From Epinephelus fuscoguttatus (Eukaryota > Chordata > Actinopteri > Perciformes > Serranidae): DNA of 64,000 bases. The stretch lies in the NCBI RefSeq assembly GCF_011397635.1, contig NC_064773.1, positions 27,751,449-27,815,448 of the forward strand, written 5' to 3'. Below the pieces are notes generated by a model. It was not told the DNA's origin. It saw nothing but the letters and a program-made list of their open reading frames with translations, and did no database searches. Below are positions 1 to 64,000 of this stretch, piece by piece (positions within the stretch are counted from its first letter, which is position 1; every line of letters starts with the position of its first letter). A program made the position numbers and the translations under genes.

Positions 1-115
1 TTTTTTCACGCAGATAGGCTCGGATTGTAAGTATAATTATCCAACAACATAACGGAAAGGAGAAATGAATGTCTGTGTTTAGCTGGATTCGGACATGCGC
101 CTCTGCCTGTTGCAA

Positions 116-672
116 TTTTTACCTCCACCAAGGAGGTTATGCTTTTGCCGGAGTTGGTCTGTTTGTCTGTTTGATGTCTGCAAAGTAACTCAAAAAGTTA
201 TGAACGGATTTTGATGAAATTTTCAGGAAAGGTAGATAATGGGACAAGGAACAGATGGTAACATTTTGGTGGTGATCAGTTGAAGCGAACTTGATGTTTT
301 GGTCATGCACATAACGTTAGTGATTGACATTACATTAGCGGTTAGTGAAAGTTAGCTACACGTTAGCGATTAGCTAACATTAGCCAACGTTAGCGATTAG
401 CTAACGTTAGCGATTACATTTAAGACATCTTCAGCTGGTACTAGAGCTAGCACATTTTTAAACAGCCATAAACGGCAACATTGCCTATTTCTTTCCTACA
501 GGTGTGTTTATTCCTGCCGTTACGAAAGTTAGCTAAACGTTAGCGATTACCTAACGTTAGCCAACATTAGCGATTAGCTAACGTTAAGGGGGGGTGGGGG
601 GTTCGGGGGTGAGGCTGTAGGGAATATCACCTATTTGGCGGAGGTCTGCACTCTCTGAGCGCTTTCCTAATA
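116..672. mobile_element. Repeat inserted in the left arm of the foldback element
   Basis: This stretch is absent from the matching right arm, where the flanking blocks are contiguous. It begins with ACCTCCACCAAGGAGGTTAT and ends near a GGCGGAGGTCTGC block, a combination I recall as a common fish interspersed repeat. It contains a cluster of TTAGC-rich repeats. No coding potential is visible. Confidence 0.6.
305..590. repeat. GCTAACGTTAGC-type palindromic repeat cluster
   Basis: Short units such as GTTAGCGATTAGCTAACG recur irregularly on both strands, so that many form the perfect palindrome GCTAACGTTAGC. They are interrupted by a non-repetitive piece at about 420-530. A simple-sequence cluster with hairpin potential; no function is implied. 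Confidence 0.7.
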
Positions 673-1577
673 GTATATGTGCTACTGAAGTAACACTGCT
701 CCCTCTCTCTCCTCGTCCCTCTTCAGTTTCAATGAGCTCTGCATCCGTGTACGTCCGTGTACTCCATATTCAAATAAATACAGTCCATCCAGATCCAGTT
801 TGTTAAAATCGGGTAAAAATTCAGACATGTTTATTGTGGCAAGTCAAAATACTCTCTGCTCTGAAATCTCACATCTCACAAGATTTGAGTTGTTGCAGGA
901 AGTTACAAATGCGAGGAGTTACTCTGGAGTAGTCACGGCTAAATTTTTACCCGATTTTGACCAACTGGATCTGGATGAGCCATTTGAATTTGATGACTGC
1001 CCGTATTTATTTGAACACGGAGTACACAGACGTACACGGACACAGAGCTCATTGAAACTGGAGAGCGGACAGGGAGACAGAGGGAGCAGTGTTACTTCGG
1101 TAGCACATACACTAAAATTGCAACAGGCAGAGGAACATGTCCAAATCCAGCTAAAGATAAACACAGACGTTTCTCCTTTCCGTTATGTTGTCGGATAATT
1201 ATACTAACGAGCCTATCTGTGTGAAGAAAAAGCACTTTTAGTGAATGTATTTAACGTTTGACGCTGTCTGAATGCCCTATTATTTAATATAGGCAGGTTA
1301 GCCCGAGCTTCGTACTGGAGAACATCCTATCACTCATTTAGACAAAAGTAGATTGGAAAATAGGGCCCAGGTTGAAAAAAAAATTGGTTCCCCTTTATCT
1401 CTGTTGTTGTTACAGGAACCAGACTTGCTTCCTGCTAATGGTTAGAGAGAAGTCTGTCAAGTTTACAACACAAGAGCAAGAACCCACATTGGTTTCTTTG
1501 CAACTACATAGTAGTGTTTCTATGTGAAGTGCAGACAGTCTGATATGCTGCACTCTCACGGTAGGCTACCAAGTGTC

Positions 1578-1994
1578 TAGAGATGCACCAATCCAGCTTC
1601 TTCAGTTTCGATACCGACCCCAATGCTGTGGCTGATCTGATACCATGGTTGACCTAGAAAGCTATATACCTTTACATGTAGAAGAGAAAAGACTAGAGGC
1701 ATCAGGCATTGATGACTACACAGGTCTTTCCTAAGATAAAATGAAACAAGATGAAACAGATTAATGCAATGATGAACTATTCAATTTTAACAAAAATAAA
1801 CAAATGTGCAACAGCAGTTGAAATAGTGTGCACACAGCAGATTATCTCCTTCGCTCCATGACGTATGACGTAGCTCACGTTGCAATAGATTTAAAGGGAA
1901 AGGATCATAGGTTGCATTTTCTGATACCCGATCCATCTATTTTGATGATATCAGGGCCAATATTCGATCCAGATATCGGATCGGTGCATCCCTA
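1578..1994. mobile_element. hAT-like MITE (GATGCACC termini)
   Basis: The left end TAGAGATGCACCAATC is the inverted complement, with small changes, of the right end GGATCGGTGCATCCCTA. The 8 bases outside each end are CAAGTGTC and CAGGTGTA, an imperfect 8-bp target duplication as expected for the hAT superfamily. Inside are AT-rich sequence and no transposase. The 102-codon frame at 1828-2136 runs out of the element and is not a gene. Confidence 0.65.
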
Positions 1995-3534
1995 CAGGTG
2001 TACAGATTTTAATTGTTTAGTCTACAAGTGCGTGACTTACAACATAGTAATAGCAGTGATTTGCAGACGACCACCGTCTTATCTGATGTCTTTGAAGAAC
2101 ATTGAGGCAAGTTATTTGATTAACTGGATTCAGTAAGTAGTAGAAGATTTCAGTGATGACATTTGCAAATCACCAACAATATACAAACAAAGAAAGTGTG
2201 CTCAGGTATTCAAACAACCAGCACAGAAAAAGGCACACTATTCTATCAGGCGTATGTGAAAACAACACGGTGTGATGTGGATTCAATAGTGTTGCCGACA
2301 TATTTCAGTGATTATGAGGGGATTTTATTATTATTATTATTTTAAATGTGGATTTTTTACAGTGCAGAAAGAGAATAACCTCAGGCTTTTAACAATGTAG
2401 GTTTAACCCCCAGGGTCGTGCACAGATCTGTATGGGGGCAGGTGCGTGTAGTTAAAAAGAGCACATGGAACAATATTTTAAAACACTATACACCAAAATA
2501 ATTTACAGCATAACCTGTTAAACTAAAGCAACCCATACTCAACCATAATGTAACATGCAATCTTCAAACAAACCCCATCATATGATAGTCATAGTCTCCC
2601 ACCAGATGAATTCAGAGGGGGATTATGATAAATAGGAGGAAATTATGAATATTATAATATCATTGAGGCGACTTTCCTTTTAAATTTCTCAAATGCTGTG
2701 GGATAAAACCAAATGAAGTTTGACATGAATGCAGTCAGGGTCACCCTGAACTGGAATCCTTCAAAAATCACATGTAACCTATTATAGATTTTTAAGTGAA
2801 ATTTATAATATGAGGAAATTATGAATGCGTTATAATATAATTTGAGGTGATTTCAGCTTTGAATTTCTCCAAAACTGTACAGGAGCTCCTTTTCTCTAAA
2901 TTATAAGAAAGAAAACTACAAAAAACAGAATAATGTCAAACATTATTGCAATAAGATTTCATATAATGTGCAATATAATGTTGTTTTACTTGGTATATCA
3001 AATGTGAGAAACTACTGCTTACATGCAGACCTTCCTTTGCACTTTTTGGCCGCTCCAAGTACCTGTACAGACAAGCATCAAAATCCAAGAGGTGGCTGGT
3101 TTTAGCAGGTGCTCTCAAACGACTGCTCACTTGACCACAGTGAGAACCAGCAGCCAGGACCATTATTAATCTGATGTTGCGTAACTGATGCACAATGTAA
3201 AGGTGACGCTATGTACTGCCAATTCTATAAATGTAACGTAATAATCAATCACACAAATAAAACTCATCTAAACGTCGCAGCTGAGTGTCTTTCTGCGCAG
3301 TCCTGTGAACTCTCTAAAATAATGGGGTTTCACGGTGACATTCTGTGGTACACGTGGTCAAGTTAAAAAAAAAAAGGACTTGTACAATAAACAGGTTTTG
3401 CAGGCTTGGCAACATTTTTTCTGTATGTTCGTAAAGCCTGGCCTGCCAGGAGGTTCCTATGTGTCTGCATACATACAGTACACACATCCGACTGTAGTTA
3501 GGCCTCAGGAAAATCGCCCTCCTGAGGCTTAAGC
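1995..3534. other. Gene-free AT-rich stretch
   Basis: No exon-like frame with splice sites or recognisable domain was found on either strand. Two similar AT-rich segments with GAGGAAATTATGAAT-like words (about 2635-2700 and 2810-2870) suggest an old repeat. About 2410-2450 resembles the end of a fish DNA transposon, but no partner terminus was located. Confidence 0.4.
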
Positions 3535-3630
3535 ACATACAGTACATTTGTACATACAGTACAAATGTACTGTATGTACAAATGTACTGTATGTACAAAT
3601 GTACATACAGTACATTTGTACATACAGTAC
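3535..3630. repeat. Triple inverted 28-bp repeat (ACATACAGTAC core)
   Basis: A 28-bp unit at 3535-3562 is repeated as its exact reverse complement at 3567-3594 and again in the original orientation at 3603-3630. The unit is itself nearly palindromic (TACATTTGTACATAC). The DNA or RNA could therefore form alternative hairpins or a cruciform. It sits within a wider repeat flanked by CCTCAGG-containing inverted words at about 3502-3530 and 3688-3700. No gene is visible. Confidence 0.85.
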
Positions 3631-5107
3631 AGCATGCATGCAGGATGCCGGGAGGTATCTATTTGTTTTCCGGCAGCAGAGGGGTTCCTGAGGCCTCAGT
3701 ACATACGATACTACATATGAGGTGTCTCAATATCTATACTATGTGCACCAAGAAGCTGCTACACATACACTGTCTACATTTGTCAAGTATTCATAACAGG
3801 CAACAACAAACAGAACAATGCCACATTGTGCACCCTCCATATAAGCATTCAAAATGAACAAATCTTTATGCAAAATTGTAAAACACTGTTCTCTGAATAA
3901 ATGAAATAATCAGCTAATCATCTACATTTCATAATACAAAGTAGGCCCATGTTCAGTTGCAACATTCAGGCTAACGGTGTTTTGCTCTCTCCTCCCCATT
4001 TTGTTCTCCGTTGTTCTCCTTACTGTACTTTATTCTCCACTGCTTTTCTTTGCTCTCCTCCTCTCAGTATGTTCTCCTTTCCTCATTTGCTTCCCCTCCC
4101 CTTTCTTTTTTAGATAGTCACACACTAATTAATAATTATCTTCAAAGTAAGCATTAGATATTCTTAAAGAATTCAAGAGAACAGATGTGTGCAGTGGCTG
4201 CAGCATCACACTCTTCCTCTTCTCCTCTGTGGTCTTTGCGCATGTCATGTTTGCACATCACCAAACCACATTTCCAGTCTCTTTAAATAACTGTCAGAGC
4301 TGTGGCGTGGAACATGTAAGCATTTTTTCAAAGTTGACTTTTGGTTTATGACGACACAAGGAAGTGGGGAAGCAGTTCAGCATTTGTGTCCATTTCCACC
4401 AGACAGTTGGTGAATCTGATGGTTGATGTTGGAGGAAGAGGGTGTGATTTTACCAATGGATTTTACGCCAGGCTAGCTTACTTGATGTTAAGCTTAATGG
4501 TGAGTTATTTCCTCAGTGGGCTGGCTGTATTGAGATGTTTTAACGGTGATTCAATTTCACAACAGTGATAAACAATGCTGAGGCTTAAGGTAAACTCTAT
4601 GGTTACCTGGCTATCTATGGAGGCAGATCAGGGAAACGTGGCTGCTCTGCAAGGGACTACATTTGCATGTGTTCCCCATGGTGGAAGTTGAAGAGGGAGG
4701 GGCGGGGGCTCGACTCAAAGGCAGCTGTCAGGTATACAACTCGCTTTTAATTCAGTCAGTTTCTTTAGGTGTGAGACCAAATATACAAATTATAGGAAAA
4801 CATGACTAGTATATTCTGTATGCCTTCATACTTGTGTATTATTAAGTTATTATTCATTATACTTTGAATTATGATGTTTCAAATTCTGGTCAGGGTCTTA
4901 GTCAAGGTTCTTAATCCCTGTATCCCTACCTTTCTCAGGATGAGGAAAACCGCAAATGCAAGAGTTGGATGTTCGGCTGCTCGGACATTGCCTGGGTCAG
5001 GTCTGCGTCAGTTGTTTGGCAAGCCTAATGAGAAATGGGCCACTGGAACAAGTCGTAGATGGACTAGAGCAGAGAATATGGACTTGTTGGATACCTATAT
5101 ATATAGG
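3631..5107. other. Gene-free stretch
   Basis: Nothing with a convincing exon structure is seen. The frame at 4871-5116 ends in a short Trp/Arg-rich segment (RRWTRAENMDLL) that faintly resembles a DNA-binding segment of some fish retrotransposons, but it is too short and isolated to call. Confidence 0.35.
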
Positions 5108-5109
5108 TA

Positions 5110-5137
5110 TAGATAGATAGATAGATAGATAGATAGG
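5110..5137. repeat. (AGAT)n microsatellite
   Basis: Seven consecutive tetranucleotide units, followed by [10 protein letters not shown] GATA-like sequence. Confidence 0.9.
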
Positions 5138-7826
5138 ATAAGATATTTAGATATAGACACTGACAATATCCATCATCTGCCAAATCACAGACCAAATAAA
5201 GGGCCTGTCCCATTTCTACCCCTTAAATCTTCCACTTGGTATTGAGTGCCCTCGTTTGTGAGATAACTCTTGATGAGGGAAGTGAGAAATATTAGGGTAC
5301 AGCTCTTTCCCTAAGAAATGGGACACCACTTCATGCAAGTCAGCATGGCCGACGTGCAGGCATACGTCAGGTGTAGTAGCGACGCAAGACAGCGGTAGTC
5401 ATTCAGGTTTGAAAATGTTGGCTCCAGTGCTTGTGTTGTGGCGTGTGCTATGTTTATTCTTCTCTGTCTGATGAATCAATGGAGAAGAAATGCTGAAAAC
5501 AGGAGGCGCCTACAACGTCTTGTAGTTCTGATCGATTTTGTTCAGTAAGTTGATTTGTTTAAATATTTTTGATGCTGTGCTCAACTGAGTTGCTGATGAG
5601 TTTACGCTAGTGACCATCTGTTGATTGTATAACCTACATTCTGATCGTACAGTAACAAACTGTTTTCCAAACTTTTGCCGAAGTTGCTGACTTCATCTCC
5701 CACCTCGTTGTAAGTGTGGGTCGGGGCTCCCTTGGAATCTAAGGCGAATTTTAAGTGTTGGAAACCACTTCCACTACCTCAATTCTGTTTTGGGACACCG
5801 CTAGCCTAAACGTGAACAAGCACAACCAAGCGCAAGTGGATATTTCTAGGGGAAGTTTGTGTATTATTCTCTACCTACCATACTCTACCTTCCTCTTACC
5901 TTACTTAGGATACCTTTTCTCGGGTGGTCATGGCATAGGGTTTCACACACAGACACAAAATTCATTTTATTTTTATGGTTCCACACCGAAATGTTTCTGC
6001 TCCAGCTATTTGAGGGTCCTTAGCATGGAAAAGTTTGGGAACTCCTCACCAAGCCACATTTCAGTTGATGCAATCATCAGAGGCAGTAGACCACCATGTT
6101 GCAACGCATGGGTCTCATTATGTGGATATACAGTATTAATGTTTGTTAAAACATGTCATCAAAGTAACTATTAGTACTTTATTATAGTAATAACATAACA
6201 GTGCTGCAGCATTTCACCCATCTGTAAGAGTCTTAACAAAAATATAATCCATTTATTTAATTTGAAAAAAGGCAGGTCTAAAATCTGCATACATGACGGT
6301 GAATTCATGTTTTTGTCTTTTTCAACAATCCACTACAGACTTTTTTCTACCTGACATAGATTTTGGTACATTTTGAACAGGGTCAGATCACATCCTTGGG
6401 CTGCAATATAAGAGAGTGTCACAATACAATTCTGTGCTAGTTTTTTCCCTTGGTTTACTTGCAACTATTTCAAATACAGTCATAAACCTGTAGGTTTGAA
6501 TTTCTGATCAGATATCAAAGTATGTAAACTAAAAAGGACAAAAAGCCTTACTATACTGTATATTATATTGTTTGCCAGTGTACCTTGGCAGGTCTTCTAC
6601 AAGGTGCTTTGCCATGCTGACAGACTGACTCTCAACTCTTGTACACTCACTTGCCGAGTATACATTGAACAAATATTGACAAGATGGGATCCCTTAAAAA
6701 TTACTTAAAAAGACCTAACACTACCAAGCACTCAATATTCAACACTAACTTGTTTTCAAAGGAAACCTGTTAGTGTCAGATTAATTTTAGTTTAATTAGT
6801 TAAAAAGACAATAAAATTCATCCAATATTTTCCTTGCACGTGACGTGGGGCACATGTTATGATATTCTAATGTCAGCATAACTGGATAGGGAAAATTTAA
6901 AGTAGTTATCTGCATTGTTTTTACAAAACTAACATAACTCACCCTCCATCGTGGAAAACTCATGAACATGCCCTCAGGCCGAGTGGGGCTGAGCTGTCAC
7001 AGAGCTTGCGGAAGAGTAAACTGCTATATCCTGCTAAACCCATCCAACGGAGGGCACATCACAGGTGATCTTTAATCTGCTGCAAGTGAAAGATCATCAC
7101 GTGATGTAATCTGACTGACAACAGCCAGGTCATTTTATTTATTGCTAAATTTCATGGTTAATTGTTCTTCTTGACAGAGGTCAGGGTCAGGCTTTCACAA
7201 AAGAAAAAAACAAACAAAAAATAACCACCTTGACAAAAGGGCACATCAAGAGACAAAGGGGCAGGTGCTCCAGCACCCTCAGCCTCTCCCTCTACACCTG
7301 CCGGTTAACTGTGTTCACCTTTGTTTGCCAACAGAGGCAGAGAGAGGATTCACATTCACATATTTAATTTTGTGTTTTTTTCTTCATCTCTTTTATTTAT
7401 ATTGTATTATATGCATGTTTCCGCTATGAGTAATTGTATGTTATTTAATGTGTGTTTAATATATATTTAAAAAAAGACCCTGCATTACAACAGTGGTTAT
7501 ATCCAGAAAAATGGACTGATAAACATTCATCTCAAATATCGCACTTACTCAAAACTGCACAGATTAATTGATTATCCAGATATGTACAGTGAAATTATGC
7601 AACTAAATTCACCACAGTGACGCCATTAGGTATTCTTTTGCAAATTTCAATTGATTGCTTATTTCTTGGTAAATGTTTACTTTGACCTTGACTTAAGTGC
7701 ATTTTTTTTAATTCTGGTCATCTCAGAAGTATCACCACATGAATGGGCATCCCCAGTTTAGCTTGAAATGACACCTGAAATATTTTTTCTAAACTGTTTA
7801 TTTCCCAAATTAGACCATTGAACATT
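5138..7826. other. Gene-free stretch with possible transposon debris
   Basis: No multi-exon gene could be assembled. Around 5405-5550 an open frame on the + strand is hydrophobic and then Arg-rich (NQWRRNAENRRR) and ends at a TAA that overlaps a possible GTAAG donor. This resembles the first exon of some PIF/Harbinger transposases, and a word (CCTGTCCCATTTCT, about 5203) could be a degraded terminus. The match is weak. The 139-codon frame at 5755-6174 has no recognisable features. Confidence 0.3.
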
Positions 7827-10160
7827 AAGGCCCTGACACACCTAGCTGACGGTCGGCTGTCGGTCAAAGTTGGGCCGTTGGTGAGCATCTCCTGCTATTG
7901 TCGGTGCAGTGTGTCTCGCATTGTTGGCCCTCGCCGGCACTAGTTAGCTTTTTTTCCACGGATTCAGCATATTTAATCAACGTTGGCGAAAGTGGAGAAA
8001 TCACTGATTGACAATTCAGCTCGGTGCACGAGAAGAAACACAGAAGTGAGGAAAGTAAACAAAGAGCTAAAATGGAAAGGGAGTGAGACCGAAACAATTT
8101 TGTTATATGAAGTAAGACTGTCTTTCTTTAGCCATTTAGCTCTTCAGCAGAAATGTTTCCTGATGGTTTGTGTTGCTGTTACTGGCACACAGTAAATATG
8201 CTTTGTTCTTTCGACATTAGATTGTGTTGTTAATGTGCTAACTAGTTAACTAGCATCAACACGTTGTTCCGGTTTCCCCTTTGGAATGATGATTGGCAGC
8301 CACCTTGGATTTGACCTCTCACTGTCCTCAGAGCTCAAATCTGATGTTCCTCCTAACCAAGCTACAAATGTGCAAAAAAAACCTTTTTTTATGGGATTAC
8401 AAAGGAATTTTCCTATCTCTCAATAGACCTAATTTGACAGTAAACAATGGACACACTAGTTTGACTATTTCATTTGTTTACATCTGCCAAACATTCAGCA
8501 TAGGGATGGGAATTGATAGGATTTTATTGATATCAATGCCATTATCAATTCTGCTTATCAATCCGATTCTTTATCCATTTCCTTATTGATTCCTCCTGTG
8601 AATTTTCTGTGTAGAAAAAGTAGACCTTACAGGTTTTCGGTGTCAACAACACAAATTTTATTGAGTTTCTATTCTAAACAAGAGATAAGTGCTTGTGTAA
8701 GAAACAAACAAATATGAAATTGGTCCACCGCTATCATCTAAAATGGAACAAATGAAAGAATATTTGTACAGCTACATCAAATAACGTTACAGAATCTGTC
8801 ATTGAAGGCGTTGTGCTATCATTAACATGGGACAGGACATACGTGGAATCATGAATCATGAATCATTCTGGAATTATTAGGCTGATATTGCTTTGAATGC
8901 AACAGCATAAAATGTGCTGAAAATAGGCACCACCATCTCTTTCAGTGTTTCCCCTATATGCAACTATTTTTTCTTTTTTTTTTTCTTTTTTTTCTCCATC
9001 TTAGCTCTTTAGAGACTATCCTTATATTATTTGGCGCTACAGACGCTTCATATCCAGGTCAATTCAAACACTTGTGAGTACAATGGAGGAGAGGAGAGGG
9101 CTCCGTCTTATCTCTTCATAAACTAAAGCTATATTATTTTGTGCGACGGATGCTTCATATAATAAGATAACATACTAATTACCATGTTATACAGTGAAAC
9201 GTTTCACCTTATAACGTGATGGCTTATATTGTTTACACAACGGCGTGTTATTTCTGTCTCTACATGGTCTCTGTATCGCGCATGGCAAAGTTAGGCCCCG
9301 ATGTGCACACACACACACACACAGACAATCACGATGGCGATGCTTAGAAGATATATCGTTCAGGCCTAGCTGGTGATGTTTCCGCCCTTGCATGTAATTA
9401 TGGTGCTGCATAAATTGCACGTCGCACTGTTAGTCTTTTTTGATGAAGTGAAGCCTTGCTTTCGACTGCTTGTGTCTCCCCGCCATTACGTCTTCTTTGT
9501 TGCTGAACGTGCTGCTGACCGATGAGCATGTCATGCGCCATCGACGTAAAGATTCGGCGTAATGAAAAGAATCGATAAGGGAATTGTTAAGCATAAAGTC
9601 CAATGATGTCGATGAATTGAACCAGTTGGAACCGGTTCTTAACAGGAACCGGTTCTCGATTCCCATCCCTAATTCAGCATCTGCTAATTGCAAAGCAAAC
9701 AGCCATGTTCTCCCACCATTTGCACATGAATGTAATGATTCATATGATAGCCTGTTAATTACTGCTCCATGAATGACGTTACATCCTTAACATAAAGTTA
9801 CGAAATTAAGGTACAGTTACAGAGGTTAGGTCTGGTCAAGTAAAGTTACCGTGGTTAAGTGAAAAGAAACATGGTGAGGACGTACTTTAAAATGGCTCAA
9901 AGTTCACATGGTTCCAAACAGTTTCTGAACAAGTTTGTTTTGGTCTCACTCACTCTTGGCTTTATCTCTGGGTTTACTGTACTCACTTCCATTTCTCTTC
10001 TCATGGTGTGTACTGAGCTGAATTGCCAATCAGAGGGATTTCATTCACCAACGGGCTCCACTGGCAGATTCAAGATGTTGAATCGGCCCCAAAAAACAAA
10101 CAATGGGGGCTGACGTGGGTCCAATTTTAACCGACCGAGGGCTTGGTGTGTCAGAGCCTT
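7827..10160. mobile_element. DNA transposon with AAGGCCCTGACACACC termini
   Basis: The left end AAGGCCCTGACACACCTAGC pairs with the right end GCTTGGTGTGTCAGAGCCTT (two mismatches). Inverted similarity extends inward: a segment near 8005-8095 (…TGACAATTCAGCTCGG…) pairs with one at about 9945-10030. A TTAA lies at the left junction but is not clearly conserved on the right, so the superfamily is left open (Kolobok- and Harbinger-type elements are possibilities). No transposase is recognisable; about half of the length is a later insertion. It lies just upstream of the NXPE3-like gene. Confidence 0.7.
8501..9671. mobile_element. hAT-type non-autonomous element nested in the previous transposon
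   Basis: The element starts TAGGGATGGGAATTGATA and ends TCGATTCCCATCCCTA. Both sides are flanked by the identical 8-bp sequence ATTCAGCA (8493-8500 and 9672-9679), a perfect hAT-size target duplication. Subterminal sequence near 9630-9655 is rich in GAACCGGTTC. A short (CA)n run lies at about 9306-9322. No transposase is present. It inserted into the TGACACACC element, so it is the younger of the two. Confidence 0.9.
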
Positions 10161-10422
10161 TCAACTATGAGATAGAGGCTGTTGTCTTGGTTGTGGTCAT
10201 GGTTAATCGTAGATTGATCGAAGGAATTTCCTGAGTGGCTGGATTTGGTTTAGTTCTAATGATTGAAAGCCACACATACTGCACTACTTGAGGATTTTGT
10301 AACTGAGTTTAAATTATAGCAAGTTCTTTACCATAGCAAGGTGTCACTTAACCCTCCCCCTGTTTTGATGTATTTCATCAGGAAGTGGTCACAGTTCTAT
10401 CTGGCAAGACTGATCATCAACC

Positions 10423-13400
10423 ATGAAGACCAGAGTTTGTAAAAGGGAGTTCAACATCATCCTCCTCTTGCTGGTTGTGTCTGTCTTAATTATTCTGCTA
10501 CAAAACATGAAGGTGAGAACCTGACTTTGGTGGGACTGCTTGAATGGGGACCCTAATATCAGTAATGTCTTCACTGCAAGTAAATCTTATTTGAGTTTAA
10601 AGTATTTTCTCTCTTAATCCTGCATCTTGACTAACTGACAGCAGCAGCTTCTATAGTTAAAGGTTAAGGCTGGCATTGTTCTAAACCTTTGTGACAAGAC
10701 CAGCCTACTGGTTCCCATTCATTCCTACTGAAGACATAAATCTTAACAAATAGATCACAAATGTATAGTGTTTTGAAAAGCCAAGTCATGGCCACAAAAT
10801 GTTGGGCACTGAAGAGATGACTAAATGCAATTTCAGTTGGACTATAAATTACTCTTTAAATATGACTTTTGACTCCGTGTGTGTTACTGTCATCATTTTT
10901 GTTGTGTTCAAAGCTTAATATTCCTACTGAATCACCACCTTTCACCTTCACTGTGATCTGTCATGATTAATCAGGGGAAATTAGTTAAAGTTGTCGTCTA
11001 ACTTCTCTCATCAGTTTGTGAAAATACTGAGGGTCTTTGGTAAGGGTATAGATTTCATTTCAACACCGGGGGGTGAGAAACACACATTTTTGAAACAGGG
11101 GAGGTTGGGATCCATCCATCCATCCATCCATCCATTCATCCATCCATCCATTTTCATCTACTTATATGGAGCGGTGTCTCGGGGGAGCAGGTTGAGGAGA
11201 ATCCTCCAGATGCCCCTCTCCCCAGCAGTGCTTTCCAGCTCCTCCTGGGAGGACGCCAAGGGGTTCCCAGGCCATGCCTGTCCATGGGCAGCCCCCTCAC
11301 TCTGACATCTTTACATTTCATGCATGTGTAGGTCCTGTTTGTGCATGTGTGTGTATTTTGGGCCTGTGTGTATGCCAACAGACTGAAAAGACTGAATTTC
11401 CCCTCAGGTATTAATAGATCATGTATATCTTCTTATAATCCTTCCAGCGTGTTCTGGGTCTGCCCCAGGGCCTCCTACCAGTTGGATGTGTCCACAAAAC
11501 TTCTAACAGGAGGCGCCCAGGAGGCATCCTGATCACATACAGTACAGGCCAAAAGTTTGGACACACCTTCTCATTCAATGCGTTTTCTTTATTTTCATGA
11601 CTATTTACGTTGTAGATTCTCACTGAAGGCATCAGAACTATGAATGAACACATGTGGAGTTATGTACTTAACAAAAAAAGGTGAAATAACTGAAAACATG
11701 TTTTATATTCTAGTTTCTTCAAAATAGCCACCCTTTGCTCTGATTACTGCTTTGCACACTCTTGGCATTCTCTCCATGAGCTTCAAGAGGTAGTCACCTG
11801 AAATGGTTTTCCAACAGTCTTGAAGGAGTTCCCAGAGGTGTTTAGCACTTGTTGGCCCCTTTGCCTTCACTCTGCGGTCCAGCTCACCCCAAACCATCTC
11901 CATTGGGTTCAGGTCCCGTGACTGTGGAGGCCAGGTCATCTGCCGCAGCACTCCATCACTCTCCTTCTTGGTCAAATAGCCCTTACACAGCCTGGAGGTG
12001 TGTTTGGGGTCATTGTCCTGTTGAAAATAAATGATCGCCCAACTAAACGCAAACCGGATGGGATGGCATGTCGCTGCAGGATGCTGTGGTAGCCATGCTG
12101 GTTCAGTGTGCCTTCAATTTTGAATAAATCCCCAACAGTGTCACCAGCAAAACACCCCACACCATCACACCTCCTCCTCCATGCTTCACAGTGGGAACCA
12201 GGCATGTGGAATCCATCCGCTCACCTTTTCTGGCCTCACAAAGACACGCGGTTGGAACCAAAGATCTCAAATTTGGACTCATCAGACCAAAGCACAGATT
12301 TCCACTGGTCTAATGTCCATTCCTTGTGTTTCTTGGCCCAAACAAATCTCTTCTGCTTGTTGCCTCTCCTTAGCAGTGGTTTCCTAGCAGCTATTTGACC
12401 ATGAAGGCCTGATTCGCAGTCTCCTCTTAACAGTTGTTCTAGAGATGGGTCTGCTGCTAGAACTCTGTGTGGCATTCATCTGGTCTCTGATCTGAGCTGC
12501 TGTTAACTTGCGATTTCTGAGGCTGGTGACTCGGATGAACTTATCCTCAGAAGCAGAGGTGACTCTGGTCTTCCTTTCCTGGTCGGTCCTCATGTGTGCC
12601 AGTTTCATGTAGCGCTTTGATGGTTTTTAAGACTCCACTTGGGGACACATTTAAAGTTTTTGCAATTTTCCGACTGACTGACCTTCATTTCTTAAAGTAA
12701 TGATGGCCACTGTTTTTCTTTAGTTAGCTGATTGGTTCTTGCCATAATATGAATTTTAACAGTTGTCCAATAGGGCTGTCGGCTGTGTATTAACCTGACT
12801 TCTGCACAACACAACTGATGGTCCCAACCCCATTGATAAAGCAAGAAATTCCACTAATTAACCCTGATAAGGCACACCTGTGAAGTGGAAACCATTTCAG
12901 GTGACTACCTCTTGAAGCTCATGGAGAGAATGCCAAGAGTGTGCAAAGCAGTAATCAGAGCAAAGGGTGGCTATTTTGAAGAAACTAGAATATAAAACAT
13001 GTTTTCAGTTATTTCACCTTTTTTTGTTAAGTACATAACTCCACATGTGTTCATTCATAGTTTTGATGCCTTCAGTGAGAATCTACAATGTAAATAGTCA
13101 TGAAAATAAAGAAAACGCATTGAATGAGAAGGTGTGTCCAAACTTTTGGCCTGTACTGTACCTGAACCATCTCAACTGGCTCCTTTCAACATGAAGGAGC
13201 AGTCTCTCTTCTGAGCTCCCTCCAGGTGTCTGAGCTCCTTCAGAGGAAACTCATTTCAGCTCCTTGTATCCACAATCTTGTTCTTTCGGTCATTACCCAC
13301 AGTTCATGACCATAGGTGAGGGCTGGAACATAGATGGACAAGTAAATCAGGAGCTTTACCTTCCAGCTCAGCTCCCCCTTTACAATGACGGTCTGGCGCA

Positions 13401-16400
13401 GTGCCCACATCACTGCTGGGGCTGTGCCAAACTGCCGATCCATCTCACACGCCATTCTACCCTCACTTGTGAACAAGATAGTGATACTTGAACTACTTTG
13501 CTTGGGGCGGTTACTTTTTCCCAACCCGGAGGAGAAAATCCACCATTTTCTAGCAGAGAACCATGGCCCCAGACTTTGAGGTACTGCCTCTCATCCAGAC
13601 TGCTTCGCACTCAACTGCAAACCGCCCCAGTGCATACTGGAGGTCATGGTGTGATGGAGCCAACAGGACCACATTATCCGCAATGACTCTCTTGTTCCTC
13701 AGGGAGAACTACACAACACAGCAGTGTTCTGCCGAGGGTTCATGAGCATCCCCAAACTCGCTCTGCCCCTGTTACCCATGGCAACTGAAAAAGGCAAGAG
13801 TCCAGCTCCTCTGCAAGAGTTTGGCTCCAGAACCAGTGCTACGTGTACAGGTGAGCCCAACTATATCTAGTTGGTACCCTCTACCTCCCCACCAGCTCCA
13901 TTTCCTTCCCCACCAGAGAAGTGAAGTTCCACATTCCTTATGTCAGTCTGTGACGCCAGGGTTCAGCATGTGTGGGTCCCTGCTCTTGCCTGCCACCCAG
14001 CACACAATACACCAGACCCTGATGCCTGTCCCTGCAGGTGGTGGTCCCATAAGTCTGAGGCTTCATGGTGTCTCTTGCCCCATGGTGCAAAGCCTGGCCA
14101 CTAGACACTCGCCAGCACCTATCTGTGCCTTTCCCTCATTAGTTTAAAGTGGAAATGTCTTAAAGATCATCATAAATAAAAATAAATTAAATTAAATAAA
14201 AAATAATAATAAAAGTCCTCTGCTACTTTCATGTTGGGGGGACAGACAGACATGTTCAAAATATCAAGGATGACGTGTCCTCTGCATGTACCCCCAATAT
14301 ACTCACCCCTCTAAATCTATGCCTATGTTCCCTGATGTTTTATACTTTTAGTGTGGTTCAGTCAAATCTGTATGCATTCAAATTCAATGAATCTTTTAGC
14401 TATGACAAGCTCCCACGGTCATAACCACCAGGAGTTCAACACCCTCTATGGTGCTTCTAAGCTAATGACATATAGCTTGAATTTTTAGTGAACAAGAACT
14501 TGAAACACACACAAAAAACTCTGGCAATCTTGGGCAATCTTAACAGTGGTTACCCCCCCCCAAAATACTCATATGGTCTTCTCTCTTAGCCTATGTACTT
14601 TATTTAGTTCATTTCCTTTCAGCACATTTGTTTGATTCATTTTATAGTCACTATCTCTCTCTTGACCCCCTGCCAGTTTCGCCATGCAGTGACCACCATT
14701 GCTGCCCTGAGAGTTTCCATTAACCTCACCAAGAATCATAGCTTCTTCGCCTTCCAGCCACTCTCCACTGAGGATTCTGTGGAGGAACGCCTCCTACTGG
14801 ACTCCATTGCTTGGCCTGAAACTCCACTTTTGCCAGGTCCTGTTTCCCTGGAGAATACCAGTGATCCAGCTCACAGCACCTTCACCATTCTCCCAAGGAG
14901 GGGAGGACAGTGGCATGTAGGGGATCAGCTGGAGGTTATGATAGAAATGTGTGACTTCCAGGGTAGTCCCAAGAGGTATGGGGGGGACCTCTTACTTGCC
15001 CGGCTGCACAACCCAAAGCTTGGTGCAGGTGTTGCTGGGCAAGTGGTGGATCATCTCAATGGGAGCTACTCTGCTGTATTCTCTCTACTCTGGGAAGGAG
15101 ACGCGCAGGTTGAGGTGATGCAAAAAACTATGTGGTTGTACTGCAGGTGTTTAATCTGTCCTTTAAATGATTGATCAGTAAGCCCCCTTCTCTTTAGAGT
15201 AGTTACTGTAGCTACATCTGTTAGCTTTCACTTCTCACATAGCACATACTGTATACAGTTTGTAATAAAACAGTGGCAGATTTACCACTCCAAGTTCTTA
15301 GTTATTTTAGAAACAATGTGCCTTTTCCATTTCAGATGAAGCCGGGGTCTCATTTCTTGCCACCAATTGTAGATTATTTGTCAAAAGCTCTGGTTCTCTA
15401 TCCTACCAGGTGATGCTGGTTCACCCTAGTGAGGCCATTGCAGTGCTATGTAGGCTGACCAAAGAACAGCCTGACAGGATTTACTTCAGGAGCCTCTTCC
15501 GCTCAGGCTCACGCTCTGAAAGTAGCATCTGTAACGTCCGCCTACATCCAACCCAGCCGCTGTGCAACTATACTGACCTCCGTACAGGCGAGCCTTGGTT
15601 CTGCTACAAGCCAAAGAACCTGAGCTGTGATGCCAGGATCAACCATATGATGGGAGGATACAAACAAAACATCAAGGCCAACGAGGACAAGCTCTTTAAT
15701 AAGTGAGGAAACAGAGAGATAGGACTGGCATTTTGTTCTAATGAATGCATACATCCGCTGTTACCTATGTGTCTCCTTGGTGGGGAGTTTCAGAAGTTTG
15801 CAACTACAGACAGTTAAGATTGAATCTGAAGATGTTTACAGTCTAAGATAATACTGTTAGAAATACAACAGCCCACCTGTGGGCCCTCCTATGGTGATTC
15901 TGGATGATTATGATATGTAAAACAGCTGCTGTATTTGTTGTTATTTAAGGGGTTTTCTCATAGGACATATCATTCGAAAGCTATCCTCCTCACGGTGCCA
16001 TTAATGGTGACCATTTCAAGATACAACCACCACAGCAGGCTCAATAAACACTTCTGTTGGACAAAAAAGAAGAAGAAGAAGAAGAACATCATCAAATAAA
16101 CAGTTATAACTCACCTATAAAGCATTATCATAATCCACAGATCATATTTTCCAGACCAAATCACAGCTTACACAACTTACACTTCTCACACACTAGTAGT
16201 TCAGATGATCTATATCCAATGTAAAACACATGATTACATCCACAGATATCCACAAACTGCTGTTACATTGTTTTAAATTTCACATTTCTCCACATATTAT
16301 CCATAGTTTCTCCCATACTGCATGTATACAAACCAACTGGCATATCTCAAAATGAGGGCAAACTCCGAGTATATTCCATTGACACTTCACTTCAGCGGCC

Positions 16401-17933
16401 AACCAGTAAGAAAACTGGATAGTGTTCGCTGTGATTCATTAATATTGGATTGTAAATGTATACATTTTGTTTTGATTGGACAGCAGTAAGCTGCCAATCA
16501 TCAGGCCTTATTGTCTAGCAACTAATTTCCATCATTTGGAAGTGGATTTGCTTTAATCAAATGGGGGTTGGAAAAACCATAGATGCACACAGGTTAGCTA
16601 GCCAACCTGCTGTGACCCCTAGCGCTGGGATCTGTGCCTCTGACAGTAAGATATTTTCTTATGTGTGCTTTTCCTTCAGTGGTGCCAACATGAAAGTCTT
16701 CATTCAATCTTCAGCACCTGCCAATGTCACTGTGTTGCCAAAAAATGAAGGTAAAGCCTGATTTACTGCCACCACTGCCTGTAAAGATAATTTAAAACTG
16801 AATATGACAGAAAATGAAAGTAAAACATGCGTGACAAAGGACTCTACTTTCCTCTGGGTAGTGTTTTCCTCTAGAGAGATGTATAGAGGTCAATTTGAGA
16901 AGAGCCCCAGGAGCATGGAGCACTGGATGAAAGGTTCATAAAGACGCACCAGCTGCTGGTGGATTATAGTTTCTCATAAGTAAAGATAGTCTATAATAGG
17001 TTTATATAATCATTTTATATTTTATGCTTTTTTCATGGGATTTGTTTGCAATAAGAACAATATAAACTAACCCCACCCTTAGCCTTTAACTTCCTCTCAG
17101 GTCAGCCAGAGGTGAAGAGCAGCTATTTGACACCTGGACCCTCCGGCTATTATTATCAAGGTGTATGGCGAGCACTAGGAGGCCCCACAGTTCACCAATT
17201 CAACAACCCCCCTGCCATCAGTCAGTGTCTGAAAGGCAAGGTGGTCCACATGTATGGAGACTCCACCATCAGACAGTTTTTTGAATACCTCACCCGAGCT
17301 CTACCAGGTAGCTGATCTACAGGATTTATGGCAACAGTTTGATTTTGTTCACACTGTTCACACTAATCTGTTCCCTCTGTCATGCTTTTAGATCTTAAGG
17401 AGTTCGACCTGCACAGCCCGAGGCAAGTTGGACCTTTCATGGCCTTGAATTATGCAAACAACATCATGGTCACATTCCGCTGCCACGGTCCTCCTATCCG
17501 TTTTGGCAAGGTCCACACCAGTGAGCTTCGTTACATTGCTAATGAACTAGATGACATAACTGGAGGCACCAACACTGTCGTAGTTCTTGGCATCTGGTCT
17601 CACTTCAGCACTTTCCCCATGGAGGTATACATCCAGCGGCTGCAGAACATCCGCAAGGCGGTGGTGCGACTGCTGGACAGGGCTCCAGGCACAGTGGTCA
17701 TCATCCGGACAGGAAACCCCAAAGCTTTGACACTTTATGAGACAATAACCAACAGTGACTGGTACACTCTGCAGCGTGATAAGGTGCTCAGAGCCACATT
17801 CAAAGGACTGAATGTTCATCTGATTGATGCCTGGGAGATGGTTCTGGCCCACCACCTGCCGCACAGCCTCCACCCACAGCCTCCCATTATTAAGAATATG
17901 ATTAACGTTATCTTGTCCCATATATGTCCTTAA
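10423..17933 (+). CDS. nxpe3-like: NXPE family member 3-like protein (complete, six coding exons)
   Basis: Coding exons: 10423-10512, 14677-15114, 15410-15702, 16680-16750, 17101-17307 and 17392-17933. All junctions are GT-AG, phases match, and the sum is 1,641 nt (546 aa plus TAA). Exon 1 gives a signal anchor (hydrophobic residues about 11-27), so a type II membrane or secreted glycoprotein of the secretory pathway is expected. Exons 2-3 are the neurexophilin-like part. Exons 5-6 form the PC-esterase-like domain with GDST at 350-353 (Ser352) and a C-terminal DAWEMVLAHH segment (Asp512, His 520-527), the layout of SGNH-type acyl-ester enzymes. Alignment by eye with vertebrate NXPE3 is good over almost the full length, including matching exon joins (DAQVE/VMLVHP, LFN/NGANMK). 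The substrate is not deducible; a related member, NXPE1, has been connected with sialic-acid O-acetylation. A 5'UTR acceptor probably lies at about 10381. No damage is seen. Confidence 0.9.
11108..11145. repeat. (CCAT)n-type microsatellite
   Basis: Repeated CCATCCATCCAT units at the edge of the LINE fragment in NXPE intron 1; this is a common terminus for this fish LINE family. Confidence 0.75.
11150..11537 (-). mobile_element. LINE fragment, 3' part, split by a Tc1 insertion
   Basis: Read on the minus strand it encodes the C-terminal segment with PTGRRPWGRPRTRWKDY, characteristic of an abundant fish non-LTR retrotransposon. The + strand shows the familiar TCCTCCAGATGCCCCTCTCC-like words. 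The fragment stops exactly at the TA where the Tc1 element begins and resumes at 13161. I do not assign a clade firmly (RTE-type is possible). It lies in NXPE intron 1, antisense to the gene. Confidence 0.75.
11540..13158 (-). mobile_element. Tc1-like transposon with ~270-bp inverted repeats
   Basis: The ends CAGTACAGGCCAAAAGTTTG and its complement are flanked by TA on both sides (11538-11539 and 13159-13160), the Tc1/mariner target duplication. Inverted similarity is unusually long: 11540-11809 pairs with 12889-13158, and the left arm includes the last coding part of the transposase. The element interrupts a LINE in NXPE intron 1. Confidence 0.93.
11703..12710 (-). pseudogene. Tc1 transposase, frameshifted
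   Basis: Minus-strand pieces in different frames give the expected order. A helix-turn-helix portion (about 12384-12608) is followed by LWSDESKFEIFG with the first catalytic Asp (about 12270), then a QQDNDPKH-like segment with the second Asp, decayed near 12000-12040, then SRDLNPMEMVWGELDR with the catalytic Glu (about 11890), and finally a C-terminus ending YFEETRI at 11703. At least two frameshifts and a stop break the frame, so this copy cannot be active. Confidence 0.9.
13161..14130 (-). mobile_element. LINE fragment continuing from 11150-11537
   Basis: The homology interrupted at the Tc1 insertion continues here without a gap (…AACCATCTCAACTGGCTCC…), through the reverse-transcriptase 3' region and towards a GGTGAGCCCAACTATATCTA word typical of the family's more 5' part. 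Frames are broken by stops. A second fragment of the same family is at 29095-29520. Confidence 0.7.
15115..16679. other. NXPE introns 2 and 3, non-coding content
   Basis: Apart from exon 3 (15410-15702) this holds AT-rich intronic sequence. A short (AAG)n run lies at about 16069-16085. No further exon or recognisable element was found. Confidence 0.5.
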
Positions 17934-20660
17934 AGGGCAGTTAGTTGTGTGTTTGTTGGGAGAGAGGAGTAGGGATTAAAGCACACATTAAGTTTATGTT
18001 AATGTTATTGCTGTGTTTCTACCATGTGCTGCGTTTTTCCTTCAGCAGCCCATGCACAGGCTAGACTGACAATCAATTTTTAATCATGGAATGCTGAGTG
18101 AGCACAAAAAAACGGCTAGAAAAAATATCCCTCGAAAGAGAGAACAAGATTCTGCTGTTCTATGATTATGTATACTGTTTGACATGTTAACTGAATTACA
18201 TCTTTGGTTGTGGGGTGGTGTGACGTACAGATATATAATTTCCTTCTGAATTGCAATTTTTGTATTTTTAATTTTATATAATGTCAGGGGAAATAACAAA
18301 TGACATTTACTCTTGTTACTGTAATTAAGTTGTGCTTTTTTTCCCTTTTGTTTTGAGTTCTTGTACTTCTTTTCTTCTTGTACTATTTTTTTTAACTGTT
18401 TTTGTTGAGTTTGTTTTTTTTAAATCATACCCTTTTATCACAAGGATTGTACTCAGGTACATTTCTAGATATATCTGCAGGGAACTGTTACATGAAAGTC
18501 AGGTTGATGCTAGGACTTAGTAAACAAAACCAAAAGTGCACAACAATGCAGTATGATTTTGGATAATTTCCTTATGGGATATTGTCAGCATTATCATACT
18601 CTGACAAAGTTTTAAAAAGGGTTGCATCTACCTTAATTAAACACTGATTTAAAGTAGCACCCGGTGAGAAAGCTAAGTTACCCAAATCAACACACCTGTT
18701 GCTGACCCAGTTGCGTGCTAGGTGTAACCAACACACTAAAATACCACCAGCAGCAACTTCTGCTTTTATTAAGCAGGTGTATATAAACTGAGTCTCTCCT
18801 TTGCTTTGACTTGTATGTTTATACATCTTAGTCTTGTTACCATGGTGATGTTGATTCTGTAAAAAGCGGCAGGCTATTTATTTAATGTAACCCTAAATGG
18901 GTTGTTGCATGTGTCATGGTGTCCATAGAATTTTTTTTATTGTTTTATCAAATGTCTTTAATTTTCTGAGTTTTGTCCTTTTTCTGGGTAACTGTAAGTG
19001 GGCTGCAAGAAGGAAGGTGGTTGTACCATGAAATTTCAATTAATAGCCTGGGCTATTATTTGCTTAAATCACTGAAATCAACAGGCCTCAATATGGGAAA
19101 GGTGTCTATATGGGACAGGCTTTTAATTCTTTACTGTTGCTCAGCAAAGATCAAGAGATACTATCAAAAATTAGGCTTCAGATAACATATCAATTATGAA
19201 TCTGATGAATTTGATCTCGCTCTGACAGACAGAGCATCAGAGAGACAAAGAAATGAGTTATGGCCCTTGAGGATTACGGCACCTAGCATACCAACACAAC
19301 AACACTTCTATAAAAAAAAATTAAGGAGTTGGCAAGACCAGGCTTCTAATTGAGACAGGTGTTTGTTTGTCAAAGTGCAGCCACACCAGGCCAGTAATTG
19401 GGAGTGGGTGTTTATTTGGGACCAGGCTTTTAATTGAAGTGTAACGGTAACTGATAGTTGTATGAACAGACTGAAAAGTGCAATCTATAGAAATTGAAAT
19501 AATTGTTTGTTTGGACAGAAGGGCTGATGCTGATGCTGTTCCACTTGTGTACATTGATATTTAAAGGGACACTTTGTCAATTTTCAACCAGCTTTGTATA
19601 ATAATAATGTAGTATGTGTAAATGAGCAGTGGTAAACTTACCTTCATCTTACCAGCTCTCAGTTCTCCCAGCTTAAATCCGCTCAAGATAGCTGGCTCTA
19701 AGGTTTTTGCCCAAACTACGGATTGTAACTTTGTTATTTTCAAAATGCCCGCCACCAAAAGATTCAAACAAAACCCCAGTCACCAGTATATCGCCAGTAT
19801 AGTTTGGTAAGATTTTTTTTTTTTTTTTTAATTTTGTAAGTGCTCTTATTTTGAAGTTTTTTGTTGTAACCTGTAAATATTGTCAGAACATTATCACTGG
19901 CATCGTCAGTCTGGACCGCAGAAATCAAACTACTATAATCAACATTTATTAAACAAGTTAAATAATGCAACACATCGCTCTCATCTGTTAACTGTTTAAC
20001 TTTAGGAGCATGTTGGAATCTCTGTTGGGCGTCTATGTGGAAATTAGAAGCCTTCTGCTGTCTACAAGTACACTGTTTGACTGTAATTCGTCACCAGGCT
20101 CTTCACATAAGGCGAAGAGCCTGGTAGTTGTTCACTCTGAATTTTGTCTGGATTCTGGTTCCGGTATAGAGAGCGGATGCGGAATTCACCAAATTCACCA
20201 AAGTAAAACTTTAAATTCTGGCGCACCATCGATTTGGGGCGATGAGGGGTGTAAGAAAATTGATTAACTTAATGGCTTGGGCCTTTTCTTGTAAATTATA
20301 TTCTTTAAATTAAAAAGTTTCACCGCATTTTTATTAGCTTGGCGCTTTTATTTTGACGGAAAGGCGCATCCATCGAATTCCGGATCCCGTCTCACTTGCC
20401 CTGGCTCCGGTTCCTTGCCAAAACGGCCACTAACGGCCCCAGACTAGACTGTAATACAAAAAGTGGGCACCATGCTGTTTCCTGACTTGTGAAAACAGAG
20501 GCTGAAAAAAAATGAGAGCAAGATTTTAAAACTAAGCAGTGTTGATCTGCGCTGCCTATTTCTCACCTCAAATGTTTTCAGAAGAATACTTTAGCTCACT
20601 GTTTAACGGCAATTTGAGATGGTTTGTCACCAGCTGACTGGTCAGGGTACCTTCAAGCAA
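17934..20660. other. 3' flank of NXPE3-like gene and repeat-rich intergenic DNA
   Basis: No polyadenylation signal of the canonical AATAAA type was spotted soon after the stop; ATTAAA occurs at about 17974. Around 19560-20500 the sequence begins TTAAAGGGACACTTTGTCAA and resembles a fish MITE family with this terminus, but the other end is not clear. No other gene is seen. Confidence 0.4.
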
Positions 20661-22283
20661 TTTTTTCATTTATTGTTTTGGACAAAAAGTAGAACTGCGG
20701 TGACATCAGAGGCGGAAGTAACTTCAAAATAAAAGACAGGAAGATATGCTTGCCTATAAAACTTATAAATATCCTATAAAACTTTCCCATGTATCTTTTA
20801 TTTCCACTTACACCTGATGTTTTAAACTTTCCCATGTATCTTTTATTTCCACTTACACCTGATGTTTTGCGCATTTTGAAAAGCTGCCTGCCATTGCTGT
20901 GAGCAACTTTTTATTCATAAAAATAGAAATAAAATGTTATGATCGCAAATTTTATGGCTACAATAAAACTTGTTGTTCAACCATAACGTTGCTGTTCAGA
21001 GACTAATAAGGGAAATCGTCATGCATATTGTTCCCATGAAAGACGTATAGGGATTCTCTCTGTGTTTTAATATTCATTCGCCGAATTGTTTGCAATAAAG
21101 TAATCGAGGATATAATAAATTATTGTGTGTGCCGCGTTGTTACTGTAACTGTAGCGATGAGGAAACTGCGCCTCATTGGGAGGTTGACATAAAACCTAAA
21201 TTAAAATAGGAAAAGTTATTAGAACGTAACATAGCAGCTCCTTCACTTGCCTTCATATGAACATTAAAGGTTCCTCATCATATTCAAATGTTCAATAGTA
21301 GCTAAGGTGTTTGTATTCATGTATTTATTAGTTTATTTGTGAGGGACATTGCAAGAAATACTAACATGTTAAAATAATATGAATCAGATGTGTTGCATAC
21401 AGTTAGGGCTGCCACTAACTTATATATTTTTTAAAAAATAATCGATTAATAATTGATTATTTTATTCGATTAATCAGATTTTGAAAAAAAGGCACAGGAT
21501 GTATTTTTGTATGACATTTCTATTGTCATAGTAGGTGATAAAACATTTTAATTACATGTAATTAAAATGCTGCCCATCTCTGCCAACAATACATAGGCCT
21601 ATGTGATACAACAATATAAAAGAATACAAGTAAATATATGCTGCATATAATTTGAACTGTCTATATCAATAACCTGAAGAACTGCAGGTCTGTATAATCC
21701 AACAGAAACTAAGAGAAAACCAGGCATTCAACGACAGCAAATAAATCCATAGGCCTACTGCCATCTGCTGGTAAAAAGGACAAACATCAGCTTGACACTT
21801 CACTGACACAACAATGCGTTATGGAGAAAACCCGTGTTAACAGTAACAACAGGGCACACACAATAATTTATTATATCCTCGATTACTTTATTGCAAACAA
21901 TTCGGCGAATGAATATTAAAACACAACCTTTGAGGGAATCCCTATACATCCTTCATGAGAACAATATGCATGACGATTTTCCTTATTAGTCTCTGAACAG
22001 CAACGTTATGGTTGAACAAGTTTTACTGTAGCCATAAAATTTGCGATCATAACATTTTATTTCTATTTTTATGAATAAAAAGTTGCTCACAGCAATGGCA
22101 GGCAGCTTTTCAAAATGCGCAAAACATCAGTTGTAAGTGGAAATAAAAGATACATGGGAAAGTTTTATAGGATATTTATAAGTTTTATAGGCAAGCTTAT
22201 CTTCCTGTCTTTTATTTTGAAGTTACTTCCGCCTCTGATGTCACCGCAGTTCTACTTTTTGTTCAAAACAATAAATGAAAAAA
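20661..22283. mobile_element. Large foldback element, ~0.45-kb inverted arms
   Basis: 20661-21147 is the reverse complement of 21840-22283 with few differences, separated by a ~690-bp loop. The arms carry no gene; frames at 20653-20874 and 22115-22402 are mirror images of each other. The left arm has an extra tandem 45-bp unit (20779-20823 and 20824-20868) that the right arm has only once. The loop contains a fragment starting near 21402 (TAGGGCTGCCACTAACT) typical of another MITE. No flanking target duplication was recognised. Confidence 0.85.
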
Positions 22284-22385
22284 TGAATCTGCAAAAAACC
22301 AAAATCGAGCTGTTATTTGAATTTGGTTTTGTCGTTTTTCGTTTTTTGGTTCTGATAACAAAAACGGAAAAACGGCTCCGTTTTC

Positions 22386-22473
22386 TCGTTTTTTCGTTTT
22401 AAACCAAAAAGGAAAAAACGGGAAAACCATGGTATTTCCGTTTTTTCCTTTTTGGTTTAAAACGAAAAAACGA
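22386..22473. repeat. Perfect 36-bp inverted repeat with 16-bp spacer
   Basis: 22386-22421 is the exact reverse complement of 22438-22473, rich in CGTTTTTTCG and CCAAAAAGG words, with spacer GAAAACCATGGTATTT. The neighbouring sequence (22300-22385) is made of the same GTTTT/CGTTTT words. It would form a strong hairpin in RNA or a cruciform in DNA. It separates the foldback element from the LINE. Confidence 0.95.
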
Positions 22474-22708
22474 ACTGCCTGAAGGTAGTTTAGTTTCTTC
22501 TACTTTTTCAATTATTACATTGTCAATTTTAATTTGAACTAGGACATCAGTTTGTGTTTACCAAATAACATAATCTTTGTTTTATCCAAATTTAGGAATA
22601 GTTTGTTCAAAGTGAACCAGTTTTTTTTTATGTGGTCGTTTCCAGGAGTTGCTGTAAATTTTCGCAGGAGCAAATAATGTTGGTGTACAAATTTCATCAC
22701 ATTTGATA

Positions 22709-23656
22709 TCAAACATCATTAATATACAATATAAATAAGATGGGGCCTAATACCGACCCTTGAGGTACACCACAAATTATATCCTTACAGGTTGAAACAT
22801 GATTATCTATTTGTACAAATTGCTGTCTCTCATTCTGATAGCTTCTCAGCCATCCTAGAGCAATACCCCTAATACCATATCGCTCTAGCTTGCTTAACAA
22901 AATTTTATGATCTATGGTATCGAATGCCTTTTTAAGATCAATGAAAATACCGACTACAAATTTCCTTTTATCAATACAATTTGTTATTTCTTCAACCAAG
23001 TCTGTTAACGCCAGAGCAGTTGATCTTTTTTTCCTAAATTCATATTGGCAGTCTGACAATAAGTTATATTTCTCAACAAATACGTTCAACCTATTAACAA
23101 AAAGCTTTTCTATAATTTTTGAAAACTGTGAGAGGAGTGAAATGGGCCTGTAATTTGTAAAAAGATGTTTGTCACCTGTTTTGAATAATGGGATTACCTT
23201 AGCTGTTTTCATTTTACTTGGAAAAATTCCTGTCTGGAAGGACAGATTACAAATATATGTGAATGGTTTAACAATTCCAGCCATGACCTTTTTGATTATT
23301 GTCATATCAAAATCATTAAAATCTGTGGATGTCTTGTTATGACAATTATTTAGTATGCTAATTATTTCATTTTCATCTGTTGGTTTAAGAAACATTGCAT
23401 GCGGATTTTGCTCCACTAATTCCCCTGGTGACCCGGATTTTTCCGTTCCACTCTTGATGATTTTTTCAGAGAGCTGGGGCCCAACACCCGCAAAAAATTT
23501 GTTAAAACCTTCCACCACTTCCTCTATATTTGGAATTGATTTATTGTTTTCCATAAAGTAATCTGGGTAAAAGTTCTCATTTGTCTTACTGATAATGTTA
23601 TTAAGTACTTTCCATATGTCCTTCAGATTATTTTTCTTACTTTCAATTAAATTAGC
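22709..23656 (-). pseudogene. LINE reverse transcriptase, 3' truncated
   Basis: The frame continues from the endonuclease after the TAA; the longest open piece starts at 23554. RT motifs in order: KVIPLFKTGD, NYRPISLLS, EFRKKRSTALAL, GIFIDLKKAFDTIDH (first catalytic Asp) and CGVPQGSVLGPILF. It breaks just before the expected YADD-like box, so the polymerase is incomplete. Confidence 0.9.
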
Positions 23657-24601
23657 TTAGTAGTCCTTCCTGCAGATCCTCATAATAGTGGTTAACTTAT
23701 TTTTGTATTTTTTGTATTTCAGTTCTGCCTCCTTGGTTCTATATTTAATAAATTGCCTATGTAAGTGGTTTTTCTTTTTACAAGCATTTATCAGTCCTTT
23801 TGTTAACCATGGGCTGCTTGTACTTTTATTTTTCCGATTGACCTTTTTAAGTGGACAATTCTTATCATACATTCCTGTAAATATTTCTAAAAATTTATCA
23901 TAAGCTATATCTACATCATCTTCTTTCAAAACTGAATCCCATTTTTGAAGTAATAGGTCAGCTTTGAGTGCATTAACTGATTTTTCTGTTCTTATTCGTG
24001 TGTATTTGATATTTGATTTATCTTTCCTCAATCTATAGTTACGATCATACACCATGAAAACAGGTAGATGGTCACTAGTATCATTATACAAAAGCCCACT
24101 GACTATATTATTATATGCAATATCGGTAAATATATTATCAATCAAAGTGGCACTTTGCAGGGTTATCCTACTGGGTCTTGTAATTGCTGGAAACAAGCTC
24201 ATACAGAACATTGTATCAATAAAGTCCTCTGTTGGTTTGTGTTTCCTGGCATTTAGAAGATCTATGTTATAATCCCCACATATAAGTGAATCTTTCTGGG
24301 TGTTTGAAGAGAACAGCTTTTCCATCCCTTCCTTAAATACCTCTATATTTGCTCCAGGAGCCCTGTAAATACAGCTTACTATTATATTTTTCTGTTTTCC
24401 CATACATATTTCCACTGTTATAGAGTCATACACATCTTCCACAGCCACAGACATGTTTTCTATCACCTTGTAATCAAAGTTTTTGTCTATATATAGTGCA
24501 ACACCACCACCATTTTTACATTCCCTGTTTGTGTAAAACATTTCATACCCCCTAATTGCAAAATCTGTTCCTTTGCTTGATTTTAACCAGGTTTCAGACA
24601 T
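23657..24601 (-). pseudogene. LINE endonuclease region (EEP-type)
   Basis: A 314-codon open frame beginning at MSETWLK, a typical start within the endonuclease. It contains the NGGGVALYI, CIYRAPG, CGDYNIDLL and DTSDHLPVF motifs of the endonuclease/exonuclease/phosphatase fold, including the active-site Asp, Asn and His residues. The linker before the RT (WLTKGLINACKKKN) is also typical. It ends at one TAA that seems to replace a tyrosine-type codon, after which the same frame continues into the RT. Confidence 0.88.
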
Positions 24602-24790
24602 AGCTATTATGGTAAATGATGAATTAAATTGGTCCAGACAATATATTATAGAGTCATAATTTGCATAGAGACTTCTGCAATTAAAGTGTATAAGAGATAT
24701 TTTATTTTGCAGATCAATGCATTTATTACAATTTGTTTCTGAGTAATATTTACAGCTATGGTTAAATTTTGCATAGAAATTATTATAATT

Positions 24791-25557
24791 ATTGTTTGTT
24801 TTTTAACCTCTTAAGCAAAAGCAAATGCCACAGCCCTTCTTCTCTGTTTTCTCTGGTCATGTTGTGCTAGTTATAAATCTATTTACTACAGACAACCCGG
24901 TTTTATGAAAAGATCATCTTTAAAGCAGTGACATACTTCTTTACTGTAATTTATTTTGTAGTCATTGTATGCCCCCTAATTTTATTTAAGTACTTTTAAT
25001 TTTACGTAAGTGAACGTTCTTCAAAGTAAAAATACTTGGGTACAATATATTGTATACTGCATAAACAAAACCTATGTATAAAAGAAAACTGGAATAATAA
25101 TATGAAATGGAGATTAATTTTTATAAAAGTTCTCATACAATATTAGTGTGGATATGATATATGTGATGTGTGCCCACTGTCAATCACATGGTGAAGGTTT
25201 TTTTTTTTTTAACAGGAATAAAAACCATTGGACAAACGAGGGTTGCAAACAAAACTGTTTAATGAATATGCACTTCAAAAACATATGTTTGTTCAGCCTT
25301 TAGATGTCTGCTTGTTTTATGTAACAACCAATTGTAAGAATATAAGACTTTAGAGATGCCTCTAAAGCCAGTTATGGGCATCCAACATTCTTTTGGTTTT
25401 TTTTACATTCTTTAAAGGAATACCTCAATGATGGCCTGGCCTCTCAGCTACTCTTTCTGAGGTGTTACATAAAGAAGTTATTACAGTATAAAGAAAAATC
25501 AACCCTTGTAAGTGTGAAATAAACAACACAACCAGTATCTAAAAAAACAAAACTGAT
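24791..25557. other. Intergenic, no gene seen
   Basis: AT-rich sequence with short homopolymer runs between the LINE and the 3' end of the fibrinogen-domain gene. No exon, terminal repeat or RNA gene could be supported. Confidence 0.4.
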
Positions 25558-25563
25558 TTTATT
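25558..25563 (-). terminator. Polyadenylation signal of the fibrinogen-domain gene
   Basis: AATAAA on the minus strand about 90 bases beyond the TGA stop, in the right place for 3' end processing of that transcript. Confidence 0.6.
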
Positions 25564-25649
25564 TTTATATAAATATGTGATAAAATGTAACACCACTCTT
25601 ACATGCTACAAGAAAAGCCAATATGAAGTTACATGTGAGATGGGTCCTC

Positions 25650-28600
25650 TCACACAGACTTGATCATCATTCTGGTGGCCCTCAGGGAGTATGGCGCATG
25701 AGTTTTCCAGGTTTCCCAGTGGAGGCCTGACGCCCAGCCGATATGGTCACCAGCAGGATGCCAGTCGCCATTCAGACTGGCGGATCCGCAGCGGCTGTAC
25801 CACCAGCCACCACCGTCTGACTGAGTACATTCCATGAGAGCAATGTCACCAAAGATGCATGGGGAGCAGCCGTCATTGTCACGGTCGGAGGTGCTGAAGC
25901 CGTAGCGGTTCTGGCTATGCATGGCGTCACCTTTGGGCAAAGATGGAACAAATTAAGGAATAATTGAGTTTAGAATTTAGAGTTTTGCTGAACATTGGGC
26001 ACAGTGACCAGAAGTTGCAGATGATGGCACCTTGAATTTCCCTGCATTTTTAAACATTCTCTTTGTGTTACATTTGTCCTAAAAACATTAAAATGTGTAT
26101 CTTTTGTATGCTAATATGTAGTGTCACTGCAGCACAACTATATATAGTATAGTATATACTCATAAAGCCAGTGAGCCTATTCAGTAATGTCACTTATACA
26201 GCTATATCTGGCTTAAGTTTGCCAACATTAGCTAACCTTAGCCACCATAAGCTACTGGTCATGCCTGACCAAGTAACACTGTAGAAGTAAAACCCCTGAG
26301 TGCAATACATTAAGGTGTATTTCATTACTTATGAATTAAACTTTTCATTAATAAGAGGAAAAAGTGTTGTTTCATCTTTAAAAGTACTGTCTCACATCAA
26401 ATCTCCCACGTGTAGCATTTTATGTGTAGATCAACACATCATTAATCTATACCAGAGCTGCAACGATGAATCGTTAACTATTAGAGTAATCGCCAACTAA
26501 TTTGCTCATCGATTAATCAGTTTGAGTATTTTTTTTAGAGAAAAATAAGTCAAACTTCTCAGATTTTAGCTTCGTAGATGTGAATACTTTCCAGTTTATT
26601 TACTCCTCTTTAACAGTGAACTGAATATCTTTGGGTTGTAGATAAAACAAGACATTTAACGGCGTCATCTTTTCACCATTTTCTGACATTTTATGGAACA
26701 AACAACTAATCAATTAATCAAGAAAATAATCAACAGAATAATCAACAGTGAAAATAATCATTAGTTTCAGCTCCGATCTTGACACATTATAATTGAGATC
26801 ATTCCTGAGAAGACTGCCAGCCCATAGCTGCTCTACACTTCTGCACCAAGGCTGGTTTAGAAGCTGCTGGACTGCTTTACACCACAAAACCGGAAGAGGG
26901 CGCTGCTGTATCACAGAAAACAGCTTAGACAGAGTTTGTGCTGACAGCAGATGGTGATGACAGGAGTGAAATTCAAAGGGGAAATCACTTTCAGTGCAAG
27001 TGGTGGAGCAATGATCTTCAACAAGTTGAAAATGTCATAACTGTAAGGACTAACGATATTAGGCCACTATTAGTGTCTGATACAAGCAACAAGCCACCTT
27101 TTAATGTGGACCCCAGGACAAGTAGTTTCAAAGGTAACAACAATAAATAATAAAACCTCCTTTTCTTTTCTTGTGCTGACACAATAACTTGACTTATTGT
27201 GACTTCACAATAACGTTGTTGTTCTGTTAGAAATTTCTGCACTGAGCAGCTTTCATTTCCAAGCATTAAAATGATAACGTACAAATAACAGTGGCAAAAA
27301 GATTATTCCAACCAGTCAAGCTGGCACCAGACGTTAATATGACATCATAAAAATGTTTTTTTTTTCTCATTTAGATGTAACACACGTTCAACAAGGTAAA
27401 ATCAGAAAAGAGAAACATTGCTTAACAAAATGTGGGGGTGTACAGGTGACACTCAGATGTAATGCAACATACATTGAATCTCATACGTCCATTGTATACA
27501 AGCCTTTCCAACTGCAGGCTACTATTGTGCTCAGACGGCAGAAATATGTTATTCTTGGTCAAGATGATGTTTGTAAGGTGTTGGAAGAACTTCAATTCAA
27601 CAAAATATCACCATCATCTGTCGTCAGTATTTTACGTCAAATCGACGTTGGCATTGACATTGAACTTTGGTCACTCAACATCACAGCCTAAATTTAACTA
27701 CATAGTAACATCTTACAACGTTGGTGCGCAGCTGGGAGTGCAGATGAAAGTGAAATACATGGAATAGCATCTGTGCATAAGCAGCAAAGAGAAAAGAGGG
27801 ACAGTGAGAGAAGCTAAAAAGCAGCTCACGATACCTGCGGTTCCACTGTATTTCCCCACATGCAGTCTGAAAGCTGCTTTTGCACCGCCCAATTTGAAGT
27901 GTGCGTACTCAGCAAAAGCAGTGTCATCTTCGTGGTCCCATAGGTCGACTCTCATGGTCCACTTCTTGTGTTTGTTCTTGGTCAGAGAGAAAACCTTTTG
28001 CAGACCAAGCCAGTGGTCACCTGAGAGAATCAGCATAACATAAGGAAAGGATAAATGTTTCTTTATGATACATCTTTGCTTTGAGTTGTTGCTGCAGGAT
28101 GAAGGGTTATAGGTCGCCTATAGGTTAGTCAGGAAAGAATTCAGGCACAGCTGAACGTTCAATCTTGCAGTTTAGTTTAGTTTTAGAGCTGGACTGTGTC
28201 AGCCTACGATTCAAAGATTATGCAGAAGAGCATATAACAGGAGAGTCTTTCCTCCTGCCAGTATCAAGGAAAAATTATGTCTTTATTTAATTCAGTTGAA
28301 CCCCTAATCCTCTGTGTGTCACAAGTCCTCTCTCATTCATTCAGTGTGCATTCATTAGTCTGCCATGTTTTCCACTTCACCAACTGTCACAAATGTCACA
28401 CCTACCTGTCCTCTGATTACCCCTTTTCTGACAGCCCTGTCACCTGGCCTGCTCTTACTTACCCTGATTGTGATAGATGCTGCCTGTTCTGTGTCTGTAA
28501 TCGTTACACTATATACTCTGTATGGTTTTTTGTTCTATGTAAGAAAGACCTGTCCAGGATATTTTTTTCAGTGTTACATAAGGCGTTAGATTACACCTCA

Positions 28601-31476
28601 CACCCTCAATAAACAAAACCAGTTTTAAACCCTTAACTTACGTGTCAGGTTTCCAAAACCGTTTTTATATGCTGCCCATTTCCTGTTGAAGGACACCACC
28701 CCTTTGCTGCGCCTCTGAAACACCGTCCAGCCTCCATCGGGGCGCATCTCACAGTACACCTAAGCAGTAAACACATTATGTCAGGAAAGCCAGGTGCCAG
28801 GCTTTTCAGATAATATCTAAAGACTGAGACATGTTCTCCAAGGGCTTGGAAAAGTTGACATTATGTGTTGGATAAACAAATGAGATGCATGCTGTATTTC
28901 TTTTCTTCACAAAATCTGTCAGAGCACTGATAAAGGTCCAGTATGTAAGATTTAGCGGGATTTAATGTATCTAGCGGTGAGGATTGCAGGTTGGTTTTCA
29001 CTGGGAGCTGAATTATCCACAGAGGTCTCCAAACAGGTGATTAAAACTGGTAAAAACACTGAATAAAGCAGTTTCACGCTACAAATCAGTGTCACCTCTG
29101 GAAAAGGTGAGAGTCCAGCCCCTCTCCTGGAATTTGGTTCCAGAATCAGAGCTGCGTGTAGAGGTGAGCCCAGCTATGTGTAGTTGATACTGACTCACTC
29201 ACTCCTTCCCAGAAAGATGATGTTCCACTTCCCCAGAGCCAAACTGTTATGCCAGGGATCAGCATGCCCGGGGCCCTACTCCTGCCTGACGCCCAGCACA
29301 CAATGCACCCAACCCTGATATCTGCCTCTGTAGGTGGTGAGCAGCTTCTACTTGCTCAAGCTGGACACTCGCTGGCTAGCTCCACCCTAGGTCTGGCTCC
29401 AAGGGGGGGCCCAGTGTCCACATACCGGGCGAGGTACTCGGTATCCAAATTAGCTGGGTCATCAAGGTCTTCTTGAATTGCTCTTAGTCTGGCCCCTCTC
29501 CTGGGACCACTTTGCCTTGGGAGGCCTTACCACGGGCTATTAGCCCCATACAACACAGCTCCCAGGATCACAGGTACACACAAACCCCTCAACTATGTTA
29601 AGCTGGAGATTCCTGGACTGTATTTAAGTACTGTACTTAAATGCAGTACTTGGATTACTTTACTTTGTTACTGTCCACCGCTGGTTAAAACACCAAATAA
29701 AGCAATTTCATGTTACAAAACAGTCTTTGTAACCTAGCACCTACTAATGTGTGCTCACTTTTTTCTTTGATATCTTAAGATCCAGATGTTCTCTCTCCCT
29801 CTCCAAAACAAATGTATCCAGTGATTTAAACTGGTAAAAACACTGAATAAAGCAGTTTCGTATAAAAAAAATCATCATGGAGGGGCTTCTTACTACGGTG
29901 GTAGATGTGAAAATGCGAGTGGCCCTATCTAGAGTCAGTATTTGGTTTGTCTGCTCTGGGCTACTGTAAAACATGGCCATGCAACATTATGGAGACATAG
30001 ACAAAGACCCGCTCCCTCTGTAGAAAGCACAACTGTTTGTATTCTCAGATTATTATACACTTAAGAAAACATGCTCATCTTACTATATAATGACGAAAAC
30101 TCTGTCTGTCTGTGTGTCTGTTCCACGTTGGGGTTTTTTTTGTCCTCACTGTCTTGGTCAGTCCATGTGAAATTTGGCACAGTGGTAGAGGGTCATGGGA
30201 GGATGCGAATGAAGCAATATTACATCAATTGGCCAAAAGGGGGCGCTATAGCAACCGATTGAAATTGCAAACTTACTAAAACTGAGCTTCTATAAGGCAA
30301 TGAATATTGCGGAGGGCGTGGCTCATCACATAAAGGTGTATAACATCTCAAGGGTTTCACCGATCACCACGCAACTTTGTAGGCATATGACCACACATAA
30401 TCTGACGGGACCCCTCCATTATTGACCCGATTAAACAAAATGGGGGCGCTAGAGAGCTAATTTCTTATCTAGGCCTAACTGCCATATCGATTTTTACTAA
30501 ACTTGGTAGATATGTAGAACAGGACGCCTCAAGGTGACTGGAGAAATTTAACTCTAAATGGCAACTGGGTGGCGCTATAACAACAGAAAAATGCTTAAAA
30601 ATGGCTAAAATGCAACCGATCGCTGTGGCTCCCCCTGTGGCCGAATGTTGGGGGGGGGTTCTAATTTTTGGTATGACTAAGTCATGGTATGGTATGCTGT
30701 ACATAATCATGGAAACTGTCAGTGTGTCATTCTGTCAGTCAGTCATTCTGTCTGTCCCATGTTTTTCTACTCACTGACGTGGTCAATCTATGTGAAACTG
30801 CACAAAGGCATTGAGGATTGGCATAGGTAGAAGGTGACAAAGCTACCAATGAGTATGGACTAGTTTTATTATATTCTATTTCTGCCAATATATCCACCTA
30901 AATCATACACACTGGACCTGTTCAGTAAACAAATGACACAGCAGAATAAGCACTACATTTTATGATACGCTATTAGTATAGACAGGCGTAGCAACAGTGA
31001 CTAAGAGGGTGGGGTTAGTGAACAGACAGGAGTTGTTGTACATCACATCTCAAGATTAGGGTGTTTTATCATACCTTAAACGGGGTCTTGACTTTTTGAG
31101 GCTGGATTACATAAACCCCACTGGATGCTTGTGGTGAGAGAGCCTTAATCTGTGTGCAGTCTGTTCCTGAGGTTAGCATGACAAGAGACACACATTACCA
31201 ACATGACCAACACTAAGTCTGAATATATGGTGTAAGTATCCTGTAAGCAATAATAAAATTCACAGTACCTTGAGAGGAAAGTGGATTGTGGTGTTTCTAG
31301 CAGTAACACAGAAACAGTTTAACAGTGAGATTACATTGTCTGAAGCATATAAGTCAATAGAAGGGGGAGACACTGGAGAAAGGAGCAGAGTTTGTTGTTT
31401 TTATTACCTTAGCCTGTACTGTGCAGCTCAAAAGACATGCCAAAATGAGCACACCAAAGCCAACCAGACTCTTCAT
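25650..31476 (-). CDS. Secreted fibrinogen-like domain protein (FReD lectin family), complete
   Basis: Coding exons on the minus strand: 31476-31408, 31296-31269, 31166-31075, 28759-28642, 28020-27835 and 25930-25650. Phases match and total 774 nt (257 aa). Residues 1-22 are a signal peptide ([16 protein letters not shown]…). A 28-nt exon supplies a short linker. Residues about 33-257 are one fibrinogen C-terminal domain: [31 protein letters not shown], the calcium-site motif DRDND at 180-184, GGGWWYSRC and a C-terminal [11 protein letters not shown]. In this family the domain binds acetylated or other glycans or protein partners outside the cell. Four cysteines (186, 189, 199, 212) lie where many members have two, and Gly follows Cys212 where ficolin-like members have His. 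No collagen or coiled-coil region is present. Candidate relatives are MFAP4-, FGL1- and angiopoietin-like proteins; I cannot choose between them. A 5'UTR exon probably ends at 31706. Confidence 0.88.
26453..26773. mobile_element. hAT-like MITE (CAGAGCTGCAACGAT) in the last intron of the fibrinogen-domain gene
   Basis: The left end CAGAGCTGCAACGATG and the right end AATCATTAGTTTCAGCTC are inverted complements with mismatches. The interior shows the familiar ATTAATCAAGAAAATAATC words of an abundant fish MITE. A clear target duplication was not seen. Confidence 0.65.
29095..29520 (-). mobile_element. LINE fragment, same family as 13161-14130
   Basis: It shares with about 13790-14060 the words GGTGAGCCCA, CAGCACACAAT and the surrounding order over some 250 bases, with many substitutions. 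No intact frame. Confidence 0.65.
30070..30850. repeat. Unclassified repeat (CTATATAATGACGAAAACTC start)
   Basis: The segment has CTGTCTGTCTGTGTGTCTGTT near its start and a related TCTGTCTGTCCCATGTTTTT near its end. It also repeats GTGGCGCTATAAC-like words (30245 and 30573). I recall such sequence as a widespread fish repeat but cannot name the family. Confidence 0.4.
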
Positions 31477-31705
31477 TTTGACCTGATTTTCAGAGGTGAC
31501 ATGTTAGCCTTGATATATTTAAAAAACAGTTTATAAAGAAATGTAATCTTTTATTTAAACTAAACAGACAGTGTTACTTTAACAAGTGTTAAATGCCACC
31601 AGCAGTTTGTAAAATAAGACATTTCAGCATTCATTCACTTTCACAAGACTACAGTGTATAATACTTCCTAAAATAGCCAATAATAATATTCTGTCTGACA
31701 CTTAC

Positions 31706-31745
31706 CTGTGTGTTGGATGAACCTTGTATGCAAGCTCAAATTCCA
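31706..31745 (-). other. Probable 5'UTR exon of the fibrinogen-domain gene
   Basis: A good donor (CACAG|GTAAGTG on the minus strand) lies at 31706, and a matching acceptor (AAAATCAG|GTC) is six bases upstream of the ATG at 31482. The transcription start is not determinable from sequence; the 5' edge given is nominal. An ETS-like CAGGAAGTG word lies further upstream at about 31815. Confidence 0.45.
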
Positions 31746-31759
31746 CGACAGGAGTGCCA

Positions 31760-34075
31760 GTTTCTCCCAACAAATACACTACCACACCTCCTTCGCGTTT
31801 ACGACAAATGCTGTCACTTCCTGTTGTGCAGACTGAGCAGGAGCAAAGTCTGAACAACAGACCCAGTCATCTAACTTCCCCAATTCCAAAGTGAGTTGTT
31901 ATTTCTACAAAGTATGTCACACAGCTTTCACAACTATGACATTTAAACTCTGCTGTGGAAAAAACTGCCCGGCAGTGTTTATGGGTTTATATCTCTAACT
32001 TTTCCCATCAGGCTGGACCTCTCAGAGCAAACACCATTCCATGGTTGACTCAAACAAGAAATACCTGCTGAAGCCTTGGATTGGTTTGTCCGGTACTCAC
32101 TGTTAACTCATGTCTGTGAAGCATTGTGAAACAGCGTGGGATAGAAGACAGCTCTTTTGAAATCCACAGACTAATGAAATAACAAACTTTTTGCCCTGAA
32201 TTACATTGAATTTTTGATCACCAAAAAATTCAGAATTGTGATCACCAGCTGATGAACCCTACCACTGATGCTTACTCCAACCTCATCAGGAGGTTGACTT
32301 TTATAGTGGAATGTCTCAACAATTGTTAGATAGTCTGCCATGGAATTTTACACAAATATTCATAGTGCCCAGTGAATGAATGTCAGTGACCCACTTGTGA
32401 TCCCCTAAAATTTCGGCACCAGCAGGTCAAACCTTTCACATCCAGTGATATCTCTTTACCTGCTTGATATATTGGCACCAAATTTTGCACAGACATTCAT
32501 GGTTTCCAGGTGTACTTTTACACTAATGGTACCATGTGGCTGACATTTATGGTTTTGAGGTAAATGTCTTGACGACTATTGAATGGATTGCCATGAAATT
32601 TGGTCCACCCCCAGAAACTTTTTGTCGAGGATGCCAGATTGGGCCACTTGGGGTGGCAAACCAAAACTAAAAGGCATTACTGAATATCAGGATTAGATTA
32701 TCCTGTTGTAGTATATAGGCCACTTGAAATCTATGTCAGTAGAGTTAAATAATCGCATACTGTTATACTTTGATGTCTTATTTTACGTTTTAAAATTACT
32801 ATTTTTCATAGACTTACATAGATTATACTGACACTTGAACAGTTAATATTTTAAGCTACTGTTTTTTTTTGTTTTTTTTTTCCAATGAATAAGAACACGT
32901 ATAAAAGAATTTGATCAATTTCTGCTCATGTCATCTTTTGACAGTATCATATGAGAGTTCTGTATTTGAAGCTCAAGTCTTTGGCAGTACTCATTATAGA
33001 TTTACTTTACAGCTTTGCCTGCCTCACTGCCCTGAGTATGATGTCAGGTCGTTGTTGGTCTTTTATTTATCTTTAATTTGTCATTTCAAACAATTTTAAC
33101 AGGCTTCTCTTTGTCTTTTCTTCCTCCTTATTTTCTTCCTTCTGTTTGTATATTACAAAAGACAATTTGTCATTATATTTATTTTTTCCAATTAAGGGCC
33201 TATTGTGCACTCTCCTTTGTATCTTGACCATTTTGTGGACATATCATTGACAACAGTATAATAATTACTATTAATTATTACACTGTCTGAAGCTGTAGGC
33301 TATATTGTTTACACATTTCATAACAACTACCAACTTTAGCAGCTAGCAAAGTTGGCTTCCGCATGGCTGCTGCTAGATAATGTTGCTCTATGTATACACG
33401 TGACCATTTGCCCCAAAAGTACTGAGACAACCTGACCCAGAGTGATGTGCTACTGCTAGCTATACCACAAGCTAGCTTTAGTGTCATAGTGTCAGGAGGA
33501 CCCCTGGCCTTCACTTGCAAAATGTCAAATGTCTAATTAAAATGCACCAACTAGAAGAGACACAAAAAGACATAAACCCAAAAAAGGATGCATAATGACC
33601 ACATACACAACACCACCACAAAATCTGTGTGTCTTGTTCCTATGTAGGAGAGGTGGTGGGGGCCTTTTGCATATCTGTGCCCAGAGACCCATTGTTTCAT
33701 AATCTGCCCATGCCTTGAACCAAGAATCGTGTTTTTATTAGCTTAGAAAGAGCCCTTCATCTCTATAAGTGAGGGAGTGGGTCTTCTTCCACAGAGCATC
33801 CCACGTTTCTACAGTAGCCTGGAATGGACAAACTACATGCATAGAGGGCCTCTAGTATATTTACATTACCTGAAGGACACTGTAGGTTCTTAACAACTTA
33901 GAAAAGGAGGGGTGAGCATAGGGATATTCATTTGGTTGTAATCTGCAACCTCACTGCTAGATGCCAATAAATCCTTCATACTGCACCTTTAAATTAAAAT
34001 TGAACTTGTTCCCACATCAACCTGTGCTTGAAATACATCAAATCTTTCTGCACTGGCTGACCGAGAAAGGAGTTC
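31760..34075. other. Intergenic between NLR 3' end and fibrinogen-domain gene 5' end
   Basis: About 32290-32620 contains repeated words such as GGATTGCCATGAAATTTGG and TGTCTCAACAATTGTTAGA, typical of a fish interspersed repeat. About 33845-33995 ends with CTTCATACTGCACCTTTAAA, a MITE-like terminus. No gene is visible. Confidence 0.45.
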
Positions 34076-37000
34076 TTACAAACTCTCCACTGTACAAATA
34101 GTTACAGAGCAGTCATTGTCCTCCATCCCGAACCCAGGGTAGAGGGGCTCAGTAAAAGTGCTGTAGAACGTGTAAAGGTGGCTGAGGGTCCCAGAGGAGG
34201 AGACGCTGTAGAAGGACAGAGTGCCACCCGACCAGTCCAGATACACTCCCACCCTGTGGGAGCGAGACGGAGGTGCTGAAATTTCCACAGACTGGTGGTC
34301 ATACTGAGCACTGTAGTGATCCTCAGAGCAGTACAGACTCCAGGACTGCTCTGTGTAGCCAAACCCACAGAGGTGAGAGCTCGCCCTCCGGTGGATCCCC
34401 TTCATCGCCACAGCGACGTCCACCCAGCGTCCTCGCCACTCCACTTCCCAGTAGTGGCGTTGGGTGAGGCCTTGGTGACACAGCACCTGGGAGACACTCT
34501 CGAACCTCTCTGGGTGATCTGGGTACTGCTGTCTCTCCCTGACCCAGGTCACCTGCTTTCTATCGTCGTACAGGAAGAGAGACCTGGCAGCTGTGTTTGC
34601 GTCCAAAGTCAGTGTACAGGCATCTGTATAAATCACAGACATGGCTATGTCAGTGTTCTTTTTAATCACAGTTTTTATTTCATAACAATGATGAGGTCCA
34701 AGCAGGAGACCACAGGGTTCCTGTGTTCCTGTTTGCCTTTCTCTCCCTGTGTTTTGTTTTGTCTGTGTATGCTGGCATGCGTGTGGTCTCTCTCTCTTGT
34801 TTCCCTGGTTCCTGGCTCTGTTCCTCATTCTCACCTGTCTCTCAGCTCATCTACATGCAGTATATCTCCTCCCACTCTTCAACCACTTATCAACAGATTG
34901 TTGTTCAACCTTTGTGGTTCACCACTACTGACCTGCCTAAAGAATTGTTGGTACTTGTTGTGGTCACATTTAAAGACATTGAACTCTTTGCAAAAATATG
35001 GAGTTGTCTTGTTCCAAGAAAGAAAGCAAGAAAGAAAGGCACTTAAGAAAGTGTTGGCCATTTAAGGGACAGAGAGACAGAAACAAACAAACCAGATCTG
35101 AGTCCACACTGTCACTTGGAAATAAATCTGTATTCTGCCATCTGCTGGACAAATGACACTACAACATGTCAAGCCAAAAACAACTGAAAAGCCAGACAGA
35201 CTGCAGCATGTATATGTCACATTTTTATGTGAGTGCAATCAAAACATTACTGAAACTACAACTAAATTCAAATGAAAACAAAAATATTAAAACAAAACTT
35301 AAACATTGGAAGTAAAAGACTTTGCTTGGTCAATTCAAAGATTATTTTAGAGGCTTGATTCAGTGCTGTAACAAGAAGAATTTATGTGTTGTTTCTATTT
35401 ATCAGAATCACTAACTTGTTTTTTAAAAAATGAGGATGGACCTGTTTTTTTTTTCCAAAGTGTCCAGATGTATATCTGTGACAGTGAAACCTGATCCTGA
35501 GCCTGCCGCTGCAACAACTGCAAAGCTTTTGAATGTCGTCTTCTGCCCACGTCACAGTTTGTTGCTGTTTGGTGAAATTAAAAAAGAATGAAAATTACAT
35601 AAATAGAAAATGCAGCACTTACAGTTTTTCAGTGTTGATTTCAAGTAGCACTCTGCATTATGATCCACACTGTGGGCAGGAGGATATACATACACACATA
35701 TTAGTAGACACATAATGAGGTTTTATGATAAATTATATCTGGCTTTTCTAACCAGATATTATACATGTGATATGTATATTATGTGTGCAGCTCATGAAAT
35801 AAAAAACAGATATTGCCAGATAAGTGAGTGGCAATAATAACCCCTATAAAGGGAACTTAATTGTTGCGCGAAACTTAGAACCACGGGACATGTTGCTTAT
35901 TCGAAGAAATACCCATCTTAGCAAAGCATGTGGTCTGATAATGTTTTTCACTTTATTTCTTTGAAAGAATTTTCTTAAATCTATTTTTTGGGCTTTTTGG
36001 TCAATTGTATTGTTGATACTACAGAACAAATGGTCTACCAGGAAAGATATAAGCCACCACCTAACACAATAAATCATTAGCAGGGACAGATTGATTTACC
36101 TGAGATTTTCCAGCTTACAGAGCGGGTCGTTCAAATGGACAGAGATCAGCTTCACGCCAGAGTCCTGCAGGTAGTTGTAGCTGAGGTCCAGCTGCCTCAG
36201 GTGAGAAGGGTTAGAGCTCAGCGCTGAAGCCAGGTAAGTGCAGCCTTTCTCTGTGACTCCACAGAACGACAATCTGTGTGGAAGCAGGGTATTGAATTCT
36301 TATCCCAAAACACATAATTTGCCTGTGGCTTTAAATGTAAAGCCAGCTCACCGTAACGCCTCCAGTTTACAGTCCGAAGTTGCCAGTCCAGCAGAGAGCA
36401 GATTCACTTCTGAGTCCTGCAGGTCGTTCCCGCTCAAGTCCAGCTCCTTCAGGAGGGAGGTGTCGGAGCTGAGGACGGACGCCAAATCAGCACTGCATTT
36501 CTGGAGACAGCACTCATTTAACCTGCAGGAAAGGACATGTTTTGGTTCAGGTGGCAGAGGTGTGGACTTGAGTCACATGACTCAGACTTGAGTCAGACTT
36601 GAGTTCTCCATTTAACTAACTTTAACGCTATTTCTTTTCAACAAGTCGACAGAGTTTTCCAGATGATCCACTGTGTATGAACCAGTCCGACAGCATCCAA
36701 TCAAGTTGCAGGAGAACCATCAAGACCTAACGTTACGTTACTCAGCAGAGGTTAGAAAAAATGCTACCAAAGACAGACAAAGGCTACACGGTGGTCAAGA
36801 AAGAAAGAAATTGCAGTATGCAAAACATGCATGTGGAAAATTAAAGATGCAACAACTTTCAACTTTGTTCAACATTCGAAGTTGTACAAGAACAGTATGT
36901 CCAGGCTAATATTAGCATAGTTAATGAGCTAATGCTTAGTTAAGATTAGCTTATAAGATACGTAAATTGCTTTACAAATAAACACAAAATTTAAAAAGGA

Positions 37001-40000
37001 TTTATGATTTTTGTATATTTAAAGAAATATTACTCTTGTTGAAATGGCATTACATTTGGTGAGGAGCGCATTATGATTTGTTAGCACTCGAAACTCAGTA
37101 TTGACTTGGGACTTACTTGTGACCTCCAAAACTATGACTTAATCCCCCCTCTGGTAGGTGGTACCCAACAAAATTGAAAATGATCTGAATCTTGCTGGAT
37201 TTTTACTGATCTTATGTATATTTTAATAAAAATGTGATGGACTGTTGAAACCAAATTGAAAGTGCACGTAGAACTGAGTCATGACATTGATATAAGCCAC
37301 TGTATTGTCGTTTCCACTGAACCTGCGTGACCTGACCTTAATGTCTCCAGTTTACAGTGTGGACTTCTCAGTCCAGCACACAGCTGCTGTATGTCTGGAC
37401 CCAGGTTGTTTCCACTCAGGTCCAGCTCTTTGACGGAGGCAGAGTCAGAGCTGAGAGCTGAGCCAATGTGATCGCAGCATTTCTGTGTAAGGCCACACCA
37501 GCTGAGCCTGACAGGAGGAAGAAAACTTCAAATAAAGATACAGCACACCACATGTGACTTAGTGATCACAAACACATCTTGTTTACGCAACAAGACTCCA
37601 CAAACATCATATATGATGGCACATTAGTGGTAAAAATTATACAAAAATTTACATAAGTTATGTAGATTTGATTGATTTTTATTTAAAAAAATTTACCACT
37701 TGGGGGCATGCTAGTAAACAGTTGTAGTAGTTGCAGCTCAGCCTTGCATCCAATTTTTCCCAGTGGCCACTCGCATTATTGCAGTGAAAAAATCCCCAAC
37801 AGCCCAGAAACATTTTCCATATAGGCCACCATTATGAAAGAGATGTATGTGAAACTGTTGACAGGACACCTCAAACTGCATTATGAAGCTTTCTATTTTG
37901 AATTTTTAAGCCACAGTGGTTTGATATATGTGAAACTTTCCTCAAGCTGAGAAAATTGTTGAAAAAATCTTTGACATCATCACAACATAAAGGGCTCTAG
38001 TTTCCCGGCGCAGCACAGGGTGGCACTGGGTGGCAAACCCCACGCAGAGCTAGTTTCGAGCAGCGCAACCCGAGGCGCGCTCAGTTTGGTAGTTTGGCAG
38101 ACTGAGGTGCACTGAGATGGGTGTGGCCGCGCAGCAGGGGGAGGTGTCAACAGATCCAGCTTGGCGCAGTGACAGTTTCATGCCAAAAGGCTTTGCCGAA
38201 GGTGTGCTAAAAGCTCGCCAACTGAAACCAGGTCTACTGTCAGCGCAGGCAGAGCGCAGTCGGTGTAGTGGAAGTTTGGCTGACCGGCGGACAGTGCACA
38301 CTCGTCACCAAAACCTCACAGGCAGGTTTCCAGAATGTCAGGCACATTAACGATGCAATAAATAGCCAAAAAACCACTATTCAATGAAACTATCTGCAAA
38401 CAGCACATAAATGTATCTCTATATCGACTGTCCCGTCACATCTGATATCAGATCACAGGGGACTGGCACCGTTTGGCACGTTTGGCACGCGTAATGGAAA
38501 CCCAACTTGATTTGATTAACACTGCTGCAAACTAATGAGTTCACACCCCTCTCAGCCAACCACAAACAGCCACAGCATCAGATAGGGAGTATATATTCAG
38601 CATCTGTCATCTTAGAAAAGTCAAAAGAAAAGAAACAGAGTGAGACTGCGAGAGAGAAAGAGAGAGCATGCGCGCACGAGAGAAACGCAACATTGATTTA
38701 CAATTGTGGTGACCTCCTCCCAGGCTACCTCTGCATCATCAGCCCGTGGAGGTCTGCTCGCAGTTCCGTATACTCGGACACTGTGAGCTTGGACCTCCCG
38801 GACCAAAACATCAGGTTCCTCATGGGAGAAGTTTGGCCGTCTGACGCTGCTGCTCTCTTCTGGCACGGTGAATCGAGTAAACTCTCATTACGCCTTCGCA
38901 CGGCGCATTTAAGGGCGAGGAGAGGGGCTTATTTGATTGGCGTGATGTGTGTAAAACCCACTCCACGCCTTCTCTCCTCCCTCTTTCCGACTTGCGCAGG
39001 TAGGAGGGACGGAGGAGTAGCTGCGCCAGGCGCACGGTGTGCCAAACTTGCAAAATCCGCCTGGCCACACCCAGTTGCCGAAGCGCAGGTGCGCTGTGCC
39101 CCCGCCTCGCCCAGTCTGCGAAACTAGAGCCCAAAGTCTATCAGCCAATCAGGAACTTGCGGGGGGGGGCCAGCGGGAGAAACACTACTGTGCATTTTCT
39201 GTGGGCCACGGAAGGAAATCCAGAAGCTATGAGCTACGAAGCTACGAATGCGCCATGCTAGCAGCTCCACTGGAATGAATAGGGTCCATCTTGGGGTCTA
39301 GTATCTAGTTATGATTATACATTTATGATTCAACCATATAGCATAGACCATTAGCATTGATTTAGAGCTGTGTTTCTGTCTACAAAGTGAATGTAAGTCC
39401 AATATTAATTCTAATTAAGTTTGCATGTTATTTGGCACTGGGCATATAGGTGTACAATGGTTTCATCAGAGCTTTTTAGCTGAAAAAAAGTCATACTGAA
39501 CTAATATTCTCAGTTATCAACTTAAAAATTTGAATTAGTGCAGCTTTAAAAGCAGCATCAATATTGATACTATGTCAGACAACTAAAACAATACATGAGA
39601 TTGCCACAGTAACAATAATGTAGCAAGAACAATTACGATCTTCATTTGCACTGACCTTAGTGTTTCCAGTCTACAGTGTGGGCTCCTCAGACCAGCAGTA
39701 AAAAGCGATACACCAGAATCCTTCAGGAGGTTGTTGCTGAGGTCAAGAGTTTTCAGGTGTGATGCATCTGACTTCAAAACTGTAGCCAAGTCTGCACAGC
39801 AATTCTCTTTCAGCTTGCACTGATTCAACCTGTAAAAAAACAACAGGGGTTTTTATCTCTGCACAGTGGTCACTACAATGGACAACTATTTGAATGCCAT
39901 TTTCTTGTATAAACATGGGTTTTGATGCTATAGTTGCTTTAGAGTTGACCCTAATGCGTCATGACATACACTGCCACCCATTGGCCAAGTGTTGTAAGTG

Positions 40001-43000
40001 CACCACAAATCTCTTAAATCCAAGATGGTGGACAGAATGCAAGAAATGTTGTGCTTCTCAGGATTATCTTGCCAATCCTTATATAATAGGGGACCCTTTG
40101 CAGGTAAATACAATTTGGTAATATCAAGTAACGTCTAATGAACAATACAGTTGTCAAAATTACAATGTATGGATTTTATGTTGGGAGGAAATTATGAACA
40201 ATCATCTTTTAACTAAACTGGATACCATGCAATGTTGGCTATATCTCAACTACAGTTAATACTACTGCAACTTTGTTGTTCTTGAAAATACTACATCTGC
40301 AGTGACTTTTTTGGCATTAAATTAATTGATGTGTGTTGTTAGAATGTGACTGGCATTTTTTATCACAAAAACAATATTGTGACAATATTATTGTTATTTT
40401 AGTTTAAAAAAAATAGTTCAATGGGGGGAAGTGTGGAGTCAAGAGGAAGAAGTTGAATGAGGGAGGGAGGGGGTACAGGAATGATGCAACACATTCACGC
40501 TGACCTTGACACATATTGACGTTTGGTCATGGACTTTCCAAGTCTACGTGAAAGATACCCTGGGTGCGTTGGTTAATAACAATCTGGGACGGTCAAGTTC
40601 TGCCTGTTACATGCATTGTCTTCTTTTAAAATACACTTCTGTTTCACAGGAAATTTATTTTTATTTATTTTTTTTTCTTTCAAAATAAACGCACTATGTT
40701 GGTACAACAACGCAAATGCATTTTTTTTTCCTTCAATAACTAACGCACATGGTTGGGCTTAGGCAACAAAAGCACGTCATTGGGTTTAGGAAAAAAGAAC
40801 AGGGTTTGGCTTACTATAAACAACACAGTAAGATTGTTAGAGACTGTTAGAGACTGAACAACGGTCTCCCAGGTGAAAATAGCATCCAGTCAGTGTTTGG
40901 CTCTTTTTTTTCCCTTCAATAACTAATGCATGCTGTTGGGTTAAGACAACAAAAACACTTGGTCACATTTAGGCACAAAAACACATGGTTGGGTTGAGGA
41001 AAAAAGAAGAGGGTTTGGCTTTATAATCTTGCGGGACACAAACAACAGTCTCCCAGGTGAAAGTCACGTCCAGTCAGTGTTTGACCTTTTTTTTTCCTTC
41101 AACAACTAATGCATGTTGTTGGGTTTAGGCAACAAAAGCACGTGGTGGTGTTTTGGAAAAAAGAAGAGGGTTTGGCTTTATAATCTTACGGGATGCAGAC
41201 ACACGCTCTACCGGATGACAGTCAGTGTTTGTTGGACGTACCCACCACCCCTCCCTCACAACTTGGAGTTTCGCCACCTTAACTTTCATTCTTGTACTGC
41301 CACGTTTCTCCCTGACATTGTCTAGTGTTGTTAAACTATAACGGCAACCAGCCACACATATCATGCCAACCTTAAAGGACAGTTTTTTTCCTCAGTGGCT
41401 GATGCCACAAGGCCAAGAGAGGGATTTCGACAACTTCGGAGTGACAGTGGGTTGAGAGAGGAGTAGAAGAAGAGTGGAAAATGTGTTAAAATATTTGAAC
41501 CGACTAGTTTAACAGCATTAAAAATATATTTTTTATAGTTTTACATAATATATGTTTAAAAGAAATGAACTTAATTTTTCTTTTTCATGACTAAAAAGGA
41601 ATAAAGACATTTACGAAAAAAATCTTGACCAATGTAGTAACAATTCATGCATGAAGGGGTTAAAAATATTAATCATGAATAAATTCAAGTCCAAGCAAGT
41701 GATTTAAATTTGTCAGCAAGAAGAAGGTCTAACCTGATTGTTTCTAGTTTGCAGTGGTGGCTGCGCAGTCCCACACATAGAGCCTTCACTCCTGCTTCCT
41801 GGAAGTCATTAGTACTCAGATCCAGTTCTCTGAGTTGGGTAGACTCTGTGCTGAGAGCAACAGCCAGTGCCGCACAGCAGGCTCCTTCGAGTTTACACTT
41901 GTGTAATCTAATAAAAGGGGCAATAAAAAGGTCTTTTAATATTCTGAATTGAACAATAGCAAGTGGACTGCATTTAATTCAATAGCAATTATGACAGCAA
42001 ACCGCAGTAAACCTAAACCACAGGTCTTTTAACCACATGAAGTGGTTGTTTGCAGGATTATGACTTATGATTATAAGTTTATGACTGTAACTATTGTTAC
42101 AGACCTTAAAGTCCTTAGTTTACAATGTGGGCTCCCTAATCCAACAGCAAGCAGCTTCACCCCTGAATCCTTCAGGTTGTTGTCACTCAGGTCCAGCCCT
42201 GTCAGGTGAGAGGAAGTTGAGCTCAGCGCGGAGGCCAACATTTCACAGCAGTTCTCAGAGAGGTTGCAGCGATTTAGCCTGGAAAAACAAACAAACACAT
42301 TTTCTTTCTTAATGGGAACATAAAGTGCTCAGGTCAAAGTCTGAGAAAAGCTGCACAGAAATGTAATTTGTTTGTTTATAGAGCAACTAAAACCAACATG
42401 CAAGAGGAACACTGTTATCCTGTGGGTAAACTCACAGAGCATGTGTGGAGGAAGTAATGACAGTCAGCAGCTTCACTACCCCTTCTTCTGATCTTATGTA
42501 CTTCTTCAAGTCAAACTTCTCTGTCGCCTCTGATGTCATCAGTTCAAAAGTGAGAGCAGACCACTGGACCGGAGACAGCTTTTTGGGCTCAAGCCTCCCA
42601 GAACTCACAAAGCTCTGGATCTCCTGCACCAAGGACTCCTCTCTGAGCTCACTCAGGCAGTGGAAGAGGTTAAGCTTGGCCTCTGGTTCCTCTTTGATCT
42701 TCTCCTTGATAAACTGGATGGTTCTCACCACATCTTCCTCTCCCTCAGCTTCCAAAGGCAGTATTCTACCCAGGAGCTCCTGGTTTGGCTTCAGTGACAG
42801 TCCAAGGAGAAAGCGGAGGAAGAGGTCCCAGCGGCCGTCAGGGCTCTCCAAGGCTTTTTCGATGGCAATCTTGTGAAAACTGAACACAGACTTGGGGAAC
42901 CATCTTGTAGATATTCTTTTCAGGTATCCAAGGAGGACGTTTTCCTTTCTTTGCATGTAGGAATGACGGGCGTACACAGCTGCCAGAAACTCCTGGATGG

Positions 43001-44708
43001 TTAAATGTACAAAGCTGAAAACTTCTCCCCTCCTTTTGCCCTCCATCACAAAGACCTCTGTGCAAACTCCAGAATAGACTGTTGCCTCTTTGACATTGAT
43101 GCCACACTCTTTCAAGTCAGCCTCGTAGAAGATCAGTTTGCCTTTCTCCAGTTGACGGAACGCTAGCTCTGCTAGCTTCAAAACTACATTGTCACTTGTC
43201 ATTGGGTAGTGCCCTTCTTTCATCCGGTCTGTCTGGCAGAGAAGGAGGTACGCGTACATCTCGGTCAGGGTGTTGGGCATGCCTCCTGTCACATTGTCAT
43301 GCAACATTTTCTTCATTACGGTGACTGTGATCCAGCAGAACACTGGTATCTGACACATGATGTTGAGGCTTTTTGATGACTTCACATGGTTGATGATTCT
43401 GATGGCAAGGTTATCATCGCGCAAACGCTTCTTGAAGTACTCCTCCCTCTGTTCATTAGCGAAGCCCTTCACCTCTGTCCACTGGTGGATGTGCTTTCGA
43501 GGGATCCGGCTACCTGCCGCAGGTCTGGACGTGATCCAGATGAGAGCGTTGCCGAGCAAATCTCCTGTGATGAGGTTGGTGATCAGCACATCTAGCGAGG
43601 CCGGCTCGGTCTCATCTCTCAAGACCTTGTTGTGCTTGAAGTTCAGGGGAAGTAGAGTCTCGTCCAGGCCGTCGAAGATGAAGAGGACTTTGAATTCTGT
43701 TCCCAAAGTCTCAATTGGTTTCATCTCAGGGAAGAACTGATGGAGCAGCTGCATCAGACTGTAGTCTTTCTCGCCAATGTTGGGATTCAGCTCACGGAAA
43801 GGAAGCGGGAAGAGGAAGGTGATGTCTTGATTTTCCTCCTCTTCCGCCCAGCTCAAGGTATACTTTTGTGTGCAGACAGTTTTACCCACTCCGGGTATAC
43901 CCTGGGTAAGCACGGTTCTGATCTGCTTCTCTTGGTTGGGCTTAGGTTTGAAAATGTCACTAGCTTTAATGGACGTTTCTTCTGTCGTCACATGGTTGGA
44001 CCTCTGCTGTCTGACCTCATACTCCTCGCTAAAGCCTCCCCAGGATCCTTCAATCACATGCAACTTGGTGTAGATTTTGTTCAGGTAGATGTTGTCTCCT
44101 TCATCTGCATTCCCTTCATAAATGTTTTGGTATTTTTTCCTCAGGGTGAGTTTCAGTTTTTCTTGGATTGCACTAGGGCCAGTTTCTGTTCAAAGAATAA
44201 ATTATAATTCCTCATTCCATTTTAGTTTTGTACAGTTCAATCTTATGTCTGTATGTCTGGAAAATAAAATATAACTTGATTGTGTGTGTAGGCATGTTTT
44301 TATGTTCTTACCTTTGCCTTCTTGATTGCTCGGAGCTGATAAGGACAGAAAGAGAAGAGATCGTTGTAACATGGCCAAGCTGTTTTTCCTTATAAACTAA
44401 CTACAGAGTCACAATTTGTATTTTATACATGTTTTACCTTCCTCGTACTTCTTCTTCAGTGTTTCAGCCCACAGATTGAGTTTCATTCTCATCAATATAT
44501 CCACAGTGACTGTAACAGCACCATTATAGCCATAAGTCTGCACCAAAAGATCCACAGTGCCCGGCCTGTCTGCCCCATCGACCCGAGCCCTTGGAATATG
44601 AGGGAATCCTTCGAGAACATTGCTGTAAAGGAACCACTGGAGAGTCCTCAGGTCTTTATCAACCAGCTCCTCCAAAGTGTCCAAGAGCAGCACGGGCACA
44701 CATGCCAT
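34076..44708 (-). CDS. NLRC3-like receptor: pyrin-like domain, FISNA-NACHT, LRR, B30.2 (complete)
   Basis: Minus-strand exons: 44708-44438, 44335-44312, 44185-42436, 42278-42105, 41907-41734, 39829-39656, 37507-37337, 36522-36352, 36273-36100, 35669-35623 and 34623-34076. All joins are GT-AG and in phase, 3,678 nt (1,225 aa). Residues 1-90: death-fold (pyrin-like) adaptor domain with [18 protein letters not shown]. About 100-165: FISNA segment. 194-201: Walker A GIPGVGKT. 267-274: Walker B FIFDGLDE. Then winged-helix and NACHT-associated parts up to about 680. Six LRR exons of 171 or 174 nt carry the ribonuclease-inhibitor type repeat ([16 protein letters not shown]). A 47-nt linker exon leads to PRY/SPRY (B30.2, about 1044-1225). 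Expected role: cytosolic nucleotide-dependent sensor of the fish-expanded NLR group, possibly signalling through pyrin-domain adaptors. No frame damage is seen. The ligand is unknown. Confidence 0.92.
34957..35440. other. Last NLR intron segment shared with 47843-48690
   Basis: This intronic stretch contains an (AAAG)n-like run at about 35018-35040 and is followed by sequence similar over ~400 bases to 48290-48690, including CAAATGACACTACAACATGT and CAGCATGTATATGTCACATT. The shared intronic sequence identifies the second region as descended from a related NLR gene. Confidence 0.7.
37992..39132. mobile_element. 1.1-kb DNA transposon (GGGCTCTAGTTTC termini) in an LRR intron
   Basis: The left end GGGCTCTAGTTTC and the right end GAAACTAGAGCCC are exact inverted complements at 37992-38004 and 39120-39132. 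The interior is GC-rich and CpG-rich compared with its surroundings, with several GGCGCAGC/TGCCAAAC words near both ends. No transposase frame can be recognised; frames there are short and overlapping. AAA flanks both ends, too little for a superfamily call. Confidence 0.8.
40733..41260. repeat. Three tandem copies of a ~183-bp repeat
   Basis: Units begin at about 40733, 40915 and 41101, each with ACTAA(C/T)GCA(C/T), GGGTTTAGGCAACAAAAGCA-like, GAGGGTTTGGCTTTATAATC and TCTCCCAGGTGAAA words, diverged by point changes and small indels. They lie in an NLR intron between the second and third LRR exons. A related word (GGTTTAGGCACAAAAACCAC) recurs in the SELENOO duplication near 52780 and 57570. 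Confidence 0.8.
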
Positions 44709-44784
44709 AGTTGTTTTCTGGTCATGCGATCAACCAGTCCTGTTGTTTCATGCCCATCCTCTCGCAATGTTCAAATGCAGCAAC

Positions 44785-44796
44785 AGTTTCAGTTTT
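44785..44796 (-). promoter_or_regulatory. ISRE-like site upstream of the NLR start codon
   Basis: On the minus strand it reads AAAACTGAAACT, 11 of 12 matches to the interferon-stimulated response element core GAAANNGAAACT, 77-88 bases before the ATG. Many fish NLR and B30.2 genes are interferon-inducible, so IRF control is plausible, but the site is short and the transcription start is unknown. Confidence 0.4.
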
Positions 44797-44829
44797 GAGA
44801 TGATGTACTTTGCACTCATGTGAGTGATA

Positions 44830-46320
44830 TCACTTCTCACCGAGGTTTACAGTAAATGCTTTGTTCCCAACCCTGTTATCAGCTTTCCATAAGACTTTGT
44901 TTATGTCCCATGCATGCTGAAACAAGTTGAGCCAGTTCGGTCAAGTGGGTGGTATGCACGTATAGGGGAGACTGATGAAAAGCATAATAGTGAAGTAAAA
45001 GAATGTAAGCTTGTGAAAAGAGACTCCCGGTAGTACTTTATGCAACGTTATTAGTTTCACACTGTGTCACATGTACAGTTAAGTTCTTGTTTTGGTGACC
45101 AGATAAAAATAAAAAGGGAACATGAATGTCCTTCCCTCATGAGATGCAGGAGTTCAGCTCTAGTGTGTTTGCATGTCTTTTTGATAGTCTGTTAGTGTGC
45201 TATTGTGATATGTTTACAGTATGCAAGGCACAACTCAGTGCTTCCTGTCAGTAGTGCAAAGTCAGTAGGTAAATATGTACTTCCTTTTCACAGGCAGGAG
45301 CAGGACCTATGAGAAAACAAGAAAGGCAGTGAACTAGCACTGTGGTTACAGCAATACAGTTAATAATATGTCAAAGAAATATGTGATCAGTGCCACACAC
45401 TGGGTATTTTAATTCAAATAATTAATTACATCTATCCTGTGTTTATATGTCAACACTGCTACCATAACCCTAATAAGTGTAGGGTATAATACTCCACTTA
45501 TATTACAAGTTTGCAGTTACTAAAAATACACTAGTAACTTTTTGATAAAACAATATACATTAGGTCTCTGATGAATGATTTAAAAAAGCTGTTATAAATA
45601 CAACTGTCTGTTAAATAGCAATATATCATTTGTTGGTTTCACATCAAAGGCATTTTCTATAACATGAAAAGTTGTGGCACCATGCGCTGTTTTTACAGTC
45701 TGGTGCAGAATGAGGTTTGCATGTTTCATGCGGTGGCAGTATTAAATCATACATATTTAATTAGTTTTACATGACCCTGGCCTTTCCATCGTTATCTACA
45801 GTAGATATGTGAAAAATCATGCAAAAGCTTTGATGCTATGGAGTTGAAATTTTTATCATGGGCCAAATATTTTGGACTGAGGGCTGAGTTCTGCCCATGG
45901 GCCACTATTTTCCTATATCACTGCTCTATAAGAATAAATCTTCACGATTAAACAGGCTGCATATGAAAAAAAAGTCTAAGTTAATATTTATAAAGAGCTT
46001 AACACTCCAAACCTCGGCTAATCTGCCTTGTCAACACTGTCAGGGAGTGGTTTCATCAGATTTTTTTGACAGTAGCCTGGTTTAACAACCCCACCGCTAC
46101 CATTTGATTTATAGGTTGCACTAAAATTTGTGACATTACCATTATCACTAGGCCCGAGTCACTTCAAGACAGTGAAAAAGGCGCAAACAAACACGCATGT
46201 CCAGATATAATCATGTAAAGAATAAATAGATAAATAAAAATAACTTTCTGAGTCTGGCAAAAGAAAAAAATAACTTTCATGTAGGATCTCATAGTTAATG
46301 AAAGACTCTGAAGTTTCCAG
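44830..46320. other. Intergenic, no gene seen
   Basis: Upstream of the NLR gene. Only AT-rich sequence and short open frames without splice context were found. Any NLR 5'UTR exon would be here, but none can be supported. Confidence 0.4.
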
Positions 46321-46778
46321 GGCCTTTAGAGGGCTTGTGTGTAAGATTTAGGGGGATTTAGTGGCAGCTAGTGGTGAGTATTGAAGATTGCAACCAGCTG
46401 AAACTTCTCCCAGTTAGAATTCCTTCGATGTTCATTGTTAAGGAGACTTTTACTGTGAGCTGAATTATCCACAGATATTAGAGGTCTCTTTCTCTCTAAA
46501 ATATGTAAAAACACAGAGCAAAACAGTTTCACGTTACAATCAGTCTTTCTTCCATGCTGTTTAGCACGTCACCTTTTTTTGATCCAGACCTTATGGAGAT
46601 TTTTACCGGGAGCCAAATTATCTGCAAAGGTCTATTCTCCAAAACAAATGGACCCAGTGACTTAATCCGGTTAAAAGCAGTGGTGGACAAAGTGCTCAAC
46701 TCTATTACTTGAGTCAGGGTATAGATACTCCTGGTCAAATATTCCTCCAATACAAGTAAAAGCTGCCTTGTCAAATTG

Positions 46779-47715
46779 CACTGCTAAAAAAATTAAGGGA
46801 ACACTTGATCTTCACAGTATTACACCAAGTCAGTTAAACTTCAGGGAAATCAGTCTGTCCATTCAGGAGATTTCATTTACTTTGGTGCAAATGAAAGTGA
46901 CAACATGTGCAATGGAGAGGCAAAAGCAAGACAACCCCCAAAAAGGGAGTGTTTTATATGTGGTGGCCATAGATAGTTGGTCTCTCCTTATACTGCCTGA
47001 CTAATTCTTCTCTAGTTTTGTGTTCTGATAGTGTCCTTGTCACTACTGGTAGCATGAGGTGGTACCTGTAGCCCAATCAGATTGCATAAGTAGTCCAGCT
47101 TGTCCATATGTGCAGTCACAAGAAGGTTTGCTGTGTCTCCCAGCACAGTCTCAAGAGCATGGAGGAGATACCAGGAGACTGGCTGTTACACTAGCAGAGC
47201 TGGACAGGGCCTTAGAAGGGCATCAACCCAACAGCAGGACCAGTATGTGCTCCTTTGTGTGAGGAGGAACAGTAGGAGCACTGCCAGAGCCCTACAAAAT
47301 TACCTCCAGCAGGCTGCTGGTGTGCATGTTTCTGACCTGTCAGAAACAGACTCCATGAGGGTGGCACGAGGGCCCGACATCCTTTAGTGGGACCTGTGCT
47401 CACCACCCAGTACTGTATTCACTAGAGAACACCTAGATTGGCAGGTCTGCCATTGGCACTCTGTTTTCTTCACAGATGAGAGCAGGTTCACACTGGGCAC
47501 ATGTGACAGACATGAAAGAGTCTGGAAACGCCGTGGTAAACATTATGCTGCCTGTAACATCATCCAGCATGACTGGTTTGGCGGTGGGTCAGCGATGATC
47601 TGGGGAGGCATATCCTTGGAGGGTCACACAGACCTCCATGGTGCCCTGACTGCTGTCAGGTACCAGGATGAAATCCTCAGAGCGATTGTCTGACCTTATG
47701 CTGGTGCAGTGGGAC
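46779..47715 (+). pseudogene. Tc1/mariner-type transposase remnant, 3' truncated
   Basis: The sequence starts with a terminus like CTGCTAAAAAAATTAAGGG. From about 47095 it encodes a helix-turn-helix ([20 protein letters not shown]) and a second DNA-binding helix set ([20 protein letters not shown]). After frameshifts come FFTDESRF with the first catalytic Asp (about 47470), an RGKHY segment and MIWGGISLEG. Homology stops near 47715, before the second Asp and the Glu. It is dead. Confidence 0.85.
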
Positions 47716-47842
47716 CTGGGTTAGGCAAGGCTCCTAGAATTCGGTGGACAAACATTGGAACAGGCTAGCGAGTGCCCAGGTGTGCGTCATTTAAGAGGCC
47801 CCGCCATCAATTCTGGCAAATCATGAACAAAGAATTGGGGGT

Positions 47843-48735
47843 ATGTGGTCACATTTAAAGCATTGAACTTTGTGAAAAATATTGTCCATCACTATAGCTT
47901 CAGTATAAAAAAATCTGTATCAGACCTGGTCTATCTTAAAACAATATTGGTGGAGCCCTAATGCTGCTAACACTGCTAAAACTTTAGATTTGTAAAAGGT
48001 TTATAAGACAGGAGATATCTTAACTTGCTTGAATTTGGGGGCGCTGTCATTTATAGTTTGTTATGCAATGGTTTTACTGGTCCCGCCCACTAAAATTAGG
48101 CTGTATGTGGTCCATGACTTAAAATGAGTCTGACACCTCTGGCCTAATCTAAACAGACATAGACAGCAACAAAGCAAGCATGCAAGAAAGCACTAACGCA
48201 TGAAAGGAAGCAAGAAAGCCAAAAGAGAAAAAAAAAAGCAAGCAAGCAAGAAAGAAAGATGGCAGGAAAGCAAGAGAGCAAGCAAGAAAGTAACTTTTTG
48301 AAAGGAAGAAAGAAAGACTCCTAAGAAAGTGCTGGCCATTTAAGGTGCAGAGGGACAGAAACAAACGAACCAGACCTGATTCACAGAGCCCACTCTGTCA
48401 CTTGGAAATACATCTGGTTTGTGCCATCTGTTGGACAAATGACACTACAACATATCAAGCCAAAAACAACTGAAAAGTCAGACAGATGGCAGCATGTATA
48501 TGTCACATTTTTATGTGTTTGCAATAAAAACACAACTAAATTTACAAATTAAACTCAGATGGAAGAAATTATTAAGCAAAGGATATTGCTTGGTAAAGTC
48601 AAAGATGATTTTAGAGGCTTGATTAATTGTTGAAACAAGAAAAATGTACGCATTATTTCTAATAGTCAGAATCATTTACTTATTAAAAATATGAAGTCCC
48701 AGTGGCCATCTGGACTCTCCAAAGCTTTTTCCTCA
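47843..48735 (-). pseudogene. Relic of a second NLR gene (intron plus NACHT exon scrap)
   Basis: 47843-48690 matches the last NLR intron (34957-35440), interrupted by a poly-purine (GAAAGCAA)n expansion at about 48170-48300. Immediately after, 48691-48735 matches the complement of the NACHT exon at about 42824-42862 (GTCCCAG..GGCC.TC.GG.CTCTCCAA), which encodes the segment around [12 protein letters not shown]. In the intact gene these two pieces are more than 7 kb apart, so all LRR exons have been deleted or the pieces were joined secondarily. Nothing is translatable. Confidence 0.7.
48170..48300. repeat. Poly-purine GAAAGCAAGC-type low-complexity tract
   Basis: Irregular units of GAAAG and CAAG on the + strand; the long Ser/Leu/Phe frame on the opposite strand (48149-48364) is an artefact of this composition. 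Confidence 0.8.
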
Positions 48736-50229
48736 GCCTTCTTTGAAATTTAGTGGACTCAAGAGTACAATATTTGTCTTTCAAATGGAGTGGAGTCAAA
48801 GTTTCCAAAGAAATAACTCAAGTAAAGTACAGATACTCAAGTACTGAAATGACAGTACATTGTTACTGCCCATCACTGGTTAAAACACCAAATAAAGTAA
48901 TGTCATGTCTTTCTAGCCCAGCAACTGCTAATGTGTGAGCACTTTTTTTCATTGATAACCTAAGACCCAGATGTTCAGGTGGTTTTCACTGTGAGCAGAG
49001 GTCTCTTCCTCTCCAAAACAAACACATTAGGTGATTTAGATGAGTAAAAACAATCATTTGCTCATTGTGGAGGGGCTTTTACATATTGAAGCAGATACGA
49101 AAACATGAATGACCCTATCTAAAGCCAGTGTTTGGTTTGTTCATTCTGGGCTTCTGCAGAAACATGGCAGTGCAATATGGAAAGGAAAACACAAGAATTC
49201 TTATCGCTCCCAGAATTAAAGACTAAAGAAAACATACTTGTTACGACACAGGGATCATCACAATACTTATCATATTATATTCCATTTTTGCCAGTATATC
49301 CCCATAAATCTTACATACTGGACCTTTAAAATACTGAGCTCATGCCAAATGTGTGTAGGATTGAAACAAACCTTGCAATTTACACACTTTGTGATAAACA
49401 GCATGTGATCTTTTATTTCAAACTTCATGAGAATGTTAGACGTAAAATCCCAACAATCATTTTACATTTCCTAGTTACAGTAGCTTCAAAAAAATAATGG
49501 TAATCAGTGTTCGCATATCTATGACTTGACACATTGACTTTATGAGTCCACTTTCTGTAATTAATTGATGTCAGTGTGTTCCTGGTGTTTCAGGCCCAGA
49601 CAGGTCATCGTGTGACTGGTCATCTGAGCCATCATACTTCATCAGCAAATTCATTGACTACTTGTAAGGATTCTGTCAAATTTAGTCAAATTGAACGTAA
49701 GGAACACAGTCTATGTATTACTCTTCAACAGCTTTAAACACTGAAATAAAATCATTATGATCACACAAACAGATCTATGAACAGGCTGATAAACCCTGGA
49801 ACACACTTGGTTATATAACATCCTCCTTTCAGGGAGCAGGAAAGAAAGTCTGAGGTGGGAGTGGAGAGCAGCAACAGTAGTAGCAGTCAGCCACATCTTG
49901 TTTGCTCTGAAATGGTCCACCAGTGGAAACAGACCTCTCTCCTTAACTTGTCTGGGAGGCTCTAAGATGATCAGGTGATACAAATCCTTTGTGCCCAGGC
50001 AGGAGGTTTCCTGTTGTAGGCAGGCTCTCTCATGTTCTGCTCCTTTTCACCACACGCATTAAGTCCATCCAAAGGCTCCGGCCCAACTGCATCAGAATAT
50101 GGTGTCTCCAGAGCTTTGAGGACCCTGTTGACCTGGTACAGATAGGGTTACTTCTGTTAGTCCTTGAAAATAGGATTCAAATTGCTCTCATAGAAATACA
50201 AAATCAAAATTGCTCTAGACAAACTCCAC

Positions 50230-50355
50230 TGAGACATCCCAGTCCATGTGAGGGTCCTAAGGACGGAGGGATGCTGTAAAGCCCTGTGAGGCAAATTGTG
50301 ATTTGTGATATTGGGCTTTATAAATAAAATTGACTGATTGATTGATTGATTACTG
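50230..50355 (+). mobile_element. SINE/LINE 3' tail in unit 1
   Basis: The CTGTAAAGCCCTGTGAGGCA block followed by TTTATAAATAAAATTGAC and a (TGAT)n tail is the familiar 3' end of a fish retroposon. An identical copy is in unit 2 at about 55030-55150. The head of the element is not defined. Confidence 0.65.
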
Positions 50356-51212
50356 TCTGTCCCACTGATGGCTTTTTGTCTCCACCTAGTGGCCAACTCA
50401 GATATAGTGTCTCACATTCACAACCCTGTCCTCCTCCCTTTGAGGGCAAGTGTTGGCTAACAACTCTCTGGGGAGAACCCTGTGAAACACTACTGAACTC
50501 CATGTTGCCTTTTATATCAGCTGTAATGGATCTAGATGTCCCAATGGAGATTTTGACAAAGTCAGAGACATTCATAGGACTCCTGACCTCCGAGAAATCT
50601 CCCTTTTCTGCAACCTGAATTGCATTCTGGGCGATGTAGTTGCGTAGGACAACTTGGGGGTTGGTGTTGTTCATCACACTGAGCCTCTCCTTTTTGATGA
50701 GAGACAAGTCACGTGTGCCATCACACTCCCTGGCTAAACGCCTCCTGGTTTTTCAGTGCAAGAGAGATTGGTAAAGAAAAGTAAATTAGTTGATTCATCT
50801 CATAGGGAAATAGATATCATATATGCTGGAATCACATATGTCATACATATAGTGGAGTGCCATATATGTGCATTTTCAAAATTGAAAGAATTTTGTATAT
50901 GTATGAATATCACATATTCTAACATCACTGGGTTCAAGTACACATATACACTACTATGTTAGTGCCATATACGTAACTGTACAAAACTAATGAATTTGGG
51001 TCATGTTTGTGGCCACCAAGAAATTTTTCACTCTCCTTTTAGCTCTATTTTGGTCCCCACATAGTCCTTAAAGCTGGGGAAGGGAGTTTTATTTTGGCAT
51101 CACTAGGCAAAAAAATCCATAATAAACTTAGAGCAACTTAACAATTTAAGTGAACTCAGAGAAAACCCTGCTGCTGCAACCACCTCACCAGGAGGAGGCA
51201 GCAGCTCCGGAG

Positions 51213-52080
51213 CAGTGTTGCCAAGTCTGCTTATTATAAACAACTTTGGGCTTGTTTTTCTGTAAAGTCACTGAAAATATCGGTAGTCGCGAGTCGCATT
51301 TTTTTTGGGCATTTCTAAAGCGTAGTTGCTTATTTGGGCTTGTTCCCAGCTCCATAATAAGTTGTCAAGCAGATATTTTCGATATGTTATTTAAACGTAG
51401 GATAGTTTGTCTTGCCTGTTCCCTCTGTCCCTCCCCTTTCCCCATACACACAGGAGACAGCAGAGTTTTTTCCCACCCGCATCCTGCTTCTAATTGGCTC
51501 TGACCCTGATGGCAACGAGTACTAGCCAATCAGAGGCAGAGCAGGGTAATGTGTTTTTTTTTTTCTGGTTAGGAAAACGTCAGTCCTGTAATTAAAAGAA
51601 AAAAGTTAGATGAGTGCATAAAAAGCAATAATAAATAAAGAATTTGTGAATTCAGGATATTTATTTGTGTGTGCAAATTTTAATGATAAGAGGTCTACTG
51701 TGTATATAATGTACTTGGTACATCAGTCTATATTTGATATCCCACCTGTTTTCTAATGTTAATTAATGTTAAAAGGTAGTTTAACTCCCTCTTGTGGTCA
51801 TTGTCCTGAAGCTCAGGGGGGAGAAAAATAAATAAACTGTGTACCATGGGTACAGTTTTGCAAAACTGCGCGCAGTTTACTTATCTGTCCACATGGATGT
51901 AAATTGACAATCTGTACCCACAGTTTAAAATTCGTCCCCACAGACTGTAAAACCATGCACACACTTTATTTAATTTTCTCTCACTGGAACCTAGGGGAGC
52001 TCCGTAGAAAAAGTTGCTTGTTTTGGGCTTGTTTTCACAGGCCTGGTTGCTTATTTGTCTCACGAGATCTGGCAACACTG
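51213..52080. mobile_element. hAT-like MITE (CAGTGTTGCCAA), unit 1 copy
   Basis: The ends CAGTGTTGCCAAGTCTG and ATCTGGCAACACTG are inverted complements. The flanks CTCCGGAG and CCCTGGAG form an imperfect 8-bp duplication. The GTTGCTTATTTGGGCTTGTT word near the left end recurs near the right end. It sits in the intron between SELENOO exons 50744 and 53002. Confidence 0.75.
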
Positions 52081-52659
52081 CCCTGGAGAAGGACACCAAG
52101 CCAGCGGTTGCAGCAACCCAATTCCAGCCAGTACAAGCCCCCCTCCAGGGGACGGTACAGCCCCAACTACCTGCCAGATTAGTAAACTTTTGGTTGCGGC
52201 CATGAGCACACTGTGACACCTGGTGCTGGGGAGTTTTTCCTCCCAATGAAGCAGTTCACAGTGGCCAGGAGTGAGGTGAAGGTTACATGGGTTCGCTAGG
52301 TAGCTAATTCTTGTCTCATTTGCAGTCTGCGCGTGCATATGACTGTGGTCATCTAATGGGAGGGGCTTGGGAGAGAGAGGTGAGAGCTGCAGGACGTGAA
52401 TGTATTTTTTTGTCTTTCCACATTTCTGCCTGCCCCTGCTTTGAGGGAAATATCCAGCTCTTCTGCTGAATGTTGCACTACATTCAAAAGCTAACTGCTA
52501 ACTTTATCTGCTGTTTGGTGCTAAGCAGGTAGCGTGTAGTGGGTTCATCAAATGTCTTTTATTGAAAACAGCTGCCTTGTTGTGGGCAGCGGAACCAAAA
52601 CCTAAAAAGATAAGACACTCCTGAGGGGAACTTAGAAATCTATCTCTTTTACTTGGGAA

Positions 52660-52985
52660 CTGCCCATTGGTTCGACAGCCCATTGGTCCAACAGCCCATT
52701 GTTCTGACCATATTAAACTCATTGTTCCGAAGTCCATTCCGAAATCATCAAGATGTCCTGTGGTTAAGATCTGGTTAGGTTTAGGCACAAAAACCACTTG
52801 GTTAGGGTCAGGAAAAGATCATGGTGTGGGTTAAAATGAAAAAGAAAGTGGCAAACACATAAGCCGTGAGCCTGCTCCGCCTCAAGCCGGTCGCGGCGCA
52901 CCATATGCCCGCCGTGAGTTGTTCAGCACCGCGGACAGTCGGACTAATGGGATGTCGAACCAATGGGCTGTCGAACCAATGACAT
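52660..52985. repeat. Foldback repeat with AACCAATGGGCTGTCGAACC words, unit 1 copy
   Basis: CATTGGTTCGACAGCCCATT at the left is complementary to AATGGGCTGTCGAACCAATG at the right, with additional shortened units on both sides. The centre holds GGTTTAGGCACAAAAACC and a CpG-rich block. The unit 2 copy is at about 57455-57780. Confidence 0.7.
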
Positions 52986-54200
52986 GGACCCTTTTACTTA
53001 CCTGTATCGGCTAACCCAGCAAATCCAGTCATCGCGCTGCTTTTTCTTAAGCTCATCCTGATCTGTCTCGAGCAGCTCCTTTAGCCGTCCCATCCGTTCC
53101 AGTTGCTGAGACACAGCTGGACTGTCTGCCACCATCCCAAACATCACTGGGTTGGTTTGTGCCATGGACAGAATCATCGCCAGCTCACTAGAAAAGGAGA
53201 GAATGCTAGAGGTAAGTGATGTTAACCACAACTCTGGTGCTCTCAACATAAATCCTACCAAATGTTACAAGACACACATTTCACTTACATATTGTCTTGG
53301 TTAGATTTTTCCCCAAAATGCTAGCATTTAAAAGGAAATACAAATTAGATGAGGAGAGAGATTCAGTCATTTGAACTGTGCACTACTCAGACTGGATTAA
53401 ATGCACATTTTTTTTAGGAGTATATGGTGGGGCAGCTAGAGACAGTTTGTTCTTATAATACAGTAGCTGCTCACACACATGTATCCAACCACCATACACT
53501 CCCTCACCGGTCCTCCATAGTTGGCTTATTAGCCACCTTAAGCTCCTCAATAGAGGCACACTGCTCTAGGATGAGGTCCACTAATGGCCCCACTGTGGCC
53601 CTCTCATTCTCGCCCTCCTCAGGCCAGGGGACATGGCTCAGCAGGCGGAAGGTGTTGGTGAAATCTGCACCTAGAAACACATTATATTATAGCACCATGC
53701 CAAGACTGCAGAAGCATTACCAGGAAAAGTTTTCCTGACATTTCCAACTTTGTCTCATAACTATTTGTACCAGTGTTGTGCATGAGGCGCAGCAGGTCTG
53801 ATATGAGCTCGCTGTCCTCTGCCTCTTCTTTTCTCACAAGGCCCAGTTTTTTTCTCATGATACACAAGTAGAAGGCTTCATATGCTGGCATGAATTCATC
53901 CAGGACAGCCCCTGCCTCAGCTGCATCCAGCTCAGAGCCCAATGCCTCTGCCAGACAGGTTCCAGCAACACACAGATGGTTGGGCTTGATAGGAGTAGCG
54001 CCCTCTCTTGTCAGAGGAGTTGCAAACGAAATCTGGATCAAATCTGAAACACGGGTGGAAAAGTTTTCATATATAATATCATATGAGTAATTATATAATG
54101 TGTACAATGTGTATATTTTTCCTTAATGTATGTCCAAACAGACTGTAATCTGATTAACCATTTCACTAAGGCAGAGCTGAAATTGTTTTTAAGTTTAACT

Positions 54201-57200
54201 CATGTGATCTTTTATTTCAAACTTCATGAGAATGTTAGACGTAAAATCCCAACAATCATTTTACATTTCCTAGTTACAGTAGCTTCAAAAAAATAATGGT
54301 AATCAGTGTTCGCATATCTATGACTTGACACATTGACTTTATGAGTCCACTTTCTGTAATTAATTGATGTCAGTGTGTTCCTGGTGTTTCAGGCCCAGAC
54401 AGGTCATCGTGTGACTGGTCATCTGAGCCATCATACTTCATCAGCAAATTCATTGACTACTTGTAAGGATTCTGTCAAATTTAGTCAAATTGAACGTAAG
54501 GAACACAGTCTATGTATTACTCTTCAACAGCTTTAAACACTGAAATAAAATCATTATGATCACACAAACAGATCTATGAACAGGCTGATAAACCCTGGAA
54601 CACACTTGGTTATATAACATCCTCCTTTCAGGGAGCAGGAAAGAAAGTCTGAGGTGGGAGTGGAGAGCAGCAACAGTAGTAGCAGTCAGCCACATCTTGT
54701 TTGCTCTGAAATGGTCCACCAGTGAAACAGACCTCTCTCCTTAACTTGTCTGGGAGGCTCTAAGATGATCAGGTGATACAAATCCTTTGTGCCCAGGCAG
54801 GAGGTTTCCTGTTGTAGGCAGGCTCTCTCATGTTCTGCTCCTTTTCACCACACGCATTAAGTCCATCCAAAGGCTCCGCCCAACTGCATCAGAATATGGT
54901 GTCTCCAGAGCTTTGAGGACCCTGTTGACCTGGTACAGATAGGGTTACTTCTGTTAGTCCTTGAAAATAGGATTCAAATTGCTCTCATAGAAATACAAAA
55001 TCAAAATTGCTCTAGACAAACTCCACTGAGACATCCCAGTCCATGTGAGGGTCCTAAGGACGGAGGGATGCTGTAAAGCCCTGTGAGGCAAATTGTGATT
55101 TGTGATATTGGGCTTTATAAATAAAATTGACTGATTGATTGATTGATTACTGTCTGTCCCACTGATGGCTGTTGTCTCCACCTAGTGGCCAACTCAGATA
55201 TAGTGTCTCACATTCACAACCCTGTCCTCCTCCCTTTGAGGGCAAGTGTTGGCTAACAACTCTCTGGGGAGAACCCTGTGAAACACTACTGAACTCCATG
55301 TTGCCTTTTATATCAGCTGTAATGGATCTAGATGTCCCAATGGAGATTTTGACAAAGTCAGAGACATTCATAGGACTCCTGACCTCCGAGAAATCTCCCT
55401 TTTCTGCAACCTGAATTGCATTCTGGGCGATGTAGTTGCGTAGGACAACTTGGGGGTTGGTGTTGTTCATCACACTGAGCCTCTCCTTTTTGATGAGAGA
55501 CAAGTCACGTGTGCCATCACACTCCCTGGCTAAACGCCTCCTGGTTTTTCAGTGCAAGAGAGATTGGTAAAGAAAAGTAAATTAGTTGATTCATCTCATA
55601 GGGAAATAGATATCATATATGCTGGAATCACATATGTCATACATATAGTGGAGTGCCATATATGTGCATTTTCAAAATTGAAAGAATTTTGTATATGTAT
55701 GAATATCACATATTCTAACATCACTGGGTTCAAGTACACATATACACTACTATGTTAGTGCCATATACGTAACTGTACAAAACTAATGAATTTGGGTCAT
55801 GTTTGTGGCCACCAAGAAATTTTTCACTCTCCTTTTAGCTCTATTTTGGTCCCCACATAGTCCTTAAAGCTGGGGAAGGGAGTTTTATTTTGGCATCACT
55901 AGGCAAAAAAATCCATAATAAACTTAGAGCAACTTAACAATTTAAGTGAACTCAGAGAAAACCCTGCTGCTGCAACCACCTCACCAGGAGGAGGCAGCAG
56001 CTCCGGAGCAGTGTTGCCAAGTCTGCTTATTATAAACAACTTTGGGCTTGTTTTTCTGTAAAGTCACTGAAAAATATCGGTAGTCGCGAGTCGCATTTTT
56101 TTTGGGCATTTCTAAAGCGTAGTTGCTTATTTGGGCTTGTTCCCAGCTCCATAATAAGTTGTCAAGCAGATATTTTCGATATGTTATTTAAACGTAGGAT
56201 AGTTTGTCTTGCCTGTTCCCTCTGTCCCTCCCCTTTCCCCATACACACAGGAGACAGCAGAGTTTTTTCCCACCCGCATCCTGCTTCTAATTGGCTCTGA
56301 CCCTGATGGCAACGAGTACTAGCCAATCAGAGGCAGAGCAGGGTAATGTGTTTTTTTTTCTGGTTAGGAAAACGTCAGTCCTGTAATTAAAAGAAAAAAG
56401 TTAGATGAGTGCATAAAAAGCAATAATAAATAAAGAATTTGTGAATTCAGGATATTTATTTGTGTGTGCAAATTTTAATGATAAGAGGTCTACTGTGTAT
56501 ATAATGTACTTGGTACATCAGTCTATATTTGATATCCCACCTGTTTTCTAATGTTAATTAATGTTAAAAGGTAGTTTAACTCCCTCTTGTGGTCATTGTC
56601 CTGAAGCTCAGGGGGGAGAAAAATAAATAAACTGTGTACCATGGGTACAGTTTTGCAAAACTGCGCGCAGTTTACTTATCTGTCCACATGGATGTAAATT
56701 GACAATCTGTACCCACAGTTTAAAATTCGTCCCCACAGACTGTAAAACCATGCACACACTTTATTTAATTTTCTCTCACTGGAACCTAGGGGAGCTCCGT
56801 GAAAAAGTTGCTTGTTTTGGGCTTGTTTTCACAGGCCTGGTTGCTTATTTGTCTCACGAGATCTGGCAACACTGCCCTGGAGAAGGACACCAAGCCAGCG
56901 GTTGCAGCAACCCAATTCCAGCCAGTACAAGCCCCCCTCCAGGGGACGGTACAGCCCCAACTACCTGCCAGATTAGTAAACTTTTGGTTGCGGCCATGAG
57001 CACACTGTGACACCTGGTGCTGGGGAGTTTTTCCTCCCAATGAAGCAGTTCACAGTGGCCAGGAGTGAGGTGAAGGTTACATGGGTTCGCTAGGTAGCTA
57101 ATTCTTGTCTCATTTGCAGTCTGCGCGTGCATATGACTGTGGTCATCTAATGGGAGGGCTTGGGAGAGAGAGGTGAGAGCTGCAGGACGTGAATGTATTT

Positions 57201-58998
57201 TTTTGTCTTTCCACATTTCTGCCTGCCCCTGCTTTGAGGGAAATATCCAGCTCTTCTGCTGAATGTTGCACTACATTCAAAAGCTAACTGCTAACTTTAT
57301 CTGCTGTTTGGTGCTAAGCAGGTAGCGTGTAGTGGGTTCATCAAATGTCTTTTATTGAAAACAGCTGCCTTGTTGTGGGCAGCGGAACCAAAACCTAAAA
57401 AGATAAGACACTCCTGAGGGGAACTTAGAAATCTATCTCTTTTACTTGGGAACTGCCCATTGGTTCGACAGCCCATTGGTCCAACAGCCCATTGTTCTGA
57501 CCATATTAAACTCATTGTTCCGAAGTCCGTTCCGAAATCATCAAGATGTCCTGTGGTTAAGATCTGGTTAGGTTTAGGCACAAAAACCACTTGGTTAGGG
57601 TCAGGAAAAGATCATGGTGTGGGTTAAAATGAAAAAGAAAGTGGCAAACACATAAGCCGTGAGCCTGCTCCGCCTCAAGCCGGTCGCGGCGCACCATATG
57701 CCCGCCGTGAGTTGTTCAGCACCGCGGACAGTCGGACTAATGGGATGTCGAACCAATGGGCTGTCGAACCAATGACATGGACCCTTTTACTTACCTGTAT
57801 CGGCTAACCCAGCAAATCCAGTCATCGCGCTGCTTTTTCTTAAGCTCATCCTGATCTGTCTCGAGCAGCTCCTTTAGCCGTCCCATCCGTTCCAGTTGCT
57901 GAGACACAGCTGGACTGTCTGCCACCATCCCAAACATCACTGGGTTGGTTTGTGCCATGGACAGAATCATCGCCAGCTCACTAGAAAAGGAGAGAATGCT
58001 AGAGGTAAGTGATGTTAACCACAACTCTGGTGCTCTCAACATAAATCCTACCAAATGTTATAAGACACACATTTCACTTACATATTGTCTTGGTTAGATT
58101 TTTCCCCAAAATGCTAGCATTTAAAAGGAAATACAAATTAGATGAGGAGAGAGATTCAGTCATTTGAACTGTGCACTACTCAGACTGGATTAAATGCACA
58201 TTTTTTTTAGGAGTATATGGTGGGGCAGCTAGAGACAGTTTGTTCTTATAATACAGTAGCTGCTCACACACATGTATCCAACCACCATACACTCCCTCAC
58301 CGGTCCTCCATAGTTGGCTTATTAGCCACCTTAAGCTCCTCAATAGAGGCACACTGCTCTAGGATGAGGTCCACTAATGGCCCCACTGTGGCCCTCTCAT
58401 TCTCGCCCTCCTCAGGCCAGGGGACATGGCTCAGCAGGCGGAAGGTGTTGGTGAAATCTGCACCTAGAAACACATTATATTATAGCACCATGCCAAGACT
58501 GCAGAAGCATTACCAGGAAAAGTCTTCCTGACATTTCCAACTTTGTCTCATAACTATTTGTACCAGTGTTGTGCATGAGGCGCAGCAGGTCTGATATGAG
58601 CTCGCTGTCCTCTGCCTCTTCTTTTCTCACAAGGCCCAGTTTTTTTCTCATGATACACAAGTAGAAGGCTTCATATGCTGGCATGAATTCATCCAGGACA
58701 GCCCCTGCCTCAGCTGCATCCAGCTCAGAGCCCAATGCCTCTGCCAGACGAGCCAGGTTCCAGCGACACACAGATGGTTGGGCTTGATAGGAGTAGCGCC
58801 CTCTCTTGTCAGAGGAGTTGCAAACGAAATCTGGATCAAATCTGAAACACGGGTGGAAAAGTTTTCATATATAATATCATATGAGTAATTATATAATGTG
58901 TACAATGTGTATATTTTTCCTTAATGTATGTCCAAACAGACTGTAATCTGATTAACCATTTCACTAAGGCAGAGCTGAAATTGTTTTTAAGTTTAACT
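54201..58998. repeat. Tandem duplication unit 2 (proximal copy, intact exons)
   Basis: This is the unit adjoining the single-copy SELENOO exons. It ends near 58998, where the shared sequence (AAGTTTAACTCA) gives way to unique DNA. It carries the intact reading frame of the duplicated exons. The unit 2 copy of the hAT-like MITE is at 56009-56874. Confidence 0.95.
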
Positions 58999-60807
58999 CA
59001 AGTGGTGAGCTGAAAAATGAAGGAAATGCAGAGGTGCCAAAAACTGCAGTTCCACTAATGGCCACTAGAGGCTGGCTCCAAAAGCAAGTCAAACCCAAAA
59101 GACACCCATGTTAAAACGTCAAACTTTACAGTAGAAATAAACATGTTTTCAGCCTGGTACAAAAACCGGTTTTGGTCTCTATAGCTAATTTCAACATTCT
59201 TGACAACTGTACAGAGATAGAATTTTTATATAACTCACGTATTTAAATTTTACTGAGGCTTAAATTTATGTATAATTAATTAAGGGCGGGGCCACATTGA
59301 GTGACAGGCTGTCTGTGAGGTGTCACCACAGTCTTTGAGTCAGATCCACCCCTCACTTTTCCACAGCTCCACCCTTCATCCAAGTATGGTCACTTCTGGC
59401 TCCAAAAATCCAAGATGGCAACAACGGAAATGCCAGACTTGAAGCAAGAAATGGGAATCCACAAAGCAATACGTGATGTCATGGTGGCTATGTCCATTCT
59501 CTTATGCATTCTATGGTCAATGCATCTATCCATATTAGAATACCCAACTTTACAATGGAAATCAACATATTTACAGGCTTCTACAATTAACGGTTTTGGT
59601 CTCGGTTTCCACAAGCAAAAAATTAGCATTAGCATTATCTTTGTTAACCATGGCTGTAAATGCACTGTGTTGACTAAGCTAGCATCTACCATACTAACTT
59701 TGCGTATTTTAAGGCTCAAAGTTATGCATAATTAATTGAGAGCGGGCGCTTTGAGAGTCAGGCTGTTTATGAGGTGTCACCATAATCTCTGAGTCAGATC
59801 CAACTCTCATTCCTTCACAGCTCCACTCTTTGCCGAAAAAAAAACAAGGTGGCGACAGCCAAAATGCTGAACTTGAGGCTTTAAAATGGGAGTCCACAAA
59901 CCAGTGGGTAACATCAGCTGCATCCATTATTTTTATGGTCTATGGTGAACTTTATTGAGACAAGCTTGGGAAACAGTTCTTCAGATCGGGAGTAATCTAA
60001 GAGGAAAACGCTAAGAGGACACTCTGGTCAAATAAATAAATGCACTTCCACTCTCAGCAGCCTACCTGTCCATGAAACCAAAGGGCCCATAATCCAGAGT
60101 GAGACCCAAGATGCTCATGTTGTCTGTGTTAAGGACACCATGGCAAAAACCAACACACTGCCACTGGGCCACTAGTTTAGCAGTTCGCATCATCACCTGG
60201 GAATAAATAGGTCAAATCTGAGGATCAGAATGCAAAAAGCACCAACATAAAATGAACCAACCTAAAGAGAGACAAAGCCTTAAACAGCGTCTGTCATTAT
60301 TAGCACTCATCTTATTAACACGTCGATCCTCACCTCTCTAAAGAAAGCCATATTCCTGTCTTTCCGGTCACTATGAGCCTGATGGATGCAAGGATAAAAA
60401 GTCTCAATGACGTAATCCAGCAGCTGAGCACGAATGTCATGCCGCCCTGCACTGGGACCCTGCAGACCTGAGAAATCATCACGGCCTAGAAAGATCTCAA
60501 AAGAACCAAATCTGAAACAAAAAATAAAATGTCGATATTTGTCACAAATAGCACTACAGTCAATTTTTTGTGTGTGCCTGTAAAGACTTTAAATGTTTCC
60601 TACCTGATGAAGGAAGGGGCGACACGCAGGACGACTGAGCAGCGCTCAGAAATGCGCCTGCCACTGTTGAGTGGATCTCTGCTGACGTAAAGGTCAGAGG
60701 TCACAAGGGAGGCTGCACGGGTGCTGGGTATCCCCAGGGCAGCCATGGCCTCGCTGCATAGGAACTCCCTGATGCTGGAGCGAAGCACTTTCCTGCCATC
60801 GCCATCT
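54510..60807 (-). CDS. selenoo: Selenoprotein O (protein AMPylase), partial: N-terminal exons outside the window
   Basis: Exons: 60807-60604, 60511-60334, 60196-60066, 58841-58564, 58463-58301, 57980-57795 and 55540-55384, all GT-AG and in phase (about 432 codons of a protein usually near 650). Signature: [32 protein letters not shown], then the catalytic region [16 protein letters not shown] with metal/nucleotide-binding Asp and Asn, and [10 protein letters not shown], the DFG-like box, in kinase-fold terms. Later exons carry [10 protein letters not shown] and [11 protein letters not shown]. Characterised SelO proteins AMPylate substrates in mitochondria (bacteria use the same fold) and end in a Cys-x-x-Sec motif. 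Here the last exon is uncertain: 54539-54510 would add CLKLLKSNT and a stop, with no Sec codon. I found no UGA in a VTUSS-like context and no SECIS. The intron upstream of the first exon holds a Harbinger element. Confidence 0.88.
56009..56874. mobile_element. hAT-like MITE (CAGTGTTGCCAA), unit 2 copy
   Basis: Same element and flanks as at 51213-52080, present because it pre-dates the duplication. It differs by short homopolymer and single-base changes. Confidence 0.75.
59030..59940. repeat. Two diverged direct copies of a ~450-bp repeat
   Basis: About 59040-59480 and 59490-59935 share the order: TTTACA(G/A)T(A/G)GAAAT, AACCGGTTTTGGTCTC-like, CATAATTAATT, GTCAGGCTGT, GAGGTGTCACCA, GAGTCAGATCCA, CACAGCTCCAC and a final AAGATGGC/AAGGTGGC block. 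They are much diverged from one another. They lie in a SELENOO intron. Confidence 0.7.
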
Positions 60808-61891
60808 CTGAGAAAATGTGTCACACAGATTTGTTTGATATTCAGCTCTGATTAACCAGTGGGTTATGTATTTTGTGTCAGCCAGATAAATTAATTTAGT
60901 TATCCAATGAAAAATGATTGGTACTGGATTACATTTACAGTAGTTTAACTTGCAAACTGTCTCATACGTTCTGGTAAAGTTCCAGAGCTTTTAAAAAACA
61001 GCATTATTTATCTGTCCTTTTCTTTATATTTCGGCCATTGATCAAAACCATGTGATTTCACAAAAAAAAATCACTTAAGGTCCTCTTACTATCTTTTTCC
61101 TTATCTTTCAACTAGATCTCACAGTGTCTCTTAGTGCATGAAGTTTGCCCAATGGGCAATTAAATGAAAAAAAAAAGGTTCATTTAATTGATTTTTCTTG
61201 AGAGTTCACTTTGTCAACTGAACAAACTGCATTTACCGATAAAACTATGAGAAGTAGTTGAAAGCTCAGGAAAGGGCTAGTAAGTCGATCTTGAGTTCAT
61301 TAAGAGCTTTGATGTCATGTTTCAAAGTTCAGGAATATGCTTTCACATTCCATGTCAGGTTACAATGTCCCCCTACTTTTTAAGACATGCATAGCCTATA
61401 CACTGTGGCGGCTTTTCTTATAGGCAACATAGGTAGCCAATAAGGGCACAACCCTGAGGAGGGGGCAGCAAAATGTGAAAGAATAAATACATAAATACTT
61501 TTTTTTTAAAGTCTTGTCTAAATACCAATGGTCAGTCTGTAGTAAGGGTACCATAGTCCTCTAGTCATTGGGTGATCATCACAGGCTAGAGCATTGATGG
61601 GTATGGTGAAGTGGAGTGCATGCGGAGAGCATTAGAGCAAGAGAAAATGAGAAGGCAAAGGCCATCTTGAGTGTAGCATCAAAACAAATAAATAAATAAA
61701 AAAGAAAAAAACTGAAATTGAATTTTGCAAATTTGCACATAGTGTATTATACCATATTCTTATTCTTATTATTACTATTGTTATCTAAACAATTGTGTTT
61801 AAGTTTAATTAGCTCTTGATATTTTTCATAATTAGCTTTTAATATTTTTTCTTTTTTTGACGGGGGTCTAGCACTGTCTATACTACACAAG
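60808..61891. other. SELENOO intron, no exon seen
   Basis: I searched the minus strand for the preceding SELENOO exon (QFAGQLGDG-type motif) and did not find it. The sequence has homopolymer runs and, at 61797-61890, a block repeated at 63780-63890. Confidence 0.45.
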
Positions 61892-62311
61892 GGGTCCGTT
61901 TCACAAAGCAGGTTTAGTGAAAACTCAGAGTCTGTTAACCTTGAAATGAGGGAAACTCTGAGTTTTCCGTTTCAAAAAGGGAGGTAACTCAAACCATAGA
62001 AAGAGGGGTAACTCTAGCCTGTTTCAGAGAGAGAGGTAACTTAAGCTCTCGGTCAGTTACCATAGTAACAGACTCTATGAACCTAACCTGGTCGGGACCA
62101 GGTTTTTCTCAATGAACCTCGAGTTTCTCTCTGTCTCCGCCCTCTTTCAGAGCCACACACTCCATTTGATTTCCTTATTCATTCAGTCAGCAGGCGAGTT
62201 TTGGCGTAGCGTAGTTCTGCCGTCTGTCATTTTAAAAAATCATTTAAAAAAATCAGAGTCAGTATATTAGAAGTCCATCAGGCACAGTAGGTGTCGACTT
62301 TTTTCACTAAC

Positions 62312-62700
62312 ATGGCATGACCTTTTGATAACGATCCCGTGGATGAAGAAGCAGCATTACTGCGCAGAGAATTAAATATTCGTCGGGAGATGGTTATCAG
62401 ACCACGCATAGATGTTTTAGCATTTCCAGACAATTATATTTTTGAGCTGTAGCCTACCGTTTCACATCACAGTCCATCATCTACATACACAACCTAATCC
62501 GTCCTTACATTTGCAACATTACCAATCGTAGTCATGCTCTCACATCCCAGCAGATATTGTGTGTTGCGCTGCGTTTCTTTGCAAATGGAAGTTTTTTGTA
62601 CAATGTCGGAGATGCTGAGCACTTGAGTAAGGCAGCTGTATGCAGGGCGGTCAGAAAAGTGTGCTCGTTTTACAGGCATCTGCCTTCTTTCTGTTGGCTG
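62312..62700 (+). pseudogene. Harbinger transposase N-terminal remnant
   Basis: Starting at ATG 62312 the frame has a TGA as codon 3, then reads DEEAALLRRELNIRREMVIR and DVLAFPDNYIFEL, the usual N-terminus of fish Harbinger transposases. After a stop at 62450 and a frameshift it continues as SIIYIHNLIRPYICNITN, QQILCVALRFFANGSFLY and SKAAVCRAVRKVC. It stops before the DDE residues. It is non-functional. Confidence 0.85.
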
Positions 62701-62969
62701 AGTAGAAGTCTGTGTTAGTTTAAATAGGCTTAATTATTTAACAGAAAATGATATAGATGAAAAGACATTTATGTGTGTGAAAACAGCATTATGTTGGGGA
62801 TAAAACAACTGCACAGTCAAACAGCCACTTAATATTTACTTTACAATGTAAAACATGATCAAAATGAGGTACCCCCATGAGATTATGCCGAGGTCTTACC
62901 TGTTTGAACAATGTGTTTACATTTCATCCTAAACTGCTGCAAGTGCGCTTCTCCCCCGCGGGATTGCAC

Positions 62970-63164
62970 CTAAATGAAATAAATTAATAGGCTACCATTC
63001 AAGACCCGAGCAGCAATGTTCTCCCACGCTGTCTCCCTCTCTTTTGCAGCTGCAGCGGTGTTGCACTTCTTTTTGAAAACATGTGCAAACTCGCCGTATG
63101 AGCGCATTAAGATTTCTAATTCTAGTGGGGTGAAAAACGCAGCCCTCCTCTTCCCCGTTGCCAT
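62970..63164 (-). CDS. Myb/SANT-like DNA-binding protein, first exon (Harbinger accessory gene)
   Basis: The frame begins MATGKRRAAFFTPLELEILM and contains a tryptophan-bearing helix (ERETAWENIAARV), the Myb/SANT-like (MADF-type) domain of the second Harbinger gene, which helps the transposase bind the terminal repeats. A donor-like AATG|GTAGCC at about 62998 suggests that the coding exon ends there and that the rest of the frame is read-through. No second exon was found before the transposase remnant, so the gene is probably broken. Confidence 0.7.
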   Translation of the reverse strand: MATGKRRAAFFTPLELEILMRSYGEFAHVFKKKCNTAAAAKERETAWENIAARVLNGSLLIYFI

Positions 63165-63377
63165 GGTGACTCGTCGAATCGGGGCTCCATTGATGCTGGC
63201 TTTTTATAGTTGTGGTGCACGCGCTTAACTCCAAGTGAAACTACTCCGAGTTGATTAAACTGATTCAAATCAGCTGTTCTGGAACTGGAAACTCAGAGTT
63301 TCCTATCTCAGAGTAGATCAACTCAGAGTTCAGTATTAGACTCAGAGTTTGTTAAACCCGCTTTGTGAAACGGACCC

Positions 63378-64000
63378 AAGAATATTAACCTATAACCTAA
63401 GTCAACAAAGCCCCCAGAAGTAAAAGAATGGGTCAACTTTATGATAAAAACTGCCTCTTATGAATCTATGTTGACTAGGATGACTAACTGTGCTCAAGGG
63501 CCAATCTGAGGTTGGGGGGTTGGAATTATTTTGTATAGTCTGGGGGCCTGGAAGTGTGATTTTTTTTTTGTTTTGTCTTGCCCTGCCAATTTTTTGTTTT
63601 TGTATTTATTCCTGTTTGTATATATTATTTTCACTGTCAATTTCAATGTGTTTATTTATTCAAATTTAATTATATTATTTTGATTGTTTTGGGGCGGATT
63701 GAGACTCGTGCTATACCCCCTCTTGTATGGATCTCTATTATCCTGTTTTTATTATTTTTGTCAGTCATGACTGAATGTCTCAAAGTTTAATTAGCTCTTG
63801 GTATTTTTCATAATTAGCTCTTATTTTATTTATTTTTTTATTTTTTGGACAGAGGTGTAGCACTACCTATACTACACAAAAATATTCATATATTCTCTAT
63901 GCTCTCAAATATTCCTTATAGCCTACTATCTGTGTGTGTAAACAGACTAAATCATCTGGAGGAACTATAGGTGTTCTGGTTCTCCTCAGCACACAGCTGT
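63378..64000. other. SELENOO intron to window edge
   Basis: AT-rich sequence. 63780-63890 repeats 61797-61890 (TTTAATTAGCTCTTG…TATTTTTCATAATTAGC…CTATACTACACAA). No exon was identified at the right edge. Confidence 0.5.

Follow-up and report, generated by a model that had tools for sequence, protein, structure and literature searches.

Five 3' exons of the selenoprotein O gene SELENOO2 occur twice, head to tail and almost letter for letter, in the stretch of Epinephelus fuscoguttatus DNA analysed here (64,000 nucleotides, referred to below as the window). On balance we favour a tandem duplication of exons 5-9 that is genuine and very recent, in which the upstream unit would have stayed functional and the downstream unit would be decaying. 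Self-BLAST of the 64-kb window returned a direct, abutting repeat pair (49402-54206 against 54201-59004) with 99.605% identity over 4811 columns. The runner-up by score, an inverted pair, spanned 493 columns with 87% identity, which excludes chance as the source of the 4.8-kb direct pair. The outer flanks of the two units are unrelated to each other, with 34% and 26% identity over 50 bases. These results confirm the near-identical tandem repeat of 3' exons that a first-pass annotation had read from the letters alone, and a head-to-tail direct repeat between unrelated flanks is what is looked for in a real duplication. In a same-strand scan of 154 kb that included the window, these units formed the only pair of at least 300 bp at 97% identity or more, although 18 of the scanned pieces were only ~2.8 kb long and thus too short to hold such a pair. 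The window contains no N, and neither do the 84 kb around the pair (49 kb leftwards and 25 kb rightwards).

The gene belongs to the SelO family, as the earlier annotation had proposed, but it is the SELENOO2 paralogue and not plain SELENOO. A first protein comparison turned up fish proteins named selenoprotein O or O2, with selenoprotein O2 of Scomber scombrus (84%) as the best match. A longer query matched selenoprotein O2 of Epinephelus lanceolatus (P0122) with 99% identity over all 485 residues queried, and the next-best proteins reached 88-89%. The domain PF02696 is present on nearly all listed homologues, while the window's own SelO exons were identified by protein matching, exon by exon. 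An extra SelO named SelO2 has been reported in zebrafish (PMC3316567). The SELO2 described in PMC3281104 is a different paralogue that is not a selenoprotein, and the two names must therefore be kept apart. The duplicated block consists of exons 5-9, here called a to e, and exons 1-4 lie outside it, with exon 1 falling just beyond the window (~64675-64241 in window numbering). Where the earlier annotation had counted four or five shared exons, we find five in both copies, and the exon edges that it had placed at 57,795, 55,540 and 50,744 are exactly correct. In both units exons a-d are bounded by AG acceptors and GT donors, and exon e begins at the same point. The coordinates are collected in Table 1.

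Table 1. Positions of the duplicated units, SELENOO2 exons and associated elements in the window
Feature	Positions	Strand	Remarks
Unit 2, promoter-proximal (upstream) copy of the five 3' exons	54201..59004	-	self-BLAST, unit alignment
Unit 1, downstream copy	49402..54200	-	self-BLAST, unit alignment
Unit junction	54197..54206	.	right-end joined to left-end sequence, CA common at the break, no N
SELENOO2 exon 2	60604..60807	-	outside duplicated block
SELENOO2 exon 3	60334..60511	-	outside duplicated block
SELENOO2 exon 4	60066..60196	-	outside duplicated block
Exon a (5), unit 2	58564..58841	-	intact, 278 bp
Exon b (6), unit 2	58301..58463	-	
Exon c (7), unit 2	57795..57980	-	
Exon d (8), unit 2	55384..55540	-	
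Exon e (9, last), unit 2	54201..54929	-	one G fewer near 54877, frameshifted
Exon a, unit 1	53771..54043	-	273 bp; 5 bp fewer near 53955, Arg to Cys (53967), frameshift
Exon b, unit 1	53508..53670	-	
Exon c, unit 1	53002..53187	-	
Exon d, unit 1	50588..50744	-	
Exon e (last), unit 1	49402..50132	-	intact end
SECIS-like motif ATGA..AA..TGAC, unit 1 (predicted)	49570..49608	-	loose pattern match
SECIS-like motif, unit 2 (predicted)	54369..54407	-	same 39 letters, loose pattern match
AATAAA of unit 1	49412..49417	-	four TGT, two GTG 10-60 nt downstream
AATAAA of unit 2	54211..54216	-	10 nt before junction; zero TGT, one GTG 10-60 nt downstream
Interspersed repeat, intron c-d of unit 1	51213..52081	.	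~870 bp, also in unit 2

The sequence around the block holds several other genes and elements. An open exon of 585 residues at 42435-44189 (-) belongs to a fish NLR, with FISNA, NACHT, NOD2 winged helix and NLRC4 HD2 domains, and a PRY-SPRY exon at 34079-34846 (-) may come from a gene of the TRIM or NLR type. A gene of the NXPE family, with Neurexophilin and NXPE4_C domains, has exons at 14608-17930 (+), and a LINE with endonuclease and reverse transcriptase and one in-frame stop lies at 22712-24802 (-). At 11538-13160, 272-bp inverted repeats that are 99.3% alike flank a DDE_3 match (11706-12113, -) below the curated cut-off, perhaps marking a Tc1-like DNA transposon. There is also a Fibrinogen_C exon at 27716-28117 (-); one database SelO model of Hucho hucho (P0080) likewise carries PF00147, perhaps because the two genes are neighbours.

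Inside the units we counted 13 events of difference, which bears out the earlier estimate of roughly a dozen: five substitutions, seven indels of 1-2 bp and one indel of 5 bp. One of the five substitutions (50375) is part of a complex T5 / TGTT site beside a short indel. The other four are clean, all of them transitions, and together with the 5-bp indel they fall within 52736-53967 (1231 bp); two of these four are of CpG type, with CpA in unit 1. All seven short indels fall in the 2.4 kb from 49925 to 52362. Clustering was modest for the five clean events (p ~0.018) and weaker for the four substitutions alone (p ~0.055) or the seven indels (p ~0.067). Clean events and short indels are perfectly separated along the unit, with a label permutation p of ~0.0025 for classes that were chosen after seeing the data. 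Substitution divergence amounts to 4-5 in 4.8 kb, or ~0.1%.

If indels make up between 1/6 and 1/5 of events in ordinary mutation, 8 indels among 13 events are in excess (p ~0.0003-0.001), so some of the short indels are probably consensus errors in at least one unit. Such errors would be expected in a sequence with poor read support, and to that extent they speak against the favoured reading. Six of the seven lie in homopolymer runs of two or more, and unit 2 is the shorter in six of the seven. Their direction could be examined through the repeat in intron c-d, of which the genome has at least 38 other copies (88-94% identity). We compared the units with 18 of these copies. Seventeen of the 18 carry a base that unit 2 lacks at 52006, and at 51273 unit 1 has one base less than 17 of them, indicating single-base losses in both units. 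The 11/9 T run was uninformative for this purpose, and the repeat does not extend to 52362. Read most simply, the short indels would for the most part be consensus errors, made where the units are alike and short reads cannot be assigned to one of them, and the transitions and the 5-bp deletion would be genuine differences. The earlier annotation was thus right to single out the single-base indels, but in taking them as a sign of an assembly or allelic origin it asked too much of them: they mostly argue for consensus errors, and they do not decide between a real and a false duplication because short-read polishing would be expected to fail on either.

A full reading frame is absent from each unit as assembled, whereas the exons upstream of the block (1-4) have open frames. 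In exon e of unit 2 the frame shifts after ...YSDAVG and meets a stop at 54830-54828, with loss of the selenocysteine end. In unit 1 the 5-bp frameshift and the Arg-to-Cys change lie 12 bases apart in exon a, and placing the unit 1 exons straight after exon 4 leads to a stop after 207 residues. Counted from exon 2, unit 2 with its own exon e encodes 465 residues, and unit 2 joined to exon e of unit 1 encodes 485 residues followed by TGA-S-S-stop; adding the 145 residues of exon 1 gives 610 and 630, respectively, and P0122 has 630. The combinations that stay in frame to the selenocysteine codon are exons a-c of unit 2 with d-e of unit 1, or a-d of unit 2 with e of unit 1. At exon a P0122 matches unit 2, at exon e it matches unit 1, and both coding defects therefore look derived. 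Four amino-acid differences from P0122 are common to both units, which implies that the units split, or were homogenised, after the two grouper lineages parted. At the changed Arg site, 224 of 234 aligned SelO proteins have a residue, namely Arg in 145, Gln in 31, Lys in 21, Leu in 10, His in 9 and others in eight; the affected Arg is thus common but not invariant.

Exon e of unit 1 ends ...AQRICIT-TGA(Sec)-S-S-stop, with the TGA at 49973-49971. It therefore retains the CxxUxx C-terminal end (C-I-T-TGA-S-S-stop), a motif of selenoprotein O described in PMC3281104 that is absent from the frameshifted unit 2. The candidate SECIS is one of three loose pattern matches per unit, with its AA 14 nt from the ATGA; Rfam returned no SECIS match at the gathering threshold, nor when two stretches of unit 1 were searched with E values as high as 10. 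Beyond the two AATAAA hexamers the G+T content hardly differs (0.52 in unit 1 and 0.46 in unit 2). The TGT triplets are lost beyond that of unit 2, and on this ground the upstream poly(A) site is predicted, weakly, to be the poorer. The claim that the gene has two 3' ends is unsupported as assembled, for the upstream end is out of frame and the sequence downstream of its poly(A) signal has changed. Similarly, the block boundary was said to coincide with a polyadenylation signal. An AATAAA does lie near the edge, but the hexamer is 10 nt inside it and is cut off by the break from what comes after the hexamer in unit 1. The boundary therefore does not mark a clean end of the gene.

The junction itself (54200/54201) joins two unrelated ends. 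The unit ends, CATGTG and CAAGTG, are alike at five of six bases, and by our own estimate the CA shared at the break is within chance for an arbitrary join. If the duplication is real, end joining or template switching would be its likely origin, because the flanks offer no homology to recombine. Non-allelic homologous recombination between repeats is ruled out by the same absence of homology (34% and 26% over 50 bases), and a retrocopy is ruled out because introns are kept and a poly(A) tract is absent at the junction. An old, grouper-wide duplication is disfavoured by the four residues that differ from giant grouper in both units, a pattern that later gene conversion could mimic. An interspecific hybrid assembly would be unlikely at 0.1% divergence.

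The strongest competitor to a real duplication, which we nevertheless consider unlikely, is a false heterotype duplication, in which the units are two alleles of one locus placed side by side in a haploid assembly. Divergence of ~0.1% lies inside the range of grouper heterozygosity, reported as 0.07% in E. lanceolatus (PMC10418399) and 0.309% in E. cyanopodus (PMC9775623), and thus fits alleles as well as it fits a young duplication. In three older vertebrate assemblies, moreover, between 4 and 16% of the sequence was found to be false duplications, some of them on the same scaffold, and false exon gains within one gene are described among such errors (PMC9516828). According to that paper, a false duplication can be recognised by half depth, by a gap that separates the pair, by discordant reads and by single-copy k-mers, and its main cause is high haplotype divergence. 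The characteristic gap is absent here, with no N in 84 kb, and an error tied there to relatively divergent haplotypes agrees poorly with substitutions at ~0.1%, a level at which an assembler would hardly have kept haplotypes apart. Moreover, both clean coding differences, the frameshift and the residue change 12 bases from it, sit on one copy. Were the allelic explanation true, the 5-bp frameshift would be a null allele of selenoprotein O2.

Among 41 matches scored in the 26-contig, 1,046,998,120-base assembly (40 of 2576 candidates), the first part of the unit (49402-51212) occurs at these two places and neither as a further copy nor as a stray haplotig elsewhere, although a short partial copy could have escaped this search.

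We consider it improbable that the assembler or a gap filler laid one sequence twice, with the second copy built from a few error-bearing reads (a false homotype duplication). The short indels would suit such an origin, given their number, their preference for homopolymer runs, the shorter unit 2 and their restriction to 2.4 kb of the unit, and both polarised 1-bp indels are deletions, one per unit. The clean transitions and the 5-bp deletion, however, resemble real variants and not read errors, and no N lies nearby.

It is very doubtful that the duplication is real and that both 3' ends are used, the upstream end giving a short form that lacks selenocysteine and splicing into unit 1 giving the full selenoprotein. 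Such use would accord with the two exon combinations that remain in frame to Sec, with an upstream end that alone yields 465 and not 485 residues from exon 2, and with the loss beyond the AATAAA of unit 2 of the four TGT seen after that of unit 1. It requires the missing base of unit 2 to be real, and that stretch is rich in suspected base errors. We attach equally little credence to its extension, that a newborn duplication has split the ending of the gene, with a broken upstream end and a weakened upstream poly(A) site, a selenocysteine form that could arise only by splicing to the downstream copy, and a form lacking selenocysteine made from the upstream one.

Between a real exon-block duplication and two placed haplotypes, the alternatives left by the earlier annotation, the evidence leans to a real young duplication on account of the gapless junction, the 84 kb free of N, the substitutions, which are few for haplotypes that were kept apart, and the two defects 12 bases from each other in the copy that would be redundant. 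It is possible that contigs were joined at the junction without an N. Under the young duplication, unit 2, which is nearer the promoter, would probably still supply the end of the gene, and unit 1 would be redundant and decaying, which may explain why its exon a carries both the 5-bp frameshift and the change from Arg to Cys. The seven indels of 1-2 bp, including the base missing from exon e of unit 2, are probably in most cases consensus errors left behind because near-identical copies resist polishing. As the break falls between the AATAAA and the TGT stretch, some transcripts are predicted to read on into unit 1, and these could then splice to its intact selenocysteine exon.

Literature searches on SelO2 names, on SELENOO with fish and duplication, and on grouper selenoprotein tandem duplication found no published report of the duplication. 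If it is real, a partial-gene tandem duplication has been caught at ~0.1% divergence, with its fate unsettled and with a recoded stop codon in its last exon. If it is false, it provides an example of an artefact that mimics a gene with two 3' ends and spoils the SELENOO2 annotation of the assembly. In both cases the finding is a local one and its type is familiar.

The E. lanceolatus protein P0122 resembles the gene described here in its 99% identity over 485 residues, in its C-terminus (...AQRICIT before the selenocysteine codon) and in exon 1 (144 of 145 residues). It differs in that the sequence of exons 5-9 occurs once in the protein and twice in our DNA, a comparison of protein against DNA. 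The false exon gain described in PMC9516828 is alike in having a near-identical exon block twice in one gene on one scaffold, and unlike in that the present case is without a gap and has low substitution divergence. An ordinary partial-gene tandem duplication, as generally known, shares the head-to-tail copy, the unrelated flanks and the minimal number of shared junction bases, whereas the present one is known from a single assembly.
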